From positions 1-48,931 of the IMG/VR virus record IMGVR_UViG_3300036830_000143: a DNA stretch of 48,931 bases, one strand, 5' to 3'. A model generated the notes under the pieces. It was not told the origin of the DNA, made no database searches, and saw only the letters and a program-made list of their open reading frames with translations. This DNA is from a virus. How positions within the stretch are numbered: position 1 is the first letter of the stretch; each line of letters starts with the position of its first letter. Positions 1-48,931 of the stretch are shown here, one piece after another. The position numbers and the translations under genes are program-made.

Positions 1-2
1 CT

Positions 3-3000
3 CGGCAGGATTTGTCACTTCAGGAACGTGGATCGCCGCTGTCTCCAGATCAGGGAGTTCCCGACGCAGAACGCTCGATAGAACAGTCGGTCAAAGCTCT
101 TAAACAGAGCGAACGAGCTGCGATCTCAGCTAAGCGATCTGCTGCCGAAGCTGGGGATCAGGGGATCGCCGCAGCCGGCAAATTGAACTACATGCTGTCA
201 GAACTCGATGCCAGCGAGAAACGTCTTTACAACGGCGCTCGTCGTCTATATCGAGTTTACAAAGAAGTGATGAGGCCGATCACCGACATCATCCTCAACT
301 CTTTCACTTACGCCACCAACAAAGGTGTAGAACTTCTCGAAAACCCGCAGTTCCAGTCTGCTTTTGAGGATCTTGCCCACTCTATTGGCGACAATTTCAA
401 ACGAATCACCGACGAGTTCAATTCACCTCAGTGGATCAATTTCTTTTCAACGATGACCAAAGATGCTGGGGAGAGCCTCGGTCCATTGACTACTGCATTT
501 ATGTCTATGGCACGAGCTTTCAGGTCTATTGCTGAAGCTGCTTCTCCCGTGTTGCACGACATTGTCGGGTGGCTGGCTGAAGGAGCGCATGAGTTTGAAC
601 AGTGGGTGGGCAAAGGCAAAGGTCTCCAGGATTTCTTCAAAGAAGGAGAGCACGCACTCGAAGCTTGGCTTCAGCTAACCGGAGCCATTCTTAAGTTGTT
701 CTTGGCGCTCATTGGCACGTCAGCTAAAGATGGAACCAGCCAGGTCGAATCTCTGACCGACAGGATCAACGAAGCCACTGACTATATCGAACACCATCGT
801 AAACGGGTAGAAGCATTCTTCCATCAGGTCGGCGAAGTGATGTCGGTATTGGGAGATGTTCTCATCGCTCTTGGCGCTGAGATCCTCAAAGGCTTTAACG
901 TCGATTCAGTCAAAGATCTTGGCGATGTGATCATCAAGGTAGTCATTCCTGCTCTCGGCGAAGCGATTCGAATGTTCGGGAAAATCGGTTCCGTGTTGGC
1001 TGAGATCGCCAACAATCCGGCCGGCGAGTTTATGCTGAAATTCATCGGTTCGATCCTGATCCTGAAAGCTGTCCTGTCGCCCTTCATCTCGGTCTTGAAG
1101 GGCGCAGTCATCCAGATCTCCAAAGTTGCTCAGATGGCCACTGGACTCGTCCTAGCGATGACCGGAGTCAAAGCTGAGACGATTGCTGCACACGGTGCCT
1201 TCGATGTCCTGAAAGCTCGCCTTGCTGGCTACAGCGCTGAGTCTATAAATGCAGCATCGGCATCAATCGCATCTGGTGAGGCGATCGGAAGTTTGGGTGG
1301 TGTGTTGGACGCAACTGCTGTCGCTGGGGCAGGTGTCTCGGCCTCGATGTTCGCTATTCCTCTTGCCATTGCAGCTGTCATCGCTGCCTTCATCTACCTG
1401 TCCGCTCAGTTCGGTGTTCTCGATGACGAGTGGGAAGCGATCAAGGAATCTGGCGAAGGATTCGTCGAGCCGATCATCGGACCTCTTGAAGACTTGATCA
1501 AACAGGTTGAGGAACTTCTGAAAGCTCTTGGTCTATTGGGAGGAGGAGCAACTGGGCTCGGCAAGATCTTCGAATTCGTCTTCATCAAGATAGTCAAAGC
1601 CGAGATCATCCCGATGATCAAATTCTTTGGCAGCCAGCTGGCAATGGTTGGAGAACTGATTGGCGGATTCTTCACGGGGATATCTGGCGTAATAGAGATC
1701 ATCACCGGAATCTTGACTCTCAACTTCGACAAGATCGGAGACGGGGCTAAGAAACTGCTCATTGCTTTCACGACTCCGTTTCGATCCATGTTCAACCAGG
1801 CTAAGAGGATCGTGTCGATCGGAGTGGAAGTCATCACTGAGCTTTTCGGTGGAGTCTTCAGGTGGTTGATTCGCAAAGCATCAGGGATTCCCGGATCTAT
1901 AAGCGACTCTTTCAACGCTGTCGTTCGATTCCTTTCCAAACTTGGGCCTCGTGTTCTTCATGCAATCACGAGCGGTTTTGGCGCGGTTTGGGGGTGGCTG
2001 AAAGATCTTCCCGACAAGATGGAGAACTTTGCGAGGAAGGCAGTTTCGGCTGTCGTAGGGGTGTTCGAGTCTATGGGAAAGAAGATCCTCAATGCGATCG
2101 GATCGATTGCGGGAGATCTCGTCAACGCTGGTAAGAAGATTGGGAAGGAACTGGCCAAGGGTCTCCATCAGGCAATCAAGGACACGCCGATTTTAGGCAA
2201 GGCTCTAGAACTAGGAGAAGGGGCCATTGGTCTCGCAGGAAAAGGTTTGGGATACATCAACCCCTTCGCAGATGGCGGTCCAGTTGGTCGAGGAGTGGGT
2301 AGCCAGGACGATCAACTCGGTCTTCTAACTCGCGGTGAGCATGTATTGACTACCGACGATGTAAAGAATGCTGGAGGTCATGAAGCAATATTCGCTTGGC
2401 GTCGATCGCTCGGCGGTCGTGGAGGTCAGGGATCTGGTGGACGATTTGCTCAGGGAGGAAAAGTCAAATCTGGCGAACAGCAGTCCTTCAACGGAGTCAA
2501 CCTCGAAACTCTTCTCAGCATGATTCTTGTCTTTGGTGGCGAATCTGCTGAAGCCTGGAATGGAATCTGGAATGGAATCCAGAAACGAACTTCTATCGGG
2601 GTTCACTTTATCGAAAACCGTTTTGGTGATATGGAGCAGTCTCTGATCCAGTCATCAAAACGGATCAACAAGCAGGTAGTCAAATCATTCGATTCAATGT
2701 TTGGAGATGTTCGTGGTGATGTAAACCAGCTGACCGAGGTCGTATATCAGGGTCTCTCCTACATAGCAGAGATCACTGAAAAGGCACTCCAGGGATTCGG
2801 GGTCAAAAAAATAGACCTCTCTATTTCCAAACCCAAAGGCGTCGGCAAAGGCAAGGCTACTGGTGGGTTTGTCGGTAATCAGGGAGAACGGGGAGCTGAC
2901 AAGGAGCCGACTTGGCTTGGTCGTGGAGAGGCTGTTCTTCAGTGGGGTCACCAGAAGGTGGTTGATGGGGCTCTTCGCGTCGCTCACGGCTTTGGTCTGA

Positions 3001-6000
3001 ACGATCTCTTCGATCGCAACCATGGTGAGCATGCTTCTGGTGGATTCCCTGGTTTCGCCAAAGGACGACCTGGCATGTCCACGGCTGATCTTTTCGATGG
3101 CCACCCGAGCAACGTGGCATCGTCACTGCGAAAGCTGATCGAAATCATTAAGAGCAAATTTCCTGCACTCGGAGTGTCTTCCACTACTGATCACAGCCTA
3201 ATGACCACCTCGGGTAACATATCTGACCACACCACTGGTCATGCTGTAGATCTCTCAGCATCGATCCCTTACATGTTGAAAGCCGCAGGGTGGGTAAAAA
3301 GCAGTGGACTATTCAAACAGCTCAAGCAGGGAATTCACAATCCAAACTTAGCTGTTAACGATGGCGAATTTGTAGATGGACCTGGATTCTTCCAGGGAGC
3401 ATGGTCAGAACATATTGACCACATCCACCTTGCCGTTTTTGATGCTTTGAAAGGAGCTTTCGGTGGCGCTTTGTCGAAAGTTCCCAAAATCAAATTGAAT
3501 GGCACGGATGGTGTTTTAAAGGACTTTGCCCAGTCGGCAATCGAAAAAGTTCGTAAAGCAGCCAACAAAATGCTAGGTAAAAAAACCTCCTCCAACTTGG
3601 GCATTCATGGTTTCTCTTCCAAATCTAGTGCCGGCGAGATGAGTGAAGCAGAATTCATTCAGATAGCTCGTAAAGCTCTAGAAATCACTGGTCACAAAAG
3701 TGTTCCAGGAGGAGCCAGGATGCTTCTTTGGCTAGCTCAGAAAGAGTCTGGTCTTAACCCCAATTCGATCAACAATTGGGATAGCAACGCTGCTGCTGGA
3801 ATTCCATCTCAGGGATTGATGGAACTCATCCCTCCGACTTTTGAAAGCTACCACCAGCCAGGTACTTCTCGAAACATCAAAGATCCTTTGGCCAACATCG
3901 CTGCCTCAATCAACTATCAGTTCGCCAAGTATGGACATTTGGTTCATATGAGCCCTTATGCGGCTGGAGGTGTTGTAAGTGGCAAAGGTGGTGATGGATC
4001 ACCGATGCCGATTCTGGCTCATCTTGGTGAGTGGATTCTTAACCCTCGCCAGCAGATGCGAATGGCCCACATGATGGGGACTACCGTAGACAAGCTGAAG
4101 GGGATGCTCGGATTCAGTGGCGGGCCTACGAGCTTTGCTGGCGGCGGAGAACCGAGTGTAGGAATCGGAGGGGCTAAGCAAGCCAGTCTTCGGGATAGTG
4201 TCGTCAAAGGAACTTTTGTTGAAGAGTTGTCAGCCGAAGTTCAGGAACTGGTCGCAAAATCAGAACTCGTGATTGCGTCGATCACCTCCCACATCAAACG
4301 AATTTCCGTACAGCTGAATAAATTTGGTCGAGTAATTGGCAGGGGAGCACAGCCGGAGAAAATAGCTGAAGCGGAACTCAGGTTGTTGAATAAATCTTTG
4401 ATCGATCTGCTCGGAGAGAAAGGATTGATCAGCAAACAGATCAGAGATGTTGCGAATGAACTTGGGCGCGCTAGGACTTATCGCCGACAGGATGTTAAAA
4501 AAGCTACCGAGGAGCTTCGTAAGGCGGAAGAAGATGGCAATAAGAAAAAAATTGCGGCGGCTGAAAAAGAACTTGAGGAAATAAAAAAATCAGGCAAAGA
4601 AACGGAACGGAATATTCATCAGGGTCTTACTTCTTTGCGGCGAAGCAAAAAGTCCAAACAGAACGAGATAGCTGAAAAACAAGCTGAAATTCTCGAAAAG
4701 AGAGAGGCTGTTGAAACTGAAGTTGTTGCTTATCTAAATGAACGTGCTGAACGCAAAACCAGAGGATTGACTACCACTGCTTCGATTCAGTCGGCCTTTG
4801 GGTTCAGCGAAGCGGCCAACGCCACCACGGCCACACAAGTTCCGATCTGGCAGGAACAGAAAGCTGCCTTGCAGTCGGCTCTGAGTCGGGCTCAGGCTCA
4901 CAACAACGCCGCCTTAGCTTCTCAGATTGAGGGAGAAATACAGGGCCTCGAAGTCAGCATCGCGGAAGCGACCATGGCAATGTTCCAGGCAGGCATCGAA
5001 GCCGTCGAAAAACGCTTCGCTCGGGCCTCGGCTTTGCGCGGTGCGGAAGAAGTAGTCAATAATGCACGGCAGGCGATCATCGGTAACTCAGTACTAGCTG
5101 CCCAGTCTCGTACTAGCTTCCTCGCTCGTGAAGGCTCGGAAGAGGCAGCTCAGCTCGGTGAAACTCAACGCCTTCTCGCGGAAGCGATCGGCAAAAGCTT
5201 CGGGCCTGACGTGACCGAACCGCTCGAAGAAAAAATCTGGCAACTGACCGGAGCACTCGAAGAAAACCAGGCAGCGCAGTTCGAAAACACGATCGCTATA
5301 CGCGAAGCTCAGCTTGGACAGATCACCGGCAAAGGATCATTTAACACCGGAATCTATTCGACGCTCGAACAGATCATCACTGGACTCGGGTCGTTGAGCG
5401 GAGTAGTCAATCAGGGAAAGCTCATTGAACTGATCATGCAAGCTGGGCAAAGTCTCGGTGCAACCGGATGGGAACTGCGCGGTCAGCTCGGACGATTCAA
5501 CGAACAGACAATCGGTAGTGGTGAAATCAGCGGTCTGCTCGGACTCAAAGGTGAAGATCTAGTCAACGCCATTCAGCACCTCAACTTCTCCCAAATCGAG
5601 GCGACGCTTGGTAACGAAAAACTAATCGACGAATTCCGGAACCTGATCAACGCGATGCTTGAAAACGAAGTCGCGATCATCGGCAACACCAAACAGCTCG
5701 AAGAAGCGATGCAAGAAAACCAGATCCAGAGCTTCACGTCCACGGCTTGGCAGTGGTTCCGTTCAGCCATCTTCAACGGCATGGGTGGTCTGATGCCGCA
5801 GTACGCTGAAGGAACTCCCTTCTACGAAGCCGCCAGCGGCGGTGAAATGGGGAGCGACGGGACGATCAAGGCCCATCGTGGAGAGCTGATCATCCCCAAC
5901 CACTACAGCTCGATCTTGAGGGGCATGGCGCGCGCCGGCAACATAGCCGCCATGATGAGTGGAGGAAGCATCCCTGGCGTACCGCTGGGAGCCTCCCTCG

Positions 6001-6200
6001 CAGGCGCTATGGCCTCAGGCAACGAATCCACGATGGGAATGATGCCTCTGGGCGGGAGTGCAGCTGAGATCGCTGCTCTGAGGATGGAGCTGGCACGACG
6101 CACGCAGGAAATCAACGTCGAAGTGAATGAGGCTGATCCCACCGATCCCACCTACCTGGCGAGCAGGCTTGCGTTTGCCGTCAAGAATCCAGCTGTGTAA
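3..6200 (+). CDS. tape measure protein with peptidase M15-like and lytic transglycosylase domains (5' partial)
   Basis: Sets tail length and is ejected through the tail; the embedded enzymes would cut cell wall during DNA entry. The frame is open to the left edge, so the true start is probably outside the window; TTG at 12 is the first possible start inside. Long helical and coiled-coil stretches and a hydrophobic segment (about residues 447-470) fit the family. Around residues 1046-1146 lies an M15-like metallopeptidase (SDHTTGHAVD and HIDHIH, matching SxHxxGxAxD and DHxH). Around 1213-1316 lies an SLT-type transglycosylase (KESGLNP, then GLMELIPPTF). A short module ending in RGE or LGE (GGPVGRG to LTRGEHVL, GGFVGNQ to LGRGEAVL, GGVVSGK to LGEWIL, GGEMGSD to HRGELI) occurs four times. 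The length of about 2060 residues is at the long end for siphoviruses. It heads the tail operon; the next gene starts 16 bases later. Confidence 0.93.
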   Translation, partial: RQDLSLQERGSPLSPDQGVPDAERSIEQSVKALKQSERAAISAKRSAAEAGDQGIAAAGKLNYMLSELDASEKRLYNGARRLYRVYKEVMRPITDIILNSFTYATNKGVELLENPQFQSAFEDLAHSIGDNFKRITDEFNSPQWINFFSTMTKDAGESLGPLTTAFMSMARAFRSIAEAASPVLHDIVGWLAEGAHEFEQWVGKGKGLQDFFKEGEHALEAWLQLTGAILKLFLALIGTSAKDGTSQVESLTDRINEATDYIEHHRKRVEAFFHQVGEVMSVLGDVLIALGAEILKGFNVDSVKDLGDVIIKVVIPALGEAIRMFGKIGSVLAEIANNPAGEFMLKFIGSILILKAVLSPFISVLKGAVIQISKVAQMATGLVLAMTGVKAETIAAHGAFDVLKARLAGYSAESINAASASIASGEAIGSLGGVLDATAVAGAGVSASMFAIPLAIAAVIAAFIYLSAQFGVLDDEWEAIKESGEGFVEPIIGPLEDLIKQVEELLKALGLLGGGATGLGKIFEFVFIKIVKAEIIPMIKFFGSQLAMVGELIGGFFTGISGVIEIITGILTLNFDKIGDGAKKLLIAFTTPFRSMFNQAKRIVSIGVEVITELFGGVFRWLIRKASGIPGSISDSFNAVVRFLSKLGPRVLHAITSGFGAVWGWLKDLPDKMENFARKAVSAVVGVFESMGKKILNAIGSIAGDLVNAGKKIGKELAKGLHQAIKDTPILGKALELGEGAIGLAGKGLGYINPFADGGPVGRGVGSQDDQLGLLTRGEHVLTTDDVKNAGGHEAIFAWRRSLGGRGGQGSGGRFAQGGKVKSGEQQSFNGVNLETLLSMILVFGGESAEAWNGIWNGIQKRTSIGVHFIENRFGDMEQSLIQSSKRINKQVVKSFDSMFGDVRGDVNQLTEVVYQGLSYIAEITEKALQGFGVKKIDLSISKPKGVGKGKATGGFVGNQGERGADKEPTWLGRGEAVLQWGHQKVVDGALRVAHGFGLNDLFDRNHGEHASGGFPGFAKGRPGMSTADLFDGHPSNVASSLRKLIEIIKSKFPALGVSSTTDHSLMTTSGNISDHTTGHAVDLSASIPYMLKAAGWVKSSGLFKQLKQGIHNPNLAVNDGEFVDGPGFFQGAWSEHIDHIHLAVFDALKGAFGGALSKVPKIKLNGTDGVLKDFAQSAIEKVRKAANKMLGKKTSSNLGIHGFSSKSSAGEMSEAEFIQIARKALEITGHKSVPGGARMLLWLAQKESGLNPNSINNWDSNAAAGIPSQGLMELIPPTFESYHQPGTSRNIKDPLANIAASINYQFAKYGHLVHMSPYAAGGVVSGKGGDGSPMPILAHLGEWILNPRQQMRMAHMMGTTVDKLKGMLGFSGGPTSFAGGGEPSVGIGGAKQASLRDSVVKGTFVEELSAEVQELVAKSELVIASITSHIKRISVQLNKFGRVIGRGAQPEKIAEAELRLLNKSLIDLLGEKGLISKQIRDVANELGRARTYRRQDVKKATEELRKAEEDGNKKKIAAAEKELEEIKKSGKETERNIHQGLTSLRRSKKSKQNEIAEKQAEILEKREAVETEVVAYLNERAERKTRGLTTTASIQSAFGFSEAANATTATQVPIWQEQKAALQSALSRAQAHNNAALASQIEGEIQGLEVSIAEATMAMFQAGIEAVEKRFARASALRGAEEVVNNARQAIIGNSVLAAQSRTSFLAREGSEEAAQLGETQRLLAEAIGKSFGPDVTEPLEEKIWQLTGALEENQAAQFENTIAIREAQLGQITGKGSFNTGIYSTLEQIITGLGSLSGVVNQGKLIELIMQAGQSLGATGWELRGQLGRFNEQTIGSGEISGLLGLKGEDLVNAIQHLNFSQIEATLGNEKLIDEFRNLINAMLENEVAIIGNTKQLEEAMQENQIQSFTSTAWQWFRSAIFNGMGGLMPQYAEGTPFYEAASGGEMGSDGTIKAHRGELIIPNHYSSILRGMARAGNIAAMMSGGSIPGVPLGASLAGAMASGNESTMGMMPLGGSAAEIAALRMELARRTQEINVEVNEADPTDPTYLASRLAFAVKNPAV

Positions 6201-6215
6201 AGGAGGAGTAGTCAA

Positions 6216-7220
6216 ATGAGTCGCCAGGCATATGCAGAGGTACTAACTTTCGCCGACGAAGACGAGTTTCTTCGCGGTGCTGATTCAGCAGAAGTCTCAG
6301 TGTTCGATGCAGGAACCGCGAATCTCGCCGATATCTTCGAAGGACGAGAGGGTGGATCTCCATCTTCAAACCCGTTCATTGTTCCGGCAACGGGCCTGGC
6401 CCTATTCTGGGCTGACACGGGTGACTACGACATCAAATTCCATGACACCAAATTGCCGGCTCGCTTTGGCGATTATGTGATCGGTTGGCAGTCGGCTCCG
6501 GTCAATGTAGAAATCGACTCAAGCGAACTCTCCAACAAAGGTAGTCATATAGAATGGGTGCAGGAGGGATCGGGAGCCTGGCTGGCAAAAATCAAGTCGG
6601 GATCGATCGGCCTGACGGAGCTAAAATCTGCTCTCGACTTACCACTCGGGAGCCTCTCCTCGGGGGTCCAGCAGACTCTCTTCCAGTCTGGTGATATAAA
6701 ACCATCAGCACGTCCTACCCCTCCCACGGGATGGCTCCTCTGCAATGGAGACTCTTTGCTGCGTTCTGAATATGCCGCTCTCTTTTCGGCGATCGGGACT
6801 ACTTATGGGGCAGCTGACGGAACCCACTTCAATACGCCGGATCTGCGCGGTCGTATGCCAGTTGGCCCTGATGCAGGAGCGAGCAGGATCTCCAGCAACA
6901 ACGCCCTGGGTCAGTCAGGCGGGTTGCAGACTCATACGCTGACGATCGCTGAGCTTGCTGTTCACGCTCACTACGTGAGCATCAACTCCAACGGATCTGG
7001 AGATCATCAGCATGCTTATGGCTCCTATTTCAATGGAGGTGCCAACTCGGTTGGCAGTGGTTCCTACTTGCCCTCTCTTCAGACTGGAGCGAGCTACGGA
7101 ACTACCTTTGCCGGCAACCACGCTCACAATTCTCAGGGCTGGTCGAATAATGAAGGCAGTGGAGCGGCTCACAGCATCATGAATCCGTACCAGGTAATCA
7201 ACTTTTTTATAAAGACGTGA
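6216..7220 (+). CDS. tail collar-domain protein (tail fibre/minor tail)
   Basis: Virion tail protein, probably part of the host-recognition tip. The C-terminal half carries a phage tail collar domain: a GDIKPSARPTPPTGWLLCNG start, then LRGRMPVGPD, a His/Gly-rich middle (HAHYVSI, HQHAYG, NHAHNS) and an ending MNPYQVINFFIKT. The first 130 residues are not recognised. The start is preceded by AGGAGGAGTAGTCAA, a strong ribosome binding site fused to the phage-wide GTAGTCAA word. The gene is one of two collar proteins here; the other (12120-13418) ends in a near-identical motif, TNYLIKT. The collar domain is clear; the precise place in the tail is inferred. Confidence 0.85.
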   Translation: MSRQAYAEVLTFADEDEFLRGADSAEVSVFDAGTANLADIFEGREGGSPSSNPFIVPATGLALFWADTGDYDIKFHDTKLPARFGDYVIGWQSAPVNVEIDSSELSNKGSHIEWVQEGSGAWLAKIKSGSIGLTELKSALDLPLGSLSSGVQQTLFQSGDIKPSARPTPPTGWLLCNGDSLLRSEYAALFSAIGTTYGAADGTHFNTPDLRGRMPVGPDAGASRISSNNALGQSGGLQTHTLTIAELAVHAHYVSINSNGSGDHQHAYGSYFNGGANSVGSGSYLPSLQTGASYGTTFAGNHAHNSQGWSNNEGSGAAHSIMNPYQVINFFIKT

Positions 7221-7235
7221 GAGAAGAGTAGTCAA

Positions 7236-8735
7236 ATGCCATTTGTTCTGCCACCAGTAACTGAATCACTCGGATCAGGCTCAGTCCTGAAAATTGTCAA
7301 AGGCACCGGCAAATCCGCGCCTTCGGGGGCCGACGCGATCTTGACCTACAACAGCCTGGTCATGAACAATCGAAAGTGGCTTGATGGAATCATCGTCACC
7401 AAGATCGACGGACTCTCTGATGCCTCGATTCGAGATGAACGAGAGAACAATCCACAGGAACATGGAGAGACGGCCTTCGACAGCTTCTATGGAGGACGAT
7501 CGCTGGTCCTAAACGGCTTCATCAGGGCCTTCACCCTCGACAAGCTCAGGGACATCGAACAGGGGCTCAAGACGGCCTTCTTGCCGCTGACTGAGAATCC
7601 TCTCCTGATCCAGGGCAAAACTCTTCAGACTTCGGTTCAGATCTGGTGCAAGAAGAATGCCGAAATGGCATGGAGCGATGAGCAGACTCGCGACGACATG
7701 TTCGTGCGACCCTTCATGATCCCTTTGCGCGCTTCCAATCCTCGCTTCGTTTCCTTCGAAGAAGAATTCCGTCGCGAAGAATTCGGGATCATCGACAGTT
7801 TTGGGTCAGACACTGTCAAAGCTAATGACTACTTGTTCCTCGAAGGATCTGGGACTGTCAAAGTAGAAGGCGGATTGCTGGTAGTCACCTCTACTGCACA
7901 GAAGGCTTTTACCAGGCAGATCGAAGAAGTCTTTCATCCAAATCCTTCTGTTCAGTTTGACTACATCCCCAAAGGATCTTTCACCAGCTCTGTTGTTGGC
8001 TCTTATCTGAAGTACAAAGATGCCAACAACTACATCAAGGTGACGGTCAATTCATCTGGCGAAGTGGTTCTTCAGAAAGTTGAAGGAGGGTCTCCTACGA
8101 CTTGGACGATGACTTATTCCAAAGGGTCGGAAACCGTTTCTCCCAGGTCTCTTGGAAGCACCTATCGAATCAAAGCCGAGATGCGCGGCACCAAAATCTT
8201 TTTCTACCACGGCACCACAGCAGAATGGACGACGATCGCCAGCTACACGATGAGCTTTGGAGAGGCCAGCGTCTGGGGAGAAGGTCTCTACTCGCGTGCC
8301 TACATGATCACTCGACCTGGCTCGACTGAATGGGTTTACGACAACCTTGCCTTTGGAGTTGGATCGATGAGCGATGAGCAGGTAATGACGCTCATCAATA
8401 ACGGAATCTTTGAAGCTGAGCCCGTCTACGAACTCATTGGTCCGATCACTGATCCGGAGATTCACAACGCCGATACTGATGAGCTGATCACCTTCAAAGA
8501 AGGGACGGAAGTCCCAGCTGGAGATGTCTGGACGATCGACATCAAAGAGGGAACGATCGTCAACCTTGCAGGCGAATCGAAATTCGGTCGCCTTGACCCC
8601 CTATCCGATTGGCCTCAGTTGATCGGCGGGGAAAATCATCTGAGGTTCAGTGGAGAAGCAATGGCTCCGGTGATCTCAGGGCTCAGCGGGATCTTGCCAG
8701 GACTCGTTGTTCGATACCGTCACTCATGGTTTTAA
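7236..8735 (+). CDS. distal tail (Dit)-like minor tail protein with inserted lectin-like domain
   Basis: Likely the distal tail hub protein joining the tube to the tip. The first 160 residues look like the siphovirus tail-family (Dit) N-domain: a start, then a region around FYGGRSLVLNGFIRAFT followed by a long helix and LPLTENPL. Residues about 190-380 resemble a concanavalin/LamG-type beta-sandwich insert (FDYIPKGSF, YLKYKDANNYIKVTV, TYRIKAEM, EWTTIASYTM), a usual carbohydrate-binding insertion in evolved Dit proteins. The last 110 residues resume a tail-protein fold (FGRLDPLSDWPQLIGGENHL). It starts right at GAAGAGTAGTCAAATG. Its place after the tape measure and a collar protein supports the call. 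Confidence 0.75.
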   Translation: MPFVLPPVTESLGSGSVLKIVKGTGKSAPSGADAILTYNSLVMNNRKWLDGIIVTKIDGLSDASIRDERENNPQEHGETAFDSFYGGRSLVLNGFIRAFTLDKLRDIEQGLKTAFLPLTENPLLIQGKTLQTSVQIWCKKNAEMAWSDEQTRDDMFVRPFMIPLRASNPRFVSFEEEFRREEFGIIDSFGSDTVKANDYLFLEGSGTVKVEGGLLVVTSTAQKAFTRQIEEVFHPNPSVQFDYIPKGSFTSSVVGSYLKYKDANNYIKVTVNSSGEVVLQKVEGGSPTTWTMTYSKGSETVSPRSLGSTYRIKAEMRGTKIFFYHGTTAEWTTIASYTMSFGEASVWGEGLYSRAYMITRPGSTEWVYDNLAFGVGSMSDEQVMTLINNGIFEAEPVYELIGPITDPEIHNADTDELITFKEGTEVPAGDVWTIDIKEGTIVNLAGESKFGRLDPLSDWPQLIGGENHLRFSGEAMAPVISGLSGILPGLVVRYRHSWF

Positions 8736-8762
8736 ATTGACTACTGGAAGGAGTAACTAGCA

Positions 8763-9143
8763 ATGGCTTTCCTCATGTTCACCGAGGGCAAGACCGATAT
8801 TGGAAATAACGGTCTCCCCGCAACCTGCACTTTCGACCTAGTGACCAAAACCGTCACCGAACTTGGAGCTGGCACGACTTATGCTGGCGGCTACTCAGTT
8901 GCCACCGGCACTAGCTATGCAGCCAAGACTCAGTCCGAGCCTACGGGTTCTTCAGGAGTCTTCAGTTTCACGGCGATGGAATGGAAAACCGAAGAAAACA
9001 CGAATTGGCCGGCAGCGGTCAAAGCAGTGATCCTCAGGAACGGAACCTCGAAACTGTTGATGGGCTGGGACCTCTCCGAAGTCGTCAACATGGCTGCCAA
9101 AAATCGCATCCTGAAAATCACCCCAACCTGGACCCAGGGATAA
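8763..9143 (+). CDS. small virion-associated protein, function unknown
   Basis: A 126-residue protein with no motif I can name. It is rich in Thr, Gly and Ala, has no membrane segment and reads like a compact beta protein (NGLPATCTFDLVTK; a C-terminal RILKITPTWTQG). It stands between the Dit-like gene and the large minor tail gene, so it is probably structural. AAGGAG lies upstream of the ATG. The 27-base gap before it holds the phage word in antisense orientation (TTGACTAC at 8737). Confidence 0.7.
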   Translation: MAFLMFTEGKTDIGNNGLPATCTFDLVTKTVTELGAGTTYAGGYSVATGTSYAAKTQSEPTGSSGVFSFTAMEWKTEENTNWPAAVKAVILRNGTSKLLMGWDLSEVVNMAAKNRILKITPTWTQG

Positions 9144-9163
9144 ATCTGTAGGTCTGGTAGTCA

Positions 9164-9193
9164 ATGTCAACGTTTTCTGGCAAAGCACTATGA
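9164..9193 (+). CDS. 9-codon mini-ORF coupled to the minor tail gene
   Basis: The GTAGTCAATG word at 9157 supplies an ATG that opens only nine codons (MSTFSGKAL) and then a TGA that overlaps the ATG of the next gene (ATGA at 9190). The arrangement is that of a translational-coupling leader: ribosomes recruited at GTAGTCAATG would finish at the downstream start. No ribosome binding site of its own is visible just before 9190. Whether the peptide matters is unknown. Confidence 0.35.
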   Translation: MSTFSGKAL

Positions 9194-12120
9194 GCGAACT
9201 TGATCTAGCTCTAAATGGCATTCCCGTCAGGGATGTGCTTAGCGATAAGACCGGCTATCTAATCGAATATGAATGGGCTCAGTTTGCATGGGCTGATTTC
9301 AGCGGATATCTCGCATTTGGACCTTATGAAGAATATGGTCCTGAAGCTGCGGCTGGTTTTTATCCTGACTCGTTTGAAACTCATACTGGATCAATTTTCA
9401 CTGGGTGGGAAACTCCAGCTGAAGAAGATTGCGCGATTTGCGCTCGTCTCCGTTACTGGGAATACACGGAAGAACGGTATTGGGAGATTTGGGGATGTGC
9501 AACTGAATCAGCTAGCGCTACTGGCTGGCGACTCATGGTTCGTGATGAGGGCGGCGGCCAGAAAATGTATCTGGAGCTTTGGTACTTGGAAAATAACTAC
9601 CGAATCTCGAATGGCTACGGAGATACTGAATCGGTAGAAATTGGTCCTGGAGGAGAGATAGCTCTAGTTTTTCGCGGTGGCAAAGTGGAGGGTTGGTATC
9701 GACCCTATCCAGAAGCAGAATGGGTGCTGGCTTGCGAATACAGCAACAACTTTCGCACGGTGTTGATGTTCAGCAATCTCTGTGGGATTGGTGGATCTGG
9801 GATAGGCAATCGTTACATCGACAACTTCCGTGTTGGGTCTCTTGCTGAAGGTGAAGAAGCAGGTGGGCCAGCGGTTGAATTCTCTTTCTCTCCAACTGGA
9901 ATCTCAGTCTCTACCTTCTCAGAGATAGACGAATTCACGCGGTTGGAACCGCCAACCGGAACCTCAGTCTCGACTGCTGAAGAGCTAGACGTATTCACCT
10001 GGGAGGAGCTTGTCTCGGGCTCTTCTTCATCAACTGGCGAAGAGACGATGGAATTTGGGGCGTTCGTAGCGATGACGCTCAATGGAACTTCCAAATCTGG
10101 TCGCGAGACGCGAGTAAATCTAATTCGCAACCCGACTGGACTTTCAGGAGTTGGCAATTGGCTTAATGGAGGAGCATCAGTTTTTGAAGCTGTCAAATTC
10201 TCTGACTTCGGAGTGCCTGACATAACTCTTCCAAGTGGAGAGAAAATCACTCACGGATTTAGGATTGTTGGCCCCTCTTCACACGACATAATCTTCAGTG
10301 AATATGGAGATCAAATAGCCAGCTCGATTCTTTCTAGCTATATGTATTCCCCAACTGCTGGTGCTGCAATGACTCAGTACATACTTTCCAATACCAATCC
10401 AACTGTAGGATTGGGATTGGGTGGATCTACTCATTCATTGTCAGCTGCATGGACTAGGTTCAGCGATACTGCTTCCCCCTCGTCAGAATTTCAGGCGGTC
10501 GATTGGAGGAATGCATCGGGGAAAGAAATAGAATGGTTCTTGGCAGTTCCAGTATGGGAGTCAGGAACTTCTCTAGACTCAGTCTTCCCCACTCCAAATC
10601 AGACTGCATCAGGAGAAGCATCTGAAAAAGAAAATGGAACGTGGGCCTTCAATCCTGTGATCGAGTCTTTTCAGGCTGAAGAATCGATATCAGGGTCTCC
10701 AACTTCATCAGGATCTGAGGTAGATACCTTCGAGCGCGGCGAACTGCTGAGCGGAGAATCATCTAGCAATGGATCTGAGGAACAGATACTGACGTTTGAA
10801 GATTTCACTAGCGGCGCTTCGTCTAGCTCCTTTTCAGAGACTGACGAATTCAGCTCTACTGAGTCACTCTCCGGAGCCAGCGCTTCAGCTGGATCGTCTC
10901 TCGACTCTGCTGAAACGATCGAGCAGATGGCGGGGTCTTCGAGTAGCTCGGGCTCAGAGGAACAGGAATTCCAGCTTCTCCAGCCGGAACAGCCTGTTCC
11001 ATCGCCAATCAAATCACGTCGTCGTCTCCTCGCAGTGAGATGGAAGTTCTTCCTCTGTGACTCAACCACGATGGAATTGCTCGGAGAGATCAAGCAGGCT
11101 CGCGGCAAGAATCTTCAGCTCGCCCTCGACAAGCCAGGTGGATGCGGATTCAATGTTCCTATTGACTACGACCTATTCAAAGATGTGGAAGAGATAAATC
11201 ACGGGATCGTTGCTTATCGAGGAGACACTCCTCGTTACTCGGGGATGATTTGGAACATCAACGAGAACACGGATGGCAATTCGATCGCCATCCAGAGCGT
11301 CGGTTGGTTCGAGACTCTCAATCATCGTCGCCTTCGTGAAAACGTTGGCTATCCTCCCTTCAGCACTGGAGTGGTCAATGCTGGTCAGATCATCTTCATG
11401 CCGGCGCAGGGAACGGTTGGAGCTACCAGCTACCACCCTGGCGGCTTATTGACTATCGCCAATGCACAGCGTGATACATGGATTGGCGAAGGCGTTAACA
11501 AAGATGTGATGCAGCGAATCATCAGCTATCAGAAGGCTCAGAACATTGGCCAGGCGATCTCACAGCTGACGGAAGTAGAGGCTGGCTTTGACTTCACGAT
11601 TGACCCGTTGACTAGGCTCATGGGTCTCCACAACTGGGATGAAGTCCCGGACAAAACTGAAGAGGTCGTCTTCGGTTACAACTGGGGTAACAAGAACATC
11701 AAGAGCCTTGGTCGGCAGTTTGATCCTTCTGTCATGGCGAATCGAGTCACGGCACTCGGCAAATATGGTGGAGGCTTTGCAGAGGACATCGAGTCGCAGG
11801 AGAAATATCAGCTGTTCGAGGAGATGCCACAGCTCAATGACGTAGTCGATCCCAACGTCTTGCTGGGATACGCTGGCGGCGAGGTTCTGTTGCGGAATCG
11901 ACCACGAGTGATGTACTCCTTCCAGCCTTTTCCTTATTCAGGCAACAAAAAAGTTCCCCAGCCGTTTGATGATTACGACATTGGCGACAAGATCTTCTTC
12001 ACGGCAATCAAGCCTCCGCGAATCGATATCCGGGGTCAGGCAGTCAGGGTCTATGGCATGAACATCGATATCACCGACGAGGGCAACGAGAAGGTAAGTG
12101 CGTTGCAGATCAGCCCCTAA
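9190..12120 (+). CDS. large minor tail protein, Gp37-like C-terminal domain
   Basis: A 976-residue tail-tip protein. The C-terminal 370 residues (from about RRRLLAVRWKFFLCD to VSALQISP) have the look of the siphovirus Gp37-like/tail-associated family found in actinophages (ARGKNLQLALDKPGGC, YSGMIWNINEN, PFDDYDIGDKIFF). The N-terminal 600 residues are different: a probable beta-sandwich domain with many aromatic residues, then Ser/Gly/Glu-rich tandem repeats in two blocks separated by a second globular segment. The repeats likely form a flexible spacer or an exposed binding surface. The start is chosen by the ATGA overlap with a 9-codon leader; the stop overlaps the next ATG (TAATG). Confidence 0.82.
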   Translation: MSELDLALNGIPVRDVLSDKTGYLIEYEWAQFAWADFSGYLAFGPYEEYGPEAAAGFYPDSFETHTGSIFTGWETPAEEDCAICARLRYWEYTEERYWEIWGCATESASATGWRLMVRDEGGGQKMYLELWYLENNYRISNGYGDTESVEIGPGGEIALVFRGGKVEGWYRPYPEAEWVLACEYSNNFRTVLMFSNLCGIGGSGIGNRYIDNFRVGSLAEGEEAGGPAVEFSFSPTGISVSTFSEIDEFTRLEPPTGTSVSTAEELDVFTWEELVSGSSSSTGEETMEFGAFVAMTLNGTSKSGRETRVNLIRNPTGLSGVGNWLNGGASVFEAVKFSDFGVPDITLPSGEKITHGFRIVGPSSHDIIFSEYGDQIASSILSSYMYSPTAGAAMTQYILSNTNPTVGLGLGGSTHSLSAAWTRFSDTASPSSEFQAVDWRNASGKEIEWFLAVPVWESGTSLDSVFPTPNQTASGEASEKENGTWAFNPVIESFQAEESISGSPTSSGSEVDTFERGELLSGESSSNGSEEQILTFEDFTSGASSSSFSETDEFSSTESLSGASASAGSSLDSAETIEQMAGSSSSSGSEEQEFQLLQPEQPVPSPIKSRRRLLAVRWKFFLCDSTTMELLGEIKQARGKNLQLALDKPGGCGFNVPIDYDLFKDVEEINHGIVAYRGDTPRYSGMIWNINENTDGNSIAIQSVGWFETLNHRRLRENVGYPPFSTGVVNAGQIIFMPAQGTVGATSYHPGGLLTIANAQRDTWIGEGVNKDVMQRIISYQKAQNIGQAISQLTEVEAGFDFTIDPLTRLMGLHNWDEVPDKTEEVVFGYNWGNKNIKSLGRQFDPSVMANRVTALGKYGGGFAEDIESQEKYQLFEEMPQLNDVVDPNVLLGYAGGEVLLRNRPRVMYSFQPFPYSGNKKVPQPFDDYDIGDKIFFTAIKPPRIDIRGQAVRVYGMNIDITDEGNEKVSALQISP
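10668..10980 (+). repeat. Ser-rich tandem repeats inside the minor tail gene
   Basis: About five or six imperfect copies, roughly 17-20 codons each, of a unit of the type E-SxSGxSSSxGSExxxF (SISGSPTSSGSEVDTF, LLSGESSSNGSEEQIL, FTSGASSSSFSETDEF, SLSGASASAGSSLDSA, QMAGSSSSSGSEEQEF). Two or three earlier copies lie at about 9885-10050 (TGTSVSTAEELDVF, SGSSSSTGEETMEF). The bases are diverged between copies, so these are old protein repeats, not a recent DNA duplication. Confidence 0.75.
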
Positions 12121-13418
12121 TGCCAGGTTCAGAGTTCTTCCTTCAGGATGACGATGCCTCCTTGTTGCGCGAGATGCTCCAGCGGATTGAACAGCTGGAA
12201 GCACAGACGGCTGAGAGGATGCCGCCAGGGCTTCTCACGCCCTATCTCGGGCCTGTTCGATCAGAGTTCTGGTCTGATTCTCATCTCGATGCAATCGGGG
12301 CTAACTGGACGCACCACTACCAGCTGAACGAGATCAATACCAACGGCGTCGTTCACGATCGATCTGAAGAAGAAGCATTTGATGGAGCCCTGGCTGCGGA
12401 CAGCGGCGTAGCGTTCCCTCAGCAGGGTCAGATAGGAGGGCTGGTTTCAGATGGAAGTTACTCGGTCTACTTCCCCGGAATAGAACGCAGCCGAATAGAT
12501 CTCCCGCTGCTCTCCAGTTTGACTACTGGGTTCAACTTCGAGGTTATGTTCAAGGCTCAGTCTCTGCCGCAGGAGGCTGTGATCTTCTACAATGGAAAAT
12601 ATGGAACCAATGGCTATGGTCTTGCGATTGACAACGGCTCTGGATCATCTGGGGAAAAACTCGTTGTCCGCTACAACGCAACGCTTTACAACACGGGAAT
12701 CACGCTCGTCGCAGGACAGTGGTACAACGTCAACGTAACGGTCACTGGATCGACTACCTTGGTTTCAGTTGCGACGATCAATCCGACGACTAAAGTTTTG
12801 ACCAGGACTACGGCATCGACCACTACTCCTTCCTATGTAACCCCAACTCTGCGCGCTTGCATTGGCAGCTGTGATCCGACGACTTCAACTCAGGTCTTTA
12901 AAGGATGGGTGGATGAAGTCAATATCTTCAATGGAGCTATTGCTACTACTGAAGTGGTCAATTCCAACTACGATCGTTATCTCACTGCTCTTGAAGCTCC
13001 GGCTCCTCTTGGATTCGTCAAGCCCGATGGCACTGTGGTCAGTCGAGCAAAGTTCGATCGCCTCTTCAAAGCGATTGGAACGATCTATGGAGTCGGGGAT
13101 GGAACTACGACCTTCAATCTTCCCAATCTGGTTGGACGAGTTCCATTCATGCGCTCATCTGGGTCTCTTGGAGCGTCAGGAGGAGAGGAAAATCACACGC
13201 TGACGATTCCTGAGCTTCCCACGCACTCTCACCCTCCTGCTTCTGGATATGGGTCTTACTGGCAGACTGCAACTGGATCTTTAGGCGGCTTAATTGCAGA
13301 AGGACCACCTGGGTTTGGTGCTAACAATCTGGTTGGAAGAACTGGGAATGAAGGCGGTGGCGGGGGGCATAACAACATGCCTCCCTATCTAATTACCAAC
13401 TACCTAATAAAGACCTGA
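12120..13418 (+). CDS. tail protein with LamG-like lectin domain and tail collar domain
   Basis: A 432-residue receptor-binding candidate. The N-terminus has a short coiled coil (REMLQRIEQLEAQTAERM). Residues about 60-285 form a LamG/concanavalin-type sandwich (DGSYSVYFPG, GFNFEVMFKAQ, KGWVDEVNIFNGAI), a common sugar-binding fold. The C-terminal third is a collar domain (GFVKPDGTVVSRAKFDRLF, FNLPNLVGRVPF, NHTLTIPELPTHSH, NMPPYLITNYLIKT). Its start overlaps the stop of the minor tail gene by one base and its stop overlaps the next ATG, so it sits in the same operon. Domain calls are from motif reading. Confidence 0.82.
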   Translation: MPGSEFFLQDDDASLLREMLQRIEQLEAQTAERMPPGLLTPYLGPVRSEFWSDSHLDAIGANWTHHYQLNEINTNGVVHDRSEEEAFDGALAADSGVAFPQQGQIGGLVSDGSYSVYFPGIERSRIDLPLLSSLTTGFNFEVMFKAQSLPQEAVIFYNGKYGTNGYGLAIDNGSGSSGEKLVVRYNATLYNTGITLVAGQWYNVNVTVTGSTTLVSVATINPTTKVLTRTTASTTTPSYVTPTLRACIGSCDPTTSTQVFKGWVDEVNIFNGAIATTEVVNSNYDRYLTALEAPAPLGFVKPDGTVVSRAKFDRLFKAIGTIYGVGDGTTTFNLPNLVGRVPFMRSSGSLGASGGEENHTLTIPELPTHSHPPASGYGSYWQTATGSLGGLIAEGPPGFGANNLVGRTGNEGGGGGHNNMPPYLITNYLIKT

Positions 13419-13570
13419 TGAGCTTCAGGGGAAATATTGGAATTGACTTCTCTGACTTAACGTTTCCAGAGGGTAGAATTGCTGGCGAGATGTTGACTGA
13501 CGGAGACCAGCCGAGAGGCCCTAACGCCATGAGGAGGAGTGAATGTGGGAAGGCGCATGGACCTGGATAA
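13418..13570 (+). CDS. 50-residue hypothetical protein
   Basis: A short frame that begins at the TGATG junction with the collar gene and overlaps the next gene by 28 bases. The product starts MSFRGNIGIDFSDLTF and ends in a basic, Gly-rich tail. Without the overlap geometry I would not call it. It has no recognisable domain. The 125 bases between the tail and holin-like genes would otherwise be empty, which supports it weakly. Confidence 0.4.
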   Translation: MSFRGNIGIDFSDLTFPEGRIAGEMLTDGDQPRGPNAMRRSECGKAHGPG

Positions 13571-13728
13571 CCCGAGGATGCGCGCTCGTAGGGTTTGGAT
13601 TCCTGCTCGCTGGGCCTGGGTTCGAAGCTCCTTGGGGGGCATATATTCTCTTGATTGGCTTGTTCTTCGGACCCGATGTGCTGAAGAGCCAGGTTTTGCA
13701 ACAGGTGGGGAAGAAGGAGGACAAATGA
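13543..13728 (+). CDS. small membrane protein, holin candidate
   Basis: A 61-residue protein with two hydrophobic stretches (about residues 8-25, GCALVGFGFLLAGPGF, and 31-46, WGAYILLIGLFFGPDV) and a charged C-terminus (KKEDK). This is the usual shape of a small class II-type holin. GAGGAGG seven to eight bases upstream of ATG decides the start. It overlaps the next gene (ATGA). The position directly after the tail genes is a common place for the lysis cassette. No endolysin lies next to it; the nearest wall-degrading candidates are in the tape measure and at the right end of the window. Confidence 0.6.
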   Translation: MWEGAWTWITRGCALVGFGFLLAGPGFEAPWGAYILLIGLFFGPDVLKSQVLQQVGKKEDK

Positions 13729-13850
13729 TGGCTCAGACCTGGAGGTCCGGGTCTTCCCCAGCAGGCATCTGGATCATCCTGATCTACATAGCTGTGATTC
13801 TAACTATCGCGTTCGTCGCCACGGCATTACAGCCAGGAGGGCCGTTCTAA
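13725..13850 (+). CDS. 41-residue single-span membrane protein
   Basis: Starts at the ATGATG overlapping the previous stop, behind AAGGAGGAC. A short polar N-terminus is followed by one strong membrane span (IWIILIYIAVILTIAFVA) and a Gly/Pro tail. It may be a second holin or holin partner. An overlapping, longer frame reading from 13539 is explained by the holin-like gene in another frame, so I use the start at 13725. Confidence 0.55.
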   Translation: MMAQTWRSGSSPAGIWIILIYIAVILTIAFVATALQPGGPF

Positions 13851-13851
13851 G

Positions 13852-14250
13852 ATGCCGAGTCTAGTGCTCACTCATGGTTGGTGGGATCGTCACTGGCTGA
13901 AGGTTTGCCTAATTGCGCTGTTCATTTGGACCACGGTCGGGTTCGTAGCCACCACCAATGAGCGCTCGACTCGCATAGACGCCAATACCGAATTCGCCGT
14001 TAATCTTCGCAATGGGCTGGTCCGGAGCTGCAACGACAATGGCAACCCTCTCCGGGAAGCAGTGCAGGAACTTCTGGAAGAACAGATCAAACAGTCCAAA
14101 CCCTCCGTGGTCGCCAAACTCTTCCCGCAGATCGCGCCAGAGGAACTGGAACGACTGATCAGGGAACAGAACGAAAACAAGCGCAAAATCATCAAGAAAA
14201 TCGCGCCTCTGAAATGCGAAAGCCTGTATCCAACCACGGATAGCGAATAG
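13852..14250 (+). CDS. membrane-anchored coiled-coil protein
   Basis: A 132-residue protein with one N-terminal membrane span (about residues 16-35, LKVCLIALFIWTTVGFVAT) followed by a soluble, charged helical domain (ELLEEQIKQSK, LERLIREQNENKRKIIKK) with two Cys. The layout fits a spanin-like or lysis-accessory protein, but no family is certain. AGGAGG lies 13 bases upstream of the ATG. It completes a run of three small membrane genes. Confidence 0.65.
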   Translation: MPSLVLTHGWWDRHWLKVCLIALFIWTTVGFVATTNERSTRIDANTEFAVNLRNGLVRSCNDNGNPLREAVQELLEEQIKQSKPSVVAKLFPQIAPEELERLIREQNENKRKIIKKIAPLKCESLYPTTDSE

Positions 14251-14258
14251 TGGTTGAG

Positions 14259-14375
14259 ATGGCAAGTTGGGTGGGCAATCAGGTGAAGATCATTGGGTTG
14301 GTCACGCCCTTGTTATTGAGCATCATCGTAATGACGCCTGGTGTAGCATTCTTCGTGCTTTGCGCCCTGGTGTAA
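14259..14375 (+). CDS. 38-residue hydrophobic peptide gene
   Basis: The frame encodes a mostly hydrophobic peptide (VKIIGLVTPLLLSIIVM, then VAFFVLCALV), probably membrane-inserted. A GTG at 14250, overlapping the previous TAG, is an alternative start adding three residues. The last 15 bases overlap the first tRNA. That overlap and the weak ribosome binding site keep confidence low. It would be the fourth small membrane gene of the cassette. Confidence 0.38.
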   Translation: MASWVGNQVKIIGLVTPLLLSIIVMTPGVAFFVLCALV

Positions 14376-14431
14376 TGGAAGCACGGGTCGCTCTGGACGA
14401 TCTAGTCGTGGTTCGAGTCCCTGGGGCACAG
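14361..14431 (+). tRNA. tRNA-Gln (CTG), two stem mismatches
   Basis: The sequence folds as a tRNA: acceptor TGCGCCC with GGGCACA (one C-A mismatch), anticodon stem GGTCG/CGATC with loop CTCTGGA giving anticodon CTG, and a T-arm CGTGG-TTCGAGT-CCCTG with one mismatch. The layout GTGTAATGGAAGCAC in the D-arm is typical of tRNA-Gln. CCA is not encoded. Two mismatches leave open that it is partly decayed. Confidence 0.6.
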
Positions 14432-14433
14432 CT

Positions 14434-14506
14434 GCCCGTATAGCTCAGCTGGCAGAGCGTCGGCCTTTTAAGCCGAGAGTCCTGGGTTCGATCCCCAGTG
14501 CGGGCA
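14434..14506 (+). tRNA. tRNA-Lys (TTT)
   Basis: A clean cloverleaf: acceptor GCCCGTA with TGCGGGC (one T-G pair), D-arm GCTC/GAGC, anticodon stem TCGGC/GCCGA with loop CTTTTAA giving anticodon TTT, and T-arm CTGGG-TTCGATC-CCCAG. CCA is not encoded. It follows tRNA-Gln by two bases. Confidence 0.92.
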
Positions 14507-14511
14507 TTGAA

Positions 14512-14584
14512 TGGGAGCGGTCGGAATCGAACCGACGACACCATGCGTTTCAAGCATGTGCTCTACCAACTGAGCTACGCCCCC
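14512..14584 (-). tRNA. tRNA-Phe (GAA), minus strand
   Basis: On the minus strand the acceptor GGGGGCG pairs with CGCTCCC (one G-T), the D-arm is GCTC/GAGC, the anticodon stem is CATGC/GCATG with loop TTGAAAC giving anticodon GAA, and the T-arm is GTCGG-TTCGATT-CCGAC. It converges on the plus-strand tRNA-Lys, five bases away. It lies directly downstream of a minus-strand gene and is probably cotranscribed with it. Confidence 0.9.
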
Positions 14585-14591
14585 GTATTGA

Positions 14592-14849
14592 CTACCTGGG
14601 TTTGGGGAACCCAGGATCTCCGAAGCTAGGAAATCGTCCGGGAGCAGGAGGAGGACCAGAGCGACGCTTTTGGCGACGAGTGCCGCCGAGTAGCTTCATG
14701 ACGATTTGCTCTTTGGTCATTCCACATTCTATGCAGTCGTTTCGTTCGACTTGGGTCTGGACGTTCAGCGGGAAGTGATGGAAGCCGTCATAGCTCTTCT
14801 CACATGGCAGAAGATGGGTCCTCCAAGAGTTGTGATCGCCGATATCCAC
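14592..14849 (-). CDS. minus-strand small Cys-containing protein, upstream of tRNA-Phe
   Basis: An 85-codon frame opening with GTG at 14849. The product has a CxxC pair (DCIECG), an upstream Cys (LPCEKSYDGFHHF), a helix (MTKEQIVMKLLGG) and a basic Pro-rich tail. It reads like a natural small zinc-binding phage protein. Three things support it. A TAAGATCCCA box lies ten bases before the GTG on the same strand. The TAG stop sits inside a GTAGTCAA word in sense orientation, as at many genuine gene ends here. It leads straight into tRNA-Phe. The helicase frame extends upstream over it, but a helicase start at 14868 removes the conflict. Function unknown. Confidence 0.55.
   Translation of the reverse strand: MDIGDHNSWRTHLLPCEKSYDGFHHFPLNVQTQVERNDCIECGMTKEQIVMKLLGGTRRQKRRSGPPPAPGRFPSFGDPGFPKPR
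14595..14615 (-). other. hairpin at the end of the minus-strand gene
   Basis: An 8-bp perfect inverted repeat, CCTGGGTT and AACCCAGG with a 5-base loop, covers the last codons of the minus-strand gene, just before its TAG and tRNA-Phe. There is no T-run, so it is more likely an RNA processing or stability element than an intrinsic terminator. Confidence 0.4.
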
Positions 14850-14855
14850 TATTGT

Positions 14856-14865
14856 TGGGATCTTA
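14856..14865 (-). promoter_or_regulatory. TAAGATCCCA promoter box (minus strand)
   Basis: On the minus strand the context is ATGATAAGATCCCAACAATA followed by the GTG of the gene at 14849. TAAGAT fits the TAnnnT -10 of actinobacterial sigma-70 promoters, with an extended TGA in front. The predicted RNA start would be only a few bases before the GTG, giving a near-leaderless mRNA. Three further copies of the same 10-mer lie at other non-coding gene fronts. No good -35 is seen. Confidence 0.5.
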
Positions 14866-14867
14866 TC

Positions 14868-16280
14868 ATGGAGATCTCAGCTGTAATCGACAATCGAATT
14901 CGACTTCCCGGCTTTGCGCTGCCAGAAGATATGTCCAATGAGATCATTGGTGATCTCACGATTTACGACGAGGACGATGATCTGATTCTCGATATGTGGG
15001 AAGAGGATGATGGTGATCTCGTTGTTCCGCGTGGCTACGCCTTCAGGCTGGCTGAGCTGATCGAGGAGCACGAGATCGATGTGGAATGGATAGATCGCCG
15101 CGCCAAGGGCAAGGGATTTCCATGGGGCAAGCCTCTGCCTCTAGATCCAGAACAGAAGCGCATTGTCGAATGGGTGTTGGAGGCTGAACAGGGAATCGTT
15201 AAGGCTCCAACGGGAATGGGGAAGACCGTCACTTGTTTGGAGATAGTCCGTATCGTTCCAGGCGATGCAATTGTGATAGTCAATACCAAGGAGATAGCAA
15301 AGCAGTGGATGGATCGTGCTGTTGAATATCTTGGGGAGGATTTCCCCACCGAGCTAGTCGGTGATGGAAAGTTCAATATCGCTGATAGCGGTCTTACTGT
15401 GGCGCTTCAGGGGACTCTCTGGAGCCGGCGCGAAAAGCTCCAAGAAGAAGGATTCTTCGACCGCTTTTCACTTTGCATGCTCGATGAGTGCCATCACGCC
15501 ACGGCCCGGACTTTCAATGATGTGTTTGATCGCTTCAGTTCAAAAATTCGTATTGGCGTATCAGCTACCCCGGAAAAGACTGGGATCTTCGATTTAGCAG
15601 AGGTAGTCATTGGACCGATCATTGTCGAGGTTGATGAAGAGGATGTAGATCGAATCACCAAACCTAAGATCGAAGTCATCGAGACCAAACTAGGACGAGT
15701 CGAAGAGAAGAAGGGATTTAAGAAGGGGGCTCGTAAGAAGAAAAGGATCAACTATGAGTCTGAGTTGAAGAAACTTCTTGCCAGTGAAGATCGTCTAATG
15801 CTGGTGGTCAATGAGATTATGAGGAATCAGCAGCTGCATCGTAATCTGGTTATCTCAAAGCGAATCGAACATTTGGAAAATGTCTACGACGCTTTAGTTA
15901 TCGAGGGGTATCCAGAGGATCAGTTGGTAGCCATGGTTGGGGCTCACTCAATTGACGAACGAAGTGCCGCGATCGCCGCAGTTGAGGAAGGACCATGTGT
16001 TCTATTGACCACTCTTGCTGATGAGGCTTTGGATGCTCCTCTGCTGGAAGTCTTGCATCTAATATGGCCAACGGCTAATGTTGAACTTCTTCTCCAGCAG
16101 ATCGGTAGGGTTCGCCGGAATCATGCAGAGAAGAAAAAGTCTTTGGTAATTGACTACCGAGATCGTCAAGTTCCCTGCTTTGAGAGACAGTATATGAATA
16201 GACGCCACGGATGCTATGATGCTCGTTGTTTTACTGTTGTCAAGAGAGATAAAAAAGACGTGCATCGTAGAAAGCTGTAG
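14868..16280 (+). CDS. SF2 DNA helicase, UvsW/XPB-like, with replaced C-terminus
   Basis: ATP-dependent DNA helicase for recombination or fork repair. From ATG 14868 the motifs are Walker A APTGMGKT (about residue 113), DEAH-type box LDECHH (about 205), SATPEK motif III (about 231), and motif VI QQIGRVRR (about 410). The frame extends upstream to TTG 14706, but MEISAVIDNRIRLPG looks like a natural N-terminus and the upstream stretch overlaps the minus-strand gene. The last 35 residues (VPCFERQYMNRRH to FTVVKR) are duplicated at 17115-17243 in a different sequence version. A homing module inserted here has therefore brought in a new 3' end. Confidence 0.87.
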   Translation: MEISAVIDNRIRLPGFALPEDMSNEIIGDLTIYDEDDDLILDMWEEDDGDLVVPRGYAFRLAELIEEHEIDVEWIDRRAKGKGFPWGKPLPLDPEQKRIVEWVLEAEQGIVKAPTGMGKTVTCLEIVRIVPGDAIVIVNTKEIAKQWMDRAVEYLGEDFPTELVGDGKFNIADSGLTVALQGTLWSRREKLQEEGFFDRFSLCMLDECHHATARTFNDVFDRFSSKIRIGVSATPEKTGIFDLAEVVIGPIIVEVDEEDVDRITKPKIEVIETKLGRVEEKKGFKKGARKKKRINYESELKKLLASEDRLMLVVNEIMRNQQLHRNLVISKRIEHLENVYDALVIEGYPEDQLVAMVGAHSIDERSAAIAAVEEGPCVLLTTLADEALDAPLLEVLHLIWPTANVELLLQQIGRVRRNHAEKKKSLVIDYRDRQVPCFERQYMNRRHGCYDARCFTVVKRDKKDVHRRKL

Positions 16281-16742
16281 CCGACAGGCGAGATGTCGCG
16301 GCTATTGCACCAAGCATTACCAGCGCTGGAGAACGCATGGAGATCCTGAGAAGTTTCTGCGTTCCAGATTTGATGGAGAGAAGCCTAAATGCAAAGTAGA
16401 TGGTTGTGATAATGACTACTACTCTTCAGGATATTGCACGATGCACTATCGAAGGGTTCAGATTTCAGGAAACCCTGGCGAGGCTGGGGCGAGGCAAGCA
16501 GCTAGAGGCCAGCGCCGACACAAAATGGTGCCGGGTACATAGTCATTTCAGATGGAAATGGTGGCGCGATTTTGGAGCATCGGAAAGTGATGCAAGACCA
16601 TCTCGGTCGCGGTCTCTTTCCAGATGAGACTGTTCATCACAAGAATGGTCAAAGGGATGGCAACAGATATGGGAACTTGGAATTGTGGAGTTCCTGGCAA
16701 CCATCTGGACAGAGGGTTCAGGATAAAGGTCAAGTTTGCTAA
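16237..16742 (+). pseudogene. HNH homing endonuclease, frameshifted
   Basis: Two frames together make one HNH endonuclease. The first, to about 16525, carries paired zinc motifs (CIVESCSRQARCRGYCTKH and CKVDGCDNDYYSSGYCTMH). The second, from about 16521 and one frame back, carries the nuclease part (GYIVISDGNGG, EHRKVMQDHLGR, ETVHHKNGQRDGN, NLELWSSWQPSGQ). The switch point is the AAAA run at 16522-16525; one more A would restore a single frame. The protein is thus broken, or the sequence has an indel there, or a -1 slip joins the frames. TTG 16237 is a guess for the start; it overlaps the helicase end. It is the likely mobile agent of the insertion in the helicase gene. Confidence 0.75.
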
Positions 16743-16763
16743 AGAAATTTTGAATCGATATAA

Positions 16764-17114
16764 GTGAAAATCATGAAGAAATCTAAGAAGCAAAAAGATT
16801 GGGATCGTTCTTTGCGTGAGACCAAACCAATGACTTATGAGCAGAAGATGTTTCTTAAAGATTTGTGCAAACAAACTGGTGAGAGATTCAGTCATCTTCT
16901 TACTAAGGAGCAAGCTCGTTTTAGAATCGCCGAACTAAGGCAATTGCGAGATCAGCAGCAGGGTAAATCAACTCCTTCTGGTCTAAAAAAATGTCGCAAA
17001 TGTGGTCATAAATTCAAGCCTCGTGCATCTCGTGACATTCATTGCATTAATTGCATTCGTCAGTTTGAACGAGAAAAGAAGCAACGCGACCAAGAAGAAA
17101 TATTCAGTAAATAA
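16764..17114 (+). CDS. DUF3072-like protein with C-terminal zinc ribbon
   Basis: A 116-residue basic protein. The middle (PMTYEQKMFLKDLCKQTGE, then LTKEQARFRIAELRQL) resembles the small DUF3072 family, and the end is a zinc ribbon (CRKCGHKFKP, then CINC). Starts GTG 16764 or ATG 16773 are both possible; neither has a clear ribosome binding site. It lies between the homing endonuclease and the stranded old end of the helicase, so it came in as part of the same insertion or was caught in it. A DNA-binding accessory role is inferred only from the zinc ribbon and charge. Confidence 0.65.
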   Translation: MKIMKKSKKQKDWDRSLRETKPMTYEQKMFLKDLCKQTGERFSHLLTKEQARFRIAELRQLRDQQQGKSTPSGLKKCRKCGHKFKPRASRDIHCINCIRQFEREKKQRDQEEIFSK

Positions 17115-17243
17115 CAGGTGTCGCCGTTCGAGAAGCAGTACATGGGCCGGCGACACGATCTATACGAACCGAAGGGATTCACCGTTGTCAAACGTAAGCT
17201 CAGCGCGCCGCATGACCTTGTCCGAAGCCCACGGACGAATTGA
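17115..17243 (+). pseudogene. stranded original 3' end of the helicase gene
   Basis: An open stretch of 42 codons with no own start encodes VSPFEKQYMGRRHDLYEP then KGFTVVKRKLSAPHDL. It aligns with the present helicase end (VPCFERQYMNRRHGCYDA, FTVVKR) at about half to two thirds of positions. Its stop region overlaps the start of the next gene, as expected for an original operon junction. I read it as the displaced ancestral C-terminus, left behind when the homing module integrated with its own version of the 3' end. Confidence 0.75.
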
Positions 17244-17493
17244 CCACCTAGAGAAAGAACTGGAGAGTGTTATCAATCTGATCGATTCTGGTCAGAGCCG
17301 CGTTAATTCGTTGATCGCAAATATCGACGAGACTGGGCAGTCGCTTCGAGACAAAAACTCCAAGATGGGAAAGCATGGAGCCTCGAAGATGGTCCTTGAT
17401 CTGCTTCCAAAGGCTAGAGATATGCGTGGGTCTCTGAACGGGATCAAGGAGCGTTGTCAGATTGCTCTTAAAGGAGAGGTAGTCAATGTTTGA
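17212..17493 (+). CDS. coiled-coil protein, function unknown
   Basis: A 93-residue, mostly helical protein (HGRIDHLEKELESVINLI and a later LDLLPKARDMRGSL). The ATG at 17212 lies inside the stranded helicase end, overlapping it by 32 bases. It ends inside the GTAGTCAATG word that starts the next gene. A longer frame from 17002 runs over the upstream zinc-ribbon gene and is rejected. No domain is recognised. Confidence 0.6.
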   Translation: MTLSEAHGRIDHLEKELESVINLIDSGQSRVNSLIANIDETGQSLRDKNSKMGKHGASKMVLDLLPKARDMRGSLNGIKERCQIALKGEVVNV

Positions 17494-17974
17494 AAAACTC
17501 TGGCTTGACGACATCCGCCGGTCTCCTGGAGAGGGGTGGCATTGGTCGAGGACGATCGAGGAAGTCAAGTTAGTCATTAGATCCCACAACATCACGATTG
17601 CCTCCCTCGATCACGATATGGGCCTTCATGAGTTCGACCCAGACGTTCCGAATGCTGATGTGATGAGGGTTCCTGGTCGTTATGCATGCTACGACTGCAA
17701 GATGATCAACAGTGAGGTCTACGACATGCGCCAGGGCTTCTTTGCCAAGCCTTCGTGGTGCGAGCAGTGTGGCAGCCCCAACCTCGGCAGCATGATCGGA
17801 GATCCAGATGGTGCTGAGTTTGCTGAATGGCTGGTGCGGGAAGACCTAGTGCCGGAAATTATCTTCGTCCACTCGATGAACCAGATAGGAGCTAAGAGGA
17901 TATACGACATATTGATGGTCAATTGCTTTAGCGTCCACATCCAACCGTTTGGTCCGGCATGTCGGAACTCCTAA
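17486..17974 (+). CDS. cyclic-phosphate processing receiver-domain (cREC-like) protein with zinc knuckle
   Basis: Resembles the phage and bacterial receiver-like family predicted to process cyclic phosphates at RNA or nucleotide ends. Motifs: LWLDDIR near the N-terminus, ASLDHDMG (about residues 40-47), and IIFVHSMNQIGAKRI near the C-terminus. Between them, around residues 68-95, there is an inserted four-Cys knuckle (YACYDCK, WCEQCGS). It starts at GAGAGGTAGTCAATG and overlaps RNase H by 16 bases. Family assignment is by motif memory; the activity is not shown by sequence. Confidence 0.7.
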   Translation: MFEKLWLDDIRRSPGEGWHWSRTIEEVKLVIRSHNITIASLDHDMGLHEFDPDVPNADVMRVPGRYACYDCKMINSEVYDMRQGFFAKPSWCEQCGSPNLGSMIGDPDGAEFAEWLVREDLVPEIIFVHSMNQIGAKRIYDILMVNCFSVHIQPFGPACRNS

Positions 17975-18375
17975 AGCTGATCTCGAAGGTAGATGGATCT
18001 GGCAATGCTCCTGGAGGATCTGCGGCCGGAATAGTCATCTTTGACGAGGATGGAAACGTGCTCAAGGAGAAGGCGATCGCGTGGGGTAAGAGCACGAATA
18101 ACATCGCCGAGTACAAAGCAGTGATATTGGGTATAGAGGTGGCTTTAGACCTTGAAGCAGATGAGTTAGAAATTCTCAGTGATTCACAGTTGATAGTCAA
18201 TCAGGTTCAGGAAAACTGGAAATGTGAGGATGACTCTCTCTTCAAATTACGAGAGATAGTTCATGGTCTCGCTAGAGGTTTTGACTACGTATCTATCTCC
18301 TGGATTCCTAGAGAGCAAAACAGTAGAGCTGATTATCTTGCAGGACAAGCTAGGAAAGAGTATGAAGGAAGGTAG
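17959..18375 (+). CDS. rnhA: ribonuclease HI
   Basis: Degrades RNA in RNA-DNA hybrids, for example replication primers. The four acidic positions are visible: DGSGNAPGG (about residue 10), NNIAEYKAV (Glu, about 50), LSDSQLIVNQV (Asp, about 75) and NSRADYLA near the C-terminus. The 138-residue length is normal for the compact RNase HI type. It overlaps the preceding gene by 16 bases. After it the dense coding stops for 632 bases; a C7T7 tract at about 18398-18411 follows, so transcription may weaken there. Confidence 0.9.
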   Translation: MSELLKLISKVDGSGNAPGGSAAGIVIFDEDGNVLKEKAIAWGKSTNNIAEYKAVILGIEVALDLEADELEILSDSQLIVNQVQENWKCEDDSLFKLREIVHGLARGFDYVSISWIPREQNSRADYLAGQARKEYEGR

Positions 18376-18421
18376 TCATTTTTCCCTCCACTTCAATCCC
18401 CCCCTTTTTTTCTCAGTCTGA

Positions 18422-18926
18422 GCGCAGCTCCCCATGAGTAGCCCTCCGACTTGTCGTCGGCACCGCTTCCCAACCTGCTGGCTTCGTCGAGCTTCCCGAA
18501 GAGCAGGCGACTAAGGTCCCTCTAACGGACGAACGAGGACTGACGAACCGGCAAGTTGACCACTTCTGTTGTGGAAACTGCTACAGTTCCGCCCACGGCG
18601 GCTACTTGGCAGCGGCTAGCCTACACCACTCCGGTTTGAATCCCGACTGGTGAACAGAAGCCTCGGTGTCCTGGAGGGGACAGCACCGGGGCTTCTGTCG
18701 TTCTGCTACATTGCATCGCGCCGCGCCCCTGAAATCGCGAAGGGGAAGGGTGGTTCGACCGGATCAAAGGGCTAGTCGTAATGAGTGACTCAGGCCAGAG
18801 TCCCTCTGACAAGGTTCCGTCCGGAAGATGAAATGGATCGAGATCTCGTAGCGACCAATCCGCCCCCGTTGCACGGTACGCCGGCCGACAGGCGTCTTCG
18901 GAAAGGTTCTTTGAATCGTCGGAAGC
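18422..18926 (+). ncRNA. candidate structured non-coding RNA region
   Basis: The 632 bases from 18376 to 19007 have no convincing gene but many hairpins: CCGAC/GTCGG at 18446-18460; CCTGCT..CTTCG/CGAAG..AGCAGG at 18474-18507; GGAA-A-CTG/CAGTTCC at 18573-18590; CCGCC/GGCGG at 18589-18601; GGCTA/TAGCC at 18600-18621; a 15-bp stem at 18654-18698; CCCCT/AGGGG at 18726-18745; CAGAG/CTCTG near 18796-18808; CGAGATCTCG at 18839-18848. An intrinsic terminator closes the region. Length and hairpin density are compatible with a large phage non-coding RNA, but they do not prove one; a promoter and leader region is the plain alternative. I cannot assign a family. Confidence 0.4.
18654..18698 (+). other. 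15-bp stem-loop
   Basis: ACAGAAGCCTCGGTG pairs with CACCGGGGCTTCTGT along its whole length with one T-G pair; a TCC/GGA helix continues inside the loop. It is the strongest single hairpin in the non-coding region. The bases after it (CGTTCTGC) are not a real T-run, so it is either a weak terminator or a structural domain of a larger RNA. Confidence 0.6.
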
Positions 18927-18958
18927 AAAAGGGGCTCCGGGAAACTGGGGCTCTTTTT
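18927..18958 (+). terminator. intrinsic terminator before the 19008 gene
   Basis: AAAAGGGGCTCC and GGGGCTCTTTTT form a 12-bp helix (three G-U pairs) with an 8-base loop GGGAAACT and a T5 run. It ends 49 bases before the next ATG. It would end any transcript from the upstream region and isolate the following operon, which then needs its own promoter in 18959-19000 (no strong one is visible). Confidence 0.7.
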
Positions 18959-19007
18959 GTGCTTTAATTAGTGATTCACTATGACTCACAATTAGGAAGG
19001 AGCCTAA

Positions 19008-19205
19008 ATGGCTGTTGTAGCGAAGTTCGTAATCAATGAAACCGCGCAGACGCAGTACGGAGGTCGAGTCAAAGCTAGCCCGGTCGGGGGTGAAAACGAC
19101 CCGCGTGTGACGAAGAAGGATGAGGACGAGGCGTTTTGGAATGCATCTCCTCAGGGATCAATCGAGTTGACGATCACCAATCCTGATGCTCTAGAGCAGT
19201 TCTAG
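19008..19205 (+). CDS. small conserved-looking phage protein with in-frame amber at codon 66
   Basis: A 65-residue product (MAVVAKFVINETAQT to SIELTITNPDALEQF) behind AAGGAG. The frame stops at TAG 19203-19205 but continues, still natural-looking, for 14 codons (VGDTFYVTFERSQE) to a second TAG at 19248-19250, which is the one inside the usual GGAGTAGTCAATG junction. So the original gene probably ran to 19250 and now has a nonsense codon, or is read through. Small proteins of this kind, with an ending like this one, are familiar in actinophages; function unknown. Confidence 0.75.
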   Translation: MAVVAKFVINETAQTQYGGRVKASPVGGENDPRVTKKDEDEAFWNASPQGSIELTITNPDALEQF

Positions 19206-19253
19206 GTTGGCGACACCTTCTATGTGACGTTCGAGCGTTCACAGGAGTAGTCA

Positions 19254-19412
19254 ATGCCAGCAGGACGACCAAAGCAGATGTCTGACCGAAAGGCCACGAT
19301 CGTCTACCTAGACAAGCCTGAGCGAGATCACTACCAGACGATTGCTGATCGAGAGGGAACTTCGATCTCCGCAGTCTGTCGTCGAGTTCTCAAACAGGCG
19401 ATGACTGGATAG
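19254..19412 (+). CDS. small ribbon-helix-helix-type DNA-binding protein
   Basis: A 52-residue protein starting at GGAGTAGTCAATG. After a basic start (MPAGRPKQMSDRKA) comes a strand TIVYLDKPERD, then helix HYQTIADREG, a turn TS and helix ISAVCRRVLKQA. This is the plan of Arc/CopG-type repressors. It is a good candidate for a regulator of the surrounding early genes, and one possible reader of the phage-wide GTAGTCAA word, though that link is pure inference. Confidence 0.75.
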   Translation: MPAGRPKQMSDRKATIVYLDKPERDHYQTIADREGTSISAVCRRVLKQAMTG

Positions 19413-19473
19413 ACTCATGACTCCCGTCTGGTGGCGGCGGGCAGGTCCGTCTCGTTGGCAATGCCTTTGAGAC

Positions 19474-19546
19474 AGGCCAGGAAGCCGGTACGCAGCCCCT
19501 CACTCCTGTGGACGGAGCGAGCCCGAGGCGCGGCCGGCTTCCGCCT
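19474..19546 (+). other. branched inverted repeat in the gap before 19573
   Basis: The 160-base gap holds GGAAGCCGG (19480-19488) and CCGGCTTCC (19534-19542), a perfect 9-bp stem that continues outward as AGGC/GCCT after a two-base bulge and encloses a smaller CTCC/GGAG hairpin. It is GC-rich, lies just before a promoter box and has no T-run. It may be a terminator-like or RNA-structural element of the preceding operon. Confidence 0.45.
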
Positions 19547-19560
19547 ACGTCAAGGTACGG

Positions 19561-19570
19561 TAAGATCCCA
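19561..19570 (+). promoter_or_regulatory. TAAGATCCCA promoter box, leaderless gene
   Basis: TAAGATCCCAGC is followed directly by the ATG at 19573. With TAAGAT as -10 the RNA would begin at or next to the ATG, and there is no ribosome binding site before it, so the gene is probably leaderless. It shares the 12-mer TAAGATCCCAGC with the site at 34246. No clear -35. Confidence 0.55.
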
Positions 19571-19572
19571 GC

Positions 19573-19887
19573 ATGGTAATTCCCGAGGAGGAACGCATCT
19601 ACATCCGCGAGGCAGCTGAGTTGCTGAATCGCCGCATGGACACGCTCCGACGCTGGGATCGTCTCTATCTACCGAAAAACTTGAAATCGCATCGCGAGGA
19701 GTCAGGGCGCAAGTGGCGCTACTGGTCAGCGAAGCAGTTGAAGGGGATTTTGGATTGGATGGAGAAGACCGAACGCCGTCCAGGCAAGGGCCTTCCACAT
19801 TGGAATCCAAGCCAGGAGGAGATTGACGAAGTAATCGAGAAACTGCGCCGCCCGCGCAAAGAGGCCGCTGCTGTGGTCGCCGACTGA
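19573..19887 (+). CDS. helix-turn-helix (MerR/excisionase-like) protein
   Basis: A 104-residue DNA-binding protein. RIYIREAAELLNRRMDTLR followed by RWDRLYLPKNL is the helix-turn-helix and wing of the MerR/excisionase superfamily; the rest is basic and helical (KQLKGILDWMEKTERR, IDEVIEKLRRPRK). No effector domain. It likely regulates early genes. Its own start is unusual: no ribosome binding site and a TAAGATCCCA box six bases upstream. Confidence 0.75.
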   Translation: MVIPEEERIYIREAAELLNRRMDTLRRWDRLYLPKNLKSHREESGRKWRYWSAKQLKGILDWMEKTERRPGKGLPHWNPSQEEIDEVIEKLRRPRKEAAAVVAD

Positions 19888-19910
19888 AGCTCACTAGAAA
19901 GGACACAACA

Positions 19911-20279
19911 ATGGCTGCTGCCAAAAAACCAGCAAAAAAAGCCGTAAAAAAATCACCCGCCAAAGCCCCGGTCAAACGAGGTGCTGCTGTCGCCAGGAAG
20001 GGTGATCGCAGGGGAGTTGACATGAGCGGGTCTTGGCGGGTCGATGCTGATGGAGTCCCTCTCCTTCAGATCTCCTTCACTGCTTCCGAGCTGATTCCGA
20101 CTGGCGACTATGCCAACGTCACGGTTGGCCCGGTCACGGTCACCAAGTTCATCGCGGACCCTGATGACGACGATACTCTCGCTGAGGAGCTGAACAATCT
20201 TGCCGAGGTCGTCGAGGCTAAGTGTATCTCCGAGCAGCGCGAAATCGTGATGGAATCGCTTCAGGCTGGAGCCGAGTAG
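19911..20279 (+). CDS. phage protein with histone-like Lys/Ala/Pro tail
   Basis: A 122-residue protein. Residues 1-35 are a Lys/Ala/Pro-rich tail (KKPAKKAVKKSPAKAPVK) like bacterial histone H1-like tails. The rest is a compact acidic domain (ISFTASELIPTGDYANVTV, FIADPDDDDTLAEELNNLAE, CISEQREIV) seen in small actinophage early proteins of unknown role. AAAGGA precedes the ATG. The tail suggests nucleic-acid binding. It lies just upstream of the replicative helicase. Confidence 0.65.
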   Translation: MAAAKKPAKKAVKKSPAKAPVKRGAAVARKGDRRGVDMSGSWRVDADGVPLLQISFTASELIPTGDYANVTVGPVTVTKFIADPDDDDTLAEELNNLAEVVEAKCISEQREIVMESLQAGAE

Positions 20280-20319
20280 CTTTTCTAGTCCGCTGCCAAT
20301 CGCTACACGGAGGTGCGTT

Positions 20320-20370
20320 GTGGGGCATAAAACCCTGGTAGTCAATCTGTGGGACAAAGGCTCTAGCTGA
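20320..20370 (+). CDS. 16-codon leader ORF coupled to the DnaB-like gene
   Basis: GGAGG lies seven bases before a GTG that opens MGHKTLVVNLWDKGSS and stops in TGATG, overlapping the helicase ATG by one base. The phage word GTAGTCAA is read inside it as Val-Val-Asn. The helicase has only a weak ribosome binding site of its own. Coupled translation is likely; a regulatory peptide is possible. Confidence 0.35.
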   Translation: MGHKTLVVNLWDKGSS

Positions 20371-21755
20371 TGGATGTTGAGCGTTCCCTAGTCAGTCGAA
20401 TTATCGCCACGGGTGAAATCGAGAATGTCATTGCGCGCGGTATTGATGGAGATCACTTCGCCGATGATGAGTGCCGCGATGTCTATGAATATTCGATCTC
20501 TCATCTGAAGAAATACAAGGGCGCTCCAACGATGAGGGTGATCAAGGACAAGTTTCCTGCCTTCGAGCCCGAACTCAGTGAGGATTCAGTTGACTACTTA
20601 GTTGATAGGCACATAGTAAATGTCAAGCGTCGGCTGGCAAATGAGGCGATCGTTTCTCTAGCTGAAGCAGCTGAAGATCCAGAACGCGCCGAGGAGATTG
20701 ATATTGAGTTTCTAGATATCTCTCGCCAGCTTGCCACCGTGGTGCCTACTACCGCTGTTGCTCGCTTCAGCGACATGCATGGACGAATCGATCGCTACAA
20801 GAAGGATAAGAAGGAGGGCAATGTCTGGGGAGTCAGGATGGGCATTCCCGCTATCGACGAGAAGACGTTCGGAATCCAGCCCCACGAGTTGATCGTCTGC
20901 GCCGGCTGGCAGGGCACGGGCAAGTCCACGTTGATGCAGCACATCGGATTCAGCGGATACCTCCAGAGCAAAAAGATCCTCTTCGTCAGCTTGGAGATGG
21001 ATCGAGGCCCACTGCTTCGCAAGTTCGACACGATGGCTGTGAATATGAGCTATCGAGAACTGAAGGGATTGGAGCTTCCAGACGAGGCTGTGGAGCGTTG
21101 GGAAAAGTGGGCAACTGATGCTGAGGAAGGTCGTGACCACGGCAAAGACATCGTGATTATCGATCGCATTGGGTCTCGCACGGCAACGGGGATTTACGCC
21201 GAGACGATCCGTCACAAACCTGACATCGTGATAGTCGATTATATCTCCCTGCTGGAGACGGGTCGATCTGGCACGGAAAAGCACTGGCAGCAGATTGGTC
21301 AGATTTCGCGCGAACTGAAGCTCAATGCTCAGACGCTAGGCATTCCCGTCATTGCTGCTGCGCAGACCAATCGTGACTCTGTCAAGGAGGGCGTCAAGCT
21401 AGAGACGATCGCCTTCTCCTCAGCCATTGGCATGGACGCCGACATAGTGCTGGGCCTGATGCAGGACGACGATATGAAGGCCGAGGAGAAGATGGAAGTC
21501 GTCATGGTCAAGAACCGCGACGGTGCTCCAGGCAAAGCGGTAATGGACTGGCATATTGACTCAATGCAGTTTGGTGAGAGGCCGCAGTTCCTTCGCAAGA
21601 AAGACAAAGCGAAGAAATCTGAAGATGCCAAATCTGATGCTAAGGACGGTAGTCCATTCGGCCGTAAAAAAGGCAAAGGTAAAGACAAAGTAGTCAAAGG
21701 AAAAACCAAGAAATCAGCTCCTAAAAAAGCCAAACGGAAAGCCCCTGCTAAATGA
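20370..21755 (+). CDS. DnaB-like replicative DNA helicase (SF4)
   Basis: Unwinds the fork for the phage replisome. The 461 residues hold an N-terminal helical domain (DVYEYSISHLKKYKG) and a RecA-type ATPase: Walker A GWQGTGKST (about 180-188), LFVSLEMDRGPLLRKF, Walker B VIVDYISLL (about 287-295), AAAQTNR and VMVKNRDGAPG. The last 60 residues are a Lys-rich tail not usual in DnaB. It overlaps the next gene by ATGA. Primase follows two genes later. Confidence 0.92.
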   Translation: MDVERSLVSRIIATGEIENVIARGIDGDHFADDECRDVYEYSISHLKKYKGAPTMRVIKDKFPAFEPELSEDSVDYLVDRHIVNVKRRLANEAIVSLAEAAEDPERAEEIDIEFLDISRQLATVVPTTAVARFSDMHGRIDRYKKDKKEGNVWGVRMGIPAIDEKTFGIQPHELIVCAGWQGTGKSTLMQHIGFSGYLQSKKILFVSLEMDRGPLLRKFDTMAVNMSYRELKGLELPDEAVERWEKWATDAEEGRDHGKDIVIIDRIGSRTATGIYAETIRHKPDIVIVDYISLLETGRSGTEKHWQQIGQISRELKLNAQTLGIPVIAAAQTNRDSVKEGVKLETIAFSSAIGMDADIVLGLMQDDDMKAEEKMEVVMVKNRDGAPGKAVMDWHIDSMQFGERPQFLRKKDKAKKSEDAKSDAKDGSPFGRKKGKGKDKVVKGKTKKSAPKKAKRKAPAK

Positions 21756-22195
21756 AGAAGCGAGACCGTAAGGCTCTAGGTCATTACATCCGTTGGATTG
21801 CGGATGAAATGGGCCTACGTGATTGGACGTTCGATTTGATAGTTGAGGAGCCGCCACCACGCCCTCATGACGATACGGACGGAGAGCATGTATATGGAGC
21901 CACTTGCCAGCCCATTCCAGGACGAAAGGTAGCCAGGTTGGTCTTTGCACCTTGGCACCGTCAATCACCTAAAGAGGATCTCCGAGCTACGGTGGTTCAC
22001 GAGTTGACGCATTGCCATTTCTTTGGCCTGTGGGACACGATGCGCTGCGATCTTCTTCAGACGATGGGTCAGGGTGAATATGACATGTTCATTGCCGGAT
22101 CTGAGCGGCAGATGGAGTATGGAGTGGATGCCATGGCTTTGTCTTTGGCGAAACATATGCCATTGATCGACTGGAAGTATAAGGGAGACGAGTAG
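21752..22195 (+). CDS. HExxH metallopeptidase-like protein
   Basis: A 147-residue protein with the zinc motif TVVHELTHCHF (about residues 82-92). The N-terminus (GHYIRWIADEMGLRDWTFDL) and the helix MEYGVDAMALSLAK resemble small phage SprT/metallopeptidase-like proteins found among replication genes. It may process a host or phage protein; the substrate is unknown. It overlaps the helicase and ends at the GGAG-type junction GACGAGTAGTCAATG. Confidence 0.75.
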   Translation: MKKRDRKALGHYIRWIADEMGLRDWTFDLIVEEPPPRPHDDTDGEHVYGATCQPIPGRKVARLVFAPWHRQSPKEDLRATVVHELTHCHFFGLWDTMRCDLLQTMGQGEYDMFIAGSERQMEYGVDAMALSLAKHMPLIDWKYKGDE

Positions 22196-22198
22196 TCA

Positions 22199-23269
22199 AT
22201 GAAGCACCGCCGCCAAGCCAGATTCGATCTCTCGAAAGTTGATGTTGAGCACTTCCTTGAAGTGATGAAAGTTGAGAACCTGATCGACGCTACCGAGGAG
22301 GAGTGGCAGTTTTCATGCCCGTTCCCTGGTCACTCCCACGGGGATCAGTCACCCTCGGCCTATATGAACAAAGAGACTACGGCCTGGATGTGCCATGGCT
22401 GCAAGCGCAGCGGCAACGCGATCACCTTCTACTCAGACCTGGAGAACGTCACGACGCAGGAGGCTCGCACTGTCCTCCAGCGTCAGTATGGCGGCAAGAG
22501 CCCTGATCCTGATAACTACAGCATCATGGCTGAGCTGGAGCGCTTTTGGAAAAAGAGGAAAGATGAGACCGTAGTAGTCAAATCTAATGATCATCTAGAC
22601 GACGATCTGCTCGATGACTACAACTTCGACTGGTCTGCGGCCGAGAGAGCTGACGAAGACGAAGTACCCGAGGAGATGCTTTACATGTTTGGGCGTGGTT
22701 TCAGTGGAGAGACGCTTGATGAGTGGGATATAGGAATTGACTATAGGGTTGAAAGAATAACGATTCCTACCCGCGATGAGATGGGGAGACTGGTCGGCTT
22801 CAAGGGTCGAGCATGGCGCAAGGATCACAAGCCTAAGTACCTGGTGATGGGAGGTCAGAAATATGACTACCCAAGGTTCGAGAAGTCGCAGGTTGTTTTC
22901 GGTCTCGATCGCGTAATCCGTAAACATTTTGACAAAGGTCACCTCATCCTCTGTGAGGGAGAGCTGGATGTGATCGCCATGCATGCCGCTGGTTTCGACA
23001 CGGCTGTCTGCGTCGCTGGCTCAGATCTCTCCAGGAAGCAGGCCCTCTTGATCCGTCGCTGGGGCCAGTCCACCACGGTCTTTTTCGATACTGATGAAGG
23101 AGGAGCCTTCGGCACTCAGAAAGTTCTCGGAGCTCTCAATCCCTTTACCTCTATTCGGGTAGTTCCAGATCACGAGGGAGATCCAGCAGATCTTCAACCC
23201 AATGAGATCCAGCAGTTGCTGGATGAATCTGAGACTGGCGTCCGAGCCATTCTCATGGCAAAGGAGTAG
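22199..23269 (+). CDS. DNA primase (CHC2 zinc finger and Toprim)
   Basis: Makes RNA primers for replication. The zinc finger is SCPFPGHSHG with CHGCKRSGN (about residues 38-72). A linker is followed by the Toprim core: LILCEGELDVIAMHAAG (about 248-264) and VFFDTDEGG (about 296-304), giving the catalytic Glu and Asp-x-Asp. The 356-residue length fits a phage DnaG without a helicase-binding domain. Starts at GAGTAGTCAATG, three bases after the previous stop. Confidence 0.92.
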   Translation: MKHRRQARFDLSKVDVEHFLEVMKVENLIDATEEEWQFSCPFPGHSHGDQSPSAYMNKETTAWMCHGCKRSGNAITFYSDLENVTTQEARTVLQRQYGGKSPDPDNYSIMAELERFWKKRKDETVVVKSNDHLDDDLLDDYNFDWSAAERADEDEVPEEMLYMFGRGFSGETLDEWDIGIDYRVERITIPTRDEMGRLVGFKGRAWRKDHKPKYLVMGGQKYDYPRFEKSQVVFGLDRVIRKHFDKGHLILCEGELDVIAMHAAGFDTAVCVAGSDLSRKQALLIRRWGQSTTVFFDTDEGGAFGTQKVLGALNPFTSIRVVPDHEGDPADLQPNEIQQLLDESETGVRAILMAKE

Positions 23270-23272
23270 TCA

Positions 23273-23488
23273 ATGAGAGGAATGATAAAAGACATAAGTG
23301 GAGAAAGCTTTATCGGCAATCTCAATGTCAAAAACGGTCTCATAGAGAATCTCCCTGCCGACGACATTGCAATCGTTCCTGATCTCATCCGAGGTGAGTA
23401 TGGGGAGTGGAAGATTCAAAATTGGCGTCTCGTTCAGCGCACCCAAGTAGAGACTCGACCAATGTCTGGCACACAACAAAGAGGATGA
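23273..23488 (+). CDS. 71-residue hypothetical protein
   Basis: Starts at GGAGTAGTCAATG after primase. The product (MRGMIKDISGESFIGNL, RGEYGEWKIQNWRLVQ) shows no known motif. It ends one base before the next motif. Its junctions on both sides follow the pattern of genuine genes here. Confidence 0.65.
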   Translation: MRGMIKDISGESFIGNLNVKNGLIENLPADDIAIVPDLIRGEYGEWKIQNWRLVQRTQVETRPMSGTQQRG

Positions 23489-23495
23489 GTAGTCA

Positions 23496-24034
23496 ATGGC
23501 GAGGGCGAAGATGACCTGGGGTGGCTTGCCGGCTTCACTGATGGTGATGGTTGCATTTCTATCTTGGCTCCCACGGACAAGCGTGATTCGATCGTGAGAA
23601 TCTCCTGGTCTCAGAAAGAGGAAGATTCGATCGTCCTTCGGCAGATTGCAAAATTTATTGCCAAAGAGATGAAGAAGTCGAGCAAAGAAATCAACAAAAC
23701 TAGTGTTGCTTATCAGGGTCACAACTACCCTCAGGCGGGTTTGTATTACGGTGCTCAGGAAGATGTGCGAATAATTCTGGAGAACCTTTCTCCTCTCTTA
23801 GTCTTGAAGCGTGAGAAAGCTTGTGAAGGTCTTGCCGAGCTAAAGAGAAAGAAGAAAATACGTGAGTCAAAAGGATGGACGGCAGCGCCGACCCCGAATC
23901 GCAACAAGATGCATTGCGTTCGAGGACATCCACTTTCAGGGAGTAATTTGTATTTGACTACTCGTGGTAGAAGAGAATGCAAAAAATGTGTAGCTAAAAG
24001 AAGTAAAGAATGGAACAAGAAAACGAAAGGATGA
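23496..24034 (+). pseudogene. LAGLIDADG homing endonuclease with N-terminal frame break
   Basis: GTAGTCAATG sets an ATG at 23496, but that frame ends after 33 codons. The LAGLIDADG protein is one frame back: WLAGFTDGDGCISI begins at about 23521 and runs to 24034 with a C-terminal zinc motif (HCVRGHPLSGSN, ECKKC). In that frame there is no ATG, GTG or TTG before 23564, which would cut off the motif. A single missing base between 23496 and 23521 (the GGGG at 23517-23520 is one place) would join the frames. Either it is a broken gene, a sequence error, or a -1 shift. A group I intron is unlikely because the ORF fills nearly all the space. Confidence 0.7.
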
Positions 24035-24274
24035 TGACTTATCGCAATAGATTCTAAGTACGGCAATATTGATATCCCTGGGATTCCAGATGATGAGCCT
24101 GTATTTGTCGTCAGGGCTAAGGACAGCTGCGCTCCTCAGATCATCAATCAGTATGCCGAGCTGGCGATCGTGAATGGGGCCCCAGCTGATCACGCTGCGG
24201 CTTGTCGTCGCGTCAGCAGTGATATGAGGGATTGGCAGGGGGAGAATTCGGACCAGGTCAAGGCACCGGATTGA
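24034..24274 (+). pseudogene. small phage protein with frame break near its start
   Basis: From 24038 to 24274 a natural-looking frame encodes IAIDSKYGNIDIPGIPDDEP then VFVVRAKDSCAPQIIN and a helical end. It has no start codon: it opens after TGATGA. The overlapping ATGATGACTTATC is in another frame; removing one T (ACTTATC to ACTATC) would give MTIAIDSKYG in one frame. Proteins beginning this way (DSRYG, DEPVF) are common small actinophage proteins of unknown role. So this is a real gene with a point indel or a real decay, right beside the broken homing gene. Confidence 0.6.
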
Positions 24275-24291
24275 TCAATCTCCCCAACAGC

Positions 24292-24301
24292 TAAGATCCC
24301 A
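24292..24301 (+). promoter_or_regulatory. TAAGATCCCA promoter box before the ssDNA-binding-like gene
   Basis: Lies in the 78-base gap before 24353. TAAGAT as -10 would start RNA about 45 bases before the ATG. A TTGATC 15 bases upstream is a poor -35 with short spacing. This copy has ACC rather than AGC after the CCC. Confidence 0.5.
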
Positions 24302-24352
24302 CCAACTCTCAACTCAATCAACTGTAGAAACTGAAGAAACTGGAGAATCAGA

Positions 24353-25180
24353 ATGGCTAAAGGATTCAAGTTCGCCAACAAAGAGCGGCAGGAAAGGAAG
24401 GCCCGTAGCGGAGGGGCTTCGGTTTTTGCCGGCAAGCAGATTTTCAAACTTCCGAATGACGGAGACACTGGAGTCGTTTGGTTTGTTCCAGACGATGAGG
24501 GTGAGGTCATCTATGGCGTCTATGTTCACGAGGTTCCGGTCGAGGGAAGGCAGTGGCCAGATCTCGTCAACTGCATCGCTCAGGACGAGGACGGCAACGA
24601 CACTGACGATCCATGTCCTGGCTGTGAGAGGGATCTGAAGCGGAAGGTTCGCTATTTCGCTCAGGTGGTCTGGCTTGAGGGTCCGGTCTACAAGAAGGAC
24701 GACAAAGGCAAGCTGGTCAAGGACAACACGGGTGATTTCGTTGTGCTTGGCGAGGAGGATCAGGTTGCGGTCTGGCCAATGGGTCCTGAATTGGAGGAGG
24801 CTCTGGAGGAGATCGACGAAAGCTATGGAGATGGAACTCCGGGTTCTGGTCTGGCCGCTGGTCCTTATCGCATCAAACGCAAAGGCACCAAGCTCGAAAC
24901 GACCTACCGCATCACTCCAGCCGATGTGAAGAATCCAGATCAGGATGTTCCTGATGACATTCAGGAGCTGATGGAAGAGTCGGAGATAGATCTCGGTGAT
25001 TTCACCAAGCCGCCGAGCTATGAAGAGTTCGAGCAGCGTGTCGAAGGAAAGTTCACCGGCAATAAAGAGGACAACAAGGGAAGCTCGAATGGCAAGTCGA
25101 GCAAAGCCTCCCGAGGAGCGAAAAAGAAAAACCCCTTCGGTGGTAGTCGCAAGAAAAAGCGCGACGAAGACGAGGAGTAG
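24353..25180 (+). CDS. single-stranded DNA-binding-like protein with zinc site
   Basis: Likely the replisome ssDNA-binding protein. The 275 residues have a basic N-terminus, an OB-like core (IFKLPNDGDTGVVWFVPD), a zinc-type pair DPCPGCERD, then RYFAQVVWLEGPV, and a low-complexity linker with a very acidic last segment (KKRDEDEE), the usual partner-binding tail of phage SSBs such as gp32. Position between primase and nucleotide kinase supports it. GGAG lies nine bases before ATG, and a TAAGATCCCA box is upstream. Confidence 0.65.
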   Translation: MAKGFKFANKERQERKARSGGASVFAGKQIFKLPNDGDTGVVWFVPDDEGEVIYGVYVHEVPVEGRQWPDLVNCIAQDEDGNDTDDPCPGCERDLKRKVRYFAQVVWLEGPVYKKDDKGKLVKDNTGDFVVLGEEDQVAVWPMGPELEEALEEIDESYGDGTPGSGLAAGPYRIKRKGTKLETTYRITPADVKNPDQDVPDDIQELMEESEIDLGDFTKPPSYEEFEQRVEGKFTGNKEDNKGSSNGKSSKASRGAKKKNPFGGSRKKKRDEDEE

Positions 25181-25184
25181 TCAA

Positions 25185-25928
25185 ATGCCAGCCGTTACTC
25201 CCATGCTTCTCGGGATCAATGGTCTCAAGGGGAGCGGAAAGAACACGGCGGCTGAGTTCCTAGAGGAGTGGTGCGGCGACACGTTCGTCGCCCGCTCCCA
25301 GGGGCTCGCTGATGCTCTCAAGGTCTCGGCCTTCACGTCGCTTGGAATCGATGTTGGAAATTTGAAGGAGATTCTGAAGTTCGCTGATTGGGTGAAGTCA
25401 GATGCTCAAATAAAGCTCACTATTTTCCGAGGTAGAGATGAGTTTTCTCGCGGAAGAAATTTTGACAATCGCCCTGGGAAGACCGAGAGCAAGTTGGAAT
25501 ACACCATTGATGGTCGTGGCTTCCTCCAGCTTTATGGAACTGAGTCTCACCGAGATATTTTCGGAGATAGTTTTTGGATTGGCCACCTGCTACCCACGGA
25601 CAAAAAACATCTATATGCGAAATGGTACACGGTGGATGAGGTGGGCAACTACAGTTTGACTCAGCTGATGATGGTCACTGACGTTCGCTTTCCTAATGAG
25701 GCTGAACGGGTCAAAGAGCTGGATGGATTTGTGATCAAAATTCGCAGGCCAGAGATTGGAGATGGAGAGGAAGATTCTCATGTTTCAGAGAAACCTCTGC
25801 CGGCCCATCTGATCGATGAGGTAATAGTCAATGACTCATCGTTAGAGGATTTGAGGATAAAGATGTTTGCTTTCGGAGCAAGGCGTCTGCTTGACGGTCT
25901 CCAGTCAGGCTCGGGACGCTTCGATTGA
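25185..25928 (+). CDS. deoxynucleoside monophosphate kinase
   Basis: Phosphorylates dNMPs for phage DNA synthesis. The P-loop is GINGLKGSGKNTAAEF (about residues 9-24); later LQLYGTESHRDIFGDSFWI and VTDVRFPNEAERV match the T4 gp1-like kinase family. The ATG at 25185 follows GAGGAGTAGTCAA; a longer frame from 24996 overlaps the previous gene and is rejected. Length 247 residues is normal. ThyX further on completes a small nucleotide-supply set. Confidence 0.85.
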   Translation: MPAVTPMLLGINGLKGSGKNTAAEFLEEWCGDTFVARSQGLADALKVSAFTSLGIDVGNLKEILKFADWVKSDAQIKLTIFRGRDEFSRGRNFDNRPGKTESKLEYTIDGRGFLQLYGTESHRDIFGDSFWIGHLLPTDKKHLYAKWYTVDEVGNYSLTQLMMVTDVRFPNEAERVKELDGFVIKIRRPEIGDGEEDSHVSEKPLPAHLIDEVIVNDSSLEDLRIKMFAFGARRLLDGLQSGSGRFD

Positions 25929-25967
25929 TCCATTCGACCCATGAAAGCCTAGAAAAAGGATGGACCC

Positions 25968-26243
25968 ATGAAAGGTTGTCCAATGGAGGTATCTAAGGAG
26001 GCGCTAGAGGCAGCGCAGGAGAAAGCCCGCGAGATAGATTTGAAATTCAATCCTTACAACCGAAAGAGCGATCGGGGGTGGCGTGGGCCGGCACATCGAG
26101 ATCGGCTTTTGCCGATTCTTCAGGCTGCGGCTCCAGCCATTCTTGAACAAGAGCGAGAGCGAATCTGGAAAAGAGTCTCTTTCGATTCCAGGCTAGCTCA
26201 ATGGGTCAAGGAATCTCTGAAGAGCATACTGTTCGATGGTTGA
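25968..26243 (+). CDS. hypothetical protein, 91 residues
   Basis: A helical, charged protein (ALEAAQEKAREIDLKFN, then HRDRLLPILQAAAPAILEQE, WVKESLKSILFDG). AAAAAGGATGG precedes ATG 25968; ATG 25983 is an alternative. Small proteins with this AARAAxR/ILQAAAP pattern are common in actinophages and often of unknown role. Confidence 0.65.
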   Translation: MKGCPMEVSKEALEAAQEKAREIDLKFNPYNRKSDRGWRGPAHRDRLLPILQAAAPAILEQERERIWKRVSFDSRLAQWVKESLKSILFDG

Positions 26244-26257
26244 TAGAATCAATCAGT

Positions 26258-26746
26258 ATGAGAAGATGTACGGCTTGCAAAAAGAACAAGCCAAATTCAG
26301 ATTATGGTCGAGATAAGCGTGGTCGTGATGGTCTTCGGTCTCGGTGTAAGAGTTGCGTCCACAACGACAATGTTCGCTATTACCACGCCAACAAAGAGGC
26401 TAGCCAGGTTAGGCAGAAGCAGTGGGTCAAAGACAATTACGAAAAATATCTTGAAACCAGCAGGAAACGGAATCGCAGAAATGCTGAGAAGCTCAAACGA
26501 GAAGTTATTGATTCCTATGGTGGTCAATGTGCTTGTTGTGGTGAGAGCGATATTCATTTTCTTACGCTGGACCATGTCAATGGTCGCCAGCCTGGCGAAA
26601 CGAAGAAGGGCGACAAGATGTATCGCCAGGCTCGTAAAGAGGGGTTCCCAAAGAAATATCGAGTCCTCTGTCATAACTGCAATTCAGCTTTTGGACATTA
26701 TGGATTCTGCCCTCACGATAAGAAAGCTAAGCGTCGTTATGCCTAG
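26258..26746 (+). CDS. HNH homing endonuclease upstream of the polymerase gene
   Basis: A freestanding endonuclease of 162 residues. N-terminal zinc knuckle CTACKKNK and CKSCV, a basic helical linker (RYYHANKEASQVRQKQW), then the HNH part: CACCGESD, LTLDHVNGRQPG and VLCHNCNSAFGHYG. It ends five bases before the TTG start of DNA polymerase, which itself carries an intein. Only the first Met downstream of a short upstream open stretch is used as start. Confidence 0.85.
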   Translation: MRRCTACKKNKPNSDYGRDKRGRDGLRSRCKSCVHNDNVRYYHANKEASQVRQKQWVKDNYEKYLETSRKRNRRNAEKLKREVIDSYGGQCACCGESDIHFLTLDHVNGRQPGETKKGDKMYRQARKEGFPKKYRVLCHNCNSAFGHYGFCPHDKKAKRRYA

Positions 26747-26751
26747 AGGAA

Positions 26752-29700
26752 TTGACTACTAACTTGATACATTTGCATCGTCATTCCGAGTTCTCGCGTT
26801 TGGACGGAGTTGGCACTGCGGTCCAGTATGCAGCGCGTGCGGCCGAGATGGGGCAGCCTGGTTTAGGTCTTACGGACCATGCCACCCTGTCTGGCTTGCT
26901 GCACCATATGAAGGCTTGCAGCGGCAAGGACGACAAGGGAAAGAAGCTCCACGACCCTCTCGTGCCGATATGCGGTGTCGAGGCTTACTACAGGCCCGAT
27001 AGGACGATCCGCGAGAAAGAGAACCTTCAGCAGTGGCACATGTGCTTCTGGGCCAAGAACATCAAGGGATGGCACAATCTACTGAGGCTCACCAGCGTTG
27101 CCTTTCGCGACAATGATGATGGCGAAGGTGGCTTCTACGGCAAACCATGTGTCGATCTACCGCTCATGGAGATGTACAGCGAGGGGGTCATTTGTTCGAC
27201 AGCCTGTATTTCAGGCTGGCTCTCTCATTGCATCATGCGAGGAGACAGCACTGGAGCTGATCTGTGGATCAAGGAACTGAAGCGGATCTATGGCGCTGAT
27301 CTATGGCTCGAAATTATGCCGCATGATTTCGCCGATCAGCGCACTGCGAACATAGAGATAGTCAATTTGGCTAATGACCACTCTGTCCCTCTGTTGACTG
27401 GGGTAGATGCTCATGTTCCTTACAAAGACTGGGCCTCCACTCAGCAGATAGCCAAGATGCTTTCAACTAAAAACACCTTCAAGAAGGCAGCGTCCATTCG
27501 TAAGAAAGCAGAAGAAAAAGGGATGGACCCCGAGAGCTTCGTCGAGATGATCCCGACTATCTACTTGATGGAAGAGCAAGAGGTACGCGATCTCTATGAC
27601 GAGGCTCACCCTGATCTACCTCAGCATCGAATTGACGAATCGATCGATCAGACTGAAGAGGTCATGCGTCGTTGCCAGCCTTTCAAGCTTTCAAAGCAGA
27701 TCAAGTTTCCGCGCGTTACTGATGATGCTGTCGAAGCCGAGAAGATTTTGCGTGACTGGGTTGAAGAAGGAATGGAGAGGATTGTCAAGCATGACGTTCC
27801 AAAGGTCTGGGAGGGAACTCGTAAGGAATTGGAAGATGAGCGTCGAGATCGTCTTGAGTTCGAGTTCAGGACGATCAAAGAGAAAGGGGTAATTGACTAC
27901 TTCATTCTCGTTGGAGACTGGGTTCGTTGGATGAAAGCCAATAAGATTCGTGTGACGTGCCGTGGTTCGGCGGCAGGTTGCTTTGTCTCATATCTGATTG
28001 GGATTTCGCCTATTGATTCGATTGCTTACGGACTTCTCTTCGAGCGCTTCTTGAATCCTGGCCGCAAGGGTCTGCCTGACATAGACATCGACATCCAGTC
28101 AGATCGCCGCGATGAAGCAATTCAGTATGTGGTGGACAAATATGGAAAAGACCACGTCGCTCAGATCATTGCCCATGGAACCTTTCAGGCAAAGAAAGTG
28201 GTCATTGACGTAGCCCGAGTCTATGACGTTCCCCATAAAGAGATTGAGCCTGTTCGTAAGTCGATCGACATCGGCCAGGAAGATGATGAGACGACGCTAG
28301 AGCAGTTGCGACCGATCAACGAGCATCTCCAGAAATTCGCTGATGACCATCCTGATGTTTATGAGCAGGCTCTACGTCTAGAGGGGATGGTTGCTACTGC
28401 TTCTAAGCATGCAGCTGGAGTAGTCATTACTGATAAGCCGGTTACCGACTACATGCCGTTGGAGCGAGGCAAAAAAGGCGACCAGGTTACGAGTTGGTCT
28501 GATCGCGCTGACTTTCCGGCAGTATCCGACTACGGATTCGTCAAGCTCGATGCTCTGGGAGTCAAAGGACTGTCGAAGCAGGACATCGCAGTGCAGCTGA
28601 TCAAAGAGCGTCACGGCATTGATCTCGATCTCGAAGACCTAGAGATTGTTCGTGATCCGCTCGCTGTCGAGCCCGAGGTCATGGACATCTTCACCAAAGG
28701 TTTGACGCTAGGAATCTGGCAGTTTGGATCTCGCGGGATCACCAATCTCGTCAAGTCGATTAAGCCAACCTGGATCGGTGACCTCATTGCAGCCAACGCT
28801 CTCTATCGACCTGGTGCAATGGGCTCCGGGGCGACGTGGGAATATGCTGAGCGCAAGGAACTGGAACCAGAGGAAATTGACTACTGGGATGATGCCGTAA
28901 AACCAGTCACTGGAGAGACCTTCGGGATCATTGCCTACCAGGAGCAGGTGATGAATATCTGCAAAGTCATCGGCGGTTTTAGCCCTGGTCAGGCAGACGA
29001 CATGCGGAAGGCGATGGGAAAACTCTATCGACTGCCCGGATCAGCAGCCAAGGAATTCATGCAGGGATTCAAGGACACCTGGGATGCCGGCGTCAAGAAG
29101 ATAGGGCTCGATCGCGAGGTTGGAGAGAGGATTTGGAACCTGATCTTGAGCTTCGGTGGTTACGGCTTCAACAAGTGCATCAGTGGAGACACGGTAGTCA
29201 TTAGATCTAGCGGCAACCAGCATCAGCCTGCCGAAGTGACCACTCGTGATCTGCACCAAGCCTGGCATTCATCTACTCCATGGGGCAAGAAGCTCCGCAG
29301 CCAGGGTCTGGAGGTTCTTCAGATGAGTGAGGACGGGCGGGTTCGTCCAGCTGAGTGTACCGGTATCCATTTCCAGGGCGTTCGAGAGGTCTTTGAGATC
29401 ACGACGCAGTCAGGTCGGAAGATCAAGGTCACCGGCAACCATGAGATGCTTCTCGCAGATGGTCATCACGAGCGAGTCGATCGCATTAACGTTGGTGATG
29501 AATTGGTTGCCATGGGTGAGCGCGAGGGCTATGTGAAGAAAGGTCATCAGACCGACCGAGCCCGAGGTCAATCCTATGGAGGCAAAGGATTTCCCGATGG
29601 CCTGAACAATCCCGCGTTCATGGATGGTCGACATGTCGCATTTGAAGACGGTAAGCGAGTCGTTGCCACTAGGGCTGAAGAAAAATGCGAGTGTTGCGGA

Positions 29701-30858
29701 GTAGTCAAAGGTAAGAAACACGATCTGGAGTTCGCGCATCTCAAATCTTTCGAAGATTGCGGATTTGACTACGCTGTCTATCACTCTCCTCAGAACATGG
29801 AACTCCTCTGCAATAGCGACCACAAGCGATTTGACTACGCCAAGGGAGAGCGAAAAGTTAGATGGAGCAAGGGTCGTCCGGTGTTCAACGATCCGATCGT
29901 CTCGATCGAGCGGCTCGGTAAGGAGGGTGTCTACGACTTGGAGATGGACACTCCTGATCACAACTTCATCGCCAACGGCCTTGTCTCTCACAACAGCCAT
30001 TCAGCTTGCTATGCAGTTCAGGCTTATCAGGATGCTTTCCTCAAGGCGTTCTACCCAGCTGAGTTTTATGTAGGTCTCCTGACCTTCCCGCCATCATCCA
30101 CGAAAAAGAAAGCTGAGGACAAAGCTAAGTTCCTTCAGAGCGTTGTGCGAGAGGCAGATGCAGTAGGAGTAGACATTGGCCCTCCGGATATCAATAAGTC
30201 TGAGAAGCACTTCTCTCTCAATGGTGAGACTCTTCGTTTTGGTCTGCTCGACATCAAGGATGTCGGTGGTAAAGCTGTTGATGAAATCACTCAGATACGA
30301 CCCTTCTGGAATTGGGGAGACTTCGAGGGCCGAGTAGTCAAAAAAACTTGCAACGCCAAGGTGAAGCGAGCTTTGGTGGAGGCCGGTGCTTGCGATCGTT
30401 GGGGAATGCGAGATGAGTTGTCTGCTAGTGCAATGGCTCAGTTTGAGAAAGAGCGACTGGGTATCTCATTGACTACCTCTGGTGACACTGCGAAGCACAG
30501 GGAAACGATCGAAGAGCACGTCTGGAACATGGAGGAGTTTGATGATGCTGCTGAGGAGGAGGAAGTAGTCATTGGCGGCGACGTGATCGACGTGAACATT
30601 ATGAAAACCAAGAAAGGCCGCAACCCTGGTCAGGAGATGGCTAAGGTGACGATCGCCTGTGGCTCCAACCAGTGGCAGGTGACTTTCTTCCCTCAGATGT
30701 GGGAATCCAAGAAGCATCTTGTCCAGAGCGGCTCCATCATGGTCGCCGGCAAGAAGAACGTCTATCGCAATGATCCAAGCGTGGTCGCCAATCAGGTGAT
30801 TTCAGTGGAGGATTGGATCAATGGATTGGCTAAGGAAGAAGAACTCGTTGAGGCTTAA
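26752..30858 (+). CDS. dnaE: DNA polymerase III alpha subunit (DnaE-like), interrupted by an intein
   Basis: The replicative polymerase of the phage. PHP domain at the N-terminus (HLHRHSEFSRLDG, residues 7-19); polymerase core with CRGSAAGCFVSYLIGI (about 403) and the catalytic Asp cluster PDIDIDIQSDRRDE (about 443); SFGGYGFNK/SHSACYAV is split by the intein after Lys808. The whole frame is 1368 codons; without the intein 1095. The start TTG lies within an antisense phage word (TTGACTAC) behind TAGAGGA, giving Met-Thr-Thr. The acidic Asp triplet and PHP residues look intact, so an active enzyme after splicing is expected. Confidence 0.92.
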   Translation: MTTNLIHLHRHSEFSRLDGVGTAVQYAARAAEMGQPGLGLTDHATLSGLLHHMKACSGKDDKGKKLHDPLVPICGVEAYYRPDRTIREKENLQQWHMCFWAKNIKGWHNLLRLTSVAFRDNDDGEGGFYGKPCVDLPLMEMYSEGVICSTACISGWLSHCIMRGDSTGADLWIKELKRIYGADLWLEIMPHDFADQRTANIEIVNLANDHSVPLLTGVDAHVPYKDWASTQQIAKMLSTKNTFKKAASIRKKAEEKGMDPESFVEMIPTIYLMEEQEVRDLYDEAHPDLPQHRIDESIDQTEEVMRRCQPFKLSKQIKFPRVTDDAVEAEKILRDWVEEGMERIVKHDVPKVWEGTRKELEDERRDRLEFEFRTIKEKGVIDYFILVGDWVRWMKANKIRVTCRGSAAGCFVSYLIGISPIDSIAYGLLFERFLNPGRKGLPDIDIDIQSDRRDEAIQYVVDKYGKDHVAQIIAHGTFQAKKVVIDVARVYDVPHKEIEPVRKSIDIGQEDDETTLEQLRPINEHLQKFADDHPDVYEQALRLEGMVATASKHAAGVVITDKPVTDYMPLERGKKGDQVTSWSDRADFPAVSDYGFVKLDALGVKGLSKQDIAVQLIKERHGIDLDLEDLEIVRDPLAVEPEVMDIFTKGLTLGIWQFGSRGITNLVKSIKPTWIGDLIAANALYRPGAMGSGATWEYAERKELEPEEIDYWDDAVKPVTGETFGIIAYQEQVMNICKVIGGFSPGQADDMRKAMGKLYRLPGSAAKEFMQGFKDTWDAGVKKIGLDREVGERIWNLILSFGGYGFNKCISGDTVVIRSSGNQHQPAEVTTRDLHQAWHSSTPWGKKLRSQGLEVLQMSEDGRVRPAECTGIHFQGVREVFEITTQSGRKIKVTGNHEMLLADGHHERVDRINVGDELVAMGEREGYVKKGHQTDRARGQSYGGKGFPDGLNNPAFMDGRHVAFEDGKRVVATRAEEKCECCGVVKGKKHDLEFAHLKSFEDCGFDYAVYHSPQNMELLCNSDHKRFDYAKGERKVRWSKGRPVFNDPIVSIERLGKEGVYDLEMDTPDHNFIANGLVSHNSHSACYAVQAYQDAFLKAFYPAEFYVGLLTFPPSSTKKKAEDKAKFLQSVVREADAVGVDIGPPDINKSEKHFSLNGETLRFGLLDIKDVGGKAVDEITQIRPFWNWGDFEGRVVKKTCNAKVKRALVEAGACDRWGMRDELSASAMAQFEKERLGISLTTSGDTAKHRETIEEHVWNMEEFDDAAEEEEVVIGGDVIDVNIMKTKKGRNPGQEMAKVTIACGSNQWQVTFFPQMWESKKHLVQSGSIMVAGKKNVYRNDPSVVANQVISVEDWINGLAKEEELVEA
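29176..29994 (+). mobile_element. intein with HNH endonuclease in DNA polymerase III alpha
   Basis: 273 codons between FNK and SHSACYAV. Splicing blocks: N1 Cys (CISGDTVV), block B KVTGNHEML, block F GVYDLEMDTPDHNF, block G LVSHN followed by Ser as +1. The middle holds an HNH unit (CECCGVVKGKKHDLEFAHL, NMELLCNSDHKRFD). All splice residues look intact. It interrupts the highly conserved FNKSHSA polymerase motif, a typical intein choice. Confidence 0.9.
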
Positions 30859-30872
30859 AGGAAGGTAGTCAA

Positions 30873-30938
30873 TTGCCAGATAACCGATCATCCCTGCTCC
30901 ATTCGATAAAGATGGGAAACGACTCTAATGACTACTAG
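30873..30938 (+). CDS. 21-codon ORF opening at GTAGTCAATTG
   Basis: After GGAAGGTAGTCAA the TTG at 30873 opens MPDNRSSLLHSIKMGNDSND and a Tyr, stopping at 30938 inside the next gene's Met-Thr-Thr start. The ribosome binding site is good. It is either a small peptide or a coupling leader for the gene at 30928. Confidence 0.4.
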   Translation: MPDNRSSLLHSIKMGNDSNDY

Positions 30939-31245
30939 TATTAAGCTCTACGTCAAGGTCTGCTCTAAATGTGGAAGGCAGGTTCATCCTCACACTGACC
31001 ACAACCTCGGTGACAGCAGGACTGTCTACTGCGATCACGGTCGGGGAGGAGCCGGCACGATGGAGATTGTGACCTGGGAAAAAATTCAGGTTGCCCCCCT
31101 CTCCAGTCTCCTCCAGCGCCTCAACGCCCATGAGAGCAATTCCATGGCTCATTCAGAGACTGCGTCAGAGGATGGGACGTTGCAGTGGCAAGCTCGCGGT
31201 CGGGCCGAGGCGTATCGCGATGTGATCGATTGGTTGGAGGAATAG
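30928..31245 (+). CDS. zinc-binding hypothetical protein
   Basis: A 105-residue protein with CSKCGRQVHPHTDH and YCDHG, a plausible zinc site, then a helical C-terminus (LSSLLQRLNAHESNSMAHSE, AEAYRDVIDWLEE). The start ATGACTACT overlaps the preceding mini-ORF. It ends in GGAATAGTCAATG, where the next gene starts. Function unknown. Confidence 0.65.
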   Translation: MTTSIKLYVKVCSKCGRQVHPHTDHNLGDSRTVYCDHGRGGAGTMEIVTWEKIQVAPLSSLLQRLNAHESNSMAHSETASEDGTLQWQARGRAEAYRDVIDWLEE

Positions 31246-31248
31246 TCA

Positions 31249-31680
31249 ATGACGGTCGATACTGATATAGCTTGGGCCGCAGGTTTCTTAGACGGAGAGG
31301 GACATTTTGGCGCTCGGTTCCGTAGCGGGGGAAGAACTAGTCTGGGTGTCGAACTGACTGCATCTCAGACCCACAAGGCTCCGATTGACAAGCTCGTCGA
31401 AATTTTTGGCGGTGCAGTTCATGAGGTTTCGAAAAAGACTACGACCGGCAGAACCACCTGGCAGTGGACGATTGCCTCAGGAAAACGTTTGCGTGAGGTA
31501 TTGCCTCTTTTGATTCCGTATTTGACTACCAAGAAACAAGAGGCAGAAATTCTGCTCGAACTTTCAAACACGTTTTTGACTAGCCGGTCCCATGGAGGTC
31601 GCATGCCATGTACTCCAGAGATGACTGAGAGAAGGAAAGAGATGATCAGCAATCTAAAATCTTGGAGGTCTGTTGCATGA
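31249..31680 (+). CDS. LAGLIDADG homing endonuclease upstream of recA
   Basis: A 143-residue single-motif endonuclease (IAWAAGFLDGEGHFGARF; acidic residue in DGEG). One LAGLIDADG motif means it would act as a dimer. The rest (LVEIFGGAVHEVSKKTT, WQWTIASGKRLREVLPLL) matches the family fold. It starts at an imperfect word, AATAGTCAATG, and overlaps RecA by ATGA, so the two are translationally coupled. RecA itself carries a LAGLIDADG intein. Confidence 0.88.
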   Translation: MTVDTDIAWAAGFLDGEGHFGARFRSGGRTSLGVELTASQTHKAPIDKLVEIFGGAVHEVSKKTTTGRTTWQWTIASGKRLREVLPLLIPYLTTKKQEAEILLELSNTFLTSRSHGGRMPCTPEMTERRKEMISNLKSWRSVA

Positions 31681-33527
31681 GCCCGGTTGATACCAGCAAG
31701 CGCGCAGAAATCATCTCGCAGATCGAGAGTGAGTACGAGGGATCTGTTCTTCGTGGGGACGAGTTGCACAACCCAGCTCGAATTCCCTTTGAAAATCTGG
31801 AGTTGAACCACCTGACCGGAGGTGGCATCCCGATTGGTCGATGGACCAGGATGTATGGAGGGTGGTGTCTGGCACCTGGAACCTATGTGCTGAAGAGAGA
31901 TTTCTCCTGGGTGCCTGTTGGCGATATTCGCGAGGGAGACGAACTCATTGGCTTTGAGGAGTTTGCTGCTAATCCCGGTCCAGGCAAGCAACGTGTTTTT
32001 GAACCATCGATAGTTGAAGCTAACCCAATGAAAAAGCTGCCGACTCGGCGGATTGTCAACGATAAAGGGGTCGAAACTTGGGCCAGCAACGATCATCTCT
32101 GGCTGTGCAGCAACAAGCACAACGGAGCGACCGAATGGAAACGGAGCGTTGATCTGGTTCCTGGCGACAAGATTCTCTGGTTCGGCAACCCTTGGTTTGA
32201 TTATCCACCCAAGCCAGATATTTGTGGCTATCTTGCTGGTCTTTTCGATGGCGAGGGGTGGGTGGATAGATCGCGAGCAGCCTTTGCTCAGCTGGACGGA
32301 CCCGTGTTCCGTCAAGGAATTGACTATCTAGAGCAACTTGGATTCAAAGTAGCGATTGGGGACGAGCATCCTTCGGTCAAAGCCACGAAGTACGGGCGTC
32401 CAGTCAAACGAGCAAGAATTGGCGGGACGGTCAGTGAGATGATGCGCTTTCTCGATTTGATCCCTTCTCTTCGGATGCGCGAGAACGCTGGCGATTGGTG
32501 GATCGGGAAAGGGATCGTTTCGAAGGGTCGCCATTCCGAGCCAGGATCTTGCTATGCGACTGTGGTGGTCAACGAGGATCGCGGAGAAGAGAATCTTTGT
32601 TGTATCCAGACCTCTAGTAAAACTTTGATCGCCAATGGGATGTATTCGCACAACTCCTCCACCAAGACGCGAACTTGTTACGCGATCATCGCCGAGGCTC
32701 AGCGCATGGGAATGGACTGCGTCTACTACAACGTCGAGAAGCAGTTTGACGATGATGCTGCTTCTCGTGCTGGCATTCTTACCGAGGATCTAACTGTCAT
32801 TGAAGGGACTCAGATAGAGGCCATTGGCGAGAAGATGGAGGCCCTGCTAGGAGTTGCTCACCTTCATGTCGTCGACTCTTGTTCCGGAGCAGTTTCCATG
32901 GCTGAGCTGGCAGCCGAGGTGACCGACAACTTTGTTGGCATCAAGGCCCGGACCTGGGGCAAAGTGCTGGCTCGGGCTCATGAGCGCATGGACCCCAAAG
33001 AGAACACCTGCATCCTCATCGACCAGATGCGAATGACTTTCGGTGGGAAAATGAGGCAGGCCACCGAAGAGCCACCTGGTGGTCGATACATGAACTTTCT
33101 CTCCAGCCTCAATCTCAATTTCAAAAAAGGCAAATGGATCTACTACGACAAATATGGGGAGTTGTCGGAGAAAGGCAAATCAGCAAAGACTCTGAGCGGA
33201 AGCGACGAGCCCGAGGGACGTGTGATCAAGGTTCGCAACGAGAAGAGCAGGATTGGCCGCCCGGATCAGTCAGCTAGCCTCTACTTCGATCTCAATCGCT
33301 ACGACTTTGATGTCGAGTGGGAATACGTCAAGGCGCTCAAATACCTTGGCTGGGCGAAGCAGAGCGGGTCATGGTGGGAGGTCTCTACTGACGCTGCTGA
33401 AGAGAAGGTGCAGGGGGATCATGGACTGCGTGAGCTGCTTGCCGAGTATCCGGAAATCATGGAGGAGTGCCTAGATGCCGTGATGAAGCTGAACAAGATT
33501 CCTGATGATGAAGATATAGAGGAGTAG
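31677..33527 (+). CDS. recA: RecA-like recombinase interrupted by an intein
   Basis: Strand-exchange ATPase for recombination-dependent replication. The first 63 residues (LTGGGIPIGRWTRMYGGW) lead to the P-loop, which is split by the intein; after splicing it reads GGWSSTKTRTC. Later motifs: DCVYYNVEKQFDDD, LHVVDSCSGA (Walker B) and TCILIDQMRMTFGG with loop-2 region. Exteins total about 353 residues, normal for phage RecA. ATG 31677 overlaps the preceding endonuclease stop. A longer start at 31662 lies inside that gene. Confidence 0.9.
   Translation: MSPVDTSKRAEIISQIESEYEGSVLRGDELHNPARIPFENLELNHLTGGGIPIGRWTRMYGGWCLAPGTYVLKRDFSWVPVGDIREGDELIGFEEFAANPGPGKQRVFEPSIVEANPMKKLPTRRIVNDKGVETWASNDHLWLCSNKHNGATEWKRSVDLVPGDKILWFGNPWFDYPPKPDICGYLAGLFDGEGWVDRSRAAFAQLDGPVFRQGIDYLEQLGFKVAIGDEHPSVKATKYGRPVKRARIGGTVSEMMRFLDLIPSLRMRENAGDWWIGKGIVSKGRHSEPGSCYATVVVNEDRGEENLCCIQTSSKTLIANGMYSHNSSTKTRTCYAIIAEAQRMGMDCVYYNVEKQFDDDAASRAGILTEDLTVIEGTQIEAIGEKMEALLGVAHLHVVDSCSGAVSMAELAAEVTDNFVGIKARTWGKVLARAHERMDPKENTCILIDQMRMTFGGKMRQATEEPPGGRYMNFLSSLNLNFKKGKWIYYDKYGELSEKGKSAKTLSGSDEPEGRVIKVRNEKSRIGRPDQSASLYFDLNRYDFDVEWEYVKALKYLGWAKQSGSWWEVSTDAAEEKVQGDHGLRELLAEYPEIMEECLDAVMKLNKIPDDEDIEE
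31866..32654 (+). mobile_element. intein with LAGLIDADG endonuclease in the RecA P-loop
   Basis: 263 codons between GGW and SSTKTRT. Cys1 (CLAPGTYVLKRDFSW), an unusual block B region with WASNDHLWL, an endonuclease motif YLAGLFDGEGWVD, a C-terminal LIANGMYSHN and Ser as +1. Splice residues look intact. The insertion lies inside Walker A, the most conserved part of the gene. Confidence 0.88.
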
Positions 33528-33530
33528 TCA

Positions 33531-33890
33531 ATGCCAGATATTTGCAAGAAATGCGGCTATCCAAGGGATATTTCTCGGGATGAGAAGACTGGGAAGCGGC
33601 GACGCCGGCAGGACCATGTCTGTCCTACGGTTGTGATTCAGCGTAAGAAGAAGGACGATGCAATCCAGTCCTTTCCAACTAAAACCGTCCATGAAAATCG
33701 AGTTTCTAAGGGCGGTGACTTGCACGATCTGGTAACTGGGGATGATGCCCCTTGGTCGGTTGTCTTTCGCAACCGCCAGAAAATCGAGAAGAAAATTGAG
33801 GATCGCAAAGCTAAGAGCAAGGCGAAGAAAGCCAAGAAGAAAACGCTGGTTGCTCCAAGCGGCGAGCCACTCACTCCCCCGAAAGGATGA
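33531..33890 (+). CDS. zinc-ribbon basic protein
   Basis: A 119-residue protein with CKKCGYPRD and HVCPTV, plus a Lys-rich segment (DRKAKSKAKKAKKKT). It starts at GGAGTAGTCAATG after RecA and is four bases before the next gene. Nucleic-acid binding is likely from composition; no family recognised. Confidence 0.6.
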   Translation: MPDICKKCGYPRDISRDEKTGKRRRRQDHVCPTVVIQRKKKDDAIQSFPTKTVHENRVSKGGDLHDLVTGDDAPWSVVFRNRQKIEKKIEDRKAKSKAKKAKKKTLVAPSGEPLTPPKG

Positions 33891-33893
33891 CCA

Positions 33894-34223
33894 ATGACTC
33901 CACCTGAGCAGAAAGACGACGATCGCCTGACTGAGGATGATCGCTTCCGCAATTCCAAGACTTCGACGATCAATCCGATGCATGCTGTCATGCGATGCGT
34001 CTCTGAGTTCGGAGGTGCCGTCGTGGATAACAGCAAGATCGTTAAGGCATTCTTCGATGCGGGCTCCAGTCGTGTCTGGGATGCAGACGAGTTGAACGAA
34101 GCGTTGGCTGAAGGGGTAGAGAAAGGTTTCCTCGACAAGATCGAGAGAGTCGGCTATCGGCTCACTGAAACTGGCCGCAACGAGATTGGACCAATGCTGG
34201 AAATGGAGTTGAAGTATGTCTAG
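33894..34223 (+). CDS. hypothetical protein, winged-helix-like
   Basis: A 109-residue protein. The middle (MHAVMRCVSEFGGAVVD to AFFDAGSSRVWDADEL and GVEKGFLDKIERVGYRLT) has the helix-helix-hairpin order of a small winged-helix domain, with GYRLTETG as a possible wing. Role unknown. It is the last gene of the recA group; a 187-base non-coding gap follows. Confidence 0.55.
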   Translation: MTPPEQKDDDRLTEDDRFRNSKTSTINPMHAVMRCVSEFGGAVVDNSKIVKAFFDAGSSRVWDADELNEALAEGVEKGFLDKIERVGYRLTETGRNEIGPMLEMELKYV

Positions 34224-34410
34224 AGAATCTAACCATCTGGGATGATAAGATCCCAGCGTTCCTTCGCTTGCCGCTAGTGCTTGAGGCGAAAAGCCTCTCG
34301 CATGATGACCGTGGACAGAGAGAGGGAGGGGGATCACCTCCAGCAAGCGGGAGGCCCCATCCCCCTCGACCGCCCAAGCAGCACGGACATGTAAAGAAAG
34401 TAGTCAATTT
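34224..34410 (+). other. non-coding gap with three hairpins
   Basis: Hairpins: CTGGGAT/ATCCCAG at 34237-34256, overlapping the promoter box; GAGGC/GCCTC near 34279-34293; and GAGGGGGAT/ATCCCCCTC at 34326-34367 with an inner CCTCC/GGAGG. The last could work as a terminator without T-run or as an RNA switch before the nuclease gene. A GTG frame near 34273 crosses the gap (Pro/Gly-rich, ends VVNLWV) but is unconvincing. Confidence 0.5.
34246..34255 (+). promoter_or_regulatory. TAAGATCCCA promoter box in the 34.2 kb gap
   Basis: ATGATAAGATCCCAGC: extended -10 TGATAAGAT, with the same flank as the minus-strand copy at 14856-14865. It would give an RNA starting about 150 bases before the nuclease gene. 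The box is half of a 7-bp hairpin (CTGGGAT/ATCCCAG), so it could also be a protein-binding palindrome. Confidence 0.5.
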
Positions 34411-35454
34411 ATGGGTTTGACTCGCCGAGAAATGTATAGCCAGCTCCAGATGCTTCGATTGCTGGAGCCTCTGATCGAGAACGCACTTATCGATCGCGAG
34501 CTTCAGACCTGGCGTGGCGATCTCAACCCAGATGATGAACCTCACGGGCGACTTTGGCACACCAGCTTCCATGCTTCTTCGTTCCCTGGTGATGAGAAGG
34601 GTTGTTCGCGTCAGGCGCTCTACACGATGATGAACATTCCCAGCGAGAAGCCGTTCTCGCCGAAGTCGCGTCTGATGATGGAGATGGGCTCTACGATCGA
34701 GAATGAGATCGTCTGGGGATTTCACACCTACGGCATCTTGCTGAGCCCACCTCCTTCTTCCCCGATCCAGCTCGGCTTCGTCGATCCGCTTTGTTGGTTG
34801 ACCGGCAACTGCGATGCAGTGATTGAGCATCCTCGTCTAAAGCGACCGCATGTTATTGAGTGCAAAATGAAGTACGAAAAAGACCTCAAGAAAATGCGGC
34901 TGGGGCTTCAGGGTCCAGATCCCAAGCACGTCATCCAGCTGAAGACTTATATCGCTTTCCTCAATCTCCTCTCCAAGCATTTCTGGCCAGACCTTCCTGA
35001 GCTTCGCGATGGCTCGATCTATTACATCTCGCGCGATAATCCGCGCGTCACTGCTGAGTTCTTCATTGAGCTGGATGAAGAGTTCCGCGAATCTGGGCGT
35101 GAGCGTCTTGTTCAGTGGAAAGACTGGTTCGAGAAGGACATCCTTCCAAGCCAGCTTGCGGGTGTAGTAGACAAAGACAAGAATGCCAAGGGACAGCTCG
35201 TTAATTCAAAACGCCATCCCCTTGGCAAGCATTGGAAATGGGGAGATCTTCCATGTAAGTGGTGCGACTATGGACAGATTTGCCGACAGGACTTCAAAAA
35301 CGACGTAGTCAATCTGTCGGAATCATATGCACTGGGACACGCCAAAGAGATTAAGGGCGTATATGACTACGACGATGTACGGGAAGCGGTCTTCGCTGCC
35401 TGGGAAGAAGTGGGCGACGACATTCAGCCCGCCGAAGAAGTTGTCCACTCTTAA
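34411..35454 (+). CDS. Cas4/RecB-like PD-(D/E)XK exonuclease
   Basis: Likely a recombination exonuclease. An N-terminal Cys (GCSRQALYTMM) and a C-terminal cluster CKWCDYGQIC suggest an iron-sulphur site as in Cas4/AddB. The nuclease core is WLTGNCDAVIE, then HVIECKMKYEKD (about residue 148) and IQLKTYIAF. The length of 347 residues is compatible. GAAAGTAGTCAATTTATG sets the start; the ATG is three bases further from the word than usual. Confidence 0.8.
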   Translation: MGLTRREMYSQLQMLRLLEPLIENALIDRELQTWRGDLNPDDEPHGRLWHTSFHASSFPGDEKGCSRQALYTMMNIPSEKPFSPKSRLMMEMGSTIENEIVWGFHTYGILLSPPPSSPIQLGFVDPLCWLTGNCDAVIEHPRLKRPHVIECKMKYEKDLKKMRLGLQGPDPKHVIQLKTYIAFLNLLSKHFWPDLPELRDGSIYYISRDNPRVTAEFFIELDEEFRESGRERLVQWKDWFEKDILPSQLAGVVDKDKNAKGQLVNSKRHPLGKHWKWGDLPCKWCDYGQICRQDFKNDVVNLSESYALGHAKEIKGVYDYDDVREAVFAAWEEVGDDIQPAEEVVHS

Positions 35455-35476
35455 CCGCCCGAAAGGAAAGTAGTCA

Positions 35477-35674
35477 ATGGATATTGATATTCATGATATT
35501 GGAGTAGTTCCAAGTCGTATTGAAGAAATGGAACGAGAGCAGATTCTCGATTCTCTCATGAGCATTCTTAATGGTCTATTGCCCGAACAGGCGGTTAAGG
35601 TGGTTGCTCATGATCCCAAAAAGCAGGAAGATGGCAGGCATTTTACTGTCTCTAGGCTTCTTAAAGAGGAGTAG
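35477..35674 (+). CDS. hypothetical protein, 65 residues
   Basis: Starts at GGAAAGTAGTCAATG and ends in GGAGTAGTCAATG. The product (MDIDIHDIGVVPSRIEEM then ILDSLMSILNGLLPEQA) is acidic with one helix. No domain recognised. Both junctions carry the phage word, which supports it as a real gene. Confidence 0.6.
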   Translation: MDIDIHDIGVVPSRIEEMEREQILDSLMSILNGLLPEQAVKVVAHDPKKQEDGRHFTVSRLLKEE

Positions 35675-35677
35675 TCA

Positions 35678-36166
35678 ATGTTGAAAAATCAATTGACTAC
35701 GAAGAGAAAAAGATGTTCACGGTGTCGTAAATCTAGAAGCCGCTCTAATTTTCATCGCAATCGTTCTTCCTCTGATGGTCTCTATTGCTATTGCAAACCA
35801 TGTACTGGAGAGATACAGAAAAATCGATACGACCGGGAACTGGAGGAGGATCTGGAGAAGGTTCGCGGGCGTCAAAGAGATTCTCATAAACGCAATTATC
35901 CACGACACAAATTTACGTCGAAGTTGAAGAAGTACAGGATCACCAAAGAGCAATACGACGAGTTGCTCGATAGGTTTGATGGCTGCTGTTGGTCTTGCGG
36001 ACACCAGCCTAAAAATAGAGATCTTTGTATTGACCACGACCATCAAACTGGCAAAGTTCGCGGCTTGCTTTGCAATCACTGCAATCGAGCGTTGGGGTTG
36101 CTTGGGGATTCAGCCGAGAAGCTCGAATTGCTGCTCACCTATATCAAGAAGAAAGCGATCAAATGA
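35678..36166 (+). CDS. recombination endonuclease VII-like protein
   Basis: A 162-residue His-Me-type nuclease. N-terminal CSRCRKSRSRS with CKPC, then CCWSCGHQP, CIDHDHQTGKVRGLLCNHCN (about residues 119-138) and RALGLLGDSAEKLELLL, the standard endonuclease VII pattern. It may resolve branched DNA before packaging or be a mobile nuclease of the same fold. It starts at GGAGTAGTCAATG and overlaps the next gene by ATGA. Confidence 0.88.
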   Translation: MLKNQLTTKRKRCSRCRKSRSRSNFHRNRSSSDGLYCYCKPCTGEIQKNRYDRELEEDLEKVRGRQRDSHKRNYPRHKFTSKLKKYRITKEQYDELLDRFDGCCWSCGHQPKNRDLCIDHDHQTGKVRGLLCNHCNRALGLLGDSAEKLELLLTYIKKKAIK

Positions 36167-38115
36167 CTACTGAACTTTCAATTCGCAAAGCACGTTCGAT
36201 CCTCAAGGAGGCGAAGAAGGATCACGGTGACGATTACCCGCCTGTCTTCGAGGGAGATATTCCTGATGATGAGGACAAGATGGTCGCCGAGGCTGTTGAG
36301 TTGGTTGAGATGTCAGAACAGGCTAAGGACAATGATCAGGACCATCCTGCGATCGACAAGATCCTTTTCCTAGCAGAGGTAGACGGCGACAGCAAGTCGA
36401 ACACCGAGGCCACCGGGGAGCCGATTGACGGCTATTACGACATGAAAGCCGGCGCGATCATTCGACAGCTTCCTGAGTTGGATGACGACGAGTTAAGTCA
36501 GGTTTTTGAGTATGAGCGAGAGAATAAAAATCGCGAACCCATCATCGAGTCCCTGGAGGAAATCGCTGAGGAACGCGGAATTGAGACCGGAGACGGTGAG
36601 GAGGAAAGCGTGGACAAGAACTACAAACCTTGGGGTAAATATGACGAGGAGAAACCGCCTCGCATCATCACCCAGATAACGGGGATGCAGACGGATGATC
36701 CACAGTTCTTCCAGAACATCCTCGATTACGAGGAAGCCAACAAGGACCGTGCTTCGATCAAGGAGATCCTCAAGGAAAAGATTGAGGAACTTAGCGCAGA
36801 ATCTGATGACGCTCAGCAGGAGGAGAGCGGAACTGAGGAGAGTGGCGAATATCTCTCTCGTCAGGACATCGAGGACATGAACATGGAGGAGCTGGTCGAG
36901 TGTGTTGAGTACAACGAGCTTGACCCTGACGAGATCATCGGTGAGCGCGAGCTTGCAGCTGCCCGTGTCCGTGTCGCCTCAGCTCTGGAGTTGGAGTGGG
37001 ATGACGAGGATGGTGAGACTTCAGATAGCGATGAGAATTCTGAGGAGCCCGAGGATGAAGCTGAACCAGGAGTTGAAGGTATCGACTGGGAAACTCTCGA
37101 ACAGCTGGAGATGAGCGAACTCAAGGATCTGATCAAGGAGAAGGATCTGGGATTCCGCGCCGGCACCAAAACTGATCTCAACAAACTCCGCGAGAAGATC
37201 GCTGAGGCTATGGGTATTCAGAAACCAGCCGAGACGCCGTGGCGTGGATACGACAAACGTGATCCCGAGCAGATCATCAAGAAACTGCCGAAGCTAGATG
37301 ATGAGGATCTCGGGGCAGTCTTCGCTTACGAGGAAGAGAACGATAATCGTTCAGAGATCATGGACGCTCTTAATGAGATCGCCGAGGAAAGGGGATTGAC
37401 CACCAGTGGCAAAGAGGAGACCGACTCAGAGCAGGAAGAAGACGGGGACCAGGACGAAGGGGACGCCGGCTCCGATGCCTCCTCTGACTCAGGGGGAGAA
37501 GCTAAAAAATCGCGCCGTAAAGGGAGCGGAAATGAAGCCAAAGAGGTTGAGGAAGCTGGGAGAGAGCCGGACCATGACAAGCTGATTTCGCATGTCACGG
37601 ATAGGGTCGAGAAGGAACACTTCGCGATTCCTGCTCCGCTTCCGGAGAATATCACGACTCTGCCCTTTGATCTCACCGAGCTAAGCGAGCGTGAAGTGCG
37701 ACAGCACTACAGCGCTTTCCTTAGCTACTTCGGTCGAGCTGCATATGTGGCGAAGATCGAGAAACAGCTCGCGATCGCTTGCAAGAACGTTGCCGACGAT
37801 GCTTATGACGATGCTCTTGCTGCTCTCGACAAGATCGATCCAGAGACCGAGAAAGACAAGTCAGCTACGCAGCTCAAATCAGAAGCTGAGCGGCATCCGA
37901 AGGTTCGACGTTGGCGCAAGCGCGAACGTGAGCACAACGCTCTCAAAGAATCAATGCGCGCTGATTGTGAGATCTACAAACAGAATCTGGACTCTCTCAG
38001 CCGCGAGTGGACCATGCGAACGGAGGAGATCGATCACTCTGGTGGACTCGGACCGCGTGGCAAAGCTGGTAAAAAGCCGCCAAAAAATCCAGGAAATAGG
38101 AGAGGTAGTCAATAA
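36163..38115 (+). CDS. acidic repeat protein, 650 residues
   Basis: Very acidic (Asp/Glu linkers of EDGDQDEGDAG type). It holds three copies of a module of about 50 residues: Y-x-x-K/R-x-P-x-x-II-x-x-L...L-x-DE/DP...F-x-YE-x-x-N-x-x-R/A-x-x-I...L-x-x-x-AEERG, at about residues 90-141, 158-212 and 360-412. Between copies 2 and 3 are two helical segments (SRQDIEDMNMEELVECVEY; WETLEQLEMSELKDLIKEK) like SAP/Rho-N type units. The C-terminus is a basic helical domain. Similar helical units occur in actinobacterial granule/regulatory proteins. Function unknown; scaffold-like or nucleic-acid chaperone are guesses. The ATG at 36163 overlaps the previous stop. Confidence 0.75.
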   Translation: MTTELSIRKARSILKEAKKDHGDDYPPVFEGDIPDDEDKMVAEAVELVEMSEQAKDNDQDHPAIDKILFLAEVDGDSKSNTEATGEPIDGYYDMKAGAIIRQLPELDDDELSQVFEYERENKNREPIIESLEEIAEERGIETGDGEEESVDKNYKPWGKYDEEKPPRIITQITGMQTDDPQFFQNILDYEEANKDRASIKEILKEKIEELSAESDDAQQEESGTEESGEYLSRQDIEDMNMEELVECVEYNELDPDEIIGERELAAARVRVASALELEWDDEDGETSDSDENSEEPEDEAEPGVEGIDWETLEQLEMSELKDLIKEKDLGFRAGTKTDLNKLREKIAEAMGIQKPAETPWRGYDKRDPEQIIKKLPKLDDEDLGAVFAYEEENDNRSEIMDALNEIAEERGLTTSGKEETDSEQEEDGDQDEGDAGSDASSDSGGEAKKSRRKGSGNEAKEVEEAGREPDHDKLISHVTDRVEKEHFAIPAPLPENITTLPFDLTELSEREVRQHYSAFLSYFGRAAYVAKIEKQLAIACKNVADDAYDDALAALDKIDPETEKDKSATQLKSEAERHPKVRRWRKREREHNALKESMRADCEIYKQNLDSLSREWTMRTEEIDHSGGLGPRGKAGKKPPKNPGNRRGSQ

Positions 38116-38321
38116 TGGCTAACGCAACCGGAGCGCCACGGTATGAGATTCGTGAGAGCGAGGTGGGGATCTTGAAAGGTCCCTACTTCGTGCTCATCGA
38201 CAGTAGAGGTACTGAGGTGTTCACGTCGAACGTTTTCGCAGCTCCTGATAACGAAGGATTCTGCGAAGACGGAGCTGAGCGCGAATTGAAGAAATGGGTT
38301 GAGAAAGGAAAGATCTCGTGA
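38115..38321 (+). CDS. hypothetical protein, 68 residues
   Basis: Product MANATGAPRYEIRESEVG then YFVLIDSRGTEVFTSNVF; probably a small beta domain. It overlaps the previous stop (TAATG) and the next start (GTGA), and lies three bases after AGGTAGTCAATA. Function unknown. Confidence 0.6.
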   Translation: MANATGAPRYEIRESEVGILKGPYFVLIDSRGTEVFTSNVFAAPDNEGFCEDGAERELKKWVEKGKIS

Positions 38322-38503
38322 GTGAGAACGGTAATGAATTCGGCAACGGCCCTCCCTCCCCTGGTCAGCCAACGACTTGGGGAGAACGCATCGGCAAACT
38401 TTGCGCTCTGATCATTGTGTTGATGATCTTTGCTGCCATTGCTGGCTTCGCTTCAGATCTGATTGTGTGGGCCTGGACGCTCGGGCGCGGCATCATTCAT
38501 TAA
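38318..38503 (+). CDS. small membrane protein
   Basis: A GTG start overlapping the previous TGA. The 61 residues have a Gly/Pro/Asn-rich head, then one long span (IGKLCALIIVLMIFAAIAGF, continuing hydrophobic to AWTL). A membrane-located accessory or a second holin; nothing decides. Confidence 0.55.
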   Translation: MSENGNEFGNGPPSPGQPTTWGERIGKLCALIIVLMIFAAIAGFASDLIVWAWTLGRGIIH

Positions 38504-38525
38504 TAATTTCAAGGAGGAGTAGCCA

Positions 38526-39485
38526 ATGCTTTATACCGCTCGCGTCCTGTCTGATTGTCGAACGTCTTCAGCTATTGGAAATCGACGAGTCACTACGATC
38601 GAAGTCACCTTTCCTCGTTTCATTTTGGCCGAGGTCAACACTCATCGCGTGCTGAGTCGAAACAGCGCATCTAGTCGGGCAATACCGACCGAGAAGTTGA
38701 TCACCAACGTCAAACAGAGCCCGTTCGTTCCATTGAAATTCAACAAGCGTGTCAAAGGCATGGGTGTCGGCGATGAGTTGAACAAGGATGCCTCAAAAGC
38801 TTCTCTAGACGCTTGGCTTTGGGCTCGTGATCAGGCAGTCAAAGCTGCTGAAATACTTGTTGAGCAGGACGTAGACAAGAGTCGAGCGAATCGACTACTA
38901 GAGCCGTTCATGGAACATACGGCGATCATCACTGGCATGGAGTGGGACAACTTTTTTGCGCTGCGCTACCACAAGCATGCTCAGCCCGAGTTCGAGTTGA
39001 CTGCCAGGGTCATGCTCAAAGCGATGCTCGAATCAGATCCTCGCGAGTTGGAGCCAGGAGGGTGGTCAATGCCAATGGTAGACCCAGAGGAGTTGCACAA
39101 GACCGCCATTTTTGGAGACACCGACTGGATGGGTGAAGTGTGGCCAGGGCAGGACACCTGGGATTTGATTTGGCCACTCATTTCCGCCAGCCGTTGCGCG
39201 CGAGTCAGCTACGACACTCACGAGAATTTCGAGGAGGTAGCTAGATCAGTGGAACGAGCCGGCATGCTCGTAGGCAATGGCCATCTATCTCCATTCGAGC
39301 ATGTGGTCAAAGCACCAACTGCATCCGAGCTGCTTGATCTACAGCGCCTTGGCGGCAATCTCCCTGGCTTCGTCCAGCTCCGTAAGATCATCCCCTATGA
39401 CTGGAATCGCGTCGGTCATTTGGAGGGGCGGATGAGCTGGGAAGAGATGGAGATTCCCGAGATCCCGGAGCTGGTCGCGGCTTAG
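38526..39485 (+). CDS. thyX: flavin-dependent thymidylate synthase
   Basis: Makes dTMP from dUMP with FAD. The signature THRVLSRNSASSR (about residues 39-51) is a variant of RHRxxSxNxxSxR with Thr replacing the first Arg. Also present: FALRYHKHAQPEFE and GHLSPFEHV. The length of 319 residues is long for ThyX (often 220-260). It starts at AGGAGGAGTAGCCAATG, the phage word with one change. With the dNMP kinase it supplies DNA precursors. Confidence 0.85.
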   Translation: MLYTARVLSDCRTSSAIGNRRVTTIEVTFPRFILAEVNTHRVLSRNSASSRAIPTEKLITNVKQSPFVPLKFNKRVKGMGVGDELNKDASKASLDAWLWARDQAVKAAEILVEQDVDKSRANRLLEPFMEHTAIITGMEWDNFFALRYHKHAQPEFELTARVMLKAMLESDPRELEPGGWSMPMVDPEELHKTAIFGDTDWMGEVWPGQDTWDLIWPLISASRCARVSYDTHENFEEVARSVERAGMLVGNGHLSPFEHVVKAPTASELLDLQRLGGNLPGFVQLRKIIPYDWNRVGHLEGRMSWEEMEIPEIPELVAA

Positions 39486-39504
39486 AGACCCGAGGTCTTC
39501 GCTC

Positions 39505-39990
39505 ATGAAGGTCTTGGGAATTGACCCGTCAAGTTCAATCAGTTCTCTTGCTCTGGTCGAGGGCAAGGATCTGCTCAAGACCTGGCTGTGGCAGAAGGAC
39601 AAATCCAAATCTGATGCCCAGAACCTGTTCAACTACTACGAGTGGGCAAAGAAGGTAGTCAATAATCCGTTTGGGGGAGTTATTGCCCCGATGGCATGCG
39701 TCGAGTTCTTGAGGGTAACCAGGAACGCTGAAGCATCTCGAAAGATCAGTCATTACCAGGCTGCCTCGGTGATCGCTTGCAAAGAGTCAGGCATTGTGAT
39801 CATCGAGGCAGCAGCGACCTCCGCGAGGAAAGAGGCGCTGGGGAAGGGGAATCTCTCGAAGGAGGAGGTTCATGCGCTGGTGAAAGCTAAATATCCCAAC
39901 TTCAAGTTCAAGGCCAGCAATCGAGGAGGCATGGATGAAACGGATGCCACCGTCCTCGGTCTAGCAGGGCCTGGACTTGCTGAGCGCTAG
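39505..39990 (+). CDS. RuvC-like Holliday junction resolvase
   Basis: A 161-residue RNase H-fold nuclease. GIDPSSSISSLALV gives the first Asp (residue 7), ACVEFLR the Glu (about 67), and DETDATVLGLAG the last Asp pair (about 144-147), the arrangement of phage RuvC. It would trim junctions before packaging; terminase follows two genes on. The stop overlaps the next GTG. Confidence 0.85.
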   Translation: MKVLGIDPSSSISSLALVEGKDLLKTWLWQKDKSKSDAQNLFNYYEWAKKVVNNPFGGVIAPMACVEFLRVTRNAEASRKISHYQAASVIACKESGIVIIEAAATSARKEALGKGNLSKEEVHALVKAKYPNFKFKASNRGGMDETDATVLGLAGPGLAER

Positions 39991-40796
39991 TGGCCGGCTA
40001 CAAAGGGATGAGGATGCCCAAGTGCCCTCCGGGATGCACTTGCGGTAAACATGTGCCTCGTAAAAACACTGGCAAGAAATGTCTACCTGGATGTAAATGC
40101 GGCAGGCATGTTCATCCGCAGTCGGATGAGACCCGTCGGAAAATATCTGAGAGTCACATCAAGAGAGTCTTGGCTCAAGGAGAGCTTGTTCATCCTGACA
40201 AAAAGCGCTGTGCTAAATGCAAAAAATGGAAGCGTCTCCCTGAGGACTTCTATTACAAGAAACATCATCTGAAATCCGGTCTAGTTCGTGGATACCCAGA
40301 GAGTATCTGCATCTCCTGTCGTCTTAAGAAGAACAAACAATGGGTCAAAGATCAGGGACCTAAGAAAATGCGCTCTCGCCGCCGCCAGTACACCGAGAAT
40401 CGCAAACAGAAGCTGGGTCTGGATGAGTTCCGCCGCCGGGAACGAGAGAAGCGAGCTTTCCAGAATCATCGCGCTGGCAAGAAGAAACATTCGGCCCGGA
40501 CTAGCCCTGGCTTGGAACCCAAGGTAGATCGACTACCTATAGTCAATTTCTTGCTCAAAGAGCTGAAGCGACGAGGATGGACTAAGAATGAGTTAGCAAA
40601 TCGTTCTGGTATCGACGCTAGTCGTCTCGATCGCATCATTGCTGGCGAGGAAAAATCCAAGAAGGTCAAGAGCGGCGTGGTCAAAATCAACAAAATCACT
40701 TGGGATAATGTCGATCGAATTCTGTGGGGACTTGACCAGGAGCAGATGTTGACTATTATGTATTCAGACGATGAGGTAGTCAATGACGACGACTAA
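39990..40796 (+). CDS. homing-endonuclease-type DNA-binding protein fused to helix-turn-helix
   Basis: A 268-residue protein lacking a visible nuclease core. Two copies of CPPGCTCGKHV / CLPGCKCGRHV lead into SDETRRKISESH, the NUMOD3-type DNA-binding element of homing endonucleases. A zinc ribbon follows (CAKCKKWKRLPEDFY, CISCRLKKN). The C-terminus is a helix-turn-helix (RRGWTKNELANRSGIDASRL). It may be a former homing enzyme turned regulator. GTG start overlaps the previous TAG; it overlaps the next gene by 14 bases. Confidence 0.65.
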   Translation: MAGYKGMRMPKCPPGCTCGKHVPRKNTGKKCLPGCKCGRHVHPQSDETRRKISESHIKRVLAQGELVHPDKKRCAKCKKWKRLPEDFYYKKHHLKSGLVRGYPESICISCRLKKNKQWVKDQGPKKMRSRRRQYTENRKQKLGLDEFRRREREKRAFQNHRAGKKKHSARTSPGLEPKVDRLPIVNFLLKELKRRGWTKNELANRSGIDASRLDRIIAGEEKSKKVKSGVVKINKITWDNVDRILWGLDQEQMLTIMYSDDEVVNDDD

Positions 40797-41322
40797 ACGT
40801 AAAGCCAAAAAACCACCTGGTAAGAAACGCAAAGAGGGCAAGCTGGTTGAGCCCAAACGCAAGATGAATCTGAGCCCAGAGGAGCGCAAACGACGCTCCG
40901 ATGCGATGAAAAAGAAGCATGAGGAAGGTGTCGCAGGAGGAGCTGAGTTCGGCAAGCTAGGAGGTCGTCCCAAGAAGAAACGTGCCTCGCAGGTGATTGC
41001 AGAACGAGCTAGTGAGCAGGGTGAGGCAATGGCCCAGGTTCTTGTCGATGCGATGGATGAGGAGAATCCTCATTCAATCAGGATCAAAGCCGTAGAGGCG
41101 ATGACTAGGATCGAGGATAAAGAGGAGCGCTTGGCACTGGATGAGGCCGAGCAGCTTCGTAAGATGGACCACGATCAGCTCGTTGCCGCTGTGGCTGAAA
41201 AATTTGCTAGCAACCCAATGGTCCTCGCGATCTTCCGACAGGCTGGCGAATCGGCTCCCACCCCTCCTCCAGCTATCGAGGGATCGGCCGAGGAGATTGT
41301 GGATGCAGAGGTTGTTAGTTGA
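40783..41322 (+). CDS. putative small terminase subunit or terminase-linked DNA-binding protein
   Basis: A 179-residue basic protein directly upstream of the large terminase, with a 4-base overlap. The first half is very basic (KRKAKKPPGKKRKEG, LSPEERKRRSDAMKKKH, GKLGGRPKKKRAS), the second helical (DSIRIKAVEAM-like repeat, MDHDQLVAAVAEKFA). Position and composition suggest DNA recognition for packaging, but the sequence does not match a small terminase family I can name. Confidence 0.5.
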   Translation: MTTTKRKAKKPPGKKRKEGKLVEPKRKMNLSPEERKRRSDAMKKKHEEGVAGGAEFGKLGGRPKKKRASQVIAERASEQGEAMAQVLVDAMDEENPHSIRIKAVEAMTRIEDKEERLALDEAEQLRKMDHDQLVAAVAEKFASNPMVLAIFRQAGESAPTPPPAIEGSAEEIVDAEVVS

Positions 41323-43199
41323 CCACTTCTGTTCTACCTGAGGATCTAACTCAAGAGCAGCTCGAAGAGCTTCTTGGTTCTCTCGATCAGGATGCTCTGG
41401 TGGAGATGCAGCTTGCGGCGCTGGAGATTGAGAAGCGCCTAGTTGAGGATGGGCCAACCACTGATGATGAGCTGTGGATGTGGGTCAAGCTCAACCTCGG
41501 AATCTCAATTCCTAGGACGCCGGTTTGCGAGGGCCATGACTCTCCCTTCGATCTGCTCAAAGAAGCCTATTTCGCTCGGTATCCAGCCTTCCTTGCAGTC
41601 GGTAACCGAGGTGGAGGAAAGACCTTCATCGTTGCGCTCTTGCATTGGTTGAACTCTGAATTCAAGCCAGGCATTGAGAGTTGCACCTTTGGCGCTACTG
41701 AAGCTCAGTCGCTTCGTTGCTATGCCCATCTCAAAGACTGGATCTATGACGATGAAGGGAATCGTCGTGGCGAGATCTCTGCGTCGATCATGCGCGAGAC
41801 AGTCTGGAAGAGGAAACCGGGATATCCCAAAGGTTCCAAAGTCGAGGTGCTCGCCGGCACCCCTGACGCCGTCAACGGCCCTCACCCTCAGGTCGCTCAT
41901 GCAGACGAGGTTGAGTTGATGCGCCAGGACACTTATGAAGAGAGTCGGAACATGGCGACCAGCAAGACGTTGCCAGATGGAACTGTCTACCCATCTCAGG
42001 AGATTCTGACTTCGACTCGAAAGAGCCTCCACGGTCGAATGCAGGAATTGATAGACGCGGTTCACGAGGCGGTTAAAAACGGAATGAAACCGGCTCACAA
42101 ATTGATCATCTGGTGCATCTTCGAGATCGCCAAAGAGGTTCCTGACTGCCAGCTTGTTGATGAGGATGATCGCTATGAACGTCTAGAGGCTTTGGGTCTA
42201 GATACTTGTTCTAAATGCGAGTGCCACACGATCATGAGCGGGACTTGGCCTGATACCGGCAAGCCACGACTGCTTGTGGATGTGTGTAAAGGTCGGCTCT
42301 TCAGATCGCGTGGATATCTACCATTCGATGACGTTCTCCAGAAGTTTCAGCAGAATAGTCAATTCACTTGGGAGGCCCAGCAGGAATGCTCCCGGCCAGA
42401 AACCGAGCACAACTATTTGCGAGGGTTCTCTGATGAGCGTCATGGACTCATGGCTTGGTCAGAAGATCGACCCGGAGGGTTTCTCCCCGATCCAGCCAAT
42501 GGACGCATCTTTGAAGGCATCGACTGGGGAGGGACCAATCCTCATGCGATCAACCTCTACCAGCTGCTCGACTTCGAGATCGAGGCCCTGGATTTCTATG
42601 AAAACTTGATCAAGATCAAAGAGAGATCGCTGGTCTGCTTCGACGAGATCTACAAGACTGAGATCGGCATTGACGATCTGGCCAAGCTGGTCAAGAAGAT
42701 GCATCAGCCCTACAAGGTCCGCTATGGCGAGAGCTGGAAAATCTCTGGACGCTTTGCCGACCCTCAGGGTAAATCGCAGAGGCTCGATTTCAAAAAGGCC
42801 GGCTTGCCTTGCGACTGGAAGACCACCCGCGACTTCGATACTCAGATCGAGTGGTTGGTCCGCGAGTTTTGGGAACGAGATCGCATTCGCTTCGTCCTCG
42901 GCAAGGCTCCGATGTTCGCTTTGGAGGCCCAGTCTTGGCAGAAAGACCCCAATACTGGGAAGCAGATCGACACCTTCAACCACTGTATGTCCGACCTTAG
43001 GTATTCCATCGCTAACATTCGGACCCTAACTCGGCGTGAGAAGCGCGGTACGGCTCCTCGCAGCACCAAGAGGCGATACAGGACGGCGACGGTGGTCAAA
43101 GATACGAGGCGAACGATGGACCAAGGCCCAATCGGCATTCGAGGGGCTCGCCGTCAGCCAGAGGAGTGGCGTCAGCGGCTTGGAGGTCCTGGATTCTAA
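41319..43199 (+). CDS. large terminase subunit
   Basis: Packages DNA into the capsid. The 626 residues hold the ATPase P-loop VGNRGGGKTFIVAL (about 93), Walker B VAHADEVELM (about 193) and an RNase H-type nuclease beginning FEGIDWGGTNPHAI (about 399), with DFKKAGLPC and FADPQGKSQ further on. The start is TTG, overlapping the previous TGA; it reads Met-Thr-Thr (TTGACCACT). A zinc-like cluster CSKCECH lies between the two domains. Confidence 0.92.
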   Translation: MTTSVLPEDLTQEQLEELLGSLDQDALVEMQLAALEIEKRLVEDGPTTDDELWMWVKLNLGISIPRTPVCEGHDSPFDLLKEAYFARYPAFLAVGNRGGGKTFIVALLHWLNSEFKPGIESCTFGATEAQSLRCYAHLKDWIYDDEGNRRGEISASIMRETVWKRKPGYPKGSKVEVLAGTPDAVNGPHPQVAHADEVELMRQDTYEESRNMATSKTLPDGTVYPSQEILTSTRKSLHGRMQELIDAVHEAVKNGMKPAHKLIIWCIFEIAKEVPDCQLVDEDDRYERLEALGLDTCSKCECHTIMSGTWPDTGKPRLLVDVCKGRLFRSRGYLPFDDVLQKFQQNSQFTWEAQQECSRPETEHNYLRGFSDERHGLMAWSEDRPGGFLPDPANGRIFEGIDWGGTNPHAINLYQLLDFEIEALDFYENLIKIKERSLVCFDEIYKTEIGIDDLAKLVKKMHQPYKVRYGESWKISGRFADPQGKSQRLDFKKAGLPCDWKTTRDFDTQIEWLVREFWERDRIRFVLGKAPMFALEAQSWQKDPNTGKQIDTFNHCMSDLRYSIANIRTLTRREKRGTAPRSTKRRYRTATVVKDTRRTMDQGPIGIRGARRQPEEWRQRLGGPGF

Positions 43200-43303
43200 T
43201 GAGCGTCACCAAAGGATCAGTCACCTTGATCGAGTTGAAGAAGTTCGCAGCCGCTCGTGGGAAGTCTTGGACCGGCCCCGTCTTCAAGCGCAGTTCATGC
43301 TGA
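43199..43303 (+). CDS. 34-residue hypothetical protein
   Basis: Starts at the TAATG junction with terminase; GGAGG lies 12 bases upstream of the ATG. The product (MSVTKGSVTLIELKKFAAAR then GKSWTGPVFKRSSC) is basic. No homology is recognised. Its overlap fits the local style. Confidence 0.4.
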   Translation: MSVTKGSVTLIELKKFAAARGKSWTGPVFKRSSC

Positions 43304-43315
43304 GTCGAGCGTCTG

Positions 43316-43501
43316 ATGGCTGAGGGAAAGAAGCTCCGTAAGTTGCGTCTAGCGGTTAATGACTATCTATATTCACAGAATCAACAAGGTTATAAAGATG
43401 CCCCTCATGGTGATAAGGATCGTTGTCGGGAGGCTCGCGAGCATCTATGTCATGTCGTCTACAAGCTCAACGAAGCGGCCTCAGATAGTGAGGAGAGTTG
43501 A
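43316..43501 (+). CDS. hypothetical protein, 61 residues
   Basis: Product MAEGKKLRKLRLAVNDYLYS then HGDKDRCREAREHLCHVVYK; charged and helical. The stop overlaps the next ATG (TGATG). No clear ribosome binding site. Role unknown. Confidence 0.55.
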   Translation: MAEGKKLRKLRLAVNDYLYSQNQQGYKDAPHGDKDRCREAREHLCHVVYKLNEAASDSEES

Positions 43502-44007
43502 TGACTACTCTCGTTAAAACTGCCACGGAGATCTGTTCGAAGTGCGAGGAGGAAAAGGATCTTGATTGCTTCTCCAAGAGCAAGCGGCATAGTCAGGGAC
43601 GGCAGGCTTGGGGCAAGGATTGCGCTCGGTCTGCACGAAGTGATTGGGTTGATCGCAATCCCGAGCGAGCAAACCAGCTTAGATCTGAGTCCCAGCAGCG
43701 CAATCGAGAGGCAGCCAATCTTCGTTATCAGAGGTGGAGGGAATGTCACCCAGGCCGCGAGTACAACCTCAAGCGTCACCGACGACTAGCTGTCTCTTGT
43801 CCTGAGGCTGAGATAGTAGATCGCAATGTCGTCTTTGTTCGAGATGAGGGAGAATGTGGAATCTGTCACGGCCAAGTAGATCCAGAGAATTTTCACATCG
43901 ATCACATCATCCCTTTGTCTAAGGGTGGTAGTCATATCTATTCCAATGTTCAACTCGCTCATCCACGCTGCAATCTGATTAAGGGAAATCGCCTTGGCAT
44001 CAGCTAA
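43501..44007 (+). CDS. HNH endonuclease upstream of the portal gene
   Basis: A 168-residue freestanding nuclease. N-terminal zinc knuckle CSKCEEEKDL with KDCARSAR, a basic helical linker, then HNH: CGICHGQVDPENFHIDHIIP, LSKGGSHIYSNVQLAHPRCN and GNRL. The HNH core is complete. It overlaps the portal start by 14 bases. HNH proteins next to terminase can help packaging; here the location before an intein-bearing gene suggests homing instead. Confidence 0.85.
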   Translation: MTTLVKTATEICSKCEEEKDLDCFSKSKRHSQGRQAWGKDCARSARSDWVDRNPERANQLRSESQQRNREAANLRYQRWRECHPGREYNLKRHRRLAVSCPEAEIVDRNVVFVRDEGECGICHGQVDPENFHIDHIIPLSKGGSHIYSNVQLAHPRCNLIKGNRLGIS

Positions 44008-47000
44008 CGACAAGAACACGACGCCAGACGGGGCGATCACTCCGCAGGAGATGGCCCGGATCGACAAATCGATTCGAGGAATGGAGCAGGCTCCTTCTTC
44101 TCGCCAGCAGCTCGGTTCTTTCACGAACTGGCGCTCTGTCCAGAATGCTCTAGGTCAGCCGTTCAACAACGAACGGATACCTCTCTCGAAGCTCAAACTC
44201 ATGCGGCGTGATCCGATGCTTGCTTTCGGCATGCATTACCAGAAAATGCCGAAGGTCAAAGCGCCCTGGTACATGGAGTCCAGTGACGCTCAGGTAGCAG
44301 CCTTCATGGATGGGGCATTGCGACCCATCATCGCCTCGCTGATCATCGCCGAGGAACAGAAGAAGGATTTCGGCTTCCAGGCGATTGGCAAGCGCTTCCA
44401 GCTTGCAGCTCCTCAGGGCATGTATCTAGACCCGCAGAGCGGTCAGGAAAAGCCAGCCTGGGACACCACTGGAGGTATCCAGCCGATCACTCTCAAACCC
44501 TTCGTCGCCCTCCCTCCTGAAGGTGTAGAACCGATGTTCGACGAAGCCACTGGAGAATTCGCCGGCATCAAATACAAACCACCACAGGGCTCTTCCCCTG
44601 TTGGTCAGAAGGCCAAAGGTCCAGGTGGCTCCAATGGAGAAGTCGAACTCGACATCTATCACTGTCAACCAGCTGGTGAGTTGGTTCTGACTTTCAATCG
44701 CGGCTATGTTCCGATCGAGGATCTTGATCAGGACAACGATCTTCTTGTTGTTTGGGAAAAGCAGGGGAAGAAGATACGTCGTAGCAAAGGCTTCGCCTTC
44801 AAAAAGGTGGTGCGATCCTATTACGGTGATCTATTGAGGATTTTTACTGAGGCAGCTTCGACTCGCGTCACTCCGAATCATAAGTTTACGGTTCGCTGGA
44901 CTCCTGAGGCTCAGAAGAAATGGGCTGTCTATTTGATGCGCAAAGGCAGTTGGTGGCGAATCGGGATTACGCCGCTCATCAAGAACACCGAGAAGAAGGC
45001 TTCAGGAATTGGCCAGCGAGTCAGTGCTGAGGGAGCAGATGCAGCATGGATCTTGGATCTGTTTGATTCCAAGAATGAGGCGCTTTATCACGAGAAGTTG
45101 TGGCAGAACGAGTATCGGGTTCCAGGCTTGTGTTTCCGTGCGACGGATCAAGGTCGATCAGAGCATTGCCTGATGACTGGACAGATGGAAGAGATCTGGA
45201 ACAACACGGACTCTGAATCAGGAGCACTTGATCTTCTTGAAGAGAAGAAACGTTGCATTGACTACCCATTCTTCGAACCTGCTGGCGAAGGAAAGACTGT
45301 GGCTCGGGGGTTGAGGGGTTGGACTTGTCACGCAGCGAATCTTGTGGCGGGTTCAATGGAGATTCCGAGAGACCCTGGAAGCGGACAGACTGCTGATTGG
45401 GAAATGATCGAGACGATTCATCTCTTTCGAGAGGAGCACAAGGGAGAGGTCTATTCGATCGATGTCCCGCCTCATCATCATTACGTCACGACTGGCGGAA
45501 TCATCACTCAAAATTCCCTCTGGGTTACCAACGAGATCGAGTCTGTCTTCGGCAATATGTTCGGCTACCCGCGTCTTGGTTATGCCTACCCCTATTGGTG
45601 GAGCTATTGGTTCCGCTGGGCCATTGCCGATCGTGCCTTCGAGAAAAAGGGAGATCCCCCTGTTGTCGTTCGTCACCCTGAAGGAGAAATAGATCTAGGC
45701 AACGGGGAAACGATTCCCAATCAGGATTACGCCCTGTTGATGGCGGAACGTCTTCGAGCTGGCGCAGCGATCGCCCTTCCCTCAAATCCCTACACGAACT
45801 TCGAGGATCGTCCTGGCCAGGTCCGGGAATGGGACATCGAATATCTCAAAGGCGGCGTCGAGATGGAGGCGTTCGACAGCTCTTTTGACTACATGGATGT
45901 CATGAAGTTGCGAGCTATCTTCGTTCCTGAGCAGGCGCTGATCGAGGGAGGAGGAGGGACCAGCTCACGCAACGTTGCGGAGGAGATGTTCTCAGGCTTG
46001 GTTGAAGGTCAGACGATGGACATGGAGGAGATCGTCGAATCGATTAACCGTTGGATCATTCCTCACCTCATGATGGTCAATTTCCCAGACCAGTACGCGC
46101 AGGGGATTACCTGTCGCATGAAGGTCCAGGGATTCAGCTCAACCGATACTGAGTTGCTCTCTCAAGTGATTCAGCTGATCGGTCAGGAAGATGCAGCGAA
46201 ACTCGGAATCGATGTCCGAGCTGCTCTCAAACAGCTCGGCATCCCGCTCCTGTCTGAGGCTGATTATCAGATTGAGTTGAAAGCAGCTGCTGAAAAGGCT
46301 GCGAAGGAAGGGCCTCCGGAAGTTGCTCCAGGAGCAACCACTGCCGGCGTTGTCCCCACTCGCGGTAAACGACCTTCGACCAGCTCCAACACCGGAGTTA
46401 CGAAGACCGGGGGTTCCTTTACCGGGTTCACTTACGTGTCTCCGGTGGGGCTCGGCATCGAGCTGTCAGCCACGACCGAGGCTGCGGCCAGCTTCATCTC
46501 TGCTCTGCCGCCTTCTCCTCACTACGAAGACGCGACGATGCGCTCCTTTACCAAGCGGCTGTGGAACGCGATGGAGAAATTCTACGCGCAGCAGTATCGC
46601 GAGTTTCAGCAGCACGTCGAAGAGCAGGAGGCAATCCAGCTCAGTGCTGAGGAGATCGAGCAGATCAAAGTCGAACTCAGTAGCGAGGAGTCGGAAGAGG
46701 AGATCGAGCTTGCCATTGGGGATATGGCTAGGACCATTGGAAGAAAGGTAGTCAATTCCTGGCCTGGCAATCTAGATTTGATCGATGAAACTAGCGGTGT
46801 CTTGACCGACATCCTCGAACGAATGGTCACTCGTGCTTCGGAGCTGGCTCGGAAGAAAGCTGGTCTGGAGAAACGGATGAGCGACGACGAGATCAAGAAC
46901 TGGGTCTCGGTCCACATCTCTGATCTTGTTCCCAACTCGCTCCGCTCCATTCGCGAGGAACTTTCAGAGTTCGTAGGCAAAGCCTTCGACGAGAATGAGG

Positions 47001-47449
47001 GACAGGTCACGCCCGAGGATCTCTCCAAAGCAGTCGAGGCTCACTACAGTGACTTCCCGAAATGGCTGTCCTCTCGCTTCAGCCGAGCAGAGACCCGTGA
47101 CGCTTTCAACGCAGCGACGCTCCTTACTGGCCGCGACAACGGTCTGGACGTAGCGCAGGCGATGGATGCGCTCAGCGGCAACACCGACCGGCATTGTGAA
47201 GAACGAGACGGCCAGTTCTTTCCGATCGATCAAGCCCTACTGGAGGAGGAGCACCCCGGTGGAACGCTCGCATGGAGGTTGGTCAAAGAGCCCGTCACGC
47301 TTGCTCGCGTCGATGAAGTCCCGAACGCGCCTCCTGGCTCGCTTGGAACGTTCGACGCCGAGACCAACACCATCTTCCTCAGCACGTCGGCTGACCGAGA
47401 GGACGAGCGCAAGTTCCTTCTAGCCATCGGGGACAAGCTCGCAGCATGA
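43994..47449 (+). CDS. portal protein fused to MuF-like domain, interrupted by an intein
   Basis: The head vertex portal. N-terminal segment with LMRRDPMLAFGMHYQKMPKV, a long insert-containing middle, and after the intein SLWVTNEIESVFGNMFGYPR then portal core to about residue 740. The C-terminal 300 residues are helical and end in a MuF-type head-morphogenesis domain (SRFSRAETRDAFNAATLL, SGNTDRHCEERDGQFF, HPGGTLAWRLV). 1151 codons; 867 without the intein. TTG 43994, behind AGGGAAATCGCC, is used as start. Fused portal-MuF is known in some siphoviruses. Confidence 0.85.
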   Translation: MASANDKNTTPDGAITPQEMARIDKSIRGMEQAPSSRQQLGSFTNWRSVQNALGQPFNNERIPLSKLKLMRRDPMLAFGMHYQKMPKVKAPWYMESSDAQVAAFMDGALRPIIASLIIAEEQKKDFGFQAIGKRFQLAAPQGMYLDPQSGQEKPAWDTTGGIQPITLKPFVALPPEGVEPMFDEATGEFAGIKYKPPQGSSPVGQKAKGPGGSNGEVELDIYHCQPAGELVLTFNRGYVPIEDLDQDNDLLVVWEKQGKKIRRSKGFAFKKVVRSYYGDLLRIFTEAASTRVTPNHKFTVRWTPEAQKKWAVYLMRKGSWWRIGITPLIKNTEKKASGIGQRVSAEGADAAWILDLFDSKNEALYHEKLWQNEYRVPGLCFRATDQGRSEHCLMTGQMEEIWNNTDSESGALDLLEEKKRCIDYPFFEPAGEGKTVARGLRGWTCHAANLVAGSMEIPRDPGSGQTADWEMIETIHLFREEHKGEVYSIDVPPHHHYVTTGGIITQNSLWVTNEIESVFGNMFGYPRLGYAYPYWWSYWFRWAIADRAFEKKGDPPVVVRHPEGEIDLGNGETIPNQDYALLMAERLRAGAAIALPSNPYTNFEDRPGQVREWDIEYLKGGVEMEAFDSSFDYMDVMKLRAIFVPEQALIEGGGGTSSRNVAEEMFSGLVEGQTMDMEEIVESINRWIIPHLMMVNFPDQYAQGITCRMKVQGFSSTDTELLSQVIQLIGQEDAAKLGIDVRAALKQLGIPLLSEADYQIELKAAAEKAAKEGPPEVAPGATTAGVVPTRGKRPSTSSNTGVTKTGGSFTGFTYVSPVGLGIELSATTEAAASFISALPPSPHYEDATMRSFTKRLWNAMEKFYAQQYREFQQHVEEQEAIQLSAEEIEQIKVELSSEESEEEIELAIGDMARTIGRKVVNSWPGNLDLIDETSGVLTDILERMVTRASELARKKAGLEKRMSDDEIKNWVSVHISDLVPNSLRSIREELSEFVGKAFDENEGQVTPEDLSKAVEAHYSDFPKWLSSRFSRAETRDAFNAATLLTGRDNGLDVAQAMDALSGNTDRHCEERDGQFFPIDQALLEEEHPGGTLAWRLVKEPVTLARVDEVPNAPPGSLGTFDAETNTIFLSTSADREDERKFLLAIGDKLAA
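44663..45514 (+). mobile_element. intein in portal, no known endonuclease motif
   Basis: 284 codons between LDIYH and SLWVTNE. N1 Cys (CQPAGELVLTFNRGYVPIED), block B RVTPNHKFTVRW, block F GEVYSIDVPPHHHYV, block G GIITQN with Ser as +1. The residue before the final Asn is Gln, not the usual His. The middle (DAAWILDLFDSKNEALYHEK, NEYRVPGLCFRA) matches neither LAGLIDADG nor HNH by eye. Splicing still seems likely, as without it the portal would be disrupted. Confidence 0.82.
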
Positions 47450-47649
47450 AATGTCCCAATGGCCATGACGTAGTTCCGGCTCGTCACGGTCCAGAACCTA
47501 TCTCTGCGTCATCTCCGGAGGACTGGTTTTACTGTCGCGAGTGTTCCTATTGCGATGGTGAAGGAGGGGTGCTTGGATATGGAATGTTCCTTGCTCCTAG
47601 TGAGGTTCAGGAGATTGGTCAAGCCCAAACTAATGAGGTTCATTCATGA
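47446..47649 (+). CDS. zinc-ribbon small protein
   Basis: A 67-residue protein overlapping the portal stop (ATGA). MKCPNGHDVVPARHG and WFYCRECSYCDGEGG give four or five Cys, a zinc ribbon. Found within the head module; role unknown. Confidence 0.6.
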   Translation: MKCPNGHDVVPARHGPEPISASSPEDWFYCRECSYCDGEGGVLGYGMFLAPSEVQEIGQAQTNEVHS

Positions 47650-47918
47650 TCGAGATAGTCGGCATGTTTCGCAACGTCGCGTTCGAGGTTTCAACGAGAG
47701 CAACTCCAGGCACTTATTCGATCGATGGTCGTCAGGGGCTTCCTTTGCCGGTAAGCATGTCTGCTATGGATTTTCGAATCATGCTTGTGGAGCACCAGAT
47801 AGAGACGATCGTCTTTGCTTGGGACATCAGAGCTAGAGCCCGCGAGATCTTCTTCATCCTTGCCGAGGGATTTGACTCCTTCATCACCACTGAGCGCCCA
47901 CGAGAGGTAGCAGCGTGA
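47646..47918 (+). CDS. hypothetical protein, 90 residues
   Basis: Product MIEIVGMFRNVAFEVSTRAT then FRIMLVEHQIETIVFAWDIR; a small alpha/beta protein without known motif. ATGA overlap with the previous gene and GTGA overlap with the next show it is part of the head operon. Confidence 0.55.
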   Translation: MIEIVGMFRNVAFEVSTRATPGTYSIDGRQGLPLPVSMSAMDFRIMLVEHQIETIVFAWDIRARAREIFFILAEGFDSFITTERPREVAA

Positions 47919-48511
47919 GTCAAGACACCGCCATTCTCTACGACAAAGGCGGCTACCCGATCCTCGTCAAAAGCGACATCATCCTCGCGGACGCGGTCGT
48001 AGTCGAGCCAGAGGTAGACGACACGCCGCCATTAGAGCGCAGCGTCAAACCAGATGATGTGAGCTGGGAGGAGTGGTCGCGTCGGCAGGATGCGGTCAGG
48101 ACTATCGCTCGCGAGTTTGACGAGGTTGACCAGGGAGACGTGCGGGAGTTTCTTCAGGGCCGAACTAGTCGTGATCTCAGTGATGAAGAGGTAGCTCAGA
48201 TACAGCATGATATTCGTGCTCATCGGGTCGGCGACATCACCGATGTGTTGGACAACCAGCTTCGCAATACCGTGGACCAGATGAAACGGGCTCGCCGGAC
48301 TGTCCGAGTCTCAGCCCCAAAGGGCTGGATGAATCGAGCCTTCAAAAACCTGGACCAGAAAGGCGTCGAGCAAGTCGCCGCCCGCCTAGTTTCTCGCGGC
48401 CATGACACCGAGACGATTACGAAACGAGTCTTGAGCCGCGTGTCTGATGAAGAGGAACGTCAAGCCATCACCAAGAAGCTCGAAGCAAAAGAGCTGAAGG
48501 TAGAAATGTGA
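47915..48511 (+). CDS. hypothetical head-module protein, 198 residues
   Basis: GTG start in a GTGA overlap. Acidic N-terminus, then helices (WEEWSRRQDAVRTIAREFDE, DEEVAQIQHDIRAHRV, NTVDQMKRARRTV) and a basic helical end. It could be a scaffold- or head-assembly factor by position, but nothing in the sequence decides. Confidence 0.55.
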   Translation: MSQDTAILYDKGGYPILVKSDIILADAVVVEPEVDDTPPLERSVKPDDVSWEEWSRRQDAVRTIAREFDEVDQGDVREFLQGRTSRDLSDEEVAQIQHDIRAHRVGDITDVLDNQLRNTVDQMKRARRTVRVSAPKGWMNRAFKNLDQKGVEQVAARLVSRGHDTETITKRVLSRVSDEEERQAITKKLEAKELKVEM

Positions 48512-48517
48512 GGACCC

Positions 48518-48931
48518 ATGGATAAGCAACACGCCCAAACTCTCCAGCAGGAGATCAACAAAACGCTCGATGCAGCGGATCTCCAGTGGCTCAAAATCCC
48601 TGTTGACGGGAAGTTCGGTGGGCTGACCAGGAAGCACGGTCGGATTGCCGGTTCTTGGCAGGGCCTCTCGCGCGAGCACCTCATCCAGATCGGTGAGGGC
48701 CACATCAAGATCGACAGCTTCGTCTGGGATGTGCTGACTCACCGCGATGCGATGACGCGGGAGATGAAAGAGCGTCACCAGCAGCGGCTCCATCACTTCA
48801 AGGAACTGCGCTACCACCACGCTCACCCTCCGCAGGTCGAAGGGCTCGTCACTTTCGACGGTCATCAGCTTCCCGGCTGGATTGCCCAGATCAACCAGGA
48901 AGCTCGGGACTTTGGCGAATGGGGCGGCTCT
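48518..48931 (+). CDS. putative lysin-type protein, 3' truncated by the window
   Basis: An open frame of 138 codons running off the right edge. MDKQHAQTLQQEINKTLDAA is helical; then VDGKFGGLTRKHGRIAGSWQ; later GLVTFDGHQLPGWIAQINQE followed by ARDFGEWGGS. The last part resembles the start of the M15-type or related peptidase domains of actinophage lysins (VTFDGxxVxxWI...WxG). The catalytic part would lie beyond the window, so the call is tentative. GTGAGGACCC precedes the ATG. Confidence 0.5.
   Translation, partial: MDKQHAQTLQQEINKTLDAADLQWLKIPVDGKFGGLTRKHGRIAGSWQGLSREHLIQIGEGHIKIDSFVWDVLTHRDAMTREMKERHQQRLHHFKELRYHHAHPPQVEGLVTFDGHQLPGWIAQINQEARDFGEWGGS

Follow-up and report, generated by a model that had tools for sequence, protein, structure and literature searches.

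This locus raises the question of why a phage helicase gene is followed, about 0.9 kb downstream, by a second, diverged copy of its own end, with a homing-endonuclease gene and a small gene lying between the copies. The window, that is, the whole stretch of DNA analysed, is a 48.9-kb IMG/VR virus record. It carries tail genes and genes for a DnaB-like helicase, primase, DNA polymerase III alpha, UvsX and terminase/portal. The arrangement is probably a WHO-like homing module in a phage, in which an HNH gene and a substitute 3' end for its target gene travel together.

Anatomy of the helicase locus

The following features are distinguished.

14706..16280, plus strand: putative hybrid SF2 (XPB/UvsW-like) DNA helicase gene (Pfam, PHROG, PDB profiles, AlphaFold)
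16119..16280, plus strand: putative replacement 3' end of the helicase gene (codon usage, modelled fold); left limit 16119 probable, homologous part 16167-16247
16216..16767, plus strand: HNH homing-endonuclease gene with two zinc-finger repeats and HNH_3, broken (PHROG HNH families for both halves, Pfam, relatives)
16764..17114, plus strand: cargo gene, 116 aa, DUF3072-like N-terminal part and possible C-terminal zinc ribbon (sub-threshold Pfam)
17115..17243, plus strand: putative stranded former helicase 3' end (similarity to the upstream copy, native-like codons)
17212..17493, plus strand: next gene of the old operon, 93 aa, function unknown (ORF); overlaps the stranded helicase end

The helicase gene matches Pfam ResIII (E=3e-22) and the PHROG 16 DNA helicase family (E=7e-49); in a PDB profile search it matches XPB/RAD25/UvsW. 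The AlphaFold model has a pLDDT of 83. Confidence is low before about residue 57, which suggests a start downstream of 14706; the true start is uncertain and probably lies nearer 14868. The replacement tail is modelled as the final helix (490-506) and a strand (510-513), both ordered (pLDDT about 91), so the predicted hybrid helicase would be a complete protein. Genes for tRNA-Gln and tRNA-Lys (plus strand) and tRNA-Phe (minus strand) lie at 14361-14584, just 5' of the helicase gene.

The upstream tail, QVPCFERQYMNRRHGCYDARCFTVVKR, comprises 27 residues encoded by helicase codons 16167-16247; the helicase stop is at 16278-16280. The second copy, QVSPFEKQYMGRRHDLYEPKGFTVVKR, is encoded at 17115-17195, in a frame that stops at 17241-17243. 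The first-pass annotation had noted both helicase ends, and both are confirmed where it put them. The tails are identical at 17/27 residues and 44/78 nt. The match is well above chance: its BLOSUM score is 88, whereas 2,000 shuffles reach at most 49; z is 11.6, and the pair has E = 1.3e-4 in a self-comparison of the whole window that yielded only four segment pairs in all. R500 and Y504, which vary little or not at all across 25 aligned helicases, are present in both tails. First and second codon positions agree between the copies at 18-20/26, third positions at only 6/26. Among the 17 identical residues the same codon is used at 6, versus 8.1 expected from independent draws. Silent sites being saturated, the pair is not a recent tandem duplication. 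With residues kept and third positions randomised, both tails were probably long under protein selection in separate lineages before they met.

Homology restarts at CAG 17115, the codon directly after the TAA (17112-17114) of the cargo gene. The stranded frame shares 32 nt with the next gene (ATG 17212), bearing out the overlap described earlier. The same frame had been called an open stretch with no start; it is open, but not strictly startless, a possible start, GTG 17118, lying 3 nt past the upstream stop.

The HNH gene begins within the helicase end. Its two Cys-rich N-terminal repeats and HNH_3 domain are also found in intact phage relatives. The gene is broken by two compensating frameshifts, with indels at about 16535 and 16727: the zinc-finger half is closed by TAG 16540-16542, the HNH half is read in another frame, and the conserved C-terminus (KVKFAKEILNRYK) returns to the first one. 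The read-through translation matches HNH_3 at E=2.9e-5 and 24.1 bits, just below the cut-off of 24.8; the intact relative at capsid locus L151 scores 35.5 bits. Judged from its frames, the HNH gene of the window is now dead. The gene reported between the two ends is thus present, though not intact. Its neighbour, annotated as a DUF3072-like zinc-ribbon gene, is likewise there, with a DUF3072 match below threshold (24.9 bits, cut-off 27.5) and a zinc-ribbon match that is weak as well. No phage homologue of this 116-aa product was found by tblastn at E<0.1.

The two tails differ in codon usage. Measured as a native-versus-insert ratio, usage in the upstream tail is like that of the HNH/ribbon insert, at the 0.3 percentile of native 27-codon windows, whereas the stranded tail, at the 94th percentile, is native-like; the former has a GC3 of 37% and the latter one of 70% (Fisher p = 0.03), all of these contrasts resting on 27 codons. 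They support a foreign origin of the upstream tail and a native origin of the stranded one. Helicase codon usage turns insert-like from about 16119, just past motif VI (QQIGRVRR), with an LLR of 8.4. Since an equal or larger suffix score is reached in 2/23 native genes, this position is a plausible, though weak, candidate for the left boundary, as a homologous crossover point.

Single-protein, alignment and C-terminal DNA pattern searches of IMG/VR, INPHARED and GTDB, in which records very close to the window may not have been included, yielded no helicase relative exceeding about 30% identity, so an uninterrupted allele was not seen. No sister phage was found through DnaB. Matches to a relaxed C-terminal DNA pattern at L096 and L097 were attributed to chance. 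Streptomyces phage BRock, in which an HNH gene directly follows a helicase gene, was set aside: its helicase belongs to another family and is without a stranded end.

Capsid loci and survey of HNH relatives

Relatives of the HNH gene were collected, and their loci were tested for a downstream duplicate of the tail of the upstream gene. Stranded ends are rare: apart from tandem paralogues, they were detected only in the window and at the sister loci L151 and L204 among the HNH loci surveyed. At L151 an intact relative of the window HNH gene (2986-3549) follows a major capsid gene (1392-2891; PF05065). Capsid GC3 is 63-97% before 2562 and 40-77% from about 2562 on. A putative stranded capsid end (3542-3670; GC3 91%) lies immediately 3' of the HNH gene. 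By its layout L151 is a second, independent locus with the same anatomy as the window helicase. At L204 the stranded end is kept, but of the HNH gene only the start and the last codons are left. The L151 stranded end has about 35% identity to the capsid family; the present tail has 81% identity to L179. Being less family-like than the present tail, the fragment may stem from a diverged older capsid allele and not be a simple pre-insertion copy.

Loci L099-L102, L112, L138, L164 and L174 were considered as stranded-tail cases and rejected; there the HNH gene apparently lies between whole tandem paralogues instead. These paralogues (L099/L100, L101, L102, L112, L138, L164 and L174) are apparently of tail type. 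Nuclease-driven recombination between paralogues is possibly reflected in this arrangement.

Capsid 3' ends were compared in a set of 25 relatives, 8 with an adjoining nuclease gene versus 15 without. The mean GC3 drop over the last 50 codons is 0.29 where an HNH_3 or endonuclease VII gene lies directly 3' and 0.08 where none does (Mann-Whitney p = 2.4e-5, shared ancestry ignored). A GC3 drop is present as well in the nuclease-free capsid genes L185 and L189. Over the last 30 codons, identity to the closest nuclease-free relative falls further in most nuclease-adjoining capsid genes than in controls: from 0.85 to 0.59 in L181 and from 0.94 to 0.75 in L196, compared with a loss of 0.14 or less in nuclease-free controls. 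When genes of any kind next to an HNH gene are tested more loosely, the result is no more than suggestive (p = 0.04). Endonuclease VII genes lie directly 3' of AT-shifted capsid ends at L186, L187, L196, L203 and L206, in parallel to the HNH cases. Group I introns (RF00028) are present within the major capsid genes of two uncultivated phages (L204:3146-3532 and L206:2314-2635); one capsid gene family is therefore hit mid-gene by introns and at its 3' end by homing nuclease genes.

Mechanism and alternative explanations

In the proposed mechanism the HNH gene would travel together with a target-gene 3' end taken from a diverged relative. The nuclease would cut the helicase gene of a recipient phage close to the 3' end. 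During repair on the donor template, helicase homology near motif VI, at about 16119, would anchor the left side, and the tail with its divergent codons would be copied in along with the HNH gene and the small cargo gene. The right joint would fall in the middle of the recipient gene, just 5' of CAG 17115, leaving the original end stranded downstream. The host gene would be kept intact as a hybrid, its recoded end presumably no longer matching the cut site; as the donor tail differs at most silent sites, it probably resists cutting. We infer movement of the module by homing, as well as the cutting, target site, tail resistance, transfer direction and repair route.

Identical anatomy would be produced by ordinary mosaic recombination, in which a diverged helicase 3' end and its downstream genes were joined illegitimately and the HNH gene was a passenger, not the driver. 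The broken state of the HNH gene and the rarity of stranded ends among HNH loci agree with this. However, the same HNH subfamily lies at the junction in two unrelated genes, helicase and capsid, and a compositional shift at the capsid 3' end is far commoner beside nuclease genes than in their absence; mosaic recombination is therefore considered unlikely. The fragment at 17115-17243 could instead be a functional small gene (41 aa from GTG 17118) derived from an old tandem duplication and acting, for example, in trans on the helicase. Its frame is open, the conserved R and Y are kept, and its start lies close behind the preceding stop. Yet it corresponds merely to the last helix and strand of a domain, no relative with the fragment as an independent gene was found, and an ancient duplication would leave both the codon contrast and the L151 parallel unexplained. 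This origin is regarded as very improbable.

Splicing has the least credit, and only a slight chance is left to it. A self-splicing intron with a read-through end would give the upstream tail when unspliced and join the helicase body to 17115 onwards when spliced. The restart of homology exactly past a stop codon, and the occurrence of group I introns in capsid genes of related loci, are in its favour. Against it, the upstream copy already forms a complete conserved tail, needless for an intron, and no group I intron was matched by Rfam in the window at the gathering threshold or at E<=5. This negative result is informative, because the same search finds RF00028 in L204 and L206. A group I intron with a homing endonuclease was accordingly rejected, intron core RNA around the HNH gene not being detected; the earlier exclusion of an intron holds. 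A split gene of the mobE/nrdA type was also discarded, since the upstream product already carries the whole tail, modelled at high confidence. The reading already put forward in the first-pass annotation, in which a homing module supplied a new 3' end and stranded the old one, fits best with the saturated silent sites, the codon contrast and the loci L151 and L204.

A wider proposal is tentative, being rated somewhat short of an even chance. Such modules may form a recurrent class of phage homing elements (HNH or endonuclease VII) that carry, as part of the mobile unit, the 3' end of an essential gene in recoded, cut-resistant form. They would act as natural home-and-rescue drives, and core genes such as those for capsid and helicase would have their 3' ends replaced again and again, with no splicing involved.

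Comparison with known systems

WHO elements of Torulaspora/Lachancea yeasts target FBA1; their insertion swaps the 3' end of the gene, the old end is pushed downstream, and the elements decay to pseudogenes (PMC7282813). As in WHO, the endonuclease gene adjoins a full-length target (HNH after helicase in the window, HNH after capsid at L151), and the old 3' end of the target is stranded past the endonuclease gene (17115-17243 in the window, 3542-3670 at L151). WHO elements differ in residing on a yeast chromosome and in having an intein-derived endonuclease with a C-terminal zinc finger; here the location is a phage genome and the enzyme has HNH_3 with N-terminal zinc-finger repeats. The target is FBA1 in WHO and a predicted helicase and capsid in the phage loci. 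Since the phage enzyme is an HNH protein and not an HO/VDE homologue, the module is not a WHO element by descent.

Fungal mitochondrial mobile ORFs with foreign C-termini are described from Allomyces (atp6) and Glomus (atp6, atp9, cox2, nad3) (PMC3630166). The in-frame foreign C-terminus, the endonuclease ORF next to it, the native C-terminus duplicated downstream, and the combination of low DNA identity with high protein identity are all shared with the phage case. The fungal enzymes, by contrast, are LAGLIDADG or GIY-YIG, the elements reside in mitochondrial DNA, and their transcripts were verified, whereas the phage case is read from DNA only. Free-standing homing endonuclease genes (HEGs) are also known to split phage genes, as mobE in nrdA of Aeh1 and mobA in topoisomerase gene 60 of T4 (PMC2988022). 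The presence of a free-standing HNH homing gene within an essential phage gene is common to these and to the window. In the mobE and mobA cases, however, each half is expressed and needed, and the two reassemble; the window, by contrast, has a complete upstream gene and a redundant downstream piece. Phage HEGs near essential genes mark boundaries of genetic exchange and form HEG islands (PMC10448857); a replacement gene end with a stranded relic is not among the features described in the part of that source consulted. No description of a phage homing nuclease with a replacement gene end was found in the open-access literature, and the arrangement is apparently undescribed in phages.

A module of this kind would extend to bacterial viruses the mechanism known from yeast WHO elements, homing that carries a new gene end with it and needs neither intron nor intein, but with another nuclease family and essential targets. 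It would give a concrete route to chimeric phage core genes and account for orphan C-terminal fragments. It would also offer a natural precedent for cut-and-rescue gene drives, cheaply testable on cloned DNA.

Further HNH/endonuclease VII-like genes are located at 26201-26746 and 39990-40796 of the window; the whole-window self-comparison revealed no extra stranded gene end beside either. Intein-like insertions are present in the UvsX/RecA gene (31662-33527; CLAPGTYVL...NGMYSHNS), in the portal gene (43994-47449; CQPAGELVLTFNRGYVPIEDL) and in the DNA polymerase III alpha gene (26752-30858), the last matching HNH. This one phage carries several kinds of homing element.
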